Source: a virus
Virus record (IMG/VR): IMGVR_UViG_3300037541_000700
Coordinates: 1-44,219 of that record
Reading direction: 5' to 3' (one strand)
DNA: 44,219 nucleotides
The position numbers were made by a program, and so were the translations under genes. The notes below the pieces were generated by a model. The model worked only from the letters and a program-made list of their open reading frames with translations. It searched no databases and was not told the origin of the DNA. Shown one piece after another: positions 1 through 44,219 of this stretch (position 1 is its first letter; the number at the start of each line of letters is the position of its first letter).

Positions 1-365
1 TTATTTAATAATTCCAGCCATACAGTTACTTGTGCTTGTACTTGCATAGGATTGTTGATTTGAATTTTTTTAGACAAGAATACTTGACTGTCTTTACATA
101 TTAAGTTTAATTGGTTGTCAGCTACTATTAAATTTACTTCTTTAGCCCCTGTCTTAGCCAAAGATGCAAGAGCATTACTAAAAGCCATAGAATTAAGTTT
201 AATTTTCAATGTAGGCTGTACTGGACTCGGAATATTTGCTTTTTCTAATAATTCTAGTTGGTTTTCTAACTGGATTAACTGGTCAACGTAACTTTTTATT
301 TTAAATTCTGTAATTAGTCTTAGTGTGGCATTTATCTGGTTTTTCAAAACATTAATTTGATACAT
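1..365 (-). CDS. Hypothetical protein, 3' end outside window
   Basis: A minus-strand reading frame opens at an ATG at 363-365 and stays open to the left edge, giving about 121 residues without a stop. The product starts MYQINVLKNQ. It has a short Leu/Glu-rich helical stretch (about residues 25-45), then a mixed part rich in Val, Ile and Asn that could be beta structure. I do not recognise a family. The start is supported by a purine-rich leader (AAGGGAGACAAAG just upstream) and by a good promoter at 401-430 of the type found before other minus-strand genes here. That shared promoter suggests co-regulation with the genes at 1478-1744, 2126-2287 and 4359-4889. Confidence 0.65.
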   Translation of the reverse strand, partial: MYQINVLKNQINATLRLITEFKIKSYVDQLIQLENQLELLEKANIPSPVQPTLKIKLNSMAFSNALASLAKTGAKEVNLIVADNQLNLICKDSQVFLSKKIQINNPMQVQAQVTVWLELLN

Positions 366-400
366 AATCTTTGTCTCCCTTGTTTCCTGTGTATGTAATT

Positions 401-430
401 ACTATAGTCTATTCTACTATTTATTGTCAA
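401..430 (-). promoter_or_regulatory. Promoter of the repeated module (copy 1)
   Basis: On the minus strand TTGACA (425-430) is followed after 18 bases by TATAGT (401-406). It is flanked upstream by CAGTACATAAAC and downstream by AATTACATACAC, the two boxes seen around the other copies of this module. It drives the gene at 1-365. The boxes are candidate operator or activator sites. Confidence 0.65.
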
Positions 431-582
431 GTAGTTTATGTACTGAACTTTTAAAAGATTTTCTTGTGTAGTCAAGTTTACGGTTGGGCGTTGAGCGATC
501 GCTGTCCAGTTGCACCCCAATAATCCCCAATCTCTTGTAAATCAAGGGTTTTCAGAATTTAAAAAATATCTTCTAAAACCTA

Positions 583-611
583 TTGATAGAATATAGCCTA
601 TCAAGTAATAT
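583..611 (+). promoter_or_regulatory. Sigma70-type promoter for the small acidic gene
   Basis: TTGATA (583-588), 17-base spacer, TAATAT (606-611). The spacer region contains the inverted pair GATAG / CTATC (585-589 and 598-602), which could be an operator. The predicted transcript starts near 618 and leads directly into the gene at 648. Confidence 0.5.
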
Positions 612-647
612 GGTAATATAGTTACACACACAAAACCAGGAAAAAGT

Positions 648-824
648 ATGAAGTATAGATGGAGAGACGGTAAAGCCCAAGCAGTTGCTTACGTACCCGC
701 GTTAGGCAAATGTGTAGTTGTTAAAGAAGCTAACAGCATTCATGACTTATATGGCTATGGCGGCGATGAAGACGGTGATGAAGATGACGACACAGATGAA
801 GATGACGACACAGATGAAGATTAA
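648..824 (+). CDS. Small protein with acidic repeat tail
   Basis: A 58-residue product, MKYRWRDGKAQAVAYVPALG..., with a basic/hydrophobic first half and a C-terminal tail of almost only Asp, Glu and Thr. The block DEDDDT occurs twice in tandem (about residues 44-57). The ATG follows CAGGAAAAAGT, a fair ribosome binding site, and the gene is bracketed by a promoter at 583-611 and an intrinsic terminator at 841-870, so it looks like a complete one-gene transcript. Family unknown. A strongly acidic tail on a small phage protein can imitate nucleic acid or contact basic partners, but that is inference only. Too short for ordinary ORF thresholds. Confidence 0.6.
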   Translation: MKYRWRDGKAQAVAYVPALGKCVVVKEANSIHDLYGYGGDEDGDEDDDTDEDDDTDED

Positions 825-840
825 ACCATAAAGCAATCAA

Positions 841-870
841 AACCCTCTTGATAGTCAAGAGGGTTTTTTA
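841..870. terminator. Intrinsic terminator, probably bidirectional
   Basis: An 11-bp perfect stem (AACCCTCTTGA, 841-851, with its complement at 855-865), a 3-base loop and a T run on the plus side. It ends the gene at 648-824. The minus-strand HNH gene stops at 855-857 inside the right arm, so the hairpin may serve both strands. Confidence 0.8.
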
Positions 871-1199
871 ACATTAATTTTTAATTTCCGCAACCGTTGA
901 TAATTTCGCTTTAAGCGGGCTGTAAACTCAGCGGTATTATGATTCTTCCATTCTGGATTTATAAGGTCAATAATCCAATTTTTGGGACTATGACAGACAG
1001 TTTTATGACAGTTTCTACAGACTGGGAAAATATTAATCCCATATCTGTCTCCTGACTTCCTGTAACTAGAGTGATGGACTTGTTCAGACTTATTGATCAT
1101 GCACACACAACAAATCCCATGGGTTCTTATATGTGCGTTGCGGCACTTTTTTTTATGCTTTTTGGCATTACTTCCATATCGAACTTGGTAGTTAGTCAT
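855..1199 (-). CDS. HNH endonuclease-like protein
   Basis: A 114-residue protein with a compact zinc-binding HNH layout: CxxC at about residues 30-33 (CCVC), the paired histidines VHH at 41-43, a second CxxC at 61-64 (CRNC) followed by His65, and His70. This matches small phage HNH nucleases, which use a beta-beta-alpha metal fold to nick or cut DNA. In phages these often sit near terminase genes and assist packaging, or act as free-standing homing nucleases. Here it lies 1.6 kb from the terminase, with small genes and repeats between. The N-terminus is strongly basic (KKHKKKCR), fitting DNA binding. There is no clear Shine-Dalgarno sequence before the ATG at 1197-1199. Its stop lies within the terminator hairpin at 841-870. 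Specific role unknown. Confidence 0.75.
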   Translation of the reverse strand: MTNYQVRYGSNAKKHKKKCRNAHIRTHGICCVCMINKSEQVHHSSYRKSGDRYGINIFPVCRNCHKTVCHSPKNWIIDLINPEWKNHNTAEFTARLKRNYQRLRKLKINVKKPS

Positions 1200-1232
1200 T
1201 GTGACAAATAGATAACTACTACCAATGATAAT

Positions 1233-1265
1233 AAAAAACCCGCTTAGATTAAAGTTTAAGCAGGT
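1233..1265 (-). terminator. Intrinsic terminator (minus strand)
   Basis: Arms 1238-1246 and 1257-1265 pair with one mismatch. Six A at 1233-1238 become the U run on the minus strand. It would stop transcripts coming from the 1279-1480 region before the HNH gene. Confidence 0.6.
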
Positions 1266-1317
1266 GTAGTTTATTTAATTTGTCCCTGAGCAATCGTGCC
1301 AAAGAACAAAAAGCCAT

Positions 1318-1351
1318 AAAAATTGCCTGTTTAAATTTAATTTAAACAGGC
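1318..1351 (-). terminator. Long hairpin, possible minus-strand terminator
   Basis: A perfect 11-bp stem (GCCTGTTTAAA at 1325-1335 with its complement at 1341-1351) and a 5-base loop. On the minus strand it is followed by AATTTTTATGG. No T run follows on the plus side. Confidence 0.5.
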
Positions 1352-1395
1352 TCAATCATGCCAAATGCTGATTATCTCGTTATTCAATCGTGCCA

Positions 1396-1420
1396 ACCGT
1401 TCTTGGGGTTTTTGAACGGT
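1396..1420. other. Stem-loop
   Basis: ACCGTTC (1396-1402) pairs with GAACGGT (1414-1420) around an 11-base loop. There is no U run on either strand, so it is not a terminator. It lies between two copies of the GGCACGATT box and is probably part of the structured element at 1279-1480. Confidence 0.45.
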
Positions 1421-1477
1421 ATTCATTGAACTTATTGCCCTGTAAAGGTTTTAGCCAGGGACAAGTAATTGGCACGA

Positions 1478-1744
1478 TTAAAAAGGGATGTCGTCAGGGT
1501 CGCCTGACTCCTCGTATGCACCCCAATAGTAGTCATGGAGTTCTTGAACGTTTTTGATATACTCAGAATAGAGAACTGGGAGTGAAATATTTATTTGAGA
1601 TATTTCCCAGGTAAATTCTATACGCCCACATCTAAAGCTAGAACCTTGGATGATTTCAACTTTAAATACAGGTAGCTTGACGCTACTCAACCGTTTCCAG
1701 TAAAATTGGAAGTTCAGTTCACATAAATTAAATAGGTCTGTCAT
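1478..1744 (-). CDS. Small protein with SSB-like C-terminal tip
   Basis: An 88-residue product, MTDLFNLCEL..., whose last residues are GDPDDIPF. The tip DDIPF at the extreme C-terminus is the hallmark of bacterial single-stranded DNA-binding protein, through which SSB recruits repair and replication enzymes. The body (residues 1-75) alternates hydrophobic and charged residues and could be beta-rich, but it is shorter than a usual SSB OB fold (about 110 residues) and I cannot place it in that family. It could be a reduced phage SSB or a mimic that binds the host's SSB-interaction proteins. The start has a consensus ribosome site (CAGGAGACAAAAGCAATG on the minus strand) and a promoter at 1778-1806. 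A 52-base stretch of promoter, leader and start is identical to that of the gene at 4359-4889. Confidence 0.65.
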   Translation of the reverse strand: MTDLFNLCELNFQFYWKRLSSVKLPVFKVEIIQGSSFRCGRIEFTWEISQINISLPVLYSEYIKNVQELHDYYWGAYEESGDPDDIPF

Positions 1745-1777
1745 TGCTTTTGTCTCCTGTTTTTTCCTTATGTACTT

Positions 1778-1806
1778 AATATAGTCTATCTTTTATTTAT
1801 TGTCAA
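1778..1806 (-). promoter_or_regulatory. Promoter of the repeated module (copy 2)
   Basis: Minus strand: TTGACA (1801-1806), 17-base spacer, TATATT (1778-1783). CAGTACATAAAC lies just upstream of the -35 and AAGTACATAAGG just downstream of the -10, a direct repeat flanking the promoter. This is the clearest copy of the module. Confidence 0.75.
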
Positions 1807-1859
1807 CAGGTTTATGTACTGAACTTTAGTAATTTCTATTTATACTTAAATTACATATT
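1797..1859. repeat. Duplicated promoter-upstream segment, copy A
   Basis: About 63 bases, from the -35 side of promoter copy 2 leftward on the minus strand. They recur at 2331-2393 with only two or so differences. The duplication carries the TTGACA box, the AGTACATAA box and AT-rich DNA beyond it, so the regulatory module was copied as a unit. Confidence 0.75.
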
Positions 1860-1865
1860 TAAACA

Positions 1866-1900
1866 TAAAAAAACCGCTTAGACAAAACGACTAAGCGGTT
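1866..1900 (-). terminator. Intrinsic terminator (minus strand)
   Basis: AACCGCTTAG (1872-1881) pairs with CTAAGCGGTT (1891-1900) around a 9-base loop. The A run at 1867-1873 gives the U tract on the minus strand. It ends the two-gene unit 2126-2287 / 1906-2118. Confidence 0.85.
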
Positions 1901-1905
1901 AATAA

Positions 1906-2118
1906 TTAAAGATGCTTGGATTGACTTTCTGCTAAAGCAGCCACCCTGACTGCTCTAAGTTGTTGTCCACAGAGCCAACCGTCTTTCAACGGTGACTCTT
2001 CTTTGGGGCAGGATGCCCCAGTATTGAACAATTCAATACCTTGGTTAAACAATTTTAAGTGTCTGGCGTGAGCCTTGTGGTTCTCCAGTGCTTGTATTTC
2101 CATTACTTGTATTTCCAT
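1906..2118 (-). CDS. Hypothetical protein, 70 aa
   Basis: A 70-residue product with no recognised family. It begins MEIQVMEIQ because ATGGAAATACAAGTA is repeated in tandem, giving two possible starts (2118 and 2103). The middle is mostly helical with His and Lys, followed by a CPKEESPLKDGWLCG stretch with two cysteines. It begins 7 bases after the stop of the gene at 2126-2287 and is followed directly by the terminator at 1866-1900, so the two form one transcript from the promoter at 2307-2340. No Shine-Dalgarno sequence is visible, fitting translation coupled to the upstream gene. Confidence 0.55.
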   Translation of the reverse strand: MEIQVMEIQALENHKAHARHLKLFNQGIELFNTGASCPKEESPLKDGWLCGQQLRAVRVAALAESQSKHL

Positions 2119-2125
2119 TACTTAA

Positions 2126-2287
2126 TTACTTTTTCTCCCACTTAATTAAACACCCATAGTATTCAGGGTGACTTTCTAGAAAATCATCTTTGAGAGCGAT
2201 CGCACTCATCAAATCTTCAGTAATCCAGGGACTACAGAAGATTATCTTGCTGGTTTTATGTTGACCTTTTAATTTAAACCTGTACAT
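2126..2287 (-). CDS. Hypothetical protein, 53 aa
   Basis: A 53-residue frame starting MYRFKLKGQHKTSKIIFCSP and ending YYGCLIKWEKK. It is basic at both ends, with an acidic helix in the middle (WITEDLMSAIALKDDF). A HIP1 octamer lies within the coding sequence. Support for expression comes from the promoter module at 2307-2340 and the AACAGGA sequence just before the ATG. I do not recognise a family. It is the first gene of a two-gene unit with 1906-2118 and is too short for ordinary ORF thresholds. Confidence 0.55.
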   Translation of the reverse strand: MYRFKLKGQHKTSKIIFCSPWITEDLMSAIALKDDFLESHPEYYGCLIKWEKK

Positions 2288-2306
2288 TCCTGTTTTTTTG
2301 TTTATA

Positions 2307-2340
2307 TATATAGACTATCTTACTATTTATTTATTGTCAA
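2307..2340 (-). promoter_or_regulatory. Promoter of the repeated module (copy 3, long spacer)
   Basis: Minus strand: TTGACA (2335-2340), AGATAGTC, then TATATA (2307-2312). The gap is 22 bases instead of 17, as in copy 5 at 4923-4956. Either an alternative -10 is used or a factor bound at the shared boxes compensates. CAGTACATAAACC lies upstream. Confidence 0.45.
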
Positions 2341-2393
2341 CAGGTTTATGTACTGAACTTTAATAATTTCTATTTATACTTAAAGTACATAAT
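2331..2393. repeat. Duplicated promoter-upstream segment, copy B
   Basis: Near-identical partner of 1797-1859. In this copy the far end carries an AAGTACATAATT box that also lies upstream of the plus-strand promoter at 2405-2433, so one segment may control two divergent promoters. Confidence 0.75.
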
Positions 2394-2404
2394 TCCTAGG
2401 CACG

Positions 2405-2433
2405 TTGACAAGGTTTAATAGATAGACTATGTT
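2405..2433 (+). promoter_or_regulatory. Promoter for the repeat protein gene (copy 4)
   Basis: TTGACA (2405-2410), 17-base spacer containing GATAGAC, TATGTT (2428-2433). The AAGTACATAATT box lies about 10 bases upstream. It shares the GATAGACTAT core with the minus-strand copies. It decides the start of the next gene: an in-frame ATG at 2429 lies within the -10 and cannot be used. Confidence 0.7.
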
Positions 2434-2461
2434 AATAATTACAAATCAAAAGGAAGACAAT

Positions 2462-2824
2462 ATGACTTACCATCCAGAAACTCAAGCCCGCTACAACGCT
2501 ACCGAAAAAGGTAAAGCGCGTAAACGTAAGTGGGCTGCCGGCATGACAGAAGAACAGAAGGAAAAGCAGCGTCAAGCTAAACGTGAATGGGCAGAAAACA
2601 TGACTGAAGAACAGAAGGAAAAGCAGCGTCAAGCTAATCGTGAGTGGGCTGCTAACATGACAGAGGATCAATTAATAAAGCAGCGTGAGTCTAGGCAAAG
2701 ATGGTTAGACAATATGACTGAAGAACAGCGCGAGAAGCAACGGGAATATATGCGTGAGTACAGCAGAAAAAGACGATTAAAAAAGCTACAGAACAAGGAA
2801 GATACTAAGCAAACGGATTGTTGA
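2462..2824 (+). CDS. Charged repeat protein (MTEEQ repeats)
   Basis: A 120-residue product from the ATG at 2462, chosen because AAAGGAAGACAAT precedes it and because the upstream in-frame ATG at 2429 is inside the promoter. From about residue 28 it contains four near-identical 19-20 residue units of the form MTEEQKEKQRQAKREWAEN. A basic end follows (YSRKRRLKKLQ). The units are strongly helical, charged and end in Trp, suggesting a rod or a modular nucleic-acid-binding helix. The repeats are nearly identical at DNA level, so unit number may vary. I do not recognise a named family. The gene overlaps the 3' end of the terminase gene tail-to-tail by 20 bases. Confidence 0.65.
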   Translation: MTYHPETQARYNATEKGKARKRKWAAGMTEEQKEKQRQAKREWAENMTEEQKEKQRQANREWAANMTEDQLIKQRESRQRWLDNMTEEQREKQREYMREYSRKRRLKKLQNKEDTKQTDC

Positions 2825-4277
2825 TTTTTCCGCCCACAAAAGTGCTTCGAGGTGCTGAGTTGCCCAATTCACTAAAAGCACCATCGGCACTGTCTACAAT
2901 GTCATTGGTGAGGGGTTTCTTACTTCCATCAAATTCATGTATTGCAGCGAGAAACTGGTCGTTCCAAGCACCCCTAAGTAGTTTGACTTTTCCCTGTTTG
3001 GCTGCGATCGCCATGGGTAAGGCACGGGTCACTTTATCCCCCAATGGTTTAATTCCTTTAGCATCAAATTGTGCTAATTGACGCTTTAGCGAAACTTCAT
3101 AACGTTTACCAGCACTACCACCTTCTAATTCCCACCTGATTTTACAATCTGGGCCATCCTGGTAAGCTATTTTGACTACTGATAAGTCGCCTTCTTCTGC
3201 TGATACCTGTTCCCAGTGACAGTCAAGGATGTAGTACGTGCCTTGATGTAATTTAATTTTGGTACGTACACTATAAAAACTAGACTTGGTGGCAACATCA
3301 GCGGCGGTGGCTGCAAAGTCCCAAAATGCCACAGTTGTACCACCACTGGGAACTGCATTAACAATCTCAAACCACTGACGATTAAAGATGGTCCCTGATT
3401 CATATTTAATTTTCCAGTTGCCTTTAAGTAGTCGCTCCATCTCTACAGGGTGCAACGATAATAGATTTTGTAAGTATTGGGGGTTGGTTTCTATTAGTGC
3501 TGGGTTGTCATAAACTGTACCTTTAATAAAACTAAAGCTTTTAGGTGGTGCTATTTCCGCTAAGTCAGGAAACTTGTCCATGAGTTCATCTTCAGTATCA
3601 CCCCAGTGCAATTCTCCATTAATCCGATAGAAATAACGGATAATTCCTGACCGTTCCTCTATGGGGTATCCTGTGTTTTGATCAATGTACCAACTAATCA
3701 TTTTGGCTACCCATGAATCAGCATCAGGGTTACAAGTTGCATCTATGCGAGGCTTGACCCCACAGGCGGAACGATTACGGGAAAAGAGAAACCAGAATTG
3801 ACGCTCGGTAAACTTAGTCAGTTCATCAAAACCGATATGGCATATCTGCGAACCAGGGTACTTGTCTTCTACATCTTTCTCATACTGAGCATGACCAAAA
3901 CTAATCGCGCTACCATTGGGAAATGTCCAGTCAAGCTGGTACTCACGGGCTATTGAGTTTTTAATCTGTTTATATAAACTCCTAGACTCATCCCATAAAC
4001 CACCTTCATTAGTTATTTCCGGTCTAGTTCTTCTGAAGATTACTGAACCATAACCAGGCACGTTTAAATATTTAGCCGCTTTTAGTAACATAGCATAACT
4101 TTTTCCACTGCCGGCTGCACCCCCATATATGCAGACATCAGCGTAGTTGTCATAAAATAGTTCTTGCGCTCCGGGCTGAGGGTCTGGCAGATCAATCTGA
4201 ACTATTTGGTTTCTGGATGACCTGGTTTTAGTGGACTCCCTGACTTTAATGATGTTTTTAGGATTAAGTTTGTTCAT
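2805..4277 (-). CDS. terL: Terminase large subunit (DNA packaging ATPase/nuclease)
   Basis: A 490-residue packaging motor: it hydrolyses ATP to drive DNA through the portal and cuts concatemers. Walker A is GGAAGSGKS at residues 52-60. Walker B is ICHIGFDE at about 145-152, and the coupling motif TCNP is at about 181-184. The C-terminal RNase H-like nuclease shows FWDFAAT near residue 330 and a final acidic site DIVDSADGAFSE near 462. The size is normal for the Terminase_6/terL group. I chose the ATG at 4275-4277. A GTG nine codons upstream is possible but lies inside the terminator hairpin at 4293-4319. No Shine-Dalgarno sequence or clear promoter lies between that terminator and the ATG. 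It stands alone on the minus strand, far from the portal (34.2 kb), and no small terminase subunit was identified. Confidence 0.95.
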   Translation of the reverse strand: MNKLNPKNIIKVRESTKTRSSRNQIVQIDLPDPQPGAQELFYDNYADVCIYGGAAGSGKSYAMLLKAAKYLNVPGYGSVIFRRTRPEITNEGGLWDESRSLYKQIKNSIAREYQLDWTFPNGSAISFGHAQYEKDVEDKYPGSQICHIGFDELTKFTERQFWFLFSRNRSACGVKPRIDATCNPDADSWVAKMISWYIDQNTGYPIEERSGIIRYFYRINGELHWGDTEDELMDKFPDLAEIAPPKSFSFIKGTVYDNPALIETNPQYLQNLLSLHPVEMERLLKGNWKIKYESGTIFNRQWFEIVNAVPSGGTTVAFWDFAATAADVATKSSFYSVRTKIKLHQGTYYILDCHWEQVSAEEGDLSVVKIAYQDGPDCKIRWELEGGSAGKRYEVSLKRQLAQFDAKGIKPLGDKVTRALPMAIAAKQGKVKLLRGAWNDQFLAAIHEFDGSKKPLTNDIVDSADGAFSELGNSAPRSTFVGGKINNPFA

Positions 4278-4292
4278 GATTTTTATATGCAC

Positions 4293-4319
4293 AAAAAAAC
4301 CCACTGTTAATAGTGGGTT
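4293..4319 (-). terminator. Intrinsic terminator (minus strand)
   Basis: AACCCACT (4298-4305) pairs with AGTGGGTT (4312-4319) around a 6-base loop. Seven A at 4293-4299 give the U run on the minus strand. It ends the gene at 4359-4889 and separates it from the terminase, whose transcription then depends on read-through or a promoter I could not find. Confidence 0.85.
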
Positions 4320-4358
4320 AAATGGGTTAAAGGATGAGAAAGCTAAATCTATTATGTA

Positions 4359-4889
4359 TTATGGCATCATTATTTGCCATAAAAGTTCATTTCTTGCTTC
4401 TATATATTCAACAGCAGAGAGGTATTTCTCTTCTGTTGAAAACATCTTTTGATTAATCTCAAATGCAGATAACAAAGTGTTCATCTGCTTGTCTGATAAA
4501 TTCCATTTGACTTTAAAGTCAGCGTCTAACTGACTTAATTGTATTTTCTTTTTATACTTAGCTAATTTTTCATTAGCTAAGTTATTGACTTCTTTTTGTG
4601 TAATAGTCCGACCATCATACTGACAATTAACTGCATTTGCATTTATCTCTTGCTGCCATAATTCAGCTTCTACTTCTGAAATAAGTATTTCCCATACTTC
4701 TGGGGAATCAATGTTCTCCAGAATAAATCTTTCTTTAGTGGTATTTTCATCTTGGCGACGTTTAATTTCGTCTTTAAACTGTTTCTTCAGTTTCGGCGAT
4801 TCTAGCTTGTTAGAACCCCATTCCAAATACTCTAAAGGAACATTTTTAATGTCTTGTCCCTTGTGTTTGCCAAATGTTAAAGTATTCAT
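4359..4889 (-). CDS. Protein with ExoX C-terminal / QSregVF-like domain
   Basis: A 176-residue protein. Residues 1-45 read LTFGKHKGQDIKNVPLEYLEW, the FGKxKG...P.YLxW signature of the small domain found at the C-terminus of exonuclease X-like enzymes and in the DUF3820/QSregVF_b group. The rest is helical, charged and unrecognised, with WEILISEVEAELWQQE in the middle. No catalytic DEDD residues are present, so it is an accessory or DNA-binding version and not a full nuclease. The start has a consensus ribosome site (CAGGAGACAAAAGCAATG), identical to that of the gene at 1478-1744. It is transcribed from the promoter at 4923-4956 and terminated at 4293-4319. Confidence 0.7.
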   Translation of the reverse strand: MNTLTFGKHKGQDIKNVPLEYLEWGSNKLESPKLKKQFKDEIKRRQDENTTKERFILENIDSPEVWEILISEVEAELWQQEINANAVNCQYDGRTITQKEVNNLANEKLAKYKKKIQLSQLDADFKVKWNLSDKQMNTLLSAFEINQKMFSTEEKYLSAVEYIEARNELLWQIMMP

Positions 4890-4922
4890 TGCTTTTGTCT
4901 CCTGTTTTTTCCTTATGTACTT

Positions 4923-4956
4923 AATATAGTCTATCTTATTATTTATATATCGTCAA
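4923..4956 (-). promoter_or_regulatory. Promoter of the repeated module (copy 5, long spacer)
   Basis: Minus strand: TTGACG (4951-4956), then GATAGAC and TATATT (4923-4928), 22 bases between. CAGTACAAAAATT lies upstream and AAGTACATAAGG downstream. The 52 bases 4886-4937, covering the -10, leader, ribosome site and start codon, are identical to 1741-1792. Confidence 0.55.
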
Positions 4957-4984
4957 TAAATTTTTGTACTGAATTTTCATACAA

Positions 4985-5068
4985 TAAAAAACTACTAAAT
5001 AAAGAAGATTTACTTAGTAGTTTGTAAAGGTGCATCTTAATATATTATAACATAAATATTCTTGTCAA
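4985..5068 (-). ncRNA. Very short minus-strand transcription unit (candidate small RNA)
   Basis: A promoter (TTGACA 5063-5068, 18-base spacer, TATATT 5039-5044, minus strand) is followed about 10 bases after its predicted start by a 10-bp hairpin (4989-4998 with 5014-5023) and a U run. The expected transcript is only about 45-50 bases, almost all terminator. It could be an attenuator that reads through into the module at 4923-4956, or a decoy RNA. Confidence 0.35.
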
Positions 5069-5240
5069 GCTTGAAAGCGTTGAAAAATAAGGGCTTAAAT
5101 ATTTGGTTACATTATCTTATTAATAGATAATAACTATCTTTTTGGAATTAAATTCTCTTGATATAAATGTTTGCCAGTAAGATACTGTAGTTAAATATTG
5201 AGAATTTATTAAAAGTACAGCAAATAACCAGCCAATTAGC
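5069..5240. other. AT-rich non-coding stretch
   Basis: Part of a gene-free interval of about 500 bases (4890-5395). I see no credible frame, repeat or RNA family in this part. The rest of the interval holds the promoters and hairpins listed separately. Confidence 0.5.
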
Positions 5241-5269
5241 TTGACAGGGATAAAAAACTATGTTACACT
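5241..5269 (+). promoter_or_regulatory. Promoter upstream of the 287-aa gene
   Basis: TTGACA (5241-5246), 17-base spacer, TACACT (5264-5269). It points to the gene at 5396 with a leader of about 120 bases containing the large hairpin at 5296-5336. Confidence 0.6.
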
Positions 5270-5295
5270 AAAGGTGTGATGGTTACAAAAACAAA

Positions 5296-5336
5296 AACGC
5301 TGTAACGGTTTGATGTCTGTCAACCGCTACAGCGTT
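5296..5336. other. Leader hairpin / possible minus-strand terminator
   Basis: AACGCTGTA (5296-5304) pairs with TACAGCGTT (5328-5336). After a mismatch the stem continues as CGGTT with AACCG. On the plus strand no U run follows, so here it is a stable structure in the leader of the 5396 gene. On the minus strand it is followed by TTTTTGTTTTTG, so it could end antisense transcription coming from that gene. Confidence 0.5.
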
Positions 5337-5395
5337 GGGAAATAAGGTTTAAAGATACACATAATTAAACATAATTAAATGGTAACTCATGGTTT

Positions 5396-6259
5396 ATGGA
5401 AAATCAAGTAGTAGAAACAATTTTAACGGAACAGGAAGTAGCGGAAATTCGGGAGTTGGCTTATGCGATCGCCAATGACCTGACTGACCGGGTTTTATTC
5501 ACTCACATGGGTATTCTCAACGCCTTAATGTGGCGGGCTGCTGTTGATTACGGAGTCAATGCCAAGAATATGGATTTGGACAACTGGAAGAATCTGCTGC
5601 TTTGCAGTAAGGACCAGAATGTGAATATCATGGTCGCTCACAAATACTTAGAAGATTATTTGACAAGCAACTGGAAAGGTGCGTTTTATAATAAAACCAC
5701 TTTAAGAACTTACCGTAAACTCCATATCCAGTGGGGTTTGTTCTGGTTTGATATTGATTCCCGTCCCAAGGGCGCGGCTTGGGGTGTGGCTAATGGTGTG
5801 GAAGGACAAGGTACGGCTACCCCCCCGCTCTTAGAACGGGTTGATATTCCCAAGATCCTGATTTTCTATCAGGTGTTCGATCAGGTCCGCAGGGACAGGA
5901 TTAACTGGAAGTTAAGACATTCAGAGAATGTTTCCAGTTTTGAGTGTATGCCAGATCACGGTGGCATGATGATGGTTCAGTTCTATAATGCCTTATTTCA
6001 TGTTACTGGCGACTTTCGTGGCAATTGTCATGGACATGGTGATGTGATTATTGAAACGCTAAGTGATGATGGTGAGATTGTTGAACCAACCCCAGTTTTT
6101 AAAGTCATTATCTGGAAGTGGACCAGACGTAAAGGCTTGTTTAGGATGGTTTGGGAACGTATGCTACTCAAAGCAGGACAAATAGCCCAACAAGCTATAT
6201 CACTTACGTCTAAGCTAGTCGATAAACCACTAGGAAGTATAGTAGAAGTACCCTACTAA
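5396..6259 (+). CDS. Hypothetical protein, 287 aa
   Basis: A well-formed single gene with its own promoter (5241-5269) and structured leader. The product begins MENQVVETILTEQEVAEIRE with an acidic helical first part. A middle rich in aromatics follows (WGLFWFDIDSRPKG near residues 113-126, then GVANGVEGQGTATPP), then a His/Met-rich stretch (MPDHGGMMM near 190 and NCHGHGD near 213). The C-terminus is basic. The HGHGD and DHGG patches could bind metal, but I do not recognise a family and see no complete catalytic motif. No Shine-Dalgarno sequence precedes the ATG. A second ATG at 5389 is in another frame. Location before the repressor and head operon does not reveal a role. Confidence 0.7.
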   Translation: MENQVVETILTEQEVAEIRELAYAIANDLTDRVLFTHMGILNALMWRAAVDYGVNAKNMDLDNWKNLLLCSKDQNVNIMVAHKYLEDYLTSNWKGAFYNKTTLRTYRKLHIQWGLFWFDIDSRPKGAAWGVANGVEGQGTATPPLLERVDIPKILIFYQVFDQVRRDRINWKLRHSENVSSFECMPDHGGMMMVQFYNALFHVTGDFRGNCHGHGDVIIETLSDDGEIVEPTPVFKVIIWKWTRRKGLFRMVWERMLLKAGQIAQQAISLTSKLVDKPLGSIVEVPY

Positions 6260-6302
6260 TACTTCTACTATTTTCAGTGAAATAAAATATTTTTAATTGT
6301 GT

Positions 6303-6334
6303 CTAGGTAAGTTAATGTGATTTACCTAAGTTTT
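6303..6334 (+). terminator. Weak intrinsic terminator
   Basis: TAGGTAA (6304-6310) pairs with TTACCTA (6322-6328), followed by AGTTTT. It lies between the convergent genes at 5396-6259 and 6334-6621. The U run is short. Confidence 0.4.
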
Positions 6335-6621
6335 CAGTTGTGTTCATCAAATAGTTTAGACGCTTCATAAAAACGCTGGACTCTTTTTTGCTGTTTAAAG
6401 CCTTCTAATATTTTATTTAAGCGTCTTGTGATTTCGTTAGCAATGTGTTGATTTTCTTTGAAGCTATAATCTTCATAGTTGCAATCAGAGTTAATGGCAA
6501 TGTTTCGTGTTGCTGATGCTTCTTTGCTGTTATTAAGTATTTTGTATAGCATTGCTGTACGTTTAAGGGTTACATCTGTATTTAAGAAACTTTCTGCTGG
6601 TATCTCAGTATTTTTGTTCAT
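6334..6621 (-). CDS. Hypothetical protein, 95 aa
   Basis: A helical, charged 95-residue protein (MNKNTEIPAESFLNTDV...) ending EASKLFDEHN. The second half (ENQHIANEITRRLNKILEGFKQQKRVQRF) is a basic amphipathic helix that could form a coiled coil or bind nucleic acid. The start has a good ribosome site (AGAGGAAAT before ATG on the minus strand) and an AT-rich -10 candidate nearby. No family recognised. It is divergent from the three tandem short units at 6637-6852, whose first promoter overlaps its 5' end. Confidence 0.6.
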   Translation of the reverse strand: MNKNTEIPAESFLNTDVTLKRTAMLYKILNNSKEASATRNIAINSDCNYEDYSFKENQHIANEITRRLNKILEGFKQQKRVQRFYEASKLFDEHN

Positions 6622-6636
6622 ATTTCCTCTTTAGAT

Positions 6637-6698
6637 TATAATATAGTCAAGTGCGTGAATTTAGCGGAATCAGTGGAATTATAGCCACTGATTTTTTT
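6637..6698 (+). ncRNA. Short promoter-terminator unit 1
   Basis: TTGTTC (6614-6619), 17-base spacer, TATAAT (6637-6642). The predicted start is near 6649. ATCAGTGG (6669-6676) pairs with CCACTGAT (6685-6692), followed by seven T. The transcript would be about 50 bases with no gene in it. First of three consecutive units of this design. Confidence 0.45.
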
Positions 6699-6704
6699 GT
6701 GTGC

Positions 6705-6779
6705 TATAATTATGAAAATAGAACCCCTTGTTACTATCAAGTCGGTCCAGTGATCACTTCAACATCACTGGATTTTTTT
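6705..6779 (+). ncRNA. Short promoter-terminator unit 2
   Basis: Extended -10 TGCTATAAT (TATAAT at 6705-6710) right after the T run of unit 1. The predicted start is near 6717. TCCAGTGAT (6746-6754) pairs with ATCACTGGA (6764-6772), then seven T. About 62 bases. No -35 consensus; the TG extension may replace it. Confidence 0.45.
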
Positions 6780-6785
6780 ATGTGC

Positions 6786-6852
6786 TACAATCGTAATGAG
6801 CATACCTGGTTACGTGAATCTAGCGATCGCCTCAATGTCGCTAGATTTTTTC
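6786..6852 (+). ncRNA. Short promoter-terminator unit 3
   Basis: Extended -10 TGCTACAAT (TACAAT at 6786-6791), 81 bases after that of unit 2. ATCTAGCGA (6818-6826) pairs with TCGCTAGAT (6838-6846), then TTTTTTC. About 55 bases. The stem contains a HIP1 octamer. No plus-strand gene follows. Confidence 0.45.
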
Positions 6853-6855
6853 TTG

Positions 6856-7122
6856 TCAATATACGTTTTTTGGGAGTAAAGATTGAATAGGGAGATTTAA
6901 AGCATTGGCAATTGATTCAATCTCACTAAATGCTATGGTCTGTCTTCTGCCGTCCCGTTCTTTGAACAAGTCTTCTATGGCAATTATTACGTTGACGGAT
7001 TTATCAATTTTTGCTGCTAGTTGTTTCCTAGACATTCCTGCTTTCTCACGAGCTATATAAATTAAGATTCCTATTTTCCCTTCTGTGGACAAGGTTTCAA
7101 AGCTATTTGGTTCTACAATCAT
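6856..7122 (-). CDS. XRE/Cro-CI family transcriptional regulator
   Basis: An 88-residue protein with one helix-turn-helix of the HTH_3 type at about residues 15-80: IAREKAGMSRKQLAAKIDKSVNVI gives the first helices and the recognition helix region, and IANALNLPIQSLL is the usual closing helix. Small single-domain XRE proteins bind short palindromes as dimers and often repress their own promoter and a divergent operon. Here the gene starts at 7120-7122 and faces the head operon. Two strong palindromes (7126-7161 and 7212-7232) lie in the gap, so autoregulation and control of the head genes are likely. There is no cleavage domain of the LexA/CI type. It could be a Cro-like switch or a late-gene regulator. 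Confidence 0.8.
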   Translation of the reverse strand: MIVEPNSFETLSTEGKIGILIYIAREKAGMSRKQLAAKIDKSVNVIIAIEDLFKERDGRRQTIAFSEIESIANALNLPIQSLLPKNVY

Positions 7123-7125
7123 GAC

Positions 7126-7161
7126 TGATATATTATTATTTACACCACTAATAATATATCA
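7126..7161. promoter_or_regulatory. Operator candidate 1: 13-bp inverted repeat
   Basis: TGATATATTATTA (7126-7138) and its exact complement at 7149-7161, separated by 10 bases. It begins 4 bases from the start codon of the XRE gene, so it overlaps that gene's ribosome-binding region and the region where a minus-strand promoter would lie (TTGATA and ATAATA are present on that strand). Confidence 0.6.
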
Positions 7162-7211
7162 AAGAAAACCGCTGATTCCCGCTTTTTTCGCAGATTTAAT
7201 TAAGTCAAAAA

Positions 7212-7232
7212 TTAGTTTAACGGTTAAACTAA
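7212..7232. promoter_or_regulatory. Operator candidate 2: perfect 21-bp palindrome
   Basis: TTAGTTTAAC, central G, GTTAAACTAA. The 10-bp arms match perfectly. It lies 24 bases before the ATG at 7256, in the divergent region between the repressor and the head operon, and is the best candidate for the XRE binding site. Confidence 0.65.
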
Positions 7233-7255
7233 AAGCAGTTTTAAATGTTTTAGTT

Positions 7256-8395
7256 ATGCCAAATACAACTAAAAATAAAACTATCTTAACTAAGGTTTTA
7301 AGTTCTGATTTGCTATTAAATCGGGACGCAAGAACTTTAGGATTCTCGTTTTCTTCTAAGAGTAATATCTGTGAAAGATATTCTCTCTATGGTGATTTAC
7401 CTGAAGGTGCTAGTGTCGTTTTTGATGAACAATTATCCCACGATGCTCGTAGCTGGGACTTGACAAGGGTTACTAATAAAACTTGTCCTTTTCTCAAAAA
7501 TCATGCACGTGGTCAAAAAATCGGCATTGTTACTGAAGTCGGCTTGGACGGCGATCGCGGCATGGCAACTGTGAAGCTGTCTAGGAACGCTTTAGCAGAA
7601 CAATTCATGTCTGACATTGAAGATGGTACTTCTGGAGGTATCAGCTTTGGATATACCGTAGAGGAATACCGTGTTATCACCCCGGCAGAATACGCTACTG
7701 ATAAAGATGGTTGCGTTATGCTGACAAAGAAAGCCCTCTTAGAAGCGACAAAGATAGTTCTATTGGAAATATCTTCTGAAGACATACCAGCGGACCCAAC
7801 AGTTGGATACGGAAAGTCTCTTGTATGTTTTGATGATATTTCAGTTAAGGGAGACCCCAATTTCAACCCCAATCGAAAAATGAATGAGAAAACTGAATTG
7901 GAATTAGTCACGGTTAAAGCCGCTTTAGCAGAAGCTAATAATACTAATGTTTTATTGTCTGAAAAGCAGGTTTTGTTAACCAATGAAAACAATAGACTGA
8001 GTGAACAAATTAAGGTTTTAAGTAAGTCTATTGAGGAAAAAAACACTGCTATTTCTACTTTTGAAAAGCGTGAATCAGTGGTATCTCGCTATTATGATTT
8101 ACGTCAAAAAGCTGAAGATTTGGTGTCTGAAGGCAAACTAGCTGCTGTTGAGTTTGGTGAATTATTTTCTGAAAAACCCAGTAATGATATTGCTCACCAT
8201 ACCAAGAGCGATCGCTTGGGTTATATTGAGTTTCATCTTGAATTAATCAATAAGAGAACCGCACCTTTACTTAATCTGAAACAGTCAATTTCTGAGCCTA
8301 TTGTCAATGCTGGTCAGTCTAATCCTGCTGATTTAGAAACACGGGCTTTACAGATTATTCAATCTTTAGGTCAATCTAAACCAATTATAGATTAA
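7256..8395 (+). CDS. Prohead protease with coiled-coil scaffold-like C-terminus
   Basis: A 379-residue product. Residues 25-140 match HK97/U35-type prohead proteases, which trim the head proteins during assembly. His83 lies in FLKNHARGQKIGIV, and Ser130 lies in TSGGISFGY, the usual S-x-G-Y position. After a central mixed part, residues about 215-300 form a coiled coil (ELELVTVKAALAEAN ... LTNENNRLSEQIKVLSKS), as expected for a protease fused to a scaffold or delta domain. I start at the ATG at 7256. The frame is open back to a GTG at 7085 and an ATG at 7121, but that stretch holds two regulatory palindromes and reads unlike a protease N-terminus. No start has a Shine-Dalgarno sequence. First gene of the head operon. 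Confidence 0.8.
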   Translation: MPNTTKNKTILTKVLSSDLLLNRDARTLGFSFSSKSNICERYSLYGDLPEGASVVFDEQLSHDARSWDLTRVTNKTCPFLKNHARGQKIGIVTEVGLDGDRGMATVKLSRNALAEQFMSDIEDGTSGGISFGYTVEEYRVITPAEYATDKDGCVMLTKKALLEATKIVLLEISSEDIPADPTVGYGKSLVCFDDISVKGDPNFNPNRKMNEKTELELVTVKAALAEANNTNVLLSEKQVLLTNENNRLSEQIKVLSKSIEEKNTAISTFEKRESVVSRYYDLRQKAEDLVSEGKLAAVEFGELFSEKPSNDIAHHTKSDRLGYIEFHLELINKRTAPLLNLKQSISEPIVNAGQSNPADLETRALQIIQSLGQSKPIID

Positions 8396-8399
8396 TACT

Positions 8400-9347
8400 A
8401 TGACTATGCGTTATGAGTCGTATCTTTACGACGATGAGTTATCAGGGTTTTTTCCTGTATTAGCACGGGCTACAGAAACAACCCCTACCCGATACACCCG
8501 CTTAAATGAAGCCTATGCAACGGGATCTACTGGGGCTATCCGTAAGCTCGTTAAAATTTTTGCTCCTGGTTTCTTTGCTGGTAGTGGTACTTCAACTTCG
8601 TTGGTGGGCAATCGGATTTTACCCCGTATGACTACTAGAACTGCTACCGCTGCTAGTGCTACCAGTATTTCTTTCCCTGTCGGTACTGCTGGTATTTTCA
8701 TACCTACTGATGTTCTCTCTATCATTGCACCTTCAGTAAGATTGACAATCTCATCCTCAAGTACAGGATGGGCTGCTAATGATACTATCACTGTAACCGT
8801 CAATGGTGTTGCTGTTACTTATACTGTGGTGGCTGGCGATATTGGTGGTTCATTGGCAGCAACCAATACTAACGTGGCTAATAAAGTAATTGGAGCGATC
8901 GCTGCTAATTCTTATACTTCTAGACTGGTTTCTGGTTTATCGGTGGCTGGTACTTCCCCTGCTATGGTAATCGTCTTTTGGGCAAAAGATTTTACCAGTC
9001 TTTACAGTTTTACTGCTACTACTACAGCTAGTAATGGTACTTCTACCGCTTCTGCCGCTGTATTTGCTCCTAACGCAGCTATAGGTACAATCTCTGCGGT
9101 TAACACAGTTACAGATGTTGTCACCATTAGTGCAGCTTCTGTATCCGTGCCTTTGGGTATGCCTATAGGTGTGGCTGCTAGTTCACCGGAAAACTTAGGA
9201 ATGTTGTCTCCTGAAGTTCCTATTGATTTGCTGTACAGAGAAAGCCAGAATTACGCTCTCTACTTAGAAGGCGATGTTTATGGGTCTAGGTTGCCTTATA
9301 TGGATGGACAACTAGCCGCTTTATATCCTGAAATTCGTTTGGTGTAA
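8400..9347 (+). CDS. Probable capsid decoration/head structural protein
   Basis: A 315-residue protein, very rich in Ala, Thr, Ser, Val and Gly, with no cysteine or catalytic motif. The N-terminus (MRYESYLYDDELSGFFPVLA) and C-terminus (PIDLLYRESQNYALYLEGD) are conventional. Between them lie beta-rich stretches: NDTITVTVNGVAVTYTVVAG near residue 123, and short units of the type TSISFPVGTAGIFIPTDVLSI and TISAASVSVPLGMPIGV. The position between prohead protease and major capsid protein is that of the lambda gpD-type decoration protein. The size is larger than gpD, so surface-exposed beta domains were probably added. The gene starts 4 bases after the protease stop. Function is inferred from position and composition. 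Confidence 0.6.
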   Translation: MTMRYESYLYDDELSGFFPVLARATETTPTRYTRLNEAYATGSTGAIRKLVKIFAPGFFAGSGTSTSLVGNRILPRMTTRTATAASATSISFPVGTAGIFIPTDVLSIIAPSVRLTISSSSTGWAANDTITVTVNGVAVTYTVVAGDIGGSLAATNTNVANKVIGAIAANSYTSRLVSGLSVAGTSPAMVIVFWAKDFTSLYSFTATTTASNGTSTASAAVFAPNAAIGTISAVNTVTDVVTISAASVSVPLGMPIGVAASSPENLGMLSPEVPIDLLYRESQNYALYLEGDVYGSRLPYMDGQLAALYPEIRLV

Positions 9348-9350
9348 TTT

Positions 9351-10529
9351 ATGCCCTCAATTATTGAATTAATTAACTCACAACCGGGCGTGGTTCAGCG
9401 GGCTATTGACTTGCAACTGGCAACTGTCTCTAGCACTGGTGAAGTCTATGCTGACGGTTATCCCGACCCTGCTTTGAATCGTTTTTTCCCTTTTGTTCAG
9501 TATAGTGATCCGGTTTTAGCATTGCTCAAAATGCGGGCTTATACTCCTACTCTTGCTTATGTGGTAGCTACTGATGGTGCTATTCCCCAAGATGTAGAAC
9601 GCCTTAGCGTGACTCAAGAAACCTTTGGTAATTTTAAACTGGCTAAATCTAGATTGATTACTGAAGAGGATTTTAACCTTGCTCAACAGGCGGAACGTTT
9701 GGCAATGTCTGGTAACGCTCAAGCGTCTGAAGCTATTAGAAATATCTTTTTAGGCGTACCTGCACTGCTTACCCAGTCTGTTATTAACTTACATACTGTG
9801 TTGACTTTGCTGATTGCTTGTACTGGACAATGCAACTATCCTGACCCTACATCAGGAGCGTCAGCAGTTCTTAGTTACAGAAGTCAAATCCCTTCGGAAA
9901 ATTTACCATCTGCTTTGACGGGTACTGCTGTGTGGTCTGCTTCAACTACCGCTACAGGTATTGATGATTTGGTGAGCCACTTGTCTAGTTACTACAACAG
10001 TGTTAAGAGATTTCCTCCTTATATTGTTATGTCTAGGCTAACTGCTAACAACCTTAGAAACCAAACTAGCACTAAAGAAATTGTAGGACGGTCTAGAGGG
10101 ATGATTACAACCTTAGAAGCAGCTAATGCCAGTGCCGTAGCTGCTTTGCCACCTCCATCTTTACAGGAAATTGGTGGTGTGGTTGGACAACGATTATTAG
10201 CAGGTGGTGGTCAAAATCCCAACATTGAGATTATTGTTTCCGATGCGGTTTACTATCAGCGCGGTTCAGGTCGTGTAGGCACAGAAGTAAAAACCTATGT
10301 CCCTGCTGACTATTACTTTTTTGCTCTTGATAACTACATTGAACGGGCGATTGTTCCCACTGCTTCTAACAACTTTGCTGGGGGGCTGGTAACTAGTACT
10401 GAAGTCGTCAGCAAAGAACCACCTCAAGAAAAAATCACTGTAGCGGGACGTGGCTTTCCTCTTGTGATGGACCCTCGGTTTATTGGGGCTAGAAGTACCA
10501 ACAGTACCACTGCGTTGACAGTTATTTAG
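9351..10529 (+). CDS. Major capsid protein (lambda gpE-like)
   Basis: A 392-residue protein of HK97-fold capsid type, closest by eye to the gpE family. The first 90 residues (NRFFPFVQYSDPVLALLKMRAYTPTL...) would form the N-arm. FGNFKLAKSRLITEEDFNLAQQ near residues 91-110 fits the conserved E-loop/spine segment. PYIVMSRLTANNLRN near 220 and EIIVSDAVYYQRG near 300 fit the A-domain beta strands. The end (IERAIVPTASNN, GGLVTSTEVVSKEPPQE, MDPRFIGA) matches the gpE-type C-terminus. The upstream protease and decoration candidate support it. It starts 4 bases after the preceding stop. Its 3' end overlaps the inverted gene at 10522-10935 by 8 bases. Expected to be the most abundant product of this operon. 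Confidence 0.85.
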   Translation: MPSIIELINSQPGVVQRAIDLQLATVSSTGEVYADGYPDPALNRFFPFVQYSDPVLALLKMRAYTPTLAYVVATDGAIPQDVERLSVTQETFGNFKLAKSRLITEEDFNLAQQAERLAMSGNAQASEAIRNIFLGVPALLTQSVINLHTVLTLLIACTGQCNYPDPTSGASAVLSYRSQIPSENLPSALTGTAVWSASTTATGIDDLVSHLSSYYNSVKRFPPYIVMSRLTANNLRNQTSTKEIVGRSRGMITTLEAANASAVAALPPPSLQEIGGVVGQRLLAGGGQNPNIEIIVSDAVYYQRGSGRVGTEVKTYVPADYYFFALDNYIERAIVPTASNNFAGGLVTSTEVVSKEPPQEKITVAGRGFPLVMDPRFIGARSTNSTTALTVI

Positions 10530-10935
10530 ACTGTGACCACTTGATTGGGCTGTTTCCCCGAAGCCCAAACATGGATGTACCTTTGGTTGGTGATGCTGAT
10601 TCTGGACTGGTATTTGTGACTATCTTTAACAGTCGTTGGTACTCAAGTCCATACTTACTTTGTCCGTAGCTATCGGGAACACTTTGTAACTCAATGTTGT
10701 AAGACTCATCATCTACTTCTAAGCGTTTTAAGACTCCCGTACTGTAATCACTACCCGTACTTTGTTTAGTTAAGGTAATTTTGTGAGCGGTCAATAACTC
10801 AGTTGCCACGTCTTTTAAAGTTCCCCAATGGTACAGTTCAACTTCTAGAAGTGCTTCTGGTAAAAACAAATTAAACTTGGTTTCTTCACCCGCAAATTCT
10901 GGATATTTGACAATAAAGTTACTGAATAAAATCAT
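10522..10935 (-). CDS. DUF4054-like head-tail connector protein, inverted in the operon
   Basis: A 137-residue protein: FIVKYPEFAG near residue 7, LPEALLEVELYHWGTL near 25-40, VATELLTAHKITL near 43-55 and SKYGLEYQRLLKIV near 93-107. This order matches DUF4054 proteins, adaptor/head completion proteins that dock on the portal. In siphophages such a gene normally follows the capsid gene on the same strand. Here it occupies that place but is reversed. Its start is certain: AGGAGGAAATC directly precedes the ATG on the minus strand, one of the best ribosome sites in the window. That ATG shares CATG (10933-10936) with the start of the next plus-strand gene. Only a weak minus-strand promoter candidate is visible upstream. 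The inversion means it is not made from the operon transcript. Confidence 0.75.
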   Translation of the reverse strand: MILFSNFIVKYPEFAGEETKFNLFLPEALLEVELYHWGTLKDVATELLTAHKITLTKQSTGSDYSTGVLKRLEVDDESYNIELQSVPDSYGQSKYGLEYQRLLKIVTNTSPESASPTKGTSMFGLRGNSPIKWSQSK

Positions 10936-11356
10936 GATTTCCTCCTATGTAAACCAAACAATTGGATATTTAGAACCCTTTAATTCTAACTTAACCTTAA
11001 CCTTTCAAATGGGTAATGGTCATTTTGTTGAGGATGCTGTGGGGAATAGGATTGAAACAGTTTCTACTGTGATTGTTCAAGCTTCTGTATCTATTAAGAA
11101 GGATTTTAAACCTTTGTTTGAAGATGCTCAAATGGGACAAAATATTCTTTATTTAAAGGGAAGGATGATTGGTAATTGGAGTAATTTGGTTTTTAATTAT
11201 CAATTAATTGCTGATGCTGTACTTACTGATTCAAGTGGTAGTATGGTTACAGGACAATGGCAATTTATTCCTGTGCCTCAAAACCGAATTGCAACTTATT
11301 TAGAAGTAAGAAAAAGATACATTGAGGGTCGTTTAACTATAGCAAGTAGGGTATAA
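10934..11356 (+). CDS. Putative head-closure/neck protein
   Basis: A 140-residue product (MISSYVNQTIGYLEPFNSNL...), mixed beta, with MGQNILYLKGRMIGNW near residue 75 and IPVPQNRIATYLEVRKRYIEGRLTI at the end. I do not recognise a family. Position between the capsid/connector genes and a gp10/gpZ-like gene is that of head-closure or stopper proteins. I start at the ATG at 10934, whose bases overlap the start codon of the inverted gene in the sequence CATG. The frame is open upstream to 10877 (GTG or ATG), but that part lies inside the inverted gene. There is no Shine-Dalgarno sequence, so its translation start is uncertain. Confidence 0.55.
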   Translation: MISSYVNQTIGYLEPFNSNLTLTFQMGNGHFVEDAVGNRIETVSTVIVQASVSIKKDFKPLFEDAQMGQNILYLKGRMIGNWSNLVFNYQLIADAVLTDSSGSMVTGQWQFIPVPQNRIATYLEVRKRYIEGRLTIASRV

Positions 11357-11358
11357 TT

Positions 11359-11754
11359 ATGGTTGTAGCTAATTGGAAAAGTATTAAAATTCCCCGAAAA
11401 CTCACTGCTACCCACGCATGGACTGCCCCTCATGCAGTGATTGTCCATGAAGGCGCGACTTTCTCTAATGGCTCTGAAAACCCAGCCCGTCCTTGGGTTG
11501 GTGCTGCTATTGATGAGTATGATTTTTTGGGTGAATATGCTGACGGGTTTAACCAAAGTGAGGACTTCAAACAAGCTTTTATGGCTATGTCTGAAGGGTT
11601 TGGTGAAGCTTGTCAGGCAAATCTTGAGGATGTCCGTTGGCAATGGCCACGCACCACCGTCCGTAAGAGTGGGGATGTAGTTGGTTCACCCCGTGACATT
11701 GTGGACACTGGGGAACTGAAAGACTCTTACCAGGTGCAATATGAAGGCAATTGA
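11359..11754 (+). CDS. HK97 gp10 / lambda gpZ-like minor tail protein
   Basis: A 131-residue protein. VIVHEGATFSNGSENPARPWVGAAIDE (residues 30-56) is the typical Y/I-A-x-x-V-H-E-G ... arP-a-a turn of the HK97 gp10/gpZ group, followed by a long helix (FKQAFMAMSEGFGEAC) and a C-terminal VDTGELKDSYQVQ, the D-T-G-x-L-x-x-S motif also common in that group. These proteins act at the head-tail junction, helping tail connection or terminator positioning. It begins 2 bases after the previous stop and overlaps the next gene by 14 bases, so the cluster is translationally coupled. Confidence 0.75.
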   Translation: MVVANWKSIKIPRKLTATHAWTAPHAVIVHEGATFSNGSENPARPWVGAAIDEYDFLGEYADGFNQSEDFKQAFMAMSEGFGEACQANLEDVRWQWPRTTVRKSGDVVGSPRDIVDTGELKDSYQVQYEGN

Positions 11755-12109
11755 CCTCAGAAAAATTCTGGCAACGCTACTGGCTACTGAGTTGGGTACT
11801 TATACTAATGGGTTGCCTTCAATCTGGGTATACGGTAGTTCATCTCAACCACCATCTGCAAGTAACGGGCTTGAATGTTTGATCAAGGAAACCCCTAATG
11901 TTGCGGCTAAAGCTACCAGTGCCGGGTCAAGATATAAGCCTCAGCAATGGGAAATTCTATTGCGTAATTGGGTAAAAAATTCTAATTTACCAACGGCGAT
12001 CGCTAAGATAGAAAGACGGTTTCCAGTCTTACGTTATACACACATTCCCGCTACTTCTGATATACTAGAACAAAGCAGGATTGTCATTTTTGACCCCATA
12101 GTCACATAA
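11741..12109 (+). CDS. Putative tail terminator / completion protein
   Basis: A 122-residue product starting MKAIDLRKILATLLATELG, a helical N-terminus, then WVYGSSSQPPSASNGLECLIKE and a strand-rich second half (QWEILLRNW, RFPVLRYTHIP, SRIVIFDP). Length, order (helix, strands, helix TAIAKIERRF, strands) and its position directly after the gp10/gpZ-like gene fit tail terminators such as lambda gpU, which cap the tail tube when it reaches full length. Sequence similarity is not obvious by eye, so the call rests on position and pattern. It overlaps the preceding gene by 14 bases. A HIP1 octamer lies within the gene. Confidence 0.6.
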   Translation: MKAIDLRKILATLLATELGTYTNGLPSIWVYGSSSQPPSASNGLECLIKETPNVAAKATSAGSRYKPQQWEILLRNWVKNSNLPTAIAKIERRFPVLRYTHIPATSDILEQSRIVIFDPIVT

Positions 12110-12125
12110 CAACCACTTAAAAATT

Positions 12126-12746
12126 ATGCCAATTAACTTAGATTTTAGTAGACCAAAATCTGTTACAACCAATACTACTACTGCTGTAATTACCGCAGGT
12201 ACAGCAGTAGAAGTAGACGGTGCTGGTGTTACCGCTGAAGAATCTTACTTTTTGCCTTTTAATCACGGTAACATCACCCCTAGCACTTTCACTGTTGCTG
12301 CTTGCAATATTACCAGTGGCAGCGCAACTATTACTACTACCACTGCTAACGGGTTTGCTAATGTGCGTGTCGGCGATGTAGTCACAGTATCGTCTGGCGG
12401 TGGTACTATTGCTCCTAACACTGTGCTGACTATCAATAGCACTACTTCTATCACTATTAGTGTGAACGCAACTGTAAGTAGTACAACTGCCAATAGCTCT
12501 ACACTACAGTTTGCACCACCCGCAATTTCTCCTACTATGTGGGGAATTAGATTACTTTACCAAAAATCCGGTTCTGTAATTACCATTCGCCCTACCATCT
12601 ATTTTTACGATGGTAGTCTTGGAAGCACTGCTGGGACTGTTGCTAATGCTACCACAGCAATTAACCTCACTGATTCATCAGGTAACGCGCCTAGTATTGA
12701 TTTTGATGCTTTTTACAATGCAATCCGTGTTACTCGCGGTGTTTAA
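12126..12746 (+). CDS. Beta-rich structural protein, unknown role
   Basis: A 206-residue Thr/Ala/Ser/Val-rich protein. The central part (TSGSATITTTTANGFANVRVGDVVTVSSGGGTI, about residues 60-92, mostly short beta units) resembles the small inserted beta domains of other structural proteins in this window (8400-9347, 12790-13551, 13778-14641). The end (WGIRLLYQKSGSVITIRPTIYFYDG ... FDAFYNAIRVTRGV) is a conventional beta domain. It lies between the tail-terminator candidate and the tail-tube gene, so a virion surface, tube decoration or second tube protein role is likely, but no family is recognised. Confidence 0.55.
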   Translation: MPINLDFSRPKSVTTNTTTAVITAGTAVEVDGAGVTAEESYFLPFNHGNITPSTFTVAACNITSGSATITTTTANGFANVRVGDVVTVSSGGGTIAPNTVLTINSTTSITISVNATVSSTTANSSTLQFAPPAISPTMWGIRLLYQKSGSVITIRPTIYFYDGSLGSTAGTVANATTAINLTDSSGNAPSIDFDAFYNAIRVTRGV

Positions 12747-12789
12747 TTTTTTGTTTACATTTATTTTGTAATTGCTTAGGAGTTTATAA

Positions 12790-13551
12790 ATGGCTTTAGC
12801 TAATCGTCCGGTTCAGACCGTAATTCTCCAAAACTTTGCTCTTGACTTAAAAATGTTGGGAGAGAACAACCGCAATCTCAGTGTGACTACTTTGACTTGT
12901 GGACTTGGTGCTTTAGAAGGTGCTACTAGTATTAATGTTACCGCTACTACTGGTGTTAATTATACTATTGCTGCTGGTACTGCCCTTTCTTTTGTTGCTC
13001 CCACTAGTCCATTGGGGCGAGTAGAAGTATTGTTACTCGCTAATGCTACTTTATCAGGTGGTTCTACTATATCTTTAACAATTGCACCTCTTTTAGATTC
13101 TATTGCAGCTAACTCTACTGCTAGATTAGTTCAGGATATGTTTCCTGTATTAGGGATTACCAACCTTGGACCTCAACTTAGTCCCACTGTGGTGGACACT
13201 ACTCACGCCCAATCTGGTAGTGGTACTAGTTCTGCTATTGTCCGTACTAAAAGAGAACTTACTGTAGAAGGCATTGAGTACGTCGGTGACATTGCTTTAG
13301 AACAATTTGTTAAACGGACATTCTTTGACCCTATATATATGAATCGGGAATTGTACGCGATCGCTACCTATCCCAATGGCTCAAAACTGGAAGGTGCATC
13401 TAAAGTAACGGCTTTGACCATGCCAGCAACACAGATGGAAGTCATGAAATATACTTTCACTTTAGAGTTTCAAGATGAGATATTTTGGACTCCTGCTTAC
13501 TACGCTTCTGGTGGTTCTAGTACCGGATTCCCCAATTACAACCCTAACTAA
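12790..13551 (+). CDS. Major tail (tube) protein
   Basis: A 253-residue product with a strong ribosome site (TAGGAGTTTATAA before the ATG). An N-terminal strand segment (RPVQTVILQNFALDL) is followed by an inserted beta domain of the type 'GATSINV...IAAGTALSFV...' (about residues 36-116). A core follows: VVDTTHAQSGSGTSSAIVRTKRELTVEGI near 135-163 and, near the end, MKYTFTLEFQDEIFWTPAYYA. Tube proteins polymerise as stacked rings around the tape measure. The position before a two-frame chaperone gene pair and the tape measure gene is diagnostic for the tube protein. The last base of its TAA stop is the first base of the next ATG. Confidence 0.75.
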   Translation: MALANRPVQTVILQNFALDLKMLGENNRNLSVTTLTCGLGALEGATSINVTATTGVNYTIAAGTALSFVAPTSPLGRVEVLLLANATLSGGSTISLTIAPLLDSIAANSTARLVQDMFPVLGITNLGPQLSPTVVDTTHAQSGSGTSSAIVRTKRELTVEGIEYVGDIALEQFVKRTFFDPIYMNRELYAIATYPNGSKLEGASKVTALTMPATQMEVMKYTFTLEFQDEIFWTPAYYASGGSSTGFPNYNPN

Positions 13552-13790
13552 TGAAGGTTCTCAAGGATAGCACTGGGTTATTAGCTGTCCTCATTAACTG
13601 CCGCATGGATGAGGATAGGTTGCTATGCGGTGCGGCAGTTTTTAGAGGAGGGCTGTCAGGGCAAATTACCGTTTCTGATCGCTACTCCTCTTATCAAGTC
13701 AAGATTCCTGATTCCGTTAAACAGGTGGCAACCTATCAACTTTTAGCAGATTCCCAAGATAATTTAGAGATTGAATTATGCGCCCAATAA
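13551..13790 (+). CDS. Small protein between tail tube and chaperone genes
   Basis: A 79-residue product (MKVLKDSTGLLAVLINCRMDEDRLL...) with an even mix of strands and charged turns, ending LADSQDNLEIELCAQ. The start ATG overlaps the TAA of the tube gene (TAATG) and its end overlaps the next start by 13 bases, so it is translated by coupling. No family recognised. It may be a second tail chaperone component or a small beta-sandwich tail protein. Confidence 0.6.
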   Translation: MKVLKDSTGLLAVLINCRMDEDRLLCGAAVFRGGLSGQITVSDRYSSYQVKIPDSVKQVATYQLLADSQDNLEIELCAQ

Positions 13791-14641
13791 TTAACAAAAA
13801 AGCCAAGTATGAAGTTATTCCCGTGGGTAATGAGTCCACGGGAATTATCTATTTAGAAAAACGCGGTTCTTTGAGCGTCGGTGAAGCTAGGGACATTGAT
13901 AGCATTGATGCTAAACGTCAAAAAGCTGCTATTATCGCGTCTAAGCTGGTTAAAAAGATTTCTGTAGACCGTGGTGTCACAATTGCAGAAGCCCAAGAAT
14001 TACTTTCTCCTACTCGGTCTGCTGATGGTGCGACTGAAGTTGATAACTCTGATGTCATTTACGACTACATTGAAGACTTCACTGAACTAAATGCTCTGAG
14101 TTCTATTGACAGTGCCTCTGTGTCCATTTCAGTGGCTACCCTGTTCATTAAGAAACGGGTGGCTTTCCCAGTGGAACTCACATCATCAGTACCTTTCAAT
14201 TCCACAAGTATTTCCGTTGCTTCAACCCACTTCCCATTACAGGATGGACAAGTAATTCGCTTCGGCGATTGTTTAGTCACTGTGTTGGGCAACTATCAAC
14301 CCTCAGACACAGGATTGATACTTAGAGTTCAACCTGTATCTGAAAATCTACCCATGACTGTAGGGTTTCTTTACAATAACTCAACCAAGTCTTACGTAGT
14401 TGGTACAGATGAGTGGTCTGAAGAAGACACTAAGGACTGTAGTGATGAATTTGTATCTGCTATCTACAAATTCTATGAGAACGAGCGTAGTCGTTGGAAG
14501 GTAGAACCAGAATCAGCACCCGCACCTGTAACTGAGGGGGAGCAGCTACCAGTTCTTCAGTTGACTGGGGAAGTATTTACTGGCGAATCCAATCCTACCG
14601 AGTTTCTGACCCCAGATTTAGAGACTGGGATAGTTTCTTAG
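13778..14641 (+). CDS. Tail assembly chaperone, short form (lambda gpG-like position)
   Basis: A 287-residue product. The first 100 residues are helical and charged (ISVDRGVTIAEAQELL, DYIEDFTELNAL). About residues 115-190 hold an inserted beta domain (STSISVASTHFPLQDGQVIRFG...VTVLG). A helix follows (EEDTKDCSDEFVSAIYKFYENERSRW), then an acidic tail. Between tube and tape measure genes, siphophages encode a chaperone pair G and GT, the longer made by a -1 frameshift. Here the -1 frame is open from 14536 to 14934 and has no ATG or GTG start, which is the same design. The protein is about twice the length of lambda gpG, mainly through the beta insert. The chaperones bind the tape measure and keep it unfolded until tube proteins assemble. 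Confidence 0.7.
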   Translation: MRPIINKKAKYEVIPVGNESTGIIYLEKRGSLSVGEARDIDSIDAKRQKAAIIASKLVKKISVDRGVTIAEAQELLSPTRSADGATEVDNSDVIYDYIEDFTELNALSSIDSASVSISVATLFIKKRVAFPVELTSSVPFNSTSISVASTHFPLQDGQVIRFGDCLVTVLGNYQPSDTGLILRVQPVSENLPMTVGFLYNNSTKSYVVGTDEWSEEDTKDCSDEFVSAIYKFYENERSRWKVEPESAPAPVTEGEQLPVLQLTGEVFTGESNPTEFLTPDLETGIVS

Positions 14642-14934
14642 ACCAGCCTATTCACGTAGTATTTGAGTGCATTGAGGCACTTGAACAACACCGGAGGGAA
14701 CAGGCTAATATTGAGGGACGGGTTCATGCAATCGGTTGGACGGGATTGTTTAACGGGTTCAAAAAAGACACTGACCCCAACATGGAGTTCATTGATTTGC
14801 TACCCTTTCCTGACGATATTAGAGGGGATACCCGCAAGATTAGCCAAGCAACGGAAAACATTGTTAAGGATATTATCAAAAACAATCGGTTGCCCGCTCC
14901 GGTTCTATCAGCTTTGAATCTGCTACTTTCTTGA
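14536..14934 (+). CDS. Tail assembly chaperone frameshift extension (gpT-like)
   Basis: A -1 frame segment of about 132 codons overlapping the end of the 13778-14641 gene by 106 bases. It reads VDWGSIYWRIQSYRVSDPRF, then VVFECIEALEQHRREQAN and LPFPDDIRG, and is clearly protein-like. It has no ATG or GTG start; the only TTG is at 14746, too late to include the conserved part. The -1 frame is closed by a TGA at 14533-14535, directly before the run GGGGG at 14536-14540. So the open region starts exactly at the candidate slip site G-GGG-GAG (14536-14542). A ribosome moving back one base there would make a fusion of about 385 residues. The site is not the classical X-XXY-YYZ in its last codon, so efficiency is uncertain. 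Confidence 0.65.
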   Translation, partial: GGAATSSSVDWGSIYWRIQSYRVSDPRFRDWDSFLDQPIHVVFECIEALEQHRREQANIEGRVHAIGWTGLFNGFKKDTDPNMEFIDLLPFPDDIRGDTRKISQATENIVKDIIKNNRLPAPVLSALNLLLS

Positions 14935-14968
14935 TTACAGATTAATATTCTTAGTCTGTAATCTTTTT
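14933..14968 (+). terminator. Intrinsic terminator/attenuator before the tape measure gene
   Basis: GATTACAGA (14933-14941) pairs with TCTGTAATC (14955-14963), followed by TTTTTCTTT. It overlaps the stop codon of the frameshift extension and lies 20 bases before the tape measure start. It would lower transcription into the tape measure relative to the tube protein, matching the few copies of tape measure needed per virion. Confidence 0.75.
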
Positions 14969-14987
14969 CTTTATAGGAGTTAATATT

Positions 14988-17900
14988 ATGAATTTAGGCG
15001 AATTAATTGTAGAGTTATCTGCTGATTCTTCTGAGCTAGAAAAGACTTTGGAACGGGCTAAGAAGAAGGCTTATGAAGCGGCTGTGGCAGTAGAAAAAAG
15101 CTTTGAAAATATCAATCTTAATGTTGGAGTGGACGATGATAGTTTAGTTGATTTAAATAAGCACTTAAATTTAAAAGTACAACATCTTAAAGAAGTTAAT
15201 AAATATTTTACTAATAATCCTATTGTTGTTAATGTTGATGACAAAGAATTAACTGATTTAAATAAGCACTTAAATTTAAAAGTACAACATCTTAAAGAAG
15301 TTAATAAATATTTTGATAACAATCCAATTAAAGTTAATACTGATACCAAAAGTCTTGATGAATTAGAAGAAAGATTAGGCGGGCTTTCTAGTAGAACTAT
15401 TACTATTACTGTTGAATCTGATTTAAGTAAGCAACTAGAAAAAAGTTTAGCTGATGCTGTGAAAAATGCTGTTAAAGAAGAAATGTCAGAACAATCTTCA
15501 GCGACGGCTCAACAACAAACAGCGAAAGAAGCTTCATCGCCAAATAAAGTTCAAAAAGTAGACATGGTAGTTAATCCAGGTAGAGCTATCATGGACGGGA
15601 TATTTGGAGGACTTGGTAAAGGTTTTACTGATGGGATTAATAGAGGTATTGAAGATGCTGTTGGTGTGGATATTCCAACTATGACTAGGATAACTAGTAA
15701 CATGATGTTGCGTTATTTTGGTGTAGGTAAAAAAGCGCAATCAGATCCTAAAAATGAACAGAAGCGAGTAGAAGCTATTCTTAAAGATGGTGTTGATACT
15801 TTTATTAAAGTACATGACGCTAACACCAAAAAATCTAATGTTACTCCTCAATCAAGTACAATTACTCAAAAAACCGTTGTTACAAATCAACCTGTAACAA
15901 CATTGACGGCTCCGTCCGTGATTAAATCTGCGCCTCAGCAAAAGACTACAGCGGCAACGTTACCTACTGCGATCGCAAGTCCAGTTACTACTGCACCAAC
16001 AACTTCACCGATAACAGTAGTCACAACTCCACGCAAAACTACTACAGTAGTTTCTTCTGTATCTACTGCAAATAGGGTGGGTAAAAAACAACGCAATTTA
16101 GGGTTAGACGACGATTTAGGTGTTGATTTTGAAGCTGCTGGTGGTTCAGCAGCTAGAGGGCTATTACGGTTTTTTGGTATAGGGAAGAAAGCACAATCTG
16201 ATCCTAAAGAAGAAAAAGCAAGAATAGAAGCAATTATCAAAGGTATGGTTGATGATTATTCCCAGCTTCAATCCTTTCAGGCTCCTGCTATCGTCACAAA
16301 TACATTAAGTGGTATCAGTAATACTTTTTTGTTAAGTATTGATGAGACGCTTGAAGGGTTAGGTCAACAGTCCAAAGTTGCTATATCTAAAGCTGTTCGC
16401 AAAAGTTCACAAGGGGTTTTAAATAAAGCTTCTACTCAAGTTCAAAAAGCTGCAAATGCTTTGTTTAATGAAATAGAAGGGCGAGGCGGTGAATCTTTTA
16501 CTCAAGTGGTGGGCAAACAATTAGCCACAGCAGCTAAAAGTGCCACTAATAATTTACTTAAAACTATACTTCCAAACACTTATTCAGTAGCTAAGAAATT
16601 TATATCTACGGGCGGAAATATTAGTCCTATTGGTAGCAATTCTTCTAATGTTGGCAACTCTGAAGCCAAGTCACCATCAGTGAGTAGTTCTTCTGTTGCT
16701 AGTTCTGTTCCTTTAATAAACTATACTCAACCTCTTCAAAATTCTTCTTTTGATGCACTTGGGCAAGCTTCCCTGAATTTAAGTAGCGCAGCTCAATCAT
16801 TAAACGAATTTGCTTTGCAGTCAAAAATTACAAATGTTCAGTCACCAAATTTAAATAGTACTGTTGAGCAAGTAAAAACAGAATTGCAAACAGCACTGGA
16901 TATTCCTGTAAATATTCCCAAAAAAACCAAAAAACCACAACCAGAACTTGAATTACTGCCTGTTGAAACCACTGCTAGTCAAGTACCACAGCAACTAAAA
17001 CAGCACTTTGAAGCCATAAAAACTAATACATTAAAAAATATTGATTTGTCTAAGCAGTATGCTGAGGCAACTGCTAGAGAGAACGGTGAAGAATTAGTAC
17101 CATTACAAATAGGAAAACCCAAAAAATCAGATGAAATAAAACTGCAAAAAGAAATATCTTTAAAGGGTGTTAGTGATTCATTCACGGGCATAAATCAATA
17201 TTTTAATGCAGAATATAAAAAATTAAAATCTGAGTTTGACATAGTTAAATTAACGGGAACTTCAGCAGAAATTAAAGCTACAAAAGAGAAAATTAAAAAA
17301 TTTATAGATAATACCAAGCTTGCAGTTGCAGACATAGATGCTATTGCCAAACAAGCCCAAGATGCTGGTTTTGACAAAACAATTAACAGCGATCTTAGTA
17401 AAGTTCATGCTGGGGGTAAGTCTCAACTCAAGTCCAGACAAACAAATGCCAAGGGATTGTTGGGCAAATTAAACACAGAAGAAAAAAGTATTTTTGATAA
17501 GCAGCTTACCCACTATGCGCCTTTAGCTCAACAATTAGGTATTGATATTGACGCAGGATTAGCAAAAGGTGTTAAGCATGGCTCTGATGGTGTGTCTGAT
17601 GTTGCTAGACAGATGCTTGACGACTTGATTGAAGCTGTTGAGAAAAAGATGAAAATCCAGTCTCCATCTTGGGTGATGTTTGAGATTGGGATGATGATAG
17701 CTTCTGGGTTGTTCTTTGGGATGCAAAAAGGGAACAGCAAAGTGTCCGAGGGTGCTAGGAAAATGGTGACAACCGTTAAATCTGCATTTGACCCTCTCAA
17801 TGATTTATCTAGCTTAGGCTTGGCGGGTACGTACATGATACCCAATTTAAGCGACATTAGCAACAAAGCCATGATTGCTATGTCCGCCACTAGCACGGGT

Positions 17901-20900
17901 TTAAATATGCTTGATAAGGTTGGGGAACACCACGCAGCTAACCCGGATCAGACTTTATTCCAAGCTACTTATGGGACAGCCAAAAACTTTGTTAAAGACG
18001 CGGTAACAGACAAGACCTTTACCCAACCCAGAGAAGCTGTTGACCATTTAGTTAATATCGCTAAATTTGGTACGGAACTCGTTACCCCACTGGGATTAAA
18101 AGCTTTCACTAATCCCATAGGGTCTGCTAACGACGGTGTAGCGGCTGCTTTCAGAACTATGGCGATCGCTAAGTCCTTAAAACAAGCACACCAAGATACT
18201 AAGCAACAAACACAACAAGACTCTACTCTGAATTACGCTAGTACATTTAAAAATGTACTTCCTCAATATTTAAAAGCAAATAAAATAGGACGCGCCGAAG
18301 CGTTAAAAATGTTTGGTGGTGGCTTAAAAGTCGTTCCTGATATGCACGGTAGTAACGACGCTAATCTGTATAACGCTGGGGCTGTGGCAATGGGAACAGC
18401 AGCTTCTCTGGGTAATGCAGCTATAAGTAAGTTTGCACCAGTAGCTAATTTTGTCCAGACGGGTAAGGATGTTGTCAAAGGATTAGAACAGGGTATACTC
18501 AAGAATGCTGGTATTGCTACTAATGCGATCGCTGGGCTGGGCAATTCAATCCAATCCCAGATTAAGCAGAATATGGGTATTCAGTCACCATCAAAGGTGA
18601 TGATTGCATTAGGGCTAATGATATCTTCAGGGTTAGCTATTGGTATTAGTTCCGGTGCAGTTAATGTGTCTGGTTCTATGAAATCAGTCATTGCTAATAT
18701 TAATTCTGGAGTGGAAAAATACAAAAATATTAAGCAGTTTCTTTCTCAAGGTTTAGATAAAAACGCTACAAACATAATATCTCAAACAATTCAGTCATTG
18801 CAAAAAGATTTTGGTGAAAATAGTTTTATTGGCGTTGAATTAGATAAAGTTAAAAAAACTTTGGAGGGTAGTATAAGTAAGATCAATGATTTACTTTTAT
18901 CAACGCCAATCGGAAAAAATTTGAATAAGTTATTTAATAATATAGAGCAAAAAATTACTGAATTTAATCAAAAACTAACCTCAAAAATTAAGAATATTTT
19001 TGAACAAAGCAATAATTTTAAAGAGGTTGGTACTGGTTTTATGTCTGTAATTGGACAAGGAATAACAAGTTCAGTTGATAAGCTTAAAATAAAAGTATTT
19101 GACACCTTTGAGACATTTTTCTCCAGCATGATGTCTCCATTTATTGATATTATTGCAAAAAGCGATAATTTTTCAGATTTTGGCATTAATTTATTTTCAT
19201 CTATTGGACAAAACATAATAAATTCCTTCTCTAAAATACAAAATCTAATTATTGGTTCTGGTGCAAAAATAAAAGATGTATACAAAAATGTCTTACTGTC
19301 AGTGCAATCGGCTATTTTAACCAGCAATAACTTTAAAGAATTTGCAGTTAATTTGTTTTCACCTATAGGAAAAAGTATAGCAAACTTGAATGGCAATTTG
19401 TTAAAAACGATTGCTACTATAGGTAAAAATATTCTAACATCTGCAAAGAATATATTTAAGAACTTTTTGCCAGATGTTAACAATGTTCCTAATCTGAAGT
19501 TAAATTCAACTTCAGATTCAGATATGGCAACTAACCAACAACCATTAGAAGCACCTAAGTTAACTACTGATTTATTGCCAGGACAATTAACTGGAAACAA
19601 TTATAATAAATTAGCTAATTTGGTTTTGCAGCTAACAGGAAAAACTGCAAGCCAACGACAAATACCTTTGCTAGAAAAAGAGACTGACCCCAGCATGGCC
19701 GGAATGGCTGGGGCTTATTACCGAGGAGATAATAAAATACGTATACACGCAAAAGATTATGAAGCATTAATTTCATCAGATGTTAGCAAGTTGTCTGACG
19801 ATCTTATTGATACAATATTGCATGAGATGTTTCACGCTATTCAATATGATTTTGGGAAAATTAAAACAGTACAGGAAGCATCTATGTTTTCTCCATCTCC
19901 TACTCTTAAAGAGATGGCTAAATGGAGTAGTGTTTCAGAGTTTAGTGCTGATAGACGCAGAGGTAAATATTCTCCTGAAGTTGTTAGCGCAACCTTTGAT
20001 TTGGAATTAGGTGCTTATAGTTTTGGAAGTAGATATACACAACAAGCTAAAGAAGCATTAAAAACAAATACTTCATTAAGTCAGTCTGTATCAGGATCTC
20101 CAAACCAAGTTGCCAAAGAAGTGCAACAACTACAACAAGCAGCGTTAAAGGTTGGAAAGTCTCATCATGATACTTTAGAAAAACTTCGGAAAATGAATCT
20201 ATCTGATGAAGCGTATAACAAATATCATTCAATGGCTAATATTGTCCGCGACAAAGGTATTAGTTTTGCTGAATCTTTAGACAGCGTTGAAAGCTTATCT
20301 CCTGAAGAAGTCCAACAAGCTATAGAAAAATTTAATAAAATTGTTGATTACATTAACAATATCCCTGAAACAGTTAACCAAAAACCATCTGAGATAAGTC
20401 GTGAAAGACAAAAATCAAAGTCAACACCTGTGGCTAAAGCAGTACAGTCTAGCTCATTAGAACAGAGTAAACTACCAAAAGAATTACAACAAACAATACT
20501 ATCGTTTAAGCAGACTTATCAAGATATTTCTGGTCAAATCAAAACGATGAATTTGCCAAACGATATTTACTCTCAAGCCCATAAAGCTATTGAAAAAGGT
20601 CATAATAAAGGTACTGAACTAATTGAAGTATTAAACAATATTCAAGACTTATCTCCTGAACAAGCTAATTCAGCTATGGAGAAATTTAATCAATATAGTG
20701 CTTACCTTTCTAATATTCCTACAACTATCAATAAGCTTATCAGCAAACCCGATGAAGTAGTTGCTCAAGAGCAGAAAGCACCTGTTACACCAAGGGCTAG
20801 TCAATCAATCCAGCAAAGTGAATTTTTCAGGAATATCAGACAGGTAGTAAGTGGAAGTGCTAACTTAAAGGAATTAGCTACTAATATCATATCCGCAATA

Positions 20901-23900
20901 GTACAAACTATTTTAAATCCAGTTCGCAAATATATATCATCTTTTATAGCAAAGGTAACTACAGGTTTCACGGATGTAACAGATCAACCAATTGTAGCTT
21001 TTAAACAGAATTTGCCTCAACAAGCCGGTCAAGCATTAACTAATACTTATAGAACTATTTCACCTATTCTACCCACGCAGTTTCAGGCAGTTGATACTGA
21101 GTCTCGCAAGTGGGAAACTGAGTTCAACAAAAAATTAAAACCCAACCAATCCCAAAACAAATTTAATCAATATATTCCTAGCATTCCTGTGAAGTCTACT
21201 GAAGTATTAACCAATGTTCACAGGGCTGTTTCGCCTATTTTACCTATACAATTCCAAGCAAATGATTTTGATTTCCATAAGCAGTTAAACAGCGGAAATA
21301 GTAATTTACTTAATAACCCTGCCGTAAATCAAGTAGTCAATACTGCCAAAAAACTCAAGTCTACAACTAGCTTCAAGGAAATAGGTTCTAATTTAATTTC
21401 TTCGTTAGGACAAGGATTTTTGTCTGTTAGCAGTGGTGTACTGGGGATAGTGACTGCGTTTGCTAAAGGCATACTAAGCGCGGTTAAAAAAGTATTTAGA
21501 ATAGCGTCACCATCAGGTGAAGGCATTGATACCGGGGAAAACTTAGCTGGCAGCATGGGAATTGGTATTAACAACCAAGCCCAGACCGCTGTTAATGCTG
21601 CTAGAAACATGGCAGAAAATGTTAGGAATGCGATCGCTGATCCTTGGGATACCCCTCTCCCAATGAACCTTGTGTTTAAGCAAGATTTAGATTTAGAAAA
21701 CCAGGCACAAGCCCATATTAAAGCCACCAAGGAACACTTCCAAAAACTCAAGATTCAAGATTTATTGTCTGACATTGGTGTTAACTTTGGTGCTGATTTT
21801 GGGCATGAAGGTATTACCAGTAATGTTCTTTCTAGCTCTGATTTACTTGGCTATTTAAGCAACAAATCAGCAAGTCTCACTCCACTTCAAAACACCGTTT
21901 ATAATAGACTTGTTGATGATTTTCAGGAACAAAGAACTCTAGCTGCCCATCATTTTGCGATCGCTCGCGCTGATGGAAACCCAGTAGATCCCGCTGTTCT
22001 CAGAGGTCTTGACGCGGGCTTTAATTCTATATTGTTAAGAATAGTTGAATTTTCAAAAAGATTGGGGATAAAAGGGCAGTCAATTGACAAATTGTTAGCA
22101 TCAAATCAGTCAGTTGTAAACACAGCAGCTTACCAGCCACCTAGATTTGTAGCACCTAAGACCCCAATACCAGAAAGACAGCCAGGACAAACAGACCAAG
22201 AATATAGTCAAGCTGTAAAACGCGCTTTAGCAGAAGATAACAATAATTATCGCAAAGCTAAAAACGCATACAATCGAATGATACTAGGCGTTAGCAATAC
22301 CCCAACACCACGGAGAACCCAACTACCAGCACTTCCTCCTGTTCCCGTTTATGCAAGAGAGATTATTGAACCTGTAACCAATGTACCACTAGTTCAGCGG
22401 ACACAAACTACTATTCCCCCAATCCCAGATCCTTGGAACGATTCTGTACAGCAACTAGTTAACACTGTCAGACAAACAACAAGAACTCAGTTTCTATTAC
22501 CTCCTGCTAGAGAACGCTTAAACATTAACTCGTTTGTACAAACTCAGTCTAATCTACAGAGATTAGCTAAAGAAATTGTTGCTCAACAACCGATGACGCA
22601 ACTATCAAGACCCCAGCCACCAACAATACAGCGTACTATTCCCCCAATCCCAGATCCTTGGAACGATTCTGTACAGCAATTAGTTAACACTGTCAGACAA
22701 ACAACAAGAACTCAGTTTTTGTTACCACCTGCTAGAGAACGCTTAAACATTAACTCATTTGTACAAACTCAGTCTAATCTACAAAGATTAGCTAAAGAAA
22801 TTGTTGCTCAACAACCGATGACGCAACTATCAAGACCCCAGCCACCAACAATACAGCGTACTAGCCCAATAATTTTACCAAGGAACTTTGTACCCAATCC
22901 CAACGCACAGATACTTTCCAGTAAAAACTTTGTACTCAATCCAAATGCACAGATAATCTCATCTCAAAAGTTTACGCCTAACCCAAATGCACAAATAGTC
23001 TCATCTCAAAAGTTTACGCCTAAGCCTGATGCACAATTGATTTTACCAGTCGTCCAAGGGTTGTCGCCAGCCATAAGATCAACTCATTCACTAGCACAAA
23101 ATAGTATAAGTGCTTTAATTGCTGCTAACAAACAAGTACAAGCTACTATTGCCGGGAATAAGGTAACGGTCTCTTCTCGTTTTGCACCCATACCAGATCC
23201 TTGGACTACACCACCTTCGCAAACAGTCAAACAAATGGCTGGGCAATATGGTCCAATACCTGACTCTTGGCTAACATCACCGCGTTCTACCCAAGCGTTT
23301 AAACAAGTCGGTAAATTACTTATTGGACAAATACCTGCTACACTTTCATCTACCGTACCATCCCTTATCCCCCAACCTGCTGGTACTACTGCGCCAAAAT
23401 ATGTTTTCCCGCCTCAAACTCTTGGAAGTACCGTACCAGCATACACATTTCCTGTTAACCCAACTCCAAAACCACCTATAGCACCTGTACCACCCATACC
23501 ACCAACATTATTAGATCAATACTTAAATTTAGGTACTGATTTGGTGACAAATATTTTTAATGCCGTTAGTGCAAGCATCCGCCAAAGCACTTTATCTGGT
23601 TATGCTTCATTGGGTCAAGTCATGCGGAATGCCGTTAACGCAGCTTTGTTTTCTTTAGCGGATACGCTTAAACAACCACTGCATCAAGCTTTATTGTCTC
23701 AAACCAGGAGTATATTGCCTTGGTTCTTAAAATTTATACCTCGCAGTTTTCAACTACTTCCTAAATTAAGTTTTGCCATACCTTTTGTTGGTGGTATGGT
23801 ATTAAGGTTTGGTAATTCAATTGTTAAGAATTTATTAGAAAACAATATTTTGAAAGAAGGTGGTTTTTTAACAAACTTATTAAGTTCTATTACTAGGGTA

Positions 23901-26900
23901 GATTTATCAGCTTTGTCGGGAACTAAAACTGCTGGTGTTACAGGGTTTTTACATAATATCGTAAGTCCATTACCTCTGCTAGTCGGTTCACGGTTTAATC
24001 CATTGCTGTCACTAGGAACATTAAGCGCAAGCCCGCTTTATGATGCTTTTAGTGGTATCTTGGGGCTAGATAAGTCCGTGAAACCCAACCCCAAAAAACA
24101 AGCACCTACTATTGAACAAGTATTACAAAACCAGACTAAAATCAACAGAGAAAAAGCTCTCTTGCGTGATGTCAAGGAAGTTGGCACTAGCACTAATATC
24201 AGTACAGGAGTAGGACAAAATCTTACTGCTTATCCAGATGCCCAAAGAACCAAAGCAGAAGAATCATTAAAACGTGCTGTTGAGTCAGGTAAAGCAATAC
24301 CAAAATTAGATGAACTTACCAGGAAAGCATTAAGAGAGCGTGGTGTACGTAGTTTTGTTCGTAATCAAATGGATTCTGCTGAGTTGCTTGCTGAACGGGA
24401 AAATATACTTAAGAATCCTCTTAACGCTACCAGTAAAGAACGTGACTTTCTCTTGTACATAGCAGACATAAAAAAACTTAATGCTACTACTGAAAAAGAA
24501 CGAGATAAAAGGATTATCTCTATCCTTAAAGAACGGGGGAAAAGTGATCAGGATATTGAAAATATACGAAATTCAGGTGCATACGCACTACTCGATGTTG
24601 GTGATGATTTAATAAAGAACCTGCCTACAATTACAAAACAGCCTACTGCTACACAAACAGTTCAGCCACGCACTTCTAGTGCCAGTATTGCTAGTAAAGA
24701 ACTAGTAGAAAACTTGGGAAATACTTTACTAAACAGTGTTTTAAATAATCTTGATGTTCCTGTCATTCCTAAGTCTGTAATTCAAAAATTGATTGGCAAG
24801 AAAATGGGAGAGAGATCAGCAACAATAGCAGATGCTATTAATGCGTTTGGAACTGAAAAAAGTAAAGCTGAACAATTATTAACACGGAATCTTGAATCAG
24901 GTAACACAAAAAGATTAGATGGACTTACAAAGCAAATACTGAGAGAGCGTGGTGTCACTAAATCTGTTCGTGATGCTATGACACCGGAACAATTAGCCGC
25001 AGCCCGTGAAAAAATAACTAAATCCCCAATTGATTTAACCGCTAGAGAGCGTAAACTTCTGAAGTTTATGGGTGATTTTGAATCTCATGCAGCAACGATG
25101 GGAAATGATGTAGCCACAAGAAAACGGGATGCTATGGTAATGTCTGTTTTGCAAGAGCGCGGCATGAGTCGGGATCAAAGGAAGCAGGTTCAACAATCAC
25201 AGGGTGGACAAGGTTTAAGCAGTTTTGCTGACAACTTGAGAGACAATCCCCGTACAGGCGGATTTATGGGTAGACTCACAGAAGCTTATGCTAGTAACGA
25301 CCAGGATGCTATGAAAGGACTGGTTAAAGAAGGGTTAAGAAAAACTGGGATGTCTGCTAAACAGATTGATGCTATTGACCCCAAGCTTTTAGACACAGCC
25401 ACCGCAGGATTGATGACCACGTTGAGCGGACTACAGGCTAAGTTCAGGGAAAAAGGCTTTGACATGGGTAAAGCCTTAGCCAAGGGCTTAAAAGACTCAA
25501 TGGTGAATCTAGCTAACGCCAAAGATGATTTAGAATACAACGCCAAAAAAGTCATGGGACAAGCTAATTTTGGTGATTCTGTAGGTTTAATATTCCGTCG
25601 TATGTTCAGGGGTACAGCAGCGACTCAAGGTCAATTTGCAGAAATGTACAACCAGATGGGTGCAGGGGTGAAAAAAGCCATGTTTGGAGGTTCTAAAGAA
25701 GGGGATGAGATGTTCCCTAATGTCCTTCAATTCTTCGGTTCAATCGCTACAACCCTTGCACCAATTACCACTATGATAGGTGCAATTACGCCATTATTAT
25801 TACCTTTAGCCCCAATTATTACAGGTATAGGCATGGCTGTAAACATGGTTGCACCCCATGTAGCTAAACTCATAGATGGTATTCAAAGGGTAGAAGTATT
25901 ACAAAGAAGATTTAAGTTTTTAGGCGGGTCAAAAGAAGGAGGTATAGCTGAGTTTAAATATGCAAAAGATATTGCTAACAAATTAAATGTACCTTCAGAA
26001 GTAGCTGCTAACTCCTATTCTCAACTGGCGATCGCAGCTAAAGACAGCAAGATGGAAGGTCAAGGGGTTAAAGATCTATTTGAAGGTATTACGTCATCTT
26101 TAAGCGCGTTAGGTATCAACGGTCAGGATGCTAGTTTGGTATTTATGGCATATACGCAGATATTAGCTAAAGGTAAGCTGTCTATGGAAGAGCTTAGGCA
26201 GCAGTTAGGTGAGAAGTTCCCACCTGCTATGGCTACGTTCGCTAGAGCCATGGGTGTGACCGTTCCTGAAATGAATGAACTGGTAGCTTCTGGTGGCATT
26301 TTATCCCAAGATATTTTACCTAAAGTAGCTAAAGTATTAAAAGAAGATTATGGTAGTGCTGCTTCCGATCAAGCTGGCGGACTGGTAGTTGCGCTCAACA
26401 AACTAGGTAATGTGGGCTTTGAGATTACAACAATATTTACTGATAAACTTGGTGGCACACTAGCATTTTTTGTTAACACTTTTGCTAATATTTTAGGCGT
26501 ACTTAGCGGTGCATTAAAAGAATTAATACCATTAGTCAAATCCTTTATGATTGGCTTTGCAGCCACAATTTCCATTGGACTAACAATCATTCTTTCTAAA
26601 TTTGGACCTTTTGTAGTTGCAATGAAGAGTTTACAAAACTTCTTATTGGCTACTTTTTCCGCTATTACTACCAATATGATGCCAATGGTTATTGGTATTG
26701 TCTCAGACGTTGCTGATGGTTGGCTAGGTGCAGAAAAGAACTTGATCGACAATATGTTTCAAGGTATAAATAACATGATTGTCGTTGTGTTCAGCACTAT
26801 AGACACTGCCATGCGCTCCATGAGCGACCATCAAGTTTCTTTTGGTACAGTCTTTGGTGGCTTAATCCAAGGGGCAGAACAAGCTGGTAGTATCATAGAC

Positions 26901-29900
26901 TGGCTTAAAGGGGTGTTTGCAGGTTTCTTTAAAATTCTTCCTTCTGGGATTGTAGAAATACTAGCTATAGTATTTATGCTAGAGCAGGGAACAGGTTTGC
27001 TGGTTATGGCTTTGTGGCCTGCTATCAAAGGACTGTGGGGTGGCATTACTGGAATATTTGGTGCTACAGCAAAAGCGTTTTATGGGGTAATGGGTTCACT
27101 TAAAGCTGTTGTTGAATTAATGATGACATCTTCAGCGGTTGCTTCAAACGCAACTAATAATGTTGCAAAAAGTGGCGTAAGAAGCATGGCAATAGTTCAA
27201 GGTGCATTAGGATTTTTGAGTAAAGCACTGTTACATTTTGGACTAGCTTACGCTGTTCTGATGTTTTCTAAAGGTGATTTTAGCGACCCATTGCGAGAAT
27301 CAATTAATAAATCTACCGCAGACATTAATAAACATTTAAATCAAGTCAGATTAAACATCAACCAAACCACCGAAGCGTTTAATAAAGCCACTAAATCTGT
27401 AGAGAAACTTGGTAATACGATCACCCATGCTTTACCGGCTAAAGGAGTGCAATTAGACGTTAGAAGTCTTTGGGGTGGTGGTGATTGGAAATGGGACGAC
27501 GCAGTACGGGAAACTAACGCGAAATACAGACAAGGTGGTTCAGGTCCAAGCGCAATGGATGTTATAGGAACTGGTGCTTTATATGCCGGAGGTGCTGGGT
27601 ATGCCGCTGCTGCCGGATCTAAAGCAATAAAAGCAATTGTAGACCTTGCAGTAAAAACAGCCCCAATCTTAGCCTCAAATGCAGCATTAGGGTCGGCGCC
27701 TGGACCACGCATGGCTGTTCCTCTTTTCGGCAGACTTGCTACAGCAATAGCTCCTGTGGTTGCCATAATGGGTCCTTGGGGTTTAGCGATCGCAGGTCTT
27801 ATAGCTACTATTGTTGCAGTTGGTGTGGCATTAGATGCGTTTGCCCCTAAGATTACTGAAGCGCAATTAAACACAGAAGAAAAAGGTGGGTTGCCAGAAG
27901 AAATTAAACAGATTATTAACGCTAAAAAAGCTGGTGAAAGGCTAGATGCTTCATCTATGCAAGTTATTAAGCTTTACAAAGATCAGCAACTCAGCAACGA
28001 AAGATTAAAAGAGTTTATGGCTTCAATTGGTTTAGACGGAAAAAACCCTTATAGCTTTGTTGCCCGACCAGTTGTACCCATGACACAGGAACAGAAGGAA
28101 GAATTTGAAGATACTGACCCTGTAAAAAACATTACTAAAAGTATAGAAGACAAAAAAGCGTCGCTTCAGGAACTAGAAAAAAATGCAGGAACTACAGAAA
28201 CAGAAAAGTCAAAAGCAAGATCCAAACAAGGGTATAAAACAGTCCAAGAAGAGCTTACTAAATTGGAGAAAGATAAGCTGTTAATGCAATTATCTTTTAT
28301 GGCTAATTATGACAATAAGTCAAGAATGGATGCAATTGATGAGCAGATTAAAGCGAAAGAAAAAGAGATAGCAAATCATCGTTCTACACACCAATATATT
28401 GATACTAGAGTAGGTAGACGTGACCCTGAGAATCGAGCAAAAATAGCAGTAAGACAAGGATTAACAAAAGAGTTAGAGAAACTACAAAAAGAAAAAGCCG
28501 CTTTACAAATAAATATTAACGCTTCAGCGCAACGCAGAGTTAATTATGATGCAATCAAGAAAATTGATGTTGATATGCAAAAAACCGCTGCTGAATTTGT
28601 TGAAGCTAGTAATCAATTAGCAGTCAGCCCTAATGACAAGCTACGTAATAAAGCAGGGTTAGCAAAAGAACGTATCGCGCAGCTACAAAAACAAAGACAG
28701 AAATTAGTTGATGAGTTTGGCGATCCTACACCAGCGATTAAGCAAATGCTGGAAGTAACCAAGAGGGAAATAGAAAAAACTTTATCTGATTCAAGCATCA
28801 CTTCTCAGCAAAGGAAGGTGACAGTACAGCAATTAAGGGAAACACAGGAGACACTTGAAAAGTCATTAGCAGAAGCGGAAAAGTTCAGCATTGCACCAAT
28901 AGCTGACACAATGTACACTCAAGCGGTCGCAGCACTTAAAGACAATGAAGTTAAGTCCAATGTAGACATCAGTAAAAATAAGATTGTCTCTAACCAGGCA
29001 CAAGCTAGACTTTACGGAACTACCTTGACATCTCAGCAAATTGCGCCCGGCTTATCTGACAGACAGATTGCAGATTTGACTTTTCAGCAAAAAGTATTAG
29101 AGCGTTCTTTGAAAATCAAGGAAGATAACTTATTGAAACTCCAAAACGCTGCTGCACAATCTCCAACCAACTTATCTCAAATACAAGAGGAAATTACCAA
29201 GCTTCAGCAGGAAATAGCGAAGGATAGGGAACAGGTAAGCCAAAATACTTTAGAGATTGTTAAAGCGCAACGAGAAGCTAGACAAGCGTTAATTGACCAG
29301 ACTAAACAGGTAGCGGAATACTACCGGACATCTTTAAGGGAGTCCCAAGCTGCTGCTATTGAGTTTGATAAAGCTACCAATAACATTAAGTCTCAACAGT
29401 TCGCTACTAAGCTGAAACAGGCTTTGGTTGGGGCTGGTAATAATATCTTTACCAACTTTATTGACAGTGTGATTGGGTTGTTCCAACAACTTACTGAAAT
29501 TGAGAACTTACGTTTAGACAGGCAAAAACAGAAGTTAGATTATGAGAACAATATACAGGACATCCTGATTAAAGTCACGGAAATGCAGCGTAGTCTACCG
29601 GGTAAGATTGTACCTTTTAGTCTTGATCAGATTCGTAACTTTGACAAGGAACTAGGAACTGTTAACAGCAGTGTGTCAGGTATCAACAAAGAAATTAACA
29701 GTGTTACAAAAAATTTAGGTGTAAGTGCAGTCAATTCTACTATACAACTTAATAAGCAATTAAAAGAGGTTCTTAGCACCGTAGAAAAGATAAATAAAGT
29801 AACTAGTAATCAGCAGCTACAACCACCAAACAACAGTGGTGTTTCTGGTGTTTCTCCAGTACCGATATCTCAGAGAACAAAAATACCAGTAACACCTGAA

Positions 29901-32900
29901 GATGAGCAAATTTGGCGTGAGTTTGTTGCACCACAATCTGGTATTAAAAGCGGTACATCTAGTCTACCCACATCCACTCCGGTAGCTAATGCGCCTAAAG
30001 AGGTGTTGGTGGCTGGGCTTATGTCAGATATGGGCTATAGCTACTATTCTCAAGTCACTAAATTAAAACCAAAGCTACCGGACAATGCTTTTTTGTCACC
30101 CATTGTGGGTAAGAACTTATCTAACATCATTAATACTAAATACCGACCTGAAGATTCCTTTGGGAAGACCGGAGGGATTCGGTTTAATCAGAATATTGGG
30201 GTTGGTAAAAATACCAATATTCAATCTTCTGTAACTGGCATGGCTAGGCTTGTTGGTAATACTTTAGAGATTATCAAACAAACCAAGGGTGGCACTATTA
30301 AGCTGATTTATGAAGGGTTGAATATTCCCAGTGTTAAAAAGAATTTGAAACTCAATGACGGTGGTTCAGTTAATATCAATGCTGGGCAGTTAATTGGTAC
30401 TTTAGCAGGGAATAACTTTAAGTTCCGCACAGAAGTCAATTCCTCTAATATGGACCCGTTAAAGGTTATTAGGGATATTGAATATAAAAGATTAAATGCT
30501 TTTCAGAAAGCGGCTAGGTTTTTTGATCAGCCAAATAACACCGTAACAAATTTAGGTTTATTGCCAGAGCCAAAGCCGGTAGCAATATCTTCTACACCGT
30601 CTACACCACCTGTTAACCGGGCTATTAATTGGTTTAAAACAGAAGTCAAAAAATTTGTGAGAAAAAATGCTCCTGAAGAGGTTAAGCGAGTCATCCGTAA
30701 TACAAAGAATTTTGTTGATAATATTCCACCAATAATCCCTACGTATAATCAGAATACTAACAGCTACAATCCTGGTATTTTGGATATTTTAATAGGCAAT
30801 AATTCAAAACCAAAACCAAATCCAAAACCAAAACCAAATCCAAAACCAAATCCAAACAATAGTACTGGTAGTAGTAGAAATAACCAAAGCACTGGTAACA
30901 AGCCGACAACAACTAACCAAGGTAAAAGCGGTAGTGGAAATAACCAAGGTACTGGTAACAAGCCGACAACAACTAACCAAGGTAAAAGCGGTAGTGGAAA
31001 TAACCAAAGCACTGGTAACAAGCCGACACCAACTAACCAAGGTAATATATCAAATTTGTCTGGTGCATTTCCACAGCCTAGCACTAGTGGGCTAACTACA
31101 GTAAGTAATACTGGAAACCAAATACCGCCAAATTTATCTGGTGCATTTCCACAGCCTAGCACTAGTGGGCTAACTACAGTAAGTAATACTGGAAACCAAA
31201 GTAATAAAATCAACAACCAGCAGACTAAACAAAATTTGACTGGACAACTACCACAAATACCACAGACAAGGCAACCCGTGGTAATTCCACCAGGCACTGA
31301 TCCTTACACTAGATCACAATTGCAGAATCAGCCAAACCCTGATAAGTTACAAGGAGGTGTTGGAGAAGCTGGTAAGCTCGGTGTGGAAGCTGCTAAAAAA
31401 AGAGACGCTGCGGCTAGGTTGCAAAGGCAACAAGAAATAAGCGCAAAGCTGGTAGAGTTCCAAAGAAATTTATCCAATCTATTAAGAGATACCAATAAAG
31501 GTATCAGAGATGAATCACTACAGGCTGCACAAGATATTAGTAATGCTTCTGAGTATATCCAAGGGCTGTTAAATCCCAATGCTTCTGATAAGGAAAAATT
31601 TGCTACTGACTTCCAAAAACTAAAGAATGAATACCAAGCAAGGATTAATGAACAACAGAATATTATTGAGTCTACAAGAGCGCCTCTTGCTGAATTAGCA
31701 AGGGTTGATGAGCTAATTGCTGCTGCTCAGAGAGAAGGTATAGATGCGTCAGGGCTAAAAAGATTAAGAGACGAAGTGTACAGAGTCGTTAAAGCAAGAC
31801 AACAAACAGCGATCGCACTCCGCAATATGTACACCAAAAACAAGCAAGCGGTTTTTGATAAGTATGTAAGCAGATTTAAAGAGGAGCAATCAGATAAAGA
31901 TGCTGATAGAAAAGCTGCTCTCTTGGGTGTAAATATCAGTCAATTAAAACTACGATTGGAAGAACTGAGAGGAATTCAAGCAATTGATCCTTTGAACCCT
32001 GAATTACTCAAGATACCTGACCTTGAAGCAAATATAGCTCAATTAGAATTAACTCAAACAACCCTCCAAAAAATAGCTGCACTTAGACGCGAGTGGCGAC
32101 AATCAGGTGGTAAAAACATGGGTAAAGATGTTTATGACAAAAGAATGCAAGATATTAAGAATACTGTCACAAAACAGACAGCAATCATTGAAAGAAAGCG
32201 TCGGACTGACAATATATTAGCTTATGTTAATCGTGAACTTGGATTGATAGATAAAGGGGCTGCTGAGAGAGAACCAATTACCAAGGGTTTACAGCTTGAT
32301 AATAGTCTGTTTGCTGCTAGGAATAAGAACGGTTTAGTTAATATTATTAACTTTGAAAATGAAGCATTAATTAAACAAAAAGACTTGATGGACTCTTACA
32401 GAAAAACTAGCTTAGAGACTCAGCGCGACTTTAAATTATCTTCTGATGATAGAATCACAAAACGCCTAAGAAATGCTATGAATCTCCAAAAAGAATTAAA
32501 TGTTTTGAAAATAGAAACTGAGTACCAAAAAGCGACTGGCGAGATTAAAAATAGACAGGTGACTGTAGATGTGGAAGTGAGATTATCTGATTCTGCTAAG
32601 GCTATTTTTGAAAGCAAGAGTACCATTAAAAAGAATTTGGGATTGGAGTTGGCAGGGGAAAGATTAGACCGTCAGAACGCAATCACGACTCAAGAGAATG
32701 AGTATAAGCGCAAACAGAATGAAACTAGTCAATTTATTCTGGACAATAACCTGACTGAGTCACAGGCTTATGTACTTAGAAAGAATAATGAAGTAGAGAA
32801 TGATTTAAAGCTACGTACCATTAAATCCCAGTTCTCAGAGTTTGCACAACTAATTAAGTCCTTTGTATCCGGATTTAAGAGTTCTTTTAAAGAGTTTCTA

Positions 32901-33674
32901 CTCAGCACAGAAGACACAGGCACGGCATTAGTAAACCTGCTTAAAGGTATAGGTAAGTCTGTACTGGATACTTTGGCAGAAATAGCATCTAAGCGTGTAA
33001 CAGACTTGCTTTTTGGTTGGATGGGCGGGGCTGGGCTTAACCCGGCAACGGAATTATCTTTTGCTGCTCAACAACTTACTCAAGCAGCGATCGCACTACA
33101 GACAGCGGCGGGTGCTTCAGCCTTAGACTTGGGTATCTTTGATGGATTTGCTGGTTTTGGTGATATTGCTTCTTTTATCCCTACGGGTATGGAGTTCTTA
33201 GATCCTTCTACTTTTGGGGCTGCTGACTTTGGTTCAGCTATTTTATCAGGATTTGCTAAGGGTGGGATGATTGATAAAGATACTCTTGGGAAGATTCAGA
33301 ATTTTGCCAACGGGGGAATTGTGGGAACGATGAACAAGGAACGGGCTATGACAGGGAGGACACCGCACTTGGTGGTCGCTTCTGAAGGTGAGCGCATCCT
33401 TAATCACAAAGAAACTGCTATTTGGAATAGGTTGCAATCAGGTATTTCTGGATTTGCTGATGGTGGTATTGTCGGTGGTGGCTCTGGGGATATTGCTTCT
33501 AAGATTGGTAGCACTACAACGGTAAATGTGCCTGTAAGTGTGTCAGTCAATGAAGGTTCTGATGTAGATGGGGCTAGATTGTCACAGACTGTACAGGCTC
33601 TTGTCAGTGATGGAATTAGGCGGGAGATGCGTCCCGGTGGCTCTATTCGCAGGGGTAATCCTTACGGTCGGTAA
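14988..33674 (+). CDS. Giant tail tape measure protein, 6228 aa
   Basis: One uninterrupted frame with a good ribosome site (ATAGGAGTTAAT). Tape measure proteins set tail length and reach the host membrane first. Residues 1-60 are helical. Motifs of the type IQSPS-x-VM-x-x-x-G-x-x-I-x-SG (about 888, 1203) and a related SPSGEGI segment (about 2175) occur in many tape measures. A metalloprotease-like domain (about 1525-1690) has HEMFH at 1612-1616, with Glu1651 (EFSAD) or Glu1673 (LELGAY) as third zinc ligand. Two 75-residue repeats span 2476-2625. Two copies of an RERGV domain lie near 3115 and 3310. The region about 3633-3795 matches the conserved tape-measure domain (TIGR02675 type), here in mid-protein. 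Hydrophobic segments lie at about 3574-3630, 3840-3880, 3983-4025, 4075-4095 and 4246-4288. Coiled coils occupy about 4380-4840 and 5460-5970. The C-terminus (FANGGIVG, HLVVASEGERIL, FADGGIVGG) is the classical ending. Confidence 0.93.
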   Translation: MNLGELIVELSADSSELEKTLERAKKKAYEAAVAVEKSFENINLNVGVDDDSLVDLNKHLNLKVQHLKEVNKYFTNNPIVVNVDDKELTDLNKHLNLKVQHLKEVNKYFDNNPIKVNTDTKSLDELEERLGGLSSRTITITVESDLSKQLEKSLADAVKNAVKEEMSEQSSATAQQQTAKEASSPNKVQKVDMVVNPGRAIMDGIFGGLGKGFTDGINRGIEDAVGVDIPTMTRITSNMMLRYFGVGKKAQSDPKNEQKRVEAILKDGVDTFIKVHDANTKKSNVTPQSSTITQKTVVTNQPVTTLTAPSVIKSAPQQKTTAATLPTAIASPVTTAPTTSPITVVTTPRKTTTVVSSVSTANRVGKKQRNLGLDDDLGVDFEAAGGSAARGLLRFFGIGKKAQSDPKEEKARIEAIIKGMVDDYSQLQSFQAPAIVTNTLSGISNTFLLSIDETLEGLGQQSKVAISKAVRKSSQGVLNKASTQVQKAANALFNEIEGRGGESFTQVVGKQLATAAKSATNNLLKTILPNTYSVAKKFISTGGNISPIGSNSSNVGNSEAKSPSVSSSSVASSVPLINYTQPLQNSSFDALGQASLNLSSAAQSLNEFALQSKITNVQSPNLNSTVEQVKTELQTALDIPVNIPKKTKKPQPELELLPVETTASQVPQQLKQHFEAIKTNTLKNIDLSKQYAEATARENGEELVPLQIGKPKKSDEIKLQKEISLKGVSDSFTGINQYFNAEYKKLKSEFDIVKLTGTSAEIKATKEKIKKFIDNTKLAVADIDAIAKQAQDAGFDKTINSDLSKVHAGGKSQLKSRQTNAKGLLGKLNTEEKSIFDKQLTHYAPLAQQLGIDIDAGLAKGVKHGSDGVSDVARQMLDDLIEAVEKKMKIQSPSWVMFEIGMMIASGLFFGMQKGNSKVSEGARKMVTTVKSAFDPLNDLSSLGLAGTYMIPNLSDISNKAMIAMSATSTGLNMLDKVGEHHAANPDQTLFQATYGTAKNFVKDAVTDKTFTQPREAVDHLVNIAKFGTELVTPLGLKAFTNPIGSANDGVAAAFRTMAIAKSLKQAHQDTKQQTQQDSTLNYASTFKNVLPQYLKANKIGRAEALKMFGGGLKVVPDMHGSNDANLYNAGAVAMGTAASLGNAAISKFAPVANFVQTGKDVVKGLEQGILKNAGIATNAIAGLGNSIQSQIKQNMGIQSPSKVMIALGLMISSGLAIGISSGAVNVSGSMKSVIANINSGVEKYKNIKQFLSQGLDKNATNIISQTIQSLQKDFGENSFIGVELDKVKKTLEGSISKINDLLLSTPIGKNLNKLFNNIEQKITEFNQKLTSKIKNIFEQSNNFKEVGTGFMSVIGQGITSSVDKLKIKVFDTFETFFSSMMSPFIDIIAKSDNFSDFGINLFSSIGQNIINSFSKIQNLIIGSGAKIKDVYKNVLLSVQSAILTSNNFKEFAVNLFSPIGKSIANLNGNLLKTIATIGKNILTSAKNIFKNFLPDVNNVPNLKLNSTSDSDMATNQQPLEAPKLTTDLLPGQLTGNNYNKLANLVLQLTGKTASQRQIPLLEKETDPSMAGMAGAYYRGDNKIRIHAKDYEALISSDVSKLSDDLIDTILHEMFHAIQYDFGKIKTVQEASMFSPSPTLKEMAKWSSVSEFSADRRRGKYSPEVVSATFDLELGAYSFGSRYTQQAKEALKTNTSLSQSVSGSPNQVAKEVQQLQQAALKVGKSHHDTLEKLRKMNLSDEAYNKYHSMANIVRDKGISFAESLDSVESLSPEEVQQAIEKFNKIVDYINNIPETVNQKPSEISRERQKSKSTPVAKAVQSSSLEQSKLPKELQQTILSFKQTYQDISGQIKTMNLPNDIYSQAHKAIEKGHNKGTELIEVLNNIQDLSPEQANSAMEKFNQYSAYLSNIPTTINKLISKPDEVVAQEQKAPVTPRASQSIQQSEFFRNIRQVVSGSANLKELATNIISAIVQTILNPVRKYISSFIAKVTTGFTDVTDQPIVAFKQNLPQQAGQALTNTYRTISPILPTQFQAVDTESRKWETEFNKKLKPNQSQNKFNQYIPSIPVKSTEVLTNVHRAVSPILPIQFQANDFDFHKQLNSGNSNLLNNPAVNQVVNTAKKLKSTTSFKEIGSNLISSLGQGFLSVSSGVLGIVTAFAKGILSAVKKVFRIASPSGEGIDTGENLAGSMGIGINNQAQTAVNAARNMAENVRNAIADPWDTPLPMNLVFKQDLDLENQAQAHIKATKEHFQKLKIQDLLSDIGVNFGADFGHEGITSNVLSSSDLLGYLSNKSASLTPLQNTVYNRLVDDFQEQRTLAAHHFAIARADGNPVDPAVLRGLDAGFNSILLRIVEFSKRLGIKGQSIDKLLASNQSVVNTAAYQPPRFVAPKTPIPERQPGQTDQEYSQAVKRALAEDNNNYRKAKNAYNRMILGVSNTPTPRRTQLPALPPVPVYAREIIEPVTNVPLVQRTQTTIPPIPDPWNDSVQQLVNTVRQTTRTQFLLPPARERLNINSFVQTQSNLQRLAKEIVAQQPMTQLSRPQPPTIQRTIPPIPDPWNDSVQQLVNTVRQTTRTQFLLPPARERLNINSFVQTQSNLQRLAKEIVAQQPMTQLSRPQPPTIQRTSPIILPRNFVPNPNAQILSSKNFVLNPNAQIISSQKFTPNPNAQIVSSQKFTPKPDAQLILPVVQGLSPAIRSTHSLAQNSISALIAANKQVQATIAGNKVTVSSRFAPIPDPWTTPPSQTVKQMAGQYGPIPDSWLTSPRSTQAFKQVGKLLIGQIPATLSSTVPSLIPQPAGTTAPKYVFPPQTLGSTVPAYTFPVNPTPKPPIAPVPPIPPTLLDQYLNLGTDLVTNIFNAVSASIRQSTLSGYASLGQVMRNAVNAALFSLADTLKQPLHQALLSQTRSILPWFLKFIPRSFQLLPKLSFAIPFVGGMVLRFGNSIVKNLLENNILKEGGFLTNLLSSITRVDLSALSGTKTAGVTGFLHNIVSPLPLLVGSRFNPLLSLGTLSASPLYDAFSGILGLDKSVKPNPKKQAPTIEQVLQNQTKINREKALLRDVKEVGTSTNISTGVGQNLTAYPDAQRTKAEESLKRAVESGKAIPKLDELTRKALRERGVRSFVRNQMDSAELLAERENILKNPLNATSKERDFLLYIADIKKLNATTEKERDKRIISILKERGKSDQDIENIRNSGAYALLDVGDDLIKNLPTITKQPTATQTVQPRTSSASIASKELVENLGNTLLNSVLNNLDVPVIPKSVIQKLIGKKMGERSATIADAINAFGTEKSKAEQLLTRNLESGNTKRLDGLTKQILRERGVTKSVRDAMTPEQLAAAREKITKSPIDLTARERKLLKFMGDFESHAATMGNDVATRKRDAMVMSVLQERGMSRDQRKQVQQSQGGQGLSSFADNLRDNPRTGGFMGRLTEAYASNDQDAMKGLVKEGLRKTGMSAKQIDAIDPKLLDTATAGLMTTLSGLQAKFREKGFDMGKALAKGLKDSMVNLANAKDDLEYNAKKVMGQANFGDSVGLIFRRMFRGTAATQGQFAEMYNQMGAGVKKAMFGGSKEGDEMFPNVLQFFGSIATTLAPITTMIGAITPLLLPLAPIITGIGMAVNMVAPHVAKLIDGIQRVEVLQRRFKFLGGSKEGGIAEFKYAKDIANKLNVPSEVAANSYSQLAIAAKDSKMEGQGVKDLFEGITSSLSALGINGQDASLVFMAYTQILAKGKLSMEELRQQLGEKFPPAMATFARAMGVTVPEMNELVASGGILSQDILPKVAKVLKEDYGSAASDQAGGLVVALNKLGNVGFEITTIFTDKLGGTLAFFVNTFANILGVLSGALKELIPLVKSFMIGFAATISIGLTIILSKFGPFVVAMKSLQNFLLATFSAITTNMMPMVIGIVSDVADGWLGAEKNLIDNMFQGINNMIVVVFSTIDTAMRSMSDHQVSFGTVFGGLIQGAEQAGSIIDWLKGVFAGFFKILPSGIVEILAIVFMLEQGTGLLVMALWPAIKGLWGGITGIFGATAKAFYGVMGSLKAVVELMMTSSAVASNATNNVAKSGVRSMAIVQGALGFLSKALLHFGLAYAVLMFSKGDFSDPLRESINKSTADINKHLNQVRLNINQTTEAFNKATKSVEKLGNTITHALPAKGVQLDVRSLWGGGDWKWDDAVRETNAKYRQGGSGPSAMDVIGTGALYAGGAGYAAAAGSKAIKAIVDLAVKTAPILASNAALGSAPGPRMAVPLFGRLATAIAPVVAIMGPWGLAIAGLIATIVAVGVALDAFAPKITEAQLNTEEKGGLPEEIKQIINAKKAGERLDASSMQVIKLYKDQQLSNERLKEFMASIGLDGKNPYSFVARPVVPMTQEQKEEFEDTDPVKNITKSIEDKKASLQELEKNAGTTETEKSKARSKQGYKTVQEELTKLEKDKLLMQLSFMANYDNKSRMDAIDEQIKAKEKEIANHRSTHQYIDTRVGRRDPENRAKIAVRQGLTKELEKLQKEKAALQININASAQRRVNYDAIKKIDVDMQKTAAEFVEASNQLAVSPNDKLRNKAGLAKERIAQLQKQRQKLVDEFGDPTPAIKQMLEVTKREIEKTLSDSSITSQQRKVTVQQLRETQETLEKSLAEAEKFSIAPIADTMYTQAVAALKDNEVKSNVDISKNKIVSNQAQARLYGTTLTSQQIAPGLSDRQIADLTFQQKVLERSLKIKEDNLLKLQNAAAQSPTNLSQIQEEITKLQQEIAKDREQVSQNTLEIVKAQREARQALIDQTKQVAEYYRTSLRESQAAAIEFDKATNNIKSQQFATKLKQALVGAGNNIFTNFIDSVIGLFQQLTEIENLRLDRQKQKLDYENNIQDILIKVTEMQRSLPGKIVPFSLDQIRNFDKELGTVNSSVSGINKEINSVTKNLGVSAVNSTIQLNKQLKEVLSTVEKINKVTSNQQLQPPNNSGVSGVSPVPISQRTKIPVTPEDEQIWREFVAPQSGIKSGTSSLPTSTPVANAPKEVLVAGLMSDMGYSYYSQVTKLKPKLPDNAFLSPIVGKNLSNIINTKYRPEDSFGKTGGIRFNQNIGVGKNTNIQSSVTGMARLVGNTLEIIKQTKGGTIKLIYEGLNIPSVKKNLKLNDGGSVNINAGQLIGTLAGNNFKFRTEVNSSNMDPLKVIRDIEYKRLNAFQKAARFFDQPNNTVTNLGLLPEPKPVAISSTPSTPPVNRAINWFKTEVKKFVRKNAPEEVKRVIRNTKNFVDNIPPIIPTYNQNTNSYNPGILDILIGNNSKPKPNPKPKPNPKPNPNNSTGSSRNNQSTGNKPTTTNQGKSGSGNNQGTGNKPTTTNQGKSGSGNNQSTGNKPTPTNQGNISNLSGAFPQPSTSGLTTVSNTGNQIPPNLSGAFPQPSTSGLTTVSNTGNQSNKINNQQTKQNLTGQLPQIPQTRQPVVIPPGTDPYTRSQLQNQPNPDKLQGGVGEAGKLGVEAAKKRDAAARLQRQQEISAKLVEFQRNLSNLLRDTNKGIRDESLQAAQDISNASEYIQGLLNPNASDKEKFATDFQKLKNEYQARINEQQNIIESTRAPLAELARVDELIAAAQREGIDASGLKRLRDEVYRVVKARQQTAIALRNMYTKNKQAVFDKYVSRFKEEQSDKDADRKAALLGVNISQLKLRLEELRGIQAIDPLNPELLKIPDLEANIAQLELTQTTLQKIAALRREWRQSGGKNMGKDVYDKRMQDIKNTVTKQTAIIERKRRTDNILAYVNRELGLIDKGAAEREPITKGLQLDNSLFAARNKNGLVNIINFENEALIKQKDLMDSYRKTSLETQRDFKLSSDDRITKRLRNAMNLQKELNVLKIETEYQKATGEIKNRQVTVDVEVRLSDSAKAIFESKSTIKKNLGLELAGERLDRQNAITTQENEYKRKQNETSQFILDNNLTESQAYVLRKNNEVENDLKLRTIKSQFSEFAQLIKSFVSGFKSSFKEFLLSTEDTGTALVNLLKGIGKSVLDTLAEIASKRVTDLLFGWMGGAGLNPATELSFAAQQLTQAAIALQTAAGASALDLGIFDGFAGFGDIASFIPTGMEFLDPSTFGAADFGSAILSGFAKGGMIDKDTLGKIQNFANGGIVGTMNKERAMTGRTPHLVVASEGERILNHKETAIWNRLQSGISGFADGGIVGGGSGDIASKIGSTTTVNVPVSVSVNEGSDVDGARLSQTVQALVSDGIRREMRPGGSIRRGNPYGR
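15150..15314 (+). repeat. Exact 60-bp duplication in the tape measure N-terminus
   Basis: 15150-15209 is repeated base for base at 15255-15314 (offset 105 bases, 35 residues). It encodes DLNKHLNLKVQHLKEVNKYF twice. Identity at the nucleotide level shows a recent duplication that keeps the frame. Confidence 0.9.
22413..22862 (+). repeat. Tandem 225-bp repeat in the tape measure gene
   Basis: Two adjacent 75-codon units (22413-22637 and 22638-22862) starting IPPIPDPWNDSVQQLV and ending PPTIQRT, nearly identical in DNA. Four shorter units of about 15 residues of the type NPNAQIxSSxxF follow (to about 23045). Each unit adds length without changing frame, so gain or loss would change tail length stepwise. 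Confidence 0.9.
30807..31200 (+). repeat. Low-complexity and tandem repeats in the tape measure gene
   Basis: A Pro-Lys-Asn run (PKPNPKPKPNPKPNPN) is followed by three units of about 20 residues (NNQSTGNKPTTTNQGKSGSG type). Then come two copies of a 23-residue unit with LSGAFPQPSTSGLTT, nearly identical in DNA (about 31053-31121 and 31131-31199). This is probably an unstructured linker. Confidence 0.85.
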
Positions 33675-33680
33675 TGGGAA

Positions 33681-33859
33681 TGTACAGGCAAGATGCCTGT
33701 ACCACGATTTATAGTGTTTATGGGATGGGTGGTTAAAATGTACGGGTGAGAGTTAAGTGTATAAGCAAGATGCCTGTACCACAATTTATAGTGTTTATGG
33801 GATGGGTGGTTAAAATGTACGGGTGAGAGTTAAGTGTACAGGCAAGATGCCTGTACCAC
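33681..33859. repeat. 77-bp tandem repeat built on a palindromic cyanobacterial repeat
   Basis: The palindrome TACAGGCAAGATGCCTGTA with following CCAC occurs at 33681-33705, 33758-33782 (one arm degenerate: TATAAGCAAGATGCCTGTA) and 33835-33859, exactly 77 bases apart. The 52 bases between copies are almost identical. I recall elements of this kind as very common between genes of Nostocales chromosomes. It separates the end of the tape measure gene from the convergent portal cassette and could act as a bidirectional stop or as a sign of host-to-phage spread. Confidence 0.8.
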
Positions 33860-33868
33860 AATTGGTGG

Positions 33869-34024
33869 TTATTCTGCTAATGGTAAGTTGGCTAATTCAG
33901 ATATTGGGGGATTGTCTACAAATTCTTGAATCACTTGCTCTGTAGTCTCTTGGTTGATATTTAAACTACTCATCAATGATTCTAATGGTGGTAGTTCTTC
34001 TGGTGGCGGGGTAAATTTACTCAT
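33869..34024 (-). CDS. Small acidic proline-rich protein, 51 aa
   Basis: A 51-residue product, MSKFTPPPEELPPLESLMSS, ending LANLPLAE. The first third is rich in Pro and Glu, the rest is a short acidic helix (INQETTEQVIQEFV). Its ATG at 34022-34024 overlaps the end of the two-helix gene by 8 bases, so it is the third gene of the portal cassette by translational coupling. No family recognised. Position after a holin-like gene makes a lysis accessory or a small virion protein possible, but nothing in the sequence decides it. Confidence 0.55.
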   Translation of the reverse strand: MSKFTPPPEELPPLESLMSSLNINQETTEQVIQEFVDNPPISELANLPLAE

Positions 34025-34205
34025 TCTTTTTAGGCTCTTTTGATACGGCTAAACCAGCACTACCGGACGCTAACGCTAAGGCAATATTAAATGCACCATT
34101 GGCTTTTGTGTCTGATAGATCAGGGACTATCATTGTAACTATGGTGATGATTGCACTAAGCAAAGCAAATACTACGGGAACAAAGTCGTTTAATTTGTCT
34201 TTCAT
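34017..34205 (-). CDS. Small two-helix membrane protein (holin candidate)
   Basis: A 62-residue product with two hydrophobic segments: FVPVVFALLSAIITIVTMIV (residues 8-27) and FNIALALASGSAGLAV (about 39-54), a short polar turn with Asp and Lys, and a charged end KEPKKNE. This is the size and shape of class II holins, which form membrane lesions to release endolysin. No endolysin gene is adjacent, so the call is tentative. The start overlaps the stop of the portal gene (ATGA) and its end overlaps the next start, so all three genes are one minus-strand unit. A Gly-rich, small-residue second helix also fits other small phage membrane proteins. Confidence 0.5.
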   Translation of the reverse strand: MKDKLNDFVPVVFALLSAIITIVTMIVPDLSDTKANGAFNIALALASGSAGLAVSKEPKKNE

Positions 34206-36097
34206 AAACTGGGCAATATTGGTGATTTTGAATAATACTTAACACATTTGCAGTTAGCTCGACACTGACAGTTCTCTCCTGGATTTGGTAATGTACCTAT
34301 CTTTGCCCATCCCATACTGCTGTAACGGATACAGTCACTACAGCTATGACTAGCAGCTATAACCCGACGTTCCCACAAGTATCCGTTTCTGCTATGCCCT
34401 TCTAGTTTACCATCTTCATAAAAATGCCTGGTTTTGTTGTAGTACATTTGCGCTCTAGCAGCTATCTGGGCTTCTGATAATTCACCACGGATAATTTCAT
34501 TGGAAAATCCTCGCAAATATTGATACTGTAAGTTGAGTTTACCGCTTAATTCAGCATGGTCGCGCCAGTCCATTTGTTTTAGTCCGCCTATACCAAGTGA
34601 GTATTGGTACAAGGAAACATCTCTGATTAGTTCTGCGGTTTGTCGTTCCCATGTACTGACGTTGATTTTCCCTGATAGTAAGTTGTCGGTAACTTTATTA
34701 CCCATCTTCAATGTGTCTGCTATGGCTTTCTCTGTGATTCTGACTACATCTTTCTCTCTGACAAATTGACCTTGTTTATTCCCGTTGGCATATTGATATC
34801 TTTGGCTAGATGAGTTCCAATAAAAGCTAGTTGACTCTTGGGCGGCTTTAATTGCTACCCTTTGGTACTTTTTTTCACTAGCTACCTCCTTAATCTCTTC
34901 TAATGGTGCTATTCCTGCTAGTTCCCTCATTCTATTGATTACAGCTAAGTCGTCAATACTAAATGCGCCTGTGCTTATACAGTTATTGACAATATTTAAG
35001 AGTGATATGACATCTTCGTTGTCCTGTGAATTAATAGGAAAAATCCCGTAATTTTCTTGTTCCCCAAGATTAAATTCAATCATGGGACGGATCACTTGTT
35101 CAATCAAGACATCCCCCACTAATTCCATCTGTGACTTGATGACTAAATCCAAGATACCCCTATGCCCAGCGTTGAGGTTACTGTCACCACTGCTAATTGC
35201 ACCTGTACCTGTGACGGTTCTAGGTACTAACCAGGACAACATGATCATGGACTCTAAGTAGCCTAGGATGTTCATGAAAAAGCTACCATCGGTTTCGTGA
35301 GCGATCGCAAAGATATCATCAGCAATATCAATGACTGCATAAGAATTATTTTTCATGTCGTCTAAATTCTTAGACATAACATAAGCTTGGTTAAACAGCC
35401 TAGGCTCTCCCGTGGCAGGGTCTAAGAAAGCATACCCGGTTTCAGGATTAACCATAGTGACAGAGTTATTGGCTGTGTCAGTTTTGGCTACCAGTAGTTT
35501 AGTGGCTTGTCTTTCTGATGCGATCGCCATACAAGCGTTGACTATTTTCATTAATTCCCAGTATGGGTATGCTCTTCTACATATTGCTACTCCATAAGGG
35601 TCGCCTCCCAGTGCTAAGTATGGTTGATTGATTAAATGAATACCGTTCTCATAAGGGATATAAATATCAGCATTTCTCATGTAGTGAACTGTTTTGATAC
35701 TGCCGGAATATCCTTCAAACCAATAATAACGCGGGTCTATGGTACGGATTTTGTCTAAATAAGCTACCCGTTTTTTGATGATGTAACTAACTTCTGAAAA
35801 TGAACGTCCAAAGGGAATAAATGTTAAGAGTTCGGCAATTACGTTAGACCAACTTCCTTCCATCTGGTTAATAGATGACCTAACAAAATGTTCAATGTTT
35901 TCATCTGGATGTTGATATTTCCCTAGTAAAGATACACCTAATAATGTTCTTAAATCATTGGCTGCGGAGGCTACAGGGGAATCTTTGAGCATCTCCACAT
36001 ATTTATCTGTAATGTTTCTATCTGACTGTTGAATCATCCCAATCCAAGTGGAAACTAAGGCTTGAACTTTGGGAGATAATAAATTTGTATTTAACAT
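34202..36097 (-). CDS. Portal protein (DUF935/Mu gp29-like) fused to MuF-like domain
   Basis: A 631-residue protein. Residues about 30-420 resemble Mu gp29-type (DUF935) portals: VASAANDLRTLLGVSLLGK (near 42), SFSEVSYIIKK (near 99), IDPRYYWFEGYSG, YGVAICRRAYPYWELMKIV (near 169) and SWLVPRTVTGTGA (near 290). Portals form the dodecameric ring through which DNA enters. The last 200 residues look like a head morphogenesis (MuF) domain, with ARAQMYYNKTRHFYEDG and a Cys-rich end (HSCSDC ... GENCQCRANCKC, about residues 585-615) that probably binds zinc. In Mu the two are separate genes; here they are fused. The gene is on the minus strand, 30 kb from the terminase and away from the capsid operon. 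No Shine-Dalgarno sequence is visible before the ATG at 36095-36097. Confidence 0.88.
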   Translation of the reverse strand: MLNTNLLSPKVQALVSTWIGMIQQSDRNITDKYVEMLKDSPVASAANDLRTLLGVSLLGKYQHPDENIEHFVRSSINQMEGSWSNVIAELLTFIPFGRSFSEVSYIIKKRVAYLDKIRTIDPRYYWFEGYSGSIKTVHYMRNADIYIPYENGIHLINQPYLALGGDPYGVAICRRAYPYWELMKIVNACMAIASERQATKLLVAKTDTANNSVTMVNPETGYAFLDPATGEPRLFNQAYVMSKNLDDMKNNSYAVIDIADDIFAIAHETDGSFFMNILGYLESMIMLSWLVPRTVTGTGAISSGDSNLNAGHRGILDLVIKSQMELVGDVLIEQVIRPMIEFNLGEQENYGIFPINSQDNEDVISLLNIVNNCISTGAFSIDDLAVINRMRELAGIAPLEEIKEVASEKKYQRVAIKAAQESTSFYWNSSSQRYQYANGNKQGQFVREKDVVRITEKAIADTLKMGNKVTDNLLSGKINVSTWERQTAELIRDVSLYQYSLGIGGLKQMDWRDHAELSGKLNLQYQYLRGFSNEIIRGELSEAQIAARAQMYYNKTRHFYEDGKLEGHSRNGYLWERRVIAASHSCSDCIRYSSMGWAKIGTLPNPGENCQCRANCKCVKYYSKSPILPSL

Positions 36098-36108
36098 CTT
36101 TGAGCTAT

Positions 36109-36124
36109 TAATTAATATTAATTA
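36109..36124. promoter_or_regulatory. AT-only palindrome in the portal/tail-tip divergent gap
   Basis: TAATTAATATTAATTA is a perfect 16-bp palindrome between two divergent start codons. TGCTATCAT just to its right (about 36126-36136) could be an extended -10 for the tail-tip operon. AT-rich palindromes arise by chance, so the regulatory role is uncertain. Confidence 0.35.
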
Positions 36125-36155
36125 TATGCTATCATAAACACAAAGTATATTTATT

Positions 36156-36920
36156 ATGACAATGATTTCTGATTTAATTAAGGAACAAATCAAATCTTTA
36201 ATTATTAGTGACTCTATTGAGTCTTGCGGGTTGATTATTCATAACCAGGTTGTTTCTTTACCCAATTCTCACAGTGACCCTGTTGATAACTTTGCTATTG
36301 CTTCTAAAGATTTAGCTAGATTTAACTATTCTCAAATCAAAGCTTTTTGGCATACCCACTGTAATGACACTCAACCTGGTTACTTTACTTACACCGATAT
36401 TGAGATGAGTCGTCAAACTCAAAAACCAATTATCCTTTATCACACGGTGTTTGATATGTGGGACTACTATGAACCAAATAATCCCAACCCGTTTCCACTT
36501 AATTTTATAAATTACACGCCTAAACAAATAGAATTTTATCAAGGCATTCCTTTTTACTGGGGACGCTCTGATTGTTTCTCTATTGGTAGATGTTATTTTT
36601 TAGGTATGCTGGGTGTAGATGTAGGCGATTTTCAACGTTCTCATCTTGATAATTTTCCGCCAGACAACTATCAATGCCCTTTTGACTTTGACCACCAACT
36701 ACGATTAATGCCTATAGGGACTAAAGCAGAAGTTCATGATGTATTTGCGATCGCATTGAGGGGAGGGTTACAGGTCAATCATGCAGCTATTTTAGTGGAT
36801 GCAGAAAAGAATTTGATTCTTCACTCTATGTCACAAAAATCTCTGAGTAAAATTGAACCTTATAATAGATACTTAAGAGAAAGAACCATTAGCCATTACA
36901 GATTAAAGTGCTTATGCTGA
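36156..36920 (+). CDS. Tail tip peptidase, JAMM + NlpC/P60 (lambda gpK-like)
   Basis: A 254-residue two-domain enzyme. The first domain is a JAMM/MPN metalloprotease: Glu22 in ESCG, the HxH pair His66/His68 in FWHTHCND, and Asp81 in FTYTD (Thr where Ser is usual, with a spacing of nine instead of seven). The second is NlpC/P60: Cys140 in YWGRSDCFS, His209 in VNHAAILVD, and His223 as third residue candidate. Lambda gpK has the same two domains and is needed for tail tip assembly; NlpC/P60 domains cleave peptidoglycan stem peptides. First gene of the tail-tip operon, overlapping the next start by 7 bases. Start is 36156, or 36162 two codons later. Confidence 0.88.
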   Translation: MTMISDLIKEQIKSLIISDSIESCGLIIHNQVVSLPNSHSDPVDNFAIASKDLARFNYSQIKAFWHTHCNDTQPGYFTYTDIEMSRQTQKPIILYHTVFDMWDYYEPNNPNPFPLNFINYTPKQIEFYQGIPFYWGRSDCFSIGRCYFLGMLGVDVGDFQRSHLDNFPPDNYQCPFDFDHQLRLMPIGTKAEVHDVFAIALRGGLQVNHAAILVDAEKNLILHSMSQKSLSKIEPYNRYLRERTISHYRLKCLC

Positions 36921-37489
36921 CAACTATTAAATTAAATGGTATTTTGGGGACTAAGTTTGTACCTGAAATTCAGGGTAACTTAAACACAGTACGAGAAGTA
37001 ATTAATTTTTTATGTTGCAACTTTTCTGACTTTAAACATTATGTATTGGGTTCAGATTGGTATTATACAGTAGTAGTTAAAGGAAACAATTGGGAACGGT
37101 ATATATTGGAAGATTCACCCAGTATTCTCTTGCCTGTAAGCGGTTGCGTAATTGAGATTACCCCTGTTATTGAAGGTTCTGGAAAGACTTTAACTAATAT
37201 TGCCATGATTGGTATTGGGATAGCCTTGGTTGCTACAGGGGTGGCTGCGCCATTGGGAATGTCTTTAATTTATAGTGGTGCTACTGGATTACTTAATTCT
37301 ATTATTAATGGCAATCCTAAAGAAGATGCTAAGTCTACTTTTTTCCAGTCTTCTGGTTTTAATACTAAAGAGGGTACACCTATTCCTTTGGTATTTGGTG
37401 AAGTATTAGTTAAAAACTTTCAGGTAATTTCTCTGGAAATAACTTCAGAATTTGCGCCGGGTTGGAAATATAAAACAGGTTCTAAGTAA
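36914..37489 (+). CDS. Tail tip assembly protein (lambda gpI-like)
   Basis: A 191-residue protein from the ATG at 36914 (a GTG two codons upstream is possible). The N-terminal ubiquitin-like part (TIKLNGILGTKFVPEIQGNLNTVREVINFLC) is typical of gpI. The middle has a hydrophobic, Gly-rich stretch (LTNIAMIGIGIALVATGVAA, about residues 95-115) and the end has GTPIPLVFGEVLV, the G-x-P-I-P-x-x-x-G motif common in these proteins. The start overlaps the gpK-like gene (ATGCTGA) and the gpJ-like gene follows after 21 bases. In lambda gpI acts with gpJ, gpL and gpK in building the tip. Confidence 0.75.
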   Translation: MLTTIKLNGILGTKFVPEIQGNLNTVREVINFLCCNFSDFKHYVLGSDWYYTVVVKGNNWERYILEDSPSILLPVSGCVIEITPVIEGSGKTLTNIAMIGIGIALVATGVAAPLGMSLIYSGATGLLNSIINGNPKEDAKSTFFQSSGFNTKEGTPIPLVFGEVLVKNFQVISLEITSEFAPGWKYKTGSK

Positions 37490-37510
37490 TTATTAATTAT
37501 TAAATAAACT

Positions 37511-39337
37511 ATGGGATTTGCAAATAGAGCGCTTTCCAAAAACCCAATTACTGACCCAGTTACAGCAACTTCTAATGATTATGTCAAGTTGCTATTAGCT
37601 ATTGGTGAAGGCGAATTGGAAGGGATGACTTCTTTGTCTAATATCTACCTTGATAAAACACCATTAGTTAATAGTGATGGTTCGGCTAATTTTCTTGATG
37701 TATCTGTTGACTATAGCATCGGTGGACCCAATCAGTCTAATGATTCTTTCGTGACAAACTTGGGGATATCAAATAGTAATGTCAACACTGTTAATACAGA
37801 GATAAAAAATATTGGCGATGGGACGACAAGACAAATCTCAAATGCTGATATTACTGCAATTAAAGTCCGCCTAAGTCTTCAAATGCAGTACAACGATAAA
37901 AATGGTGATGTTAGAAAAACTGATTGTTGCTTCAAAATTTTTATTAAAGAAGGAGGAGGTGCGTTTGTAGAAAGATACTCTACTTGCATCAACGCTAGGT
38001 ACGCTGACCCAGTGACTTTTGAGTATTATTTTCCTGTTGATCCTACTCAAAGCAGCTTTCAAGTCCGGGTGCAAAAAACTGTACCCAATGAACCGCCCAA
38101 CCCTGACAACAGAGAAAGTAGAGAAAGTGTCAATTTGAAATGGATAGACTACTCAGAGATTAATAATGACCGGATTTTATTTACCAATACAGCATTACTG
38201 GCTTTGCAGTTTCCATCTAAAACTTTCCAATCAATACCGGAAATTTGGATGAAATTAGGTGGGATTAAATGCCGGATACCTAGTAATGCTACTGTCAACG
38301 CTGCTGATAGGGGAACGGATTTTAGTGGTAGTTGGAATGGTGGCTTTTATCTACCTGTTAAAGCGACTGCTGACCCGGCTTGGATTGTCTATTATCTATT
38401 AACTGAGCCTAGATTTAAGTTGGGTATCCCAGAGGAGTATATTGATAAGTTTGCTTTGTATCAATGCAGTGTGTATAACAATGGGTATGTGGACAATGGC
38501 TATGGGGGACTAGAGAGAAGATTTCTGTTTAATACGGTTTTAGGCACGGGTGGGCAAGAAGTAGTTATAGAGATGATTCGTTCTATCTGCTCTACTATGT
38601 ATGCTAAACCTTATTGGAACGGCACGCAGTTAAGCTTTTGGCAGGATAGACCGACCACTGCATTACCGAAAATATTAACTAATGCAGATGTAGAGGAGGG
38701 TAAATTTGCTTATCAAACCAAAGAACTCAACACTGTAACTACTGTGGCTAAAGTATCTTATCAATCTACCATTGAGGACTGGGAACAAATACCAGAAATT
38801 GTAGAAGACCCAGCTTCTATTGATAGATATGGAGTCCAAATTGAAGAATACGCTCTATTAGGAGAAACCCGTCGGGGGGCTGCTATTCGGTCAGGGAGAA
38901 GGACTATTTTTAGTTCTTTACCTAATAATATATTTCTGACCTGTAAAGTGCGGGCGCGGGCTATGTTCTTTCAACCCGGTGATGTAATTCAAGTATCTGA
39001 TAGTGCTAAAAACAAAGTGAGAATTGGTGGTTTAGTTTCTGCTGTAACTACCACTAAAGTAACTTTAGACGCGCCTGTAACGTTAACATCAAATACTAAT
39101 AAAAAAATATATTTAACTCTGCCAGATGAGACAGTAGTTGAAAGAACTATTACCAATGGTGCAGGAACTTTTACAGAAATTAATTTCAGTACACCATTGA
39201 CTACATTACCGCAAATTCAATCACCATGGCAGATCATTGATACTAGCAATAAAGTACAATTGTACAGGGTCACTGATGTAGTCCCAGACTCAGAAAATAA
39301 GTCTTTATTTGAGATAACTGCTAAAACTTATGGTTGA
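37511..39337 (+). CDS. Tail tip hub protein (lambda gpJ-like core)
   Basis: A 608-residue protein. The start (YVKLLLAIGEGELEGMTSLSNIYLDKTPLVNSDGSANF, residues 24-61) is the signature of gpJ-type hub proteins. The core continues through WIVYYLLTEPRFKLGIPEEYIDKFALY (about 295-320) and a long hub domain with VIEMIRSICSTMYAKPYWNGTQLSFWQD (near 355). The frame ends at a TGA (39335-39337) right after EITAKTYG, where canonical gpJ continues into a linker and fibronectin repeats. That continuation is in the next gene, +1 shifted, starting within the last codons. The receptor-binding C-terminus of lambda gpJ is missing here. Its role is probably taken over by the fibre and propeller genes downstream. 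Confidence 0.88.
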   Translation: MGFANRALSKNPITDPVTATSNDYVKLLLAIGEGELEGMTSLSNIYLDKTPLVNSDGSANFLDVSVDYSIGGPNQSNDSFVTNLGISNSNVNTVNTEIKNIGDGTTRQISNADITAIKVRLSLQMQYNDKNGDVRKTDCCFKIFIKEGGGAFVERYSTCINARYADPVTFEYYFPVDPTQSSFQVRVQKTVPNEPPNPDNRESRESVNLKWIDYSEINNDRILFTNTALLALQFPSKTFQSIPEIWMKLGGIKCRIPSNATVNAADRGTDFSGSWNGGFYLPVKATADPAWIVYYLLTEPRFKLGIPEEYIDKFALYQCSVYNNGYVDNGYGGLERRFLFNTVLGTGGQEVVIEMIRSICSTMYAKPYWNGTQLSFWQDRPTTALPKILTNADVEEGKFAYQTKELNTVTTVAKVSYQSTIEDWEQIPEIVEDPASIDRYGVQIEEYALLGETRRGAAIRSGRRTIFSSLPNNIFLTCKVRARAMFFQPGDVIQVSDSAKNKVRIGGLVSAVTTTKVTLDAPVTLTSNTNKKIYLTLPDETVVERTITNGAGTFTEINFSTPLTTLPQIQSPWQIIDTSNKVQLYRVTDVVPDSENKSLFEITAKTYG

Positions 39338-39998
39338 CTTCTATGCTTTAGTTGAAACTAATATTGTCATTCCTGGCGACATTACTGTGGAAACTTTGCC
39401 AGTGGTTGCGTCACCACCAATTAATTTAAAGTCAGAGTTAATTAAAATTAATTATGGAAACACTGATATTTACGCTTTATTAGCATCTTGGCAGCAACCT
39501 CGGAAAGAACTTATTAACAGCACTTTTACAGTTGCCAGTATGACTTTTTTGGGAATAACAGCGACAGTGACTACATCACAAAATCACAAATACAATACTA
39601 ATGACTTAATATTAATTAAAGGGGCTACTCAATTAATCTATAATAATTATTATACTATTACTAAAATCAGTAATAATCAATTTAGTTTTCCTTTTTCTGG
39701 ATGGACCATTACCCCAGCTACGGGAACTATTACCTGTACAAAAATAGTTAACGAATCTTACACCGACCGCTACAGTTTACAATACAAGAAAGCCCAAGAT
39801 TCAGAATGGAGTAGTCCTCTTGAAACCTTTGAATTGTCCGCTAGATGGGATAACGTTAGTCCAGGGGATTATTATGTAAGAATAGCTGCTATTACTATTA
39901 ATAATAAAGTTAGTGCTTATGTACAATCATTAATTGTTCCACAAGCGATCGCTGACTTTAGTAATGGAAATTATACAAGTTTTACAGGAGAGTTTTGA
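39330..39998 (+). CDS. Split-off C-terminal part of gpJ-like protein
   Basis: A 222-residue product starting MVDFYALVETNIVIPGDITVE, which reads as the direct continuation of the upstream protein (…AKTY | VDFYALVE…). A central beta insert (about residues 65-120: FTVASMTFLGITATVTTSQNHKYNTNDLILI) interrupts a fibronectin type III-like domain (YALLASWQQPR ... DRYSLQYKKAQDSEWSS ... SPGDYYVRIAAI), then a short tail. The start overlaps the upstream stop (ATGGTTGA), so coupling could replace fusion. It is either a genuine gene split or a frameshift in the sequence. The next gene starts at the A of its TGA. Confidence 0.75.
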   Translation: MVDFYALVETNIVIPGDITVETLPVVASPPINLKSELIKINYGNTDIYALLASWQQPRKELINSTFTVASMTFLGITATVTTSQNHKYNTNDLILIKGATQLIYNNYYTITKISNNQFSFPFSGWTITPATGTITCTKIVNESYTDRYSLQYKKAQDSEWSSPLETFELSARWDNVSPGDYYVRIAAITINNKVSAYVQSLIVPQAIADFSNGNYTSFTGEF

Positions 39999-40336
39999 TG
40001 ACTGTACCTATCCTGATGCTACCACCAATTAAATGGGATTTTTCTATTAATAAAACTATCTTTCAACAAACTACAAAATTGGGAGATGGTTATAGTCAAA
40101 TACTAACTGCGCCTAATTCAGTTAGAATAGTTTATGATATAGTTATCCCTAACTTAAATACTCAATCTAAAAATGATGTTACGACTACTTTTAAGCAATA
40201 CGGAGCTATTACTAGATTCAGATGGCGACCCAATGAATATTATGAATATAAAGAATTTATTTGTGATAAATGGAGCGTCACGAATCAAGGTACTTACTTA
40301 TGGGAAATAACAGCAACTTTTAACCAACAATTGTAA
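39998..40336 (+). CDS. Minor tail protein, lambda gpM-like
   Basis: A 112-residue product from the ATG at 39998, chosen because of ACAGGAGAG just upstream. IKWDFSINKTIFQQTTKLGDGYSQILTAPN (residues 11-40) has the F-x-x-DGY-x-Q pattern of small gpM/gp-like tail proteins, and RFRWRPNEYYEYKEFICDKWSV (about 73-94) the F-x-W-P and F-x-C-x-x-W segments. These proteins join the tube end to the tip. The start overlaps the previous stop (TGATG). In lambda gpM precedes gpL; here gpL-like lies 3 kb downstream, after the fibre genes. Confidence 0.65.
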   Translation: MTVPILMLPPIKWDFSINKTIFQQTTKLGDGYSQILTAPNSVRIVYDIVIPNLNTQSKNDVTTTFKQYGAITRFRWRPNEYYEYKEFICDKWSVTNQGTYLWEITATFNQQL

Positions 40337-40352
40337 TTAAACTTATTAATTT

Positions 40353-40916
40353 ATGCCCCAGCCTTACATTGGTTCTCAGGGAAGTATTGAATACAGAGAA
40401 GCGTCTGGTAATGGTACTTTGGTATCGCCTTATATTCCTCAGTTTTCTTTGTCTGCATTAGCTTATTTTTCTTCTGCTAACATAACCAGGACTAGTTCTA
40501 TATCTTATAGTGCTAATGATGTTTATGGCGGTGTGTTTCAACTGCAAAACATCGGACCTAGTGGAGATTTTATATATTTAAATAGCATAAGCGTTGTCTT
40601 TAATGCAAGTTCACTAACAGGTATAAGTGCTTGTGAAGTTTATTTGTATAATGCAAGTCCGCAGTCTGGATTTGCTGACAATGCTGCTTTTAATGTTCCA
40701 CTGATAGACAGAGCATCACTTTTAACTTTAAGTGGAATAGGCTTAAACCCAATCTTAACTAGAGGTGGTGGTACTGTTGTAGCTGAAACAATACTTGTAA
40801 ATAGACTACTTAAACTAGCAACCAATAGCACTTCTTTATGGGGATATTTGGTGACTTTAGGTACAGGATTGATTGCTGATAGTGCAACGATTTCTGTATA
40901 TTCTCATATCCGTTAA
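40353..40916 (+). CDS. Tail fibre-type protein, paralogue 1
   Basis: A 187-residue protein starting MPQPYIGSQGSIEYREASGNG. After a short N-terminal adaptor it has a beta domain: DVYGGVFQLQNIGPSGDFIYLNSISVVFNAS (about residues 57-87), VYLYNASPQSGFADNAAF, and SLWGYLVTL near the end. The next gene repeats the same pattern (paralogue 2), including the adaptor (xPYIPxx) and NIGPSG. The shared N-terminus likely attaches both to one site on the tail tip; the beta domain is probably a jelly-roll-like receptor or decoration domain. No named family recognised. Confidence 0.65.
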   Translation: MPQPYIGSQGSIEYREASGNGTLVSPYIPQFSLSALAYFSSANITRTSSISYSANDVYGGVFQLQNIGPSGDFIYLNSISVVFNASSLTGISACEVYLYNASPQSGFADNAAFNVPLIDRASLLTLSGIGLNPILTRGGGTVVAETILVNRLLKLATNSTSLWGYLVTLGTGLIADSATISVYSHIR

Positions 40917-40953
40917 GCTAAAATTATATAAAGCTACAAAATACTTATTAACT

Positions 40954-41808
40954 ATGGCACAACCAATTTTAGGAATCAAAGGAACAGCGGAATACGTCAA
41001 AGCTACAGGAGAAGGTACACCAGAGTCTCCTTACATTCCCGTTGTTCAGGTAGAAGGTGGTGGTACAGGGGGAGGCGGAACTACTACTGTGGACTTTGGC
41101 ACTAAAATCACTGATTCCACTATGCCCGCAGGTGGTGTAGGTAATCTAGGGTGGCTATCTGCTATTTGGAGAACAATTACCGACAGATTGCCTTCACTGA
41201 TAAACAACAGATTACCAGTAGACGTAACAAATCAAATTAGCTTTGGCACTCAAATTACTGATGCAACCATGCCCACGGGTGGGGGAGGTATCCTGGGGTG
41301 GCTATCTGCTATTTTTAAGACACTAAGCAACGAAACTGGATTTGTCAGTACAGCAACCATTCAAAGAACGTCAGGGAATACATCTTATCAACTCAATGAT
41401 GTATATGGCTCAATAGTCCAATTGTCAAATATTGGACCTAGTGGGGGTAGTATTTTTATTAATAATATAAAAATCATGTTTAACACTTCCACGCCTCCCA
41501 CTGGAATGACTAGCCTTGTAATTTATTTATACAGTGCTTCACCCCCATCTGCGATCGCTGACAATTCCCTTTTTAATGGCGCATCTGTTGATAGAAATTT
41601 TCACTTAACTGAAGATGGAATTACTTTACCAATTGTGACGATGAGAGGTAGTGGTAGTTTTTTTGCCATGGCATCAAACATCAACAGGCAGGTTAAATTA
41701 GCCACAGGTAGCACTTCTTTGTGGGCGTACTTAGTAACTTCAACTTCATTTGCACACACAGACAACATAGAGACAGGTACAATCACTATAAATTCTTTTG
41801 TGGCATAA
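40954..41808 (+). CDS. Tail fibre-type protein, paralogue 2
   Basis: A 284-residue protein from the ATG at 40954 (upstream frame to 40873 overlaps paralogue 1). It shares the adaptor (QPILGIKGTAEYVKATGEG ... SPYIPVVQ) and the C-terminal beta domain with the preceding gene (DVYGSIVQLSNIGPSG, VIYLYSASPPSAIADN, TSLWAYLVTS). Between them it has a 90-residue insert with Gly-rich linker and two copies of a unit FGTxITDxTMPxGG...LGWLSAI. The insert probably forms a trimeric stalk. Duplication plus stalk gain suggests two fibres of different length. Its stop lies 2 bases before the next start. Confidence 0.65.
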   Translation: MAQPILGIKGTAEYVKATGEGTPESPYIPVVQVEGGGTGGGGTTTVDFGTKITDSTMPAGGVGNLGWLSAIWRTITDRLPSLINNRLPVDVTNQISFGTQITDATMPTGGGGILGWLSAIFKTLSNETGFVSTATIQRTSGNTSYQLNDVYGSIVQLSNIGPSGGSIFINNIKIMFNTSTPPTGMTSLVIYLYSASPPSAIADNSLFNGASVDRNFHLTEDGITLPIVTMRGSGSFFAMASNINRQVKLATGSTSLWAYLVTSTSFAHTDNIETGTITINSFVA

Positions 41809-41809
41809 C

Positions 41810-42859
41810 ATGAGACGTTTTACTAAAACGGTGGTGTTGGGTAGGAAAAGCTATTTTCCTCTTGAACCAATTTCTGATTTTATAGCAGCCCGTAGTTACA
41901 ATTATGGGAGCGTGACAGACATACTAACAACTCCATCAGGTACTTATTTGGGTGGTTTTGCTGGAGGAGTATTGTTACCTGATGGTAGAGTATTCTGTGT
42001 TCCTAATGATTCTACTACAGCTAGAATATACAATCCAATTACAGATACTTTAACAACTCCGTCAGGTACTTATCCGGGTGTTAGTAGTTTTTATGGAGGA
42101 GTATTGTTACCTGATGGTAGAGTATTCTGTATTCCTCATTATTCTACTACAGCTAGAATATACAATCCAATTACAGATACTGTAACAACTCCATCAGGTA
42201 CTTATCCGGGTGTTTTTGTTGGAGGATTATTGTTACCTGATGGTAGAGTATTCTGTGTTCCTTTTAACTCTCCTACAGCTAGAATATACAATCCAATTAC
42301 AGATACTTTAACAACTCCATCAGGTACTTATTCGGGTGGTTTTGCTGGAGGAGTATTGTTACCTGATGGTAGAGTATTCTGTGTTCCTTCTAATTCTCCT
42401 ACAGCTATAATATACAATCCAATTACAGATATTTTAACAACTCCGTCAGGTACTTATTCGGGTGTTTTTGTTGGAGGATTATTGTTACCTGATGGTAGAG
42501 TATTCTGTGTTCCTTTTAACTCTCCTACAGCTAGAATATACAATCCAATTACAGATACTTTAACAACTCCATCAGGTACTTATTCGGGTGGTTTTGCTGG
42601 AGGAGTATTGTTACCTGATGGTAGAGTATTCTGTGTTCCTTTTAACTCTCCTACAGCTAGAATATACAATCCAATTACAGATACTTTAACAACTCCATCA
42701 GGTACTTATTCGGGTAGTTTTGCTGGAGGATTATTGTTACCTGATGGTAGAGTATTCTGTGTTCCTCGTAATTCTAATACAGCTAGAATATACGGACTTC
42801 CACTTAGCAATAATCTTCCTATAGGAAGAACTCACTCTGCTTTTGATAATAAATTGTAA
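41810..42859 (+). CDS. Seven-bladed beta-propeller tail protein (receptor-binding candidate)
   Basis: A 349-residue protein from the ATG at 41810; a TTG start four codons earlier overlaps the upstream gene. Residues 1-35 are an adaptor. Residues 36-328 are seven units of 42 residues (one of 44), consensus TDTLTTPSGTYSG..GG.LLPDGRVFCVP and ARIYNPI. The pattern of four strands with LLPDGRVFCVP at each blade, and exactly seven units, predicts a closed propeller. Blades differ mainly at a few positions (GFAGG / VFVGG, NDST / FNSP / SNSP). A short tail (LPIGRTHSAFDNKL) follows. Position in the tail-tip operon after two fibre genes suggests surface recognition. Each blade has one Cys. Confidence 0.75.
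   Translation: MRRFTKTVVLGRKSYFPLEPISDFIAARSYNYGSVTDILTTPSGTYLGGFAGGVLLPDGRVFCVPNDSTTARIYNPITDTLTTPSGTYPGVSSFYGGVLLPDGRVFCIPHYSTTARIYNPITDTVTTPSGTYPGVFVGGLLLPDGRVFCVPFNSPTARIYNPITDTLTTPSGTYSGGFAGGVLLPDGRVFCVPSNSPTAIIYNPITDILTTPSGTYSGVFVGGLLLPDGRVFCVPFNSPTARIYNPITDTLTTPSGTYSGGFAGGVLLPDGRVFCVPFNSPTARIYNPITDTLTTPSGTYSGSFAGGLLLPDGRVFCVPRNSNTARIYGLPLSNNLPIGRTHSAFDNKL
41915..42793 (+). repeat. 126-bp near-identical tandem repeats (seven propeller blades)
   Basis: Seven units, mostly 126 bases (one 132), nearly identical at DNA level. Units 3 and 5 and units 4 and 6 form matched pairs (VFVGG versus GFAGG type), so the array grew by duplication of a two-blade block. Confidence 0.9.
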
Positions 42860-42867
42860 AAAAAACC

Positions 42868-43308
42868 ATGACAAAACAACAATGGCTACTTTCTCAAATT
42901 GTACAATTCCCTGAATTATCCGCCAGGGAATTAACCGGAAAATTGAATCAAAAAAAGTTAGTTCCCAATCCTAAACCACAGGAGCAAATACAAGTAACTC
43001 CTAAGTTGGAAGACATAATTAAGATTGGGATTGACAAAAACACAATAAATGTTGTTGAGACAAAAACTTACGAAAGATTTGTAGAATCAATCCAAAGCAA
43101 GTCAATGGATTTTGCATTAGCAAATCTTATGATTTTGAAAGAAGGTGAGTTAATTTCAGGAGAAATCTTTAATGCTATTGTTGCGCTACTGCAACGGACT
43201 GAACCCGATCCAACTTATCAACTTTTTGTAGAAACAAGTGATGCAGAATTAGCGGGATTTGATGTTGTTTGTGTCCATGAGATTGAGGAATTAAAAGCGG
43301 AATTATGA
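42868..43308 (+). CDS. Hypothetical protein, 146 aa
   Basis: A 146-residue protein. Residues 1-30 (QQWLLSQIVQFPELSARELTGKLNQ) look like a small helical domain, followed by a Pro/Gln linker. A second part (FVESIQSKSMDFALANLMILKEGELISGEIFNAIVALLQRTEPDP, about residues 70-115) is helical, and an acidic end follows (VHEIEELKAEL). I do not recognise a family. It lies between the propeller and the gpL-like gene and overlaps the latter's start by 4 bases (ATGA), so it is probably a tail or regulatory protein of the late operon. It could be a fibre chaperone, a common partner of fibre genes, but no sequence motif shows it. Confidence 0.6.
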   Translation: MTKQQWLLSQIVQFPELSARELTGKLNQKKLVPNPKPQEQIQVTPKLEDIIKIGIDKNTINVVETKTYERFVESIQSKSMDFALANLMILKEGELISGEIFNAIVALLQRTEPDPTYQLFVETSDAELAGFDVVCVHEIEELKAEL

Positions 43309-43937
43309 CATTAATTTCTGAAAATCAATTATTAGATTCTGAGATTTTTATTGACTTAATTCAGGTCAAAACTTCAGAATTTGATATTAAGATTTGCAAC
43401 TATGGGACGGTATCTTTTGGTGCTGTTCCTTACCAAGGATTTCCATGCCAACTAAGTAGTTTTAGTCGTTCAGGCGAGAGTGTAGAAGCGCGGGCTTCCT
43501 TGACCATTTCTGATATTTCTGGACTAGTGGGAAATATCATTGATAATTATTCAGTTATCAAAGCAGAAGTGGTTGTTAAACAGACTTTGCCGATGTTTTT
43601 GGATGGTCAACCCACAGCAGATGCTAGTCAGTTTTTCCCGTTGAATTTAGAGGTTAGTCAGTACACGGGTGAATATCAAAATCAATTTGTATTTACCCTT
43701 TCTCCTTATTCTTTAGAGAGAAAGAAGTTACCTGCTAGGACATACTCAAGAAGATGTCAGTATATTCTTGGAGACGATGATTGTCAAGCACCCAATAATA
43801 GAAGTTTTGATATTTCTGGCAACATAACAACTTTTGCTAATCGGGCTTGTCGCAAGGATTTAGACGCTTGTAAACAGTATCATGATAATACTTTAAGATT
43901 TGGTGGTTTTCCTTCAGTAAGTAGAATTAGAGGTTGA
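43305..43937 (+). CDS. Minor tail protein L-like, Fe-S cluster type
   Basis: A 210-residue protein. The N-terminal beta domain (DSEIFIDLIQVKTSEFDIKIC ... SRSGESVEARASLTISDISG) and the C-terminal Cys-rich end match lambda gpL: Cys151 (SRRCQY), Cys160 (DDDCQAP), Cys182 (NRACRKD) and Cys189 (DACKQY), then LRFGGFPSV at the very end. In lambda gpL these four cysteines hold a [4Fe-4S] cluster needed for tail tip assembly. It starts within the end of the previous gene (overlap 4 bases). In lambda the order is M-L-K-I-J; here gpL is last, after K, I, J, M and the fibre genes, so the operon has been rearranged. Confidence 0.85.
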   Translation: MTLISENQLLDSEIFIDLIQVKTSEFDIKICNYGTVSFGAVPYQGFPCQLSSFSRSGESVEARASLTISDISGLVGNIIDNYSVIKAEVVVKQTLPMFLDGQPTADASQFFPLNLEVSQYTGEYQNQFVFTLSPYSLERKKLPARTYSRRCQYILGDDDCQAPNNRSFDISGNITTFANRACRKDLDACKQYHDNTLRFGGFPSVSRIRG

Positions 43938-43966
43938 GCAATTACATTATTTAAAGGATTGATTTT

Positions 43967-44219
43967 ATGGATACAATTGATGAATTGATGGTAATTTTGA
44001 CGGGAGAAATTACGGAACTCAAGCAAGAAATATTAGAAAGTCTAAATATCTCATCATTGAATAAAAGACTCTTAATCCTTGAAAATCAAGCTGTTTCTGC
44101 ATTGGATGAAGTAAAAAAAATAGCTGATTTTAAACAAGAGTTAAATTTGCTTTCAGTCAAAGAACAATTAAGTTTAGAGATAGAAGAACTCAAACTAGCT
44201 AATGGTCAATTATGCTTAG
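43967..44219 (+). CDS. Coiled-coil protein, 3' end outside window
   Basis: The frame opens at the ATG at 43967, preceded by AAAGGATTGATTTT, and stays open to the right edge (84 codons seen). The product starts MDTIDELMVILTGEITELKQ and is a long, charged heptad-rich helix (LLILENQAVSALDEVKKIA, SLEIEELKLANGQL). It follows the gpL-like gene after 29 bases in the same operon. Role unknown; fibre stalks, fibre chaperones and tail assembly proteins are possible. Confidence 0.6.
   Translation, partial: MDTIDELMVILTGEITELKQEILESLNISSLNKRLLILENQAVSALDEVKKIADFKQELNLLSVKEQLSLEIEELKLANGQLCL

Follow-up and report, generated by a model that had tools for sequence, protein, structure and literature searches.

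Giant tape measure proteins and the closest relatives of the locus

The Thermus phages P23-45 and P74-26 possess giant tape measure proteins, with 5,002 residues in P23-45 according to excerpts of PMC10770324 and 5006 aa in P74-26 (a gene of 15021 nt), in agreement with the figure of about 5000 residues given in the original prediction for the locus described here. Both contain an N-terminal RNA polymerase with a DFDGD motif, together with a metallopeptidase domain, reported by a depositor's note and by the paper, and membrane parts, reported by the paper. The tail of P23-45 exceeds 800 nm in the available passages of PMC9022992, which amounts to at least 0.16 nm per residue. Another long tape measure is that of Tsamsa, for which the accessible parts of PMC3903500 give 3123 aa, a tail of 440 nm and two protein bands of 280 and 100 kDa; thus, processing or breakage does occur in a long tape measure. 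A literature search, with subscription journals mostly outside its scope, returned among the matches listed no tape measure longer than that of P23-45 and no tail longer than that of P74-26, as far as the excerpts of these sources extend. The closest relatives by sequence are two isolated phages, CrV-01T (MH636380) from Cylindrospermopsis raciborskii and Cr-LKS4, whose tape measures match a 333-residue core query at 47% and 39% identity, respectively; the available passages of two papers using Cr-LKS4 give no tail length, and no measured tail was met for any other member of the family in the sources consulted.

The locus studied here lies in a 44,219-base virus record (IMG/VR IMGVR_UViG_3300037541_000700), the whole of which we refer to as the window. 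Its 6228-residue tape measure resembles gp064 of CrV-01T (4416 aa) in a core that is 43% identical, in the N-terminus MNLGELIVELS, in two SPS-type motifs before the core and in the about 1,980 residues that gp064 has after it; however, gp064 is 1,812 residues shorter, has about 1,901 residues before the core as against 3,561 in the window, and contains no HExxH motif. Like the P23-45 and P74-26 proteins it is a giant tape measure, about 1,220 residues longer than either, where longer refers throughout to the tape measures named in this work; unlike them it lacks the DFDGD motif, and a BLASTP search with its core at E 1e-3 does not hit the tape measure of P74-26. Because this RNA polymerase motif is absent, the window's protein is, judging from its sequence, not a fusion of the P23-45 type. 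The sole DxDxD match, DKDAD at 5636, lies after the core, and a P23-45-like RNA polymerase was rejected as a candidate. The Tsamsa protein is likened to it by size, not by sequence, being half as long, and the measured tail of that phage is also long (PMC3903500, excerpts). At the other extreme, a Bacteroides propionicifaciens locus (L064, 1427 aa) has the same core, 29% identical over 221 residues, but unlike in the window this core begins near the N-terminus and is preceded by no extension.

Identification and integrity of the gene

The tape measure gene (14988..33674, plus strand) is the largest frame of the window, opening with an ATG and running through 6228 aa in one frame. An AGGAG ribosome binding site (14975..14979, plus strand) stands 8 bases 5' of the ATG, and the motif FADGGIVGG (33453..33479, plus strand; residues 6156-6164) can be read near the C-terminus of the translation, so that the frame, the good ribosome site and the typical C-terminal end originally described are all confirmed. 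Pfam TMP_3 matches residues 3633-3806 (25884..26405, plus strand; E 1.6e-25, above cut-off), close to the residue 3630 proposed for the core, and the HMM search suggested as a check places TIGR02675 inside it at residues 3705-3776 (E 4e-13, above the curated cut-off). Given these two matches, the protein can be identified from its sequence as a tape measure of the TMP_3/TIGR02675 type; PHROG tape measure families match it as well. Its gene sits between candidate major tail protein and chaperone frames and a gpJ-like tip gene, from which a portal gene on the other strand separates it. Matches to the gas vesicle protein GvpC (E 0.14) and to ribosomal L11 (22.4 bits, cut-off 32.9), and one to POLR3C on the related protein L122 (20.4 bits, cut-off 30), were taken as chance.

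The window is a single metagenomic record and its tape measure gene contains tandem repeats, features that would suit an assembly artefact, be it a chimera or a repeat expansion. However, two other assemblies agree with it across the gene: L004 (IMGVR_UViG_3300042946_001086) is 100% identical to the gene over bases 4582-18687, and L061 (IMGVR_UViG_3300043803_002147) differs from it by a single mismatch over bases 1-13264, both alignments being ungapped, so that by their overlap the whole gene, including a 225-base tandem duplication, is covered at 99.99-100% with no indel. The two carry different IMG metagenome numbers and may share samples or reads with the window. The related record G005 also speaks against an artefact, encoding a complete protein of 6123 aa with 98.0% identity over residues 1-3000, as does dN/dS, which against six relatives is 0.08-0.60 in every segment with a computable value both before and after the core (segments with <60 aligned codons were skipped and one segment gave no value). 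On the agreement of L004 and L061 we reject the artefact, which is refuted unless these assemblies share the same reads and which we regard as extremely improbable; the same agreement indicates that the frame is intact and not the product of a frameshift error.

A family of tape measures that varies mostly before the core

Beyond CrV-01T and Cr-LKS4, more distant core matches occur in 1,104 further phage records. In IMG/VR, 22 loci were found with the window sequence alone, all of them among the 55 recovered by a core alignment, and the remainder includes short, distant tape measures. Eighteen complete members could be compared: L123 (6256 aa), L122 (6235), the window (6228), G005 (6123), G018 (5846), G007 (5772), L124 (5555), G013 (5050), G011 (4505), L087 (4453), G015 (4448), CrV-01T (4416), G016 (4203), L097 (4155), L090 (4023), G019 (4004), L099 (3761) and Cr-LKS4 (2987). 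This count drops G008, G014, G017, G020, L085, L086 and L088 as duplicates by record or equal length, L095 (whose frame starts internally relative to that of L097), frames running off a contig end, and loci that are short core relatives or whose longest frame has no core match (L064, L103-L119); it retains both L122 and L123, which are 93-98% alike in DNA. The window protein thus ranks third among the 18, four of which exceed 6,100 aa: the giant size originally claimed stands insofar as the protein is longer than those of P23-45 and P74-26, but it is not alone, given G005, L122 and L123.

With the core taken as window residues 3561-4100, the part after it is nearly constant across these 18 members (mean 1969, sd 155, range 1515-2174 residues), and the part before it has a mean of 2392, an sd of 933 and a range of 936-3833 residues. 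Regressed on total length, the before-core part has a slope of 0.914 (r 0.99) and the after-core part one of 0.090 (r 0.59; n=18); these correlations are partly built in, the two being parts of the same total, and it is the sixfold difference in spread that constitutes the real result. For the distant members, the core was placed by local alignments showing 29-45% identity. Since all 17 other complete members likewise have 936-3833 residues before the core, the long extension is, as judged by these alignments, a family trait and the part whose size varies most; the statement that some 3600 residues were added before the core in this phage was therefore an overstatement. In the short core relatives, including the Bacteroides locus, the core lies near the N-terminus.

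Comparison among close relatives shows the gene to be a mosaic. The DNA of G005 matches that of the window at 97-98% over the first 10 kb and at 82% up to 13.6 kb, after which there is no DNA-level match. The G011 protein is 98.3% identical over residues 5451-6228 and 81.6% in the core, and its before-core part is 1,659 residues shorter than that of the window, without any direction of change being implied. L122 and L123 form a divergent branch; the extension of L122 is Asn/Ile/Leu-rich with 1.5% proline, and the sequence that it shares with that of the window is limited to two stretches, 105 and 62 residues long. Given how little extension sequence is shared, the two branches appear to have reached near-equal length with mostly different sequence.

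Modules and a peptidase-like cassette in the extension

Examination of the extension reveals, after two N-terminal repeats of 35 residues (15129..15338, plus strand; residues 48-117), three related modules on the plus strand: A (17529..17972; residues 848-995; IQSPSWVM motif; phrog_1686, E 3.2e-12), B (18132..18797; residues 1049-1270; IQSPSKVM motif; phrog_1686, E 1.2e-18) and C (21054..21740; residues 2023-2251; IASPS motif; phrog_5493, E 5e-11). Their best matches fall in the C-terminal part of the tape measure families phrog_1686 and phrog_5493, and some weaker ones mid-way in other families. In local alignments against 100 shuffles the modules resemble one another with z 13.6 (A-B), 9.5 (A-C) and 9.5 (B-C), as against at most 0.9 with two control segments. 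On this sequence likeness, the extension is read as containing, in triplicate, a module found at the end of other tape measures. An AlphaFold model of module B from ten sequences is helical, with a mean pLDDT (39.4) too poor to decide.

Two of the modules contain predicted hydrophobic segments, at residues 1202-1225 in B and 2145-2163 in C. Together with the position of similar modules near the end of other tape measures, this could suggest that the modules preceding the core insert into membranes or form part of a channel, helping DNA through the host envelope or a thick sheath around the filament, tail length being a by-product. However, the remaining predicted hydrophobic segments are located at the core or shortly after it (3590-4290), and the modules account for only about 600 of the 3,560 residues; we accordingly consider such a role improbable.

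Between modules B and C lies a candidate zincin-like metallopeptidase domain (19518..20177, plus strand; residues 1511-1730). Zincin metallopeptidases of the SprT/M48-like kind are characterized by an HExxH motif and a later Glu within a defined fold, and the candidate displays HEMFH at 1612 followed by SEFSADRR. Its Pfam match to SprT-like (E 0.028) is below cut-off, a search of solved structures returned only a haemoglobin match (E 0.49), and no match was found in phages or plasmids at E 0.01; a single-sequence AlphaFold model has a mean pLDDT of 40.5, too poor for a fold search. In IMG/VR this part matches only records of the window's own tape measure family. The HExxH cassette is present in six records, namely the window, G001, G002, G005, G010 and G018, and is absent from the other tape measures scanned, several of them incomplete; G001 and G002 agree with the window gene itself at 99.99-100%. 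A search of IMG/VR recovered the same cassette records and a contig end from the metagenome of G001. Over residues 1511-1730, G005, G010 and G018 are 95.9-98.2% identical to the window. In G018 the cassette is 95.9% identical, whereas its flanks are much less so (51% over residues 1301-1500 and 69% over 1831-1990), which suggests that the cassette has been kept or exchanged as a unit between the tape measures of relatives.

This cassette, with its HEMFH...SEFSADRR motif and its conservation in G018 well above that of its flanks, raises the question of whether the extension might be cargo and not ruler, delivering folded enzymes or membrane parts to the host, with a shorter helical part setting a tail of ~400-750 nm. 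A precedent is the P23-45 tape measure, which has an active RNA polymerase in residues 327-1124 (PMC10770324, excerpts). Yet the DFDGD motif of that polymerase is missing here, the zincin candidate has only the sub-threshold SprT-like match and no relative of solved structure, and no convincing enzyme match occurs in the rest of the extension. Moreover, P23-45 has a tail of >800 nm for its 5002 residues by the published passages, so that its cargo seems not to shorten that tail. We therefore view cargo as an unlikely account of the extension, even if the folded peptidase-like domain may itself sit outside the ruler.

Two further parts of the protein depart in composition. The first is a proline-rich part (22188..23387, plus strand; residues 2401-2800; 12.8% Pro) with the 225-base tandem duplication at 22409-22863; the second, after the core, includes a low-complexity linker rich in Asn, Pro, Lys and Gly with tandem repeats (30801..31200, plus strand), and at residues 5201-5400 the seven hydrophobic residues counted make up 17%. 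Given the proline content of the former and the low hydrophobic share of the latter, residues 2401-2800 and 5201-5400 are unlikely to be helical.

Predicted tail length and the proposed mechanism

A calibration of tail length was obtained from published values, in each case as given in excerpts of the paper cited: fEg-Aba01, with a tape measure of 1195 aa and a tail of 156 nm (PMC7354433); Pam2, with a tail of about 300 nm (PMC9382816) and a gene that we measured at 1918 aa; Mic1, with 400 nm (PMC7156551) and a measured 2572 aa; and Tsamsa. The single ratios of these four range over 0.131-0.156 nm per residue, with a slope of 0.147 nm per residue through the origin and 0.150 when free, predicting 918-926 nm for 6228 residues, or 813-974 nm over the single ratios. 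Addition of fLi-Aba02 and fLi-Aba03, with tails of 136 and 142 nm (PMC7354433), gives 0.144 nm per residue through the origin and predicts 895-973 nm from two fits, or 709-974 nm over single ratios; here 1195 residues are taken for all three A. baumannii phages, a figure that the passages of that paper give without saying that all share it. Both calibrations are in line with the rule of 0.15 nm per residue on which the original prediction relied. As the calibration phages are few and all much shorter, their use at 6228 residues is an extrapolation far outside the lengths that they cover. If the Pro/Asn-rich parts and the zincin candidate are not counted, the estimate drops to 742 nm, and if only the core onward counts, to 393 nm. 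We infer a tail of about 0.9 micrometre (0.7-1.0) for the window's phage, as a value predicted from sequence alone.

In light of these observations, we propose, with a probability of roughly two in three, that this tape measure serves as the ruler in a relative of CrV-01T with a long tail of the siphovirus type, and that its N-terminal modules would lengthen the tail to ~0.9 micrometre. Several copies of the tape measure would be coated by chaperones encoded by the overlapping G/GT-type frames described below, the C-terminal part would join the tip complex, and tail tube rings would stack along the protein as far as its N-terminus, each N-terminal module thereby adding tail length at ~0.15 nm per residue.

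Giant tape measures in phages with very long tails are of an already known kind; what appears new, as far as seen, is the size, a family tuned mostly before the core, the repeated use of end modules and the exchange of a peptidase-like cassette. Few phages underlie the ruler rule, and this family provides complete tape measures of 2987-6256 residues with a near-constant tip-side part. We tentatively suggest, at a little under even odds, that this probably cyanobacterial phage group tunes its tail more than twofold (predicted 0.44-0.92 micrometre), mostly before the core and with the tip-side ~2,000 residues near-constant, and that two branches have reached ~6,230 residues by mostly different material, namely three copies of the end module and an exchangeable peptidase-like cassette in the window and a proline-poor, Asn/Ile/Leu-rich extension in L122/L123, their tails being among the longest of viruses and perhaps the longest. 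If true, the family would form a natural series in which the ruler rule can be tested: CrV-01T and Cr-LKS4 are isolated phages, in which tail and protein length can be measured within one family, and for which the calibration predicts tails of about 650 and 440 nm, respectively. It further reveals that most of the additional length is held before the core, and that an enzyme-like cassette could be exchangeable inside a ruler.

Neighbouring genes, a candidate frameshift site and the host

Frameshifted tail assembly chaperones of the gpG/gpGT type precede the tape measure in many phages. Upstream of the window's tape measure gene, a frame at 13778..14641 (plus strand), considered a gpG-like tail assembly chaperone candidate by position and overlap only and without a PHROG match, is overlapped by a -1 frame at 14536..14934 (plus strand), a candidate gpT-like extension. 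The latter opens exactly at a G-run, GGGGGAG (14536..14542, plus strand), which is a candidate -1 slip site; no canonical XXXYYYZ heptamer was found at these overlapping frames. GGGGGAG is conserved in 33/33 locus rows that reach it among 36 aligned, the 33 coming from 17 records including the window, and is kept down to 75% identity despite indels close by. Among ten loci examined, the overlapping -1 arrangement is present in three (L015, L017, L019) and not found in L020 and L023; CrV-01T, Cr-LKS4 and L090 have a different arrangement before the tape measure, and L010 and L022 start too near it for the overlap to be judged. The overlap within 13778-14934 and the G-run resemble, as a candidate, the programmed -1 frameshift of tail assembly chaperones.

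Other genes of the window include the terminase large subunit (2805..4304, minus strand; PF03237, E 7.4e-30), head proteins (7085-8395 and 9351-10529), a major tail protein candidate (12790..13551, plus strand) with a weak match to phrog_820 (E 0.0036), a Mu-type portal protein (34202..36097, minus strand; PF06074, E 7.1e-24) and a gpJ-like tail tip protein of the Phage-tail_3 type (37511..39337, plus strand; PF24801, E 1.6e-14; PF13550, E 3.2e-8). The major tail protein candidate has relatives in the phage collection only in CrV-01T and Cr-LKS4, at 38-39%. From the relatedness to CrV-01T, together with Cr-LKS4, the host is probably a filamentous cyanobacterium. When genomes were scanned with the core alignment, one Bacteroides locus was the only match, and no cyanobacterial genome with this tape measure was found. 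The earlier suggestion of imaging particles induced from the host presupposed a prophage; the record itself, a virus fragment, names no host sequence, and the tyrosine integrase domain PF00589 has a match in 0/10 records searched, fragments included.

Several repeats were observed elsewhere in the window. A 77-base repeat of 2.4 copies (33681-33863) starts seven bases past the tape measure stop and is whole, among the loci compared, only in L004/L065 (one contig); the stretch after the tape measure gene has chance-level short matches in two plasmids, one from Calothrix (E 0.2) and one from a member of the Aphanizomenonaceae (E 0.02). Downstream of the tip gene, a 126-base unit is repeated 6.8 times (41925-42793) within an ORF at 41798-42859, which perhaps codes for a receptor-binding or fibre protein with 42-residue repeats. 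Beside the terminase gene, an ORF at 2429-2824 includes a 57-base tandem repeat of 2.5 copies (2521-2686). In Pam2 (L132, ON014754) the gene beside the terminase, Pam2_03, is labelled by the depositor as a botulinum neurotoxin, which, judged from the gene's place, is probably a wrong annotation.
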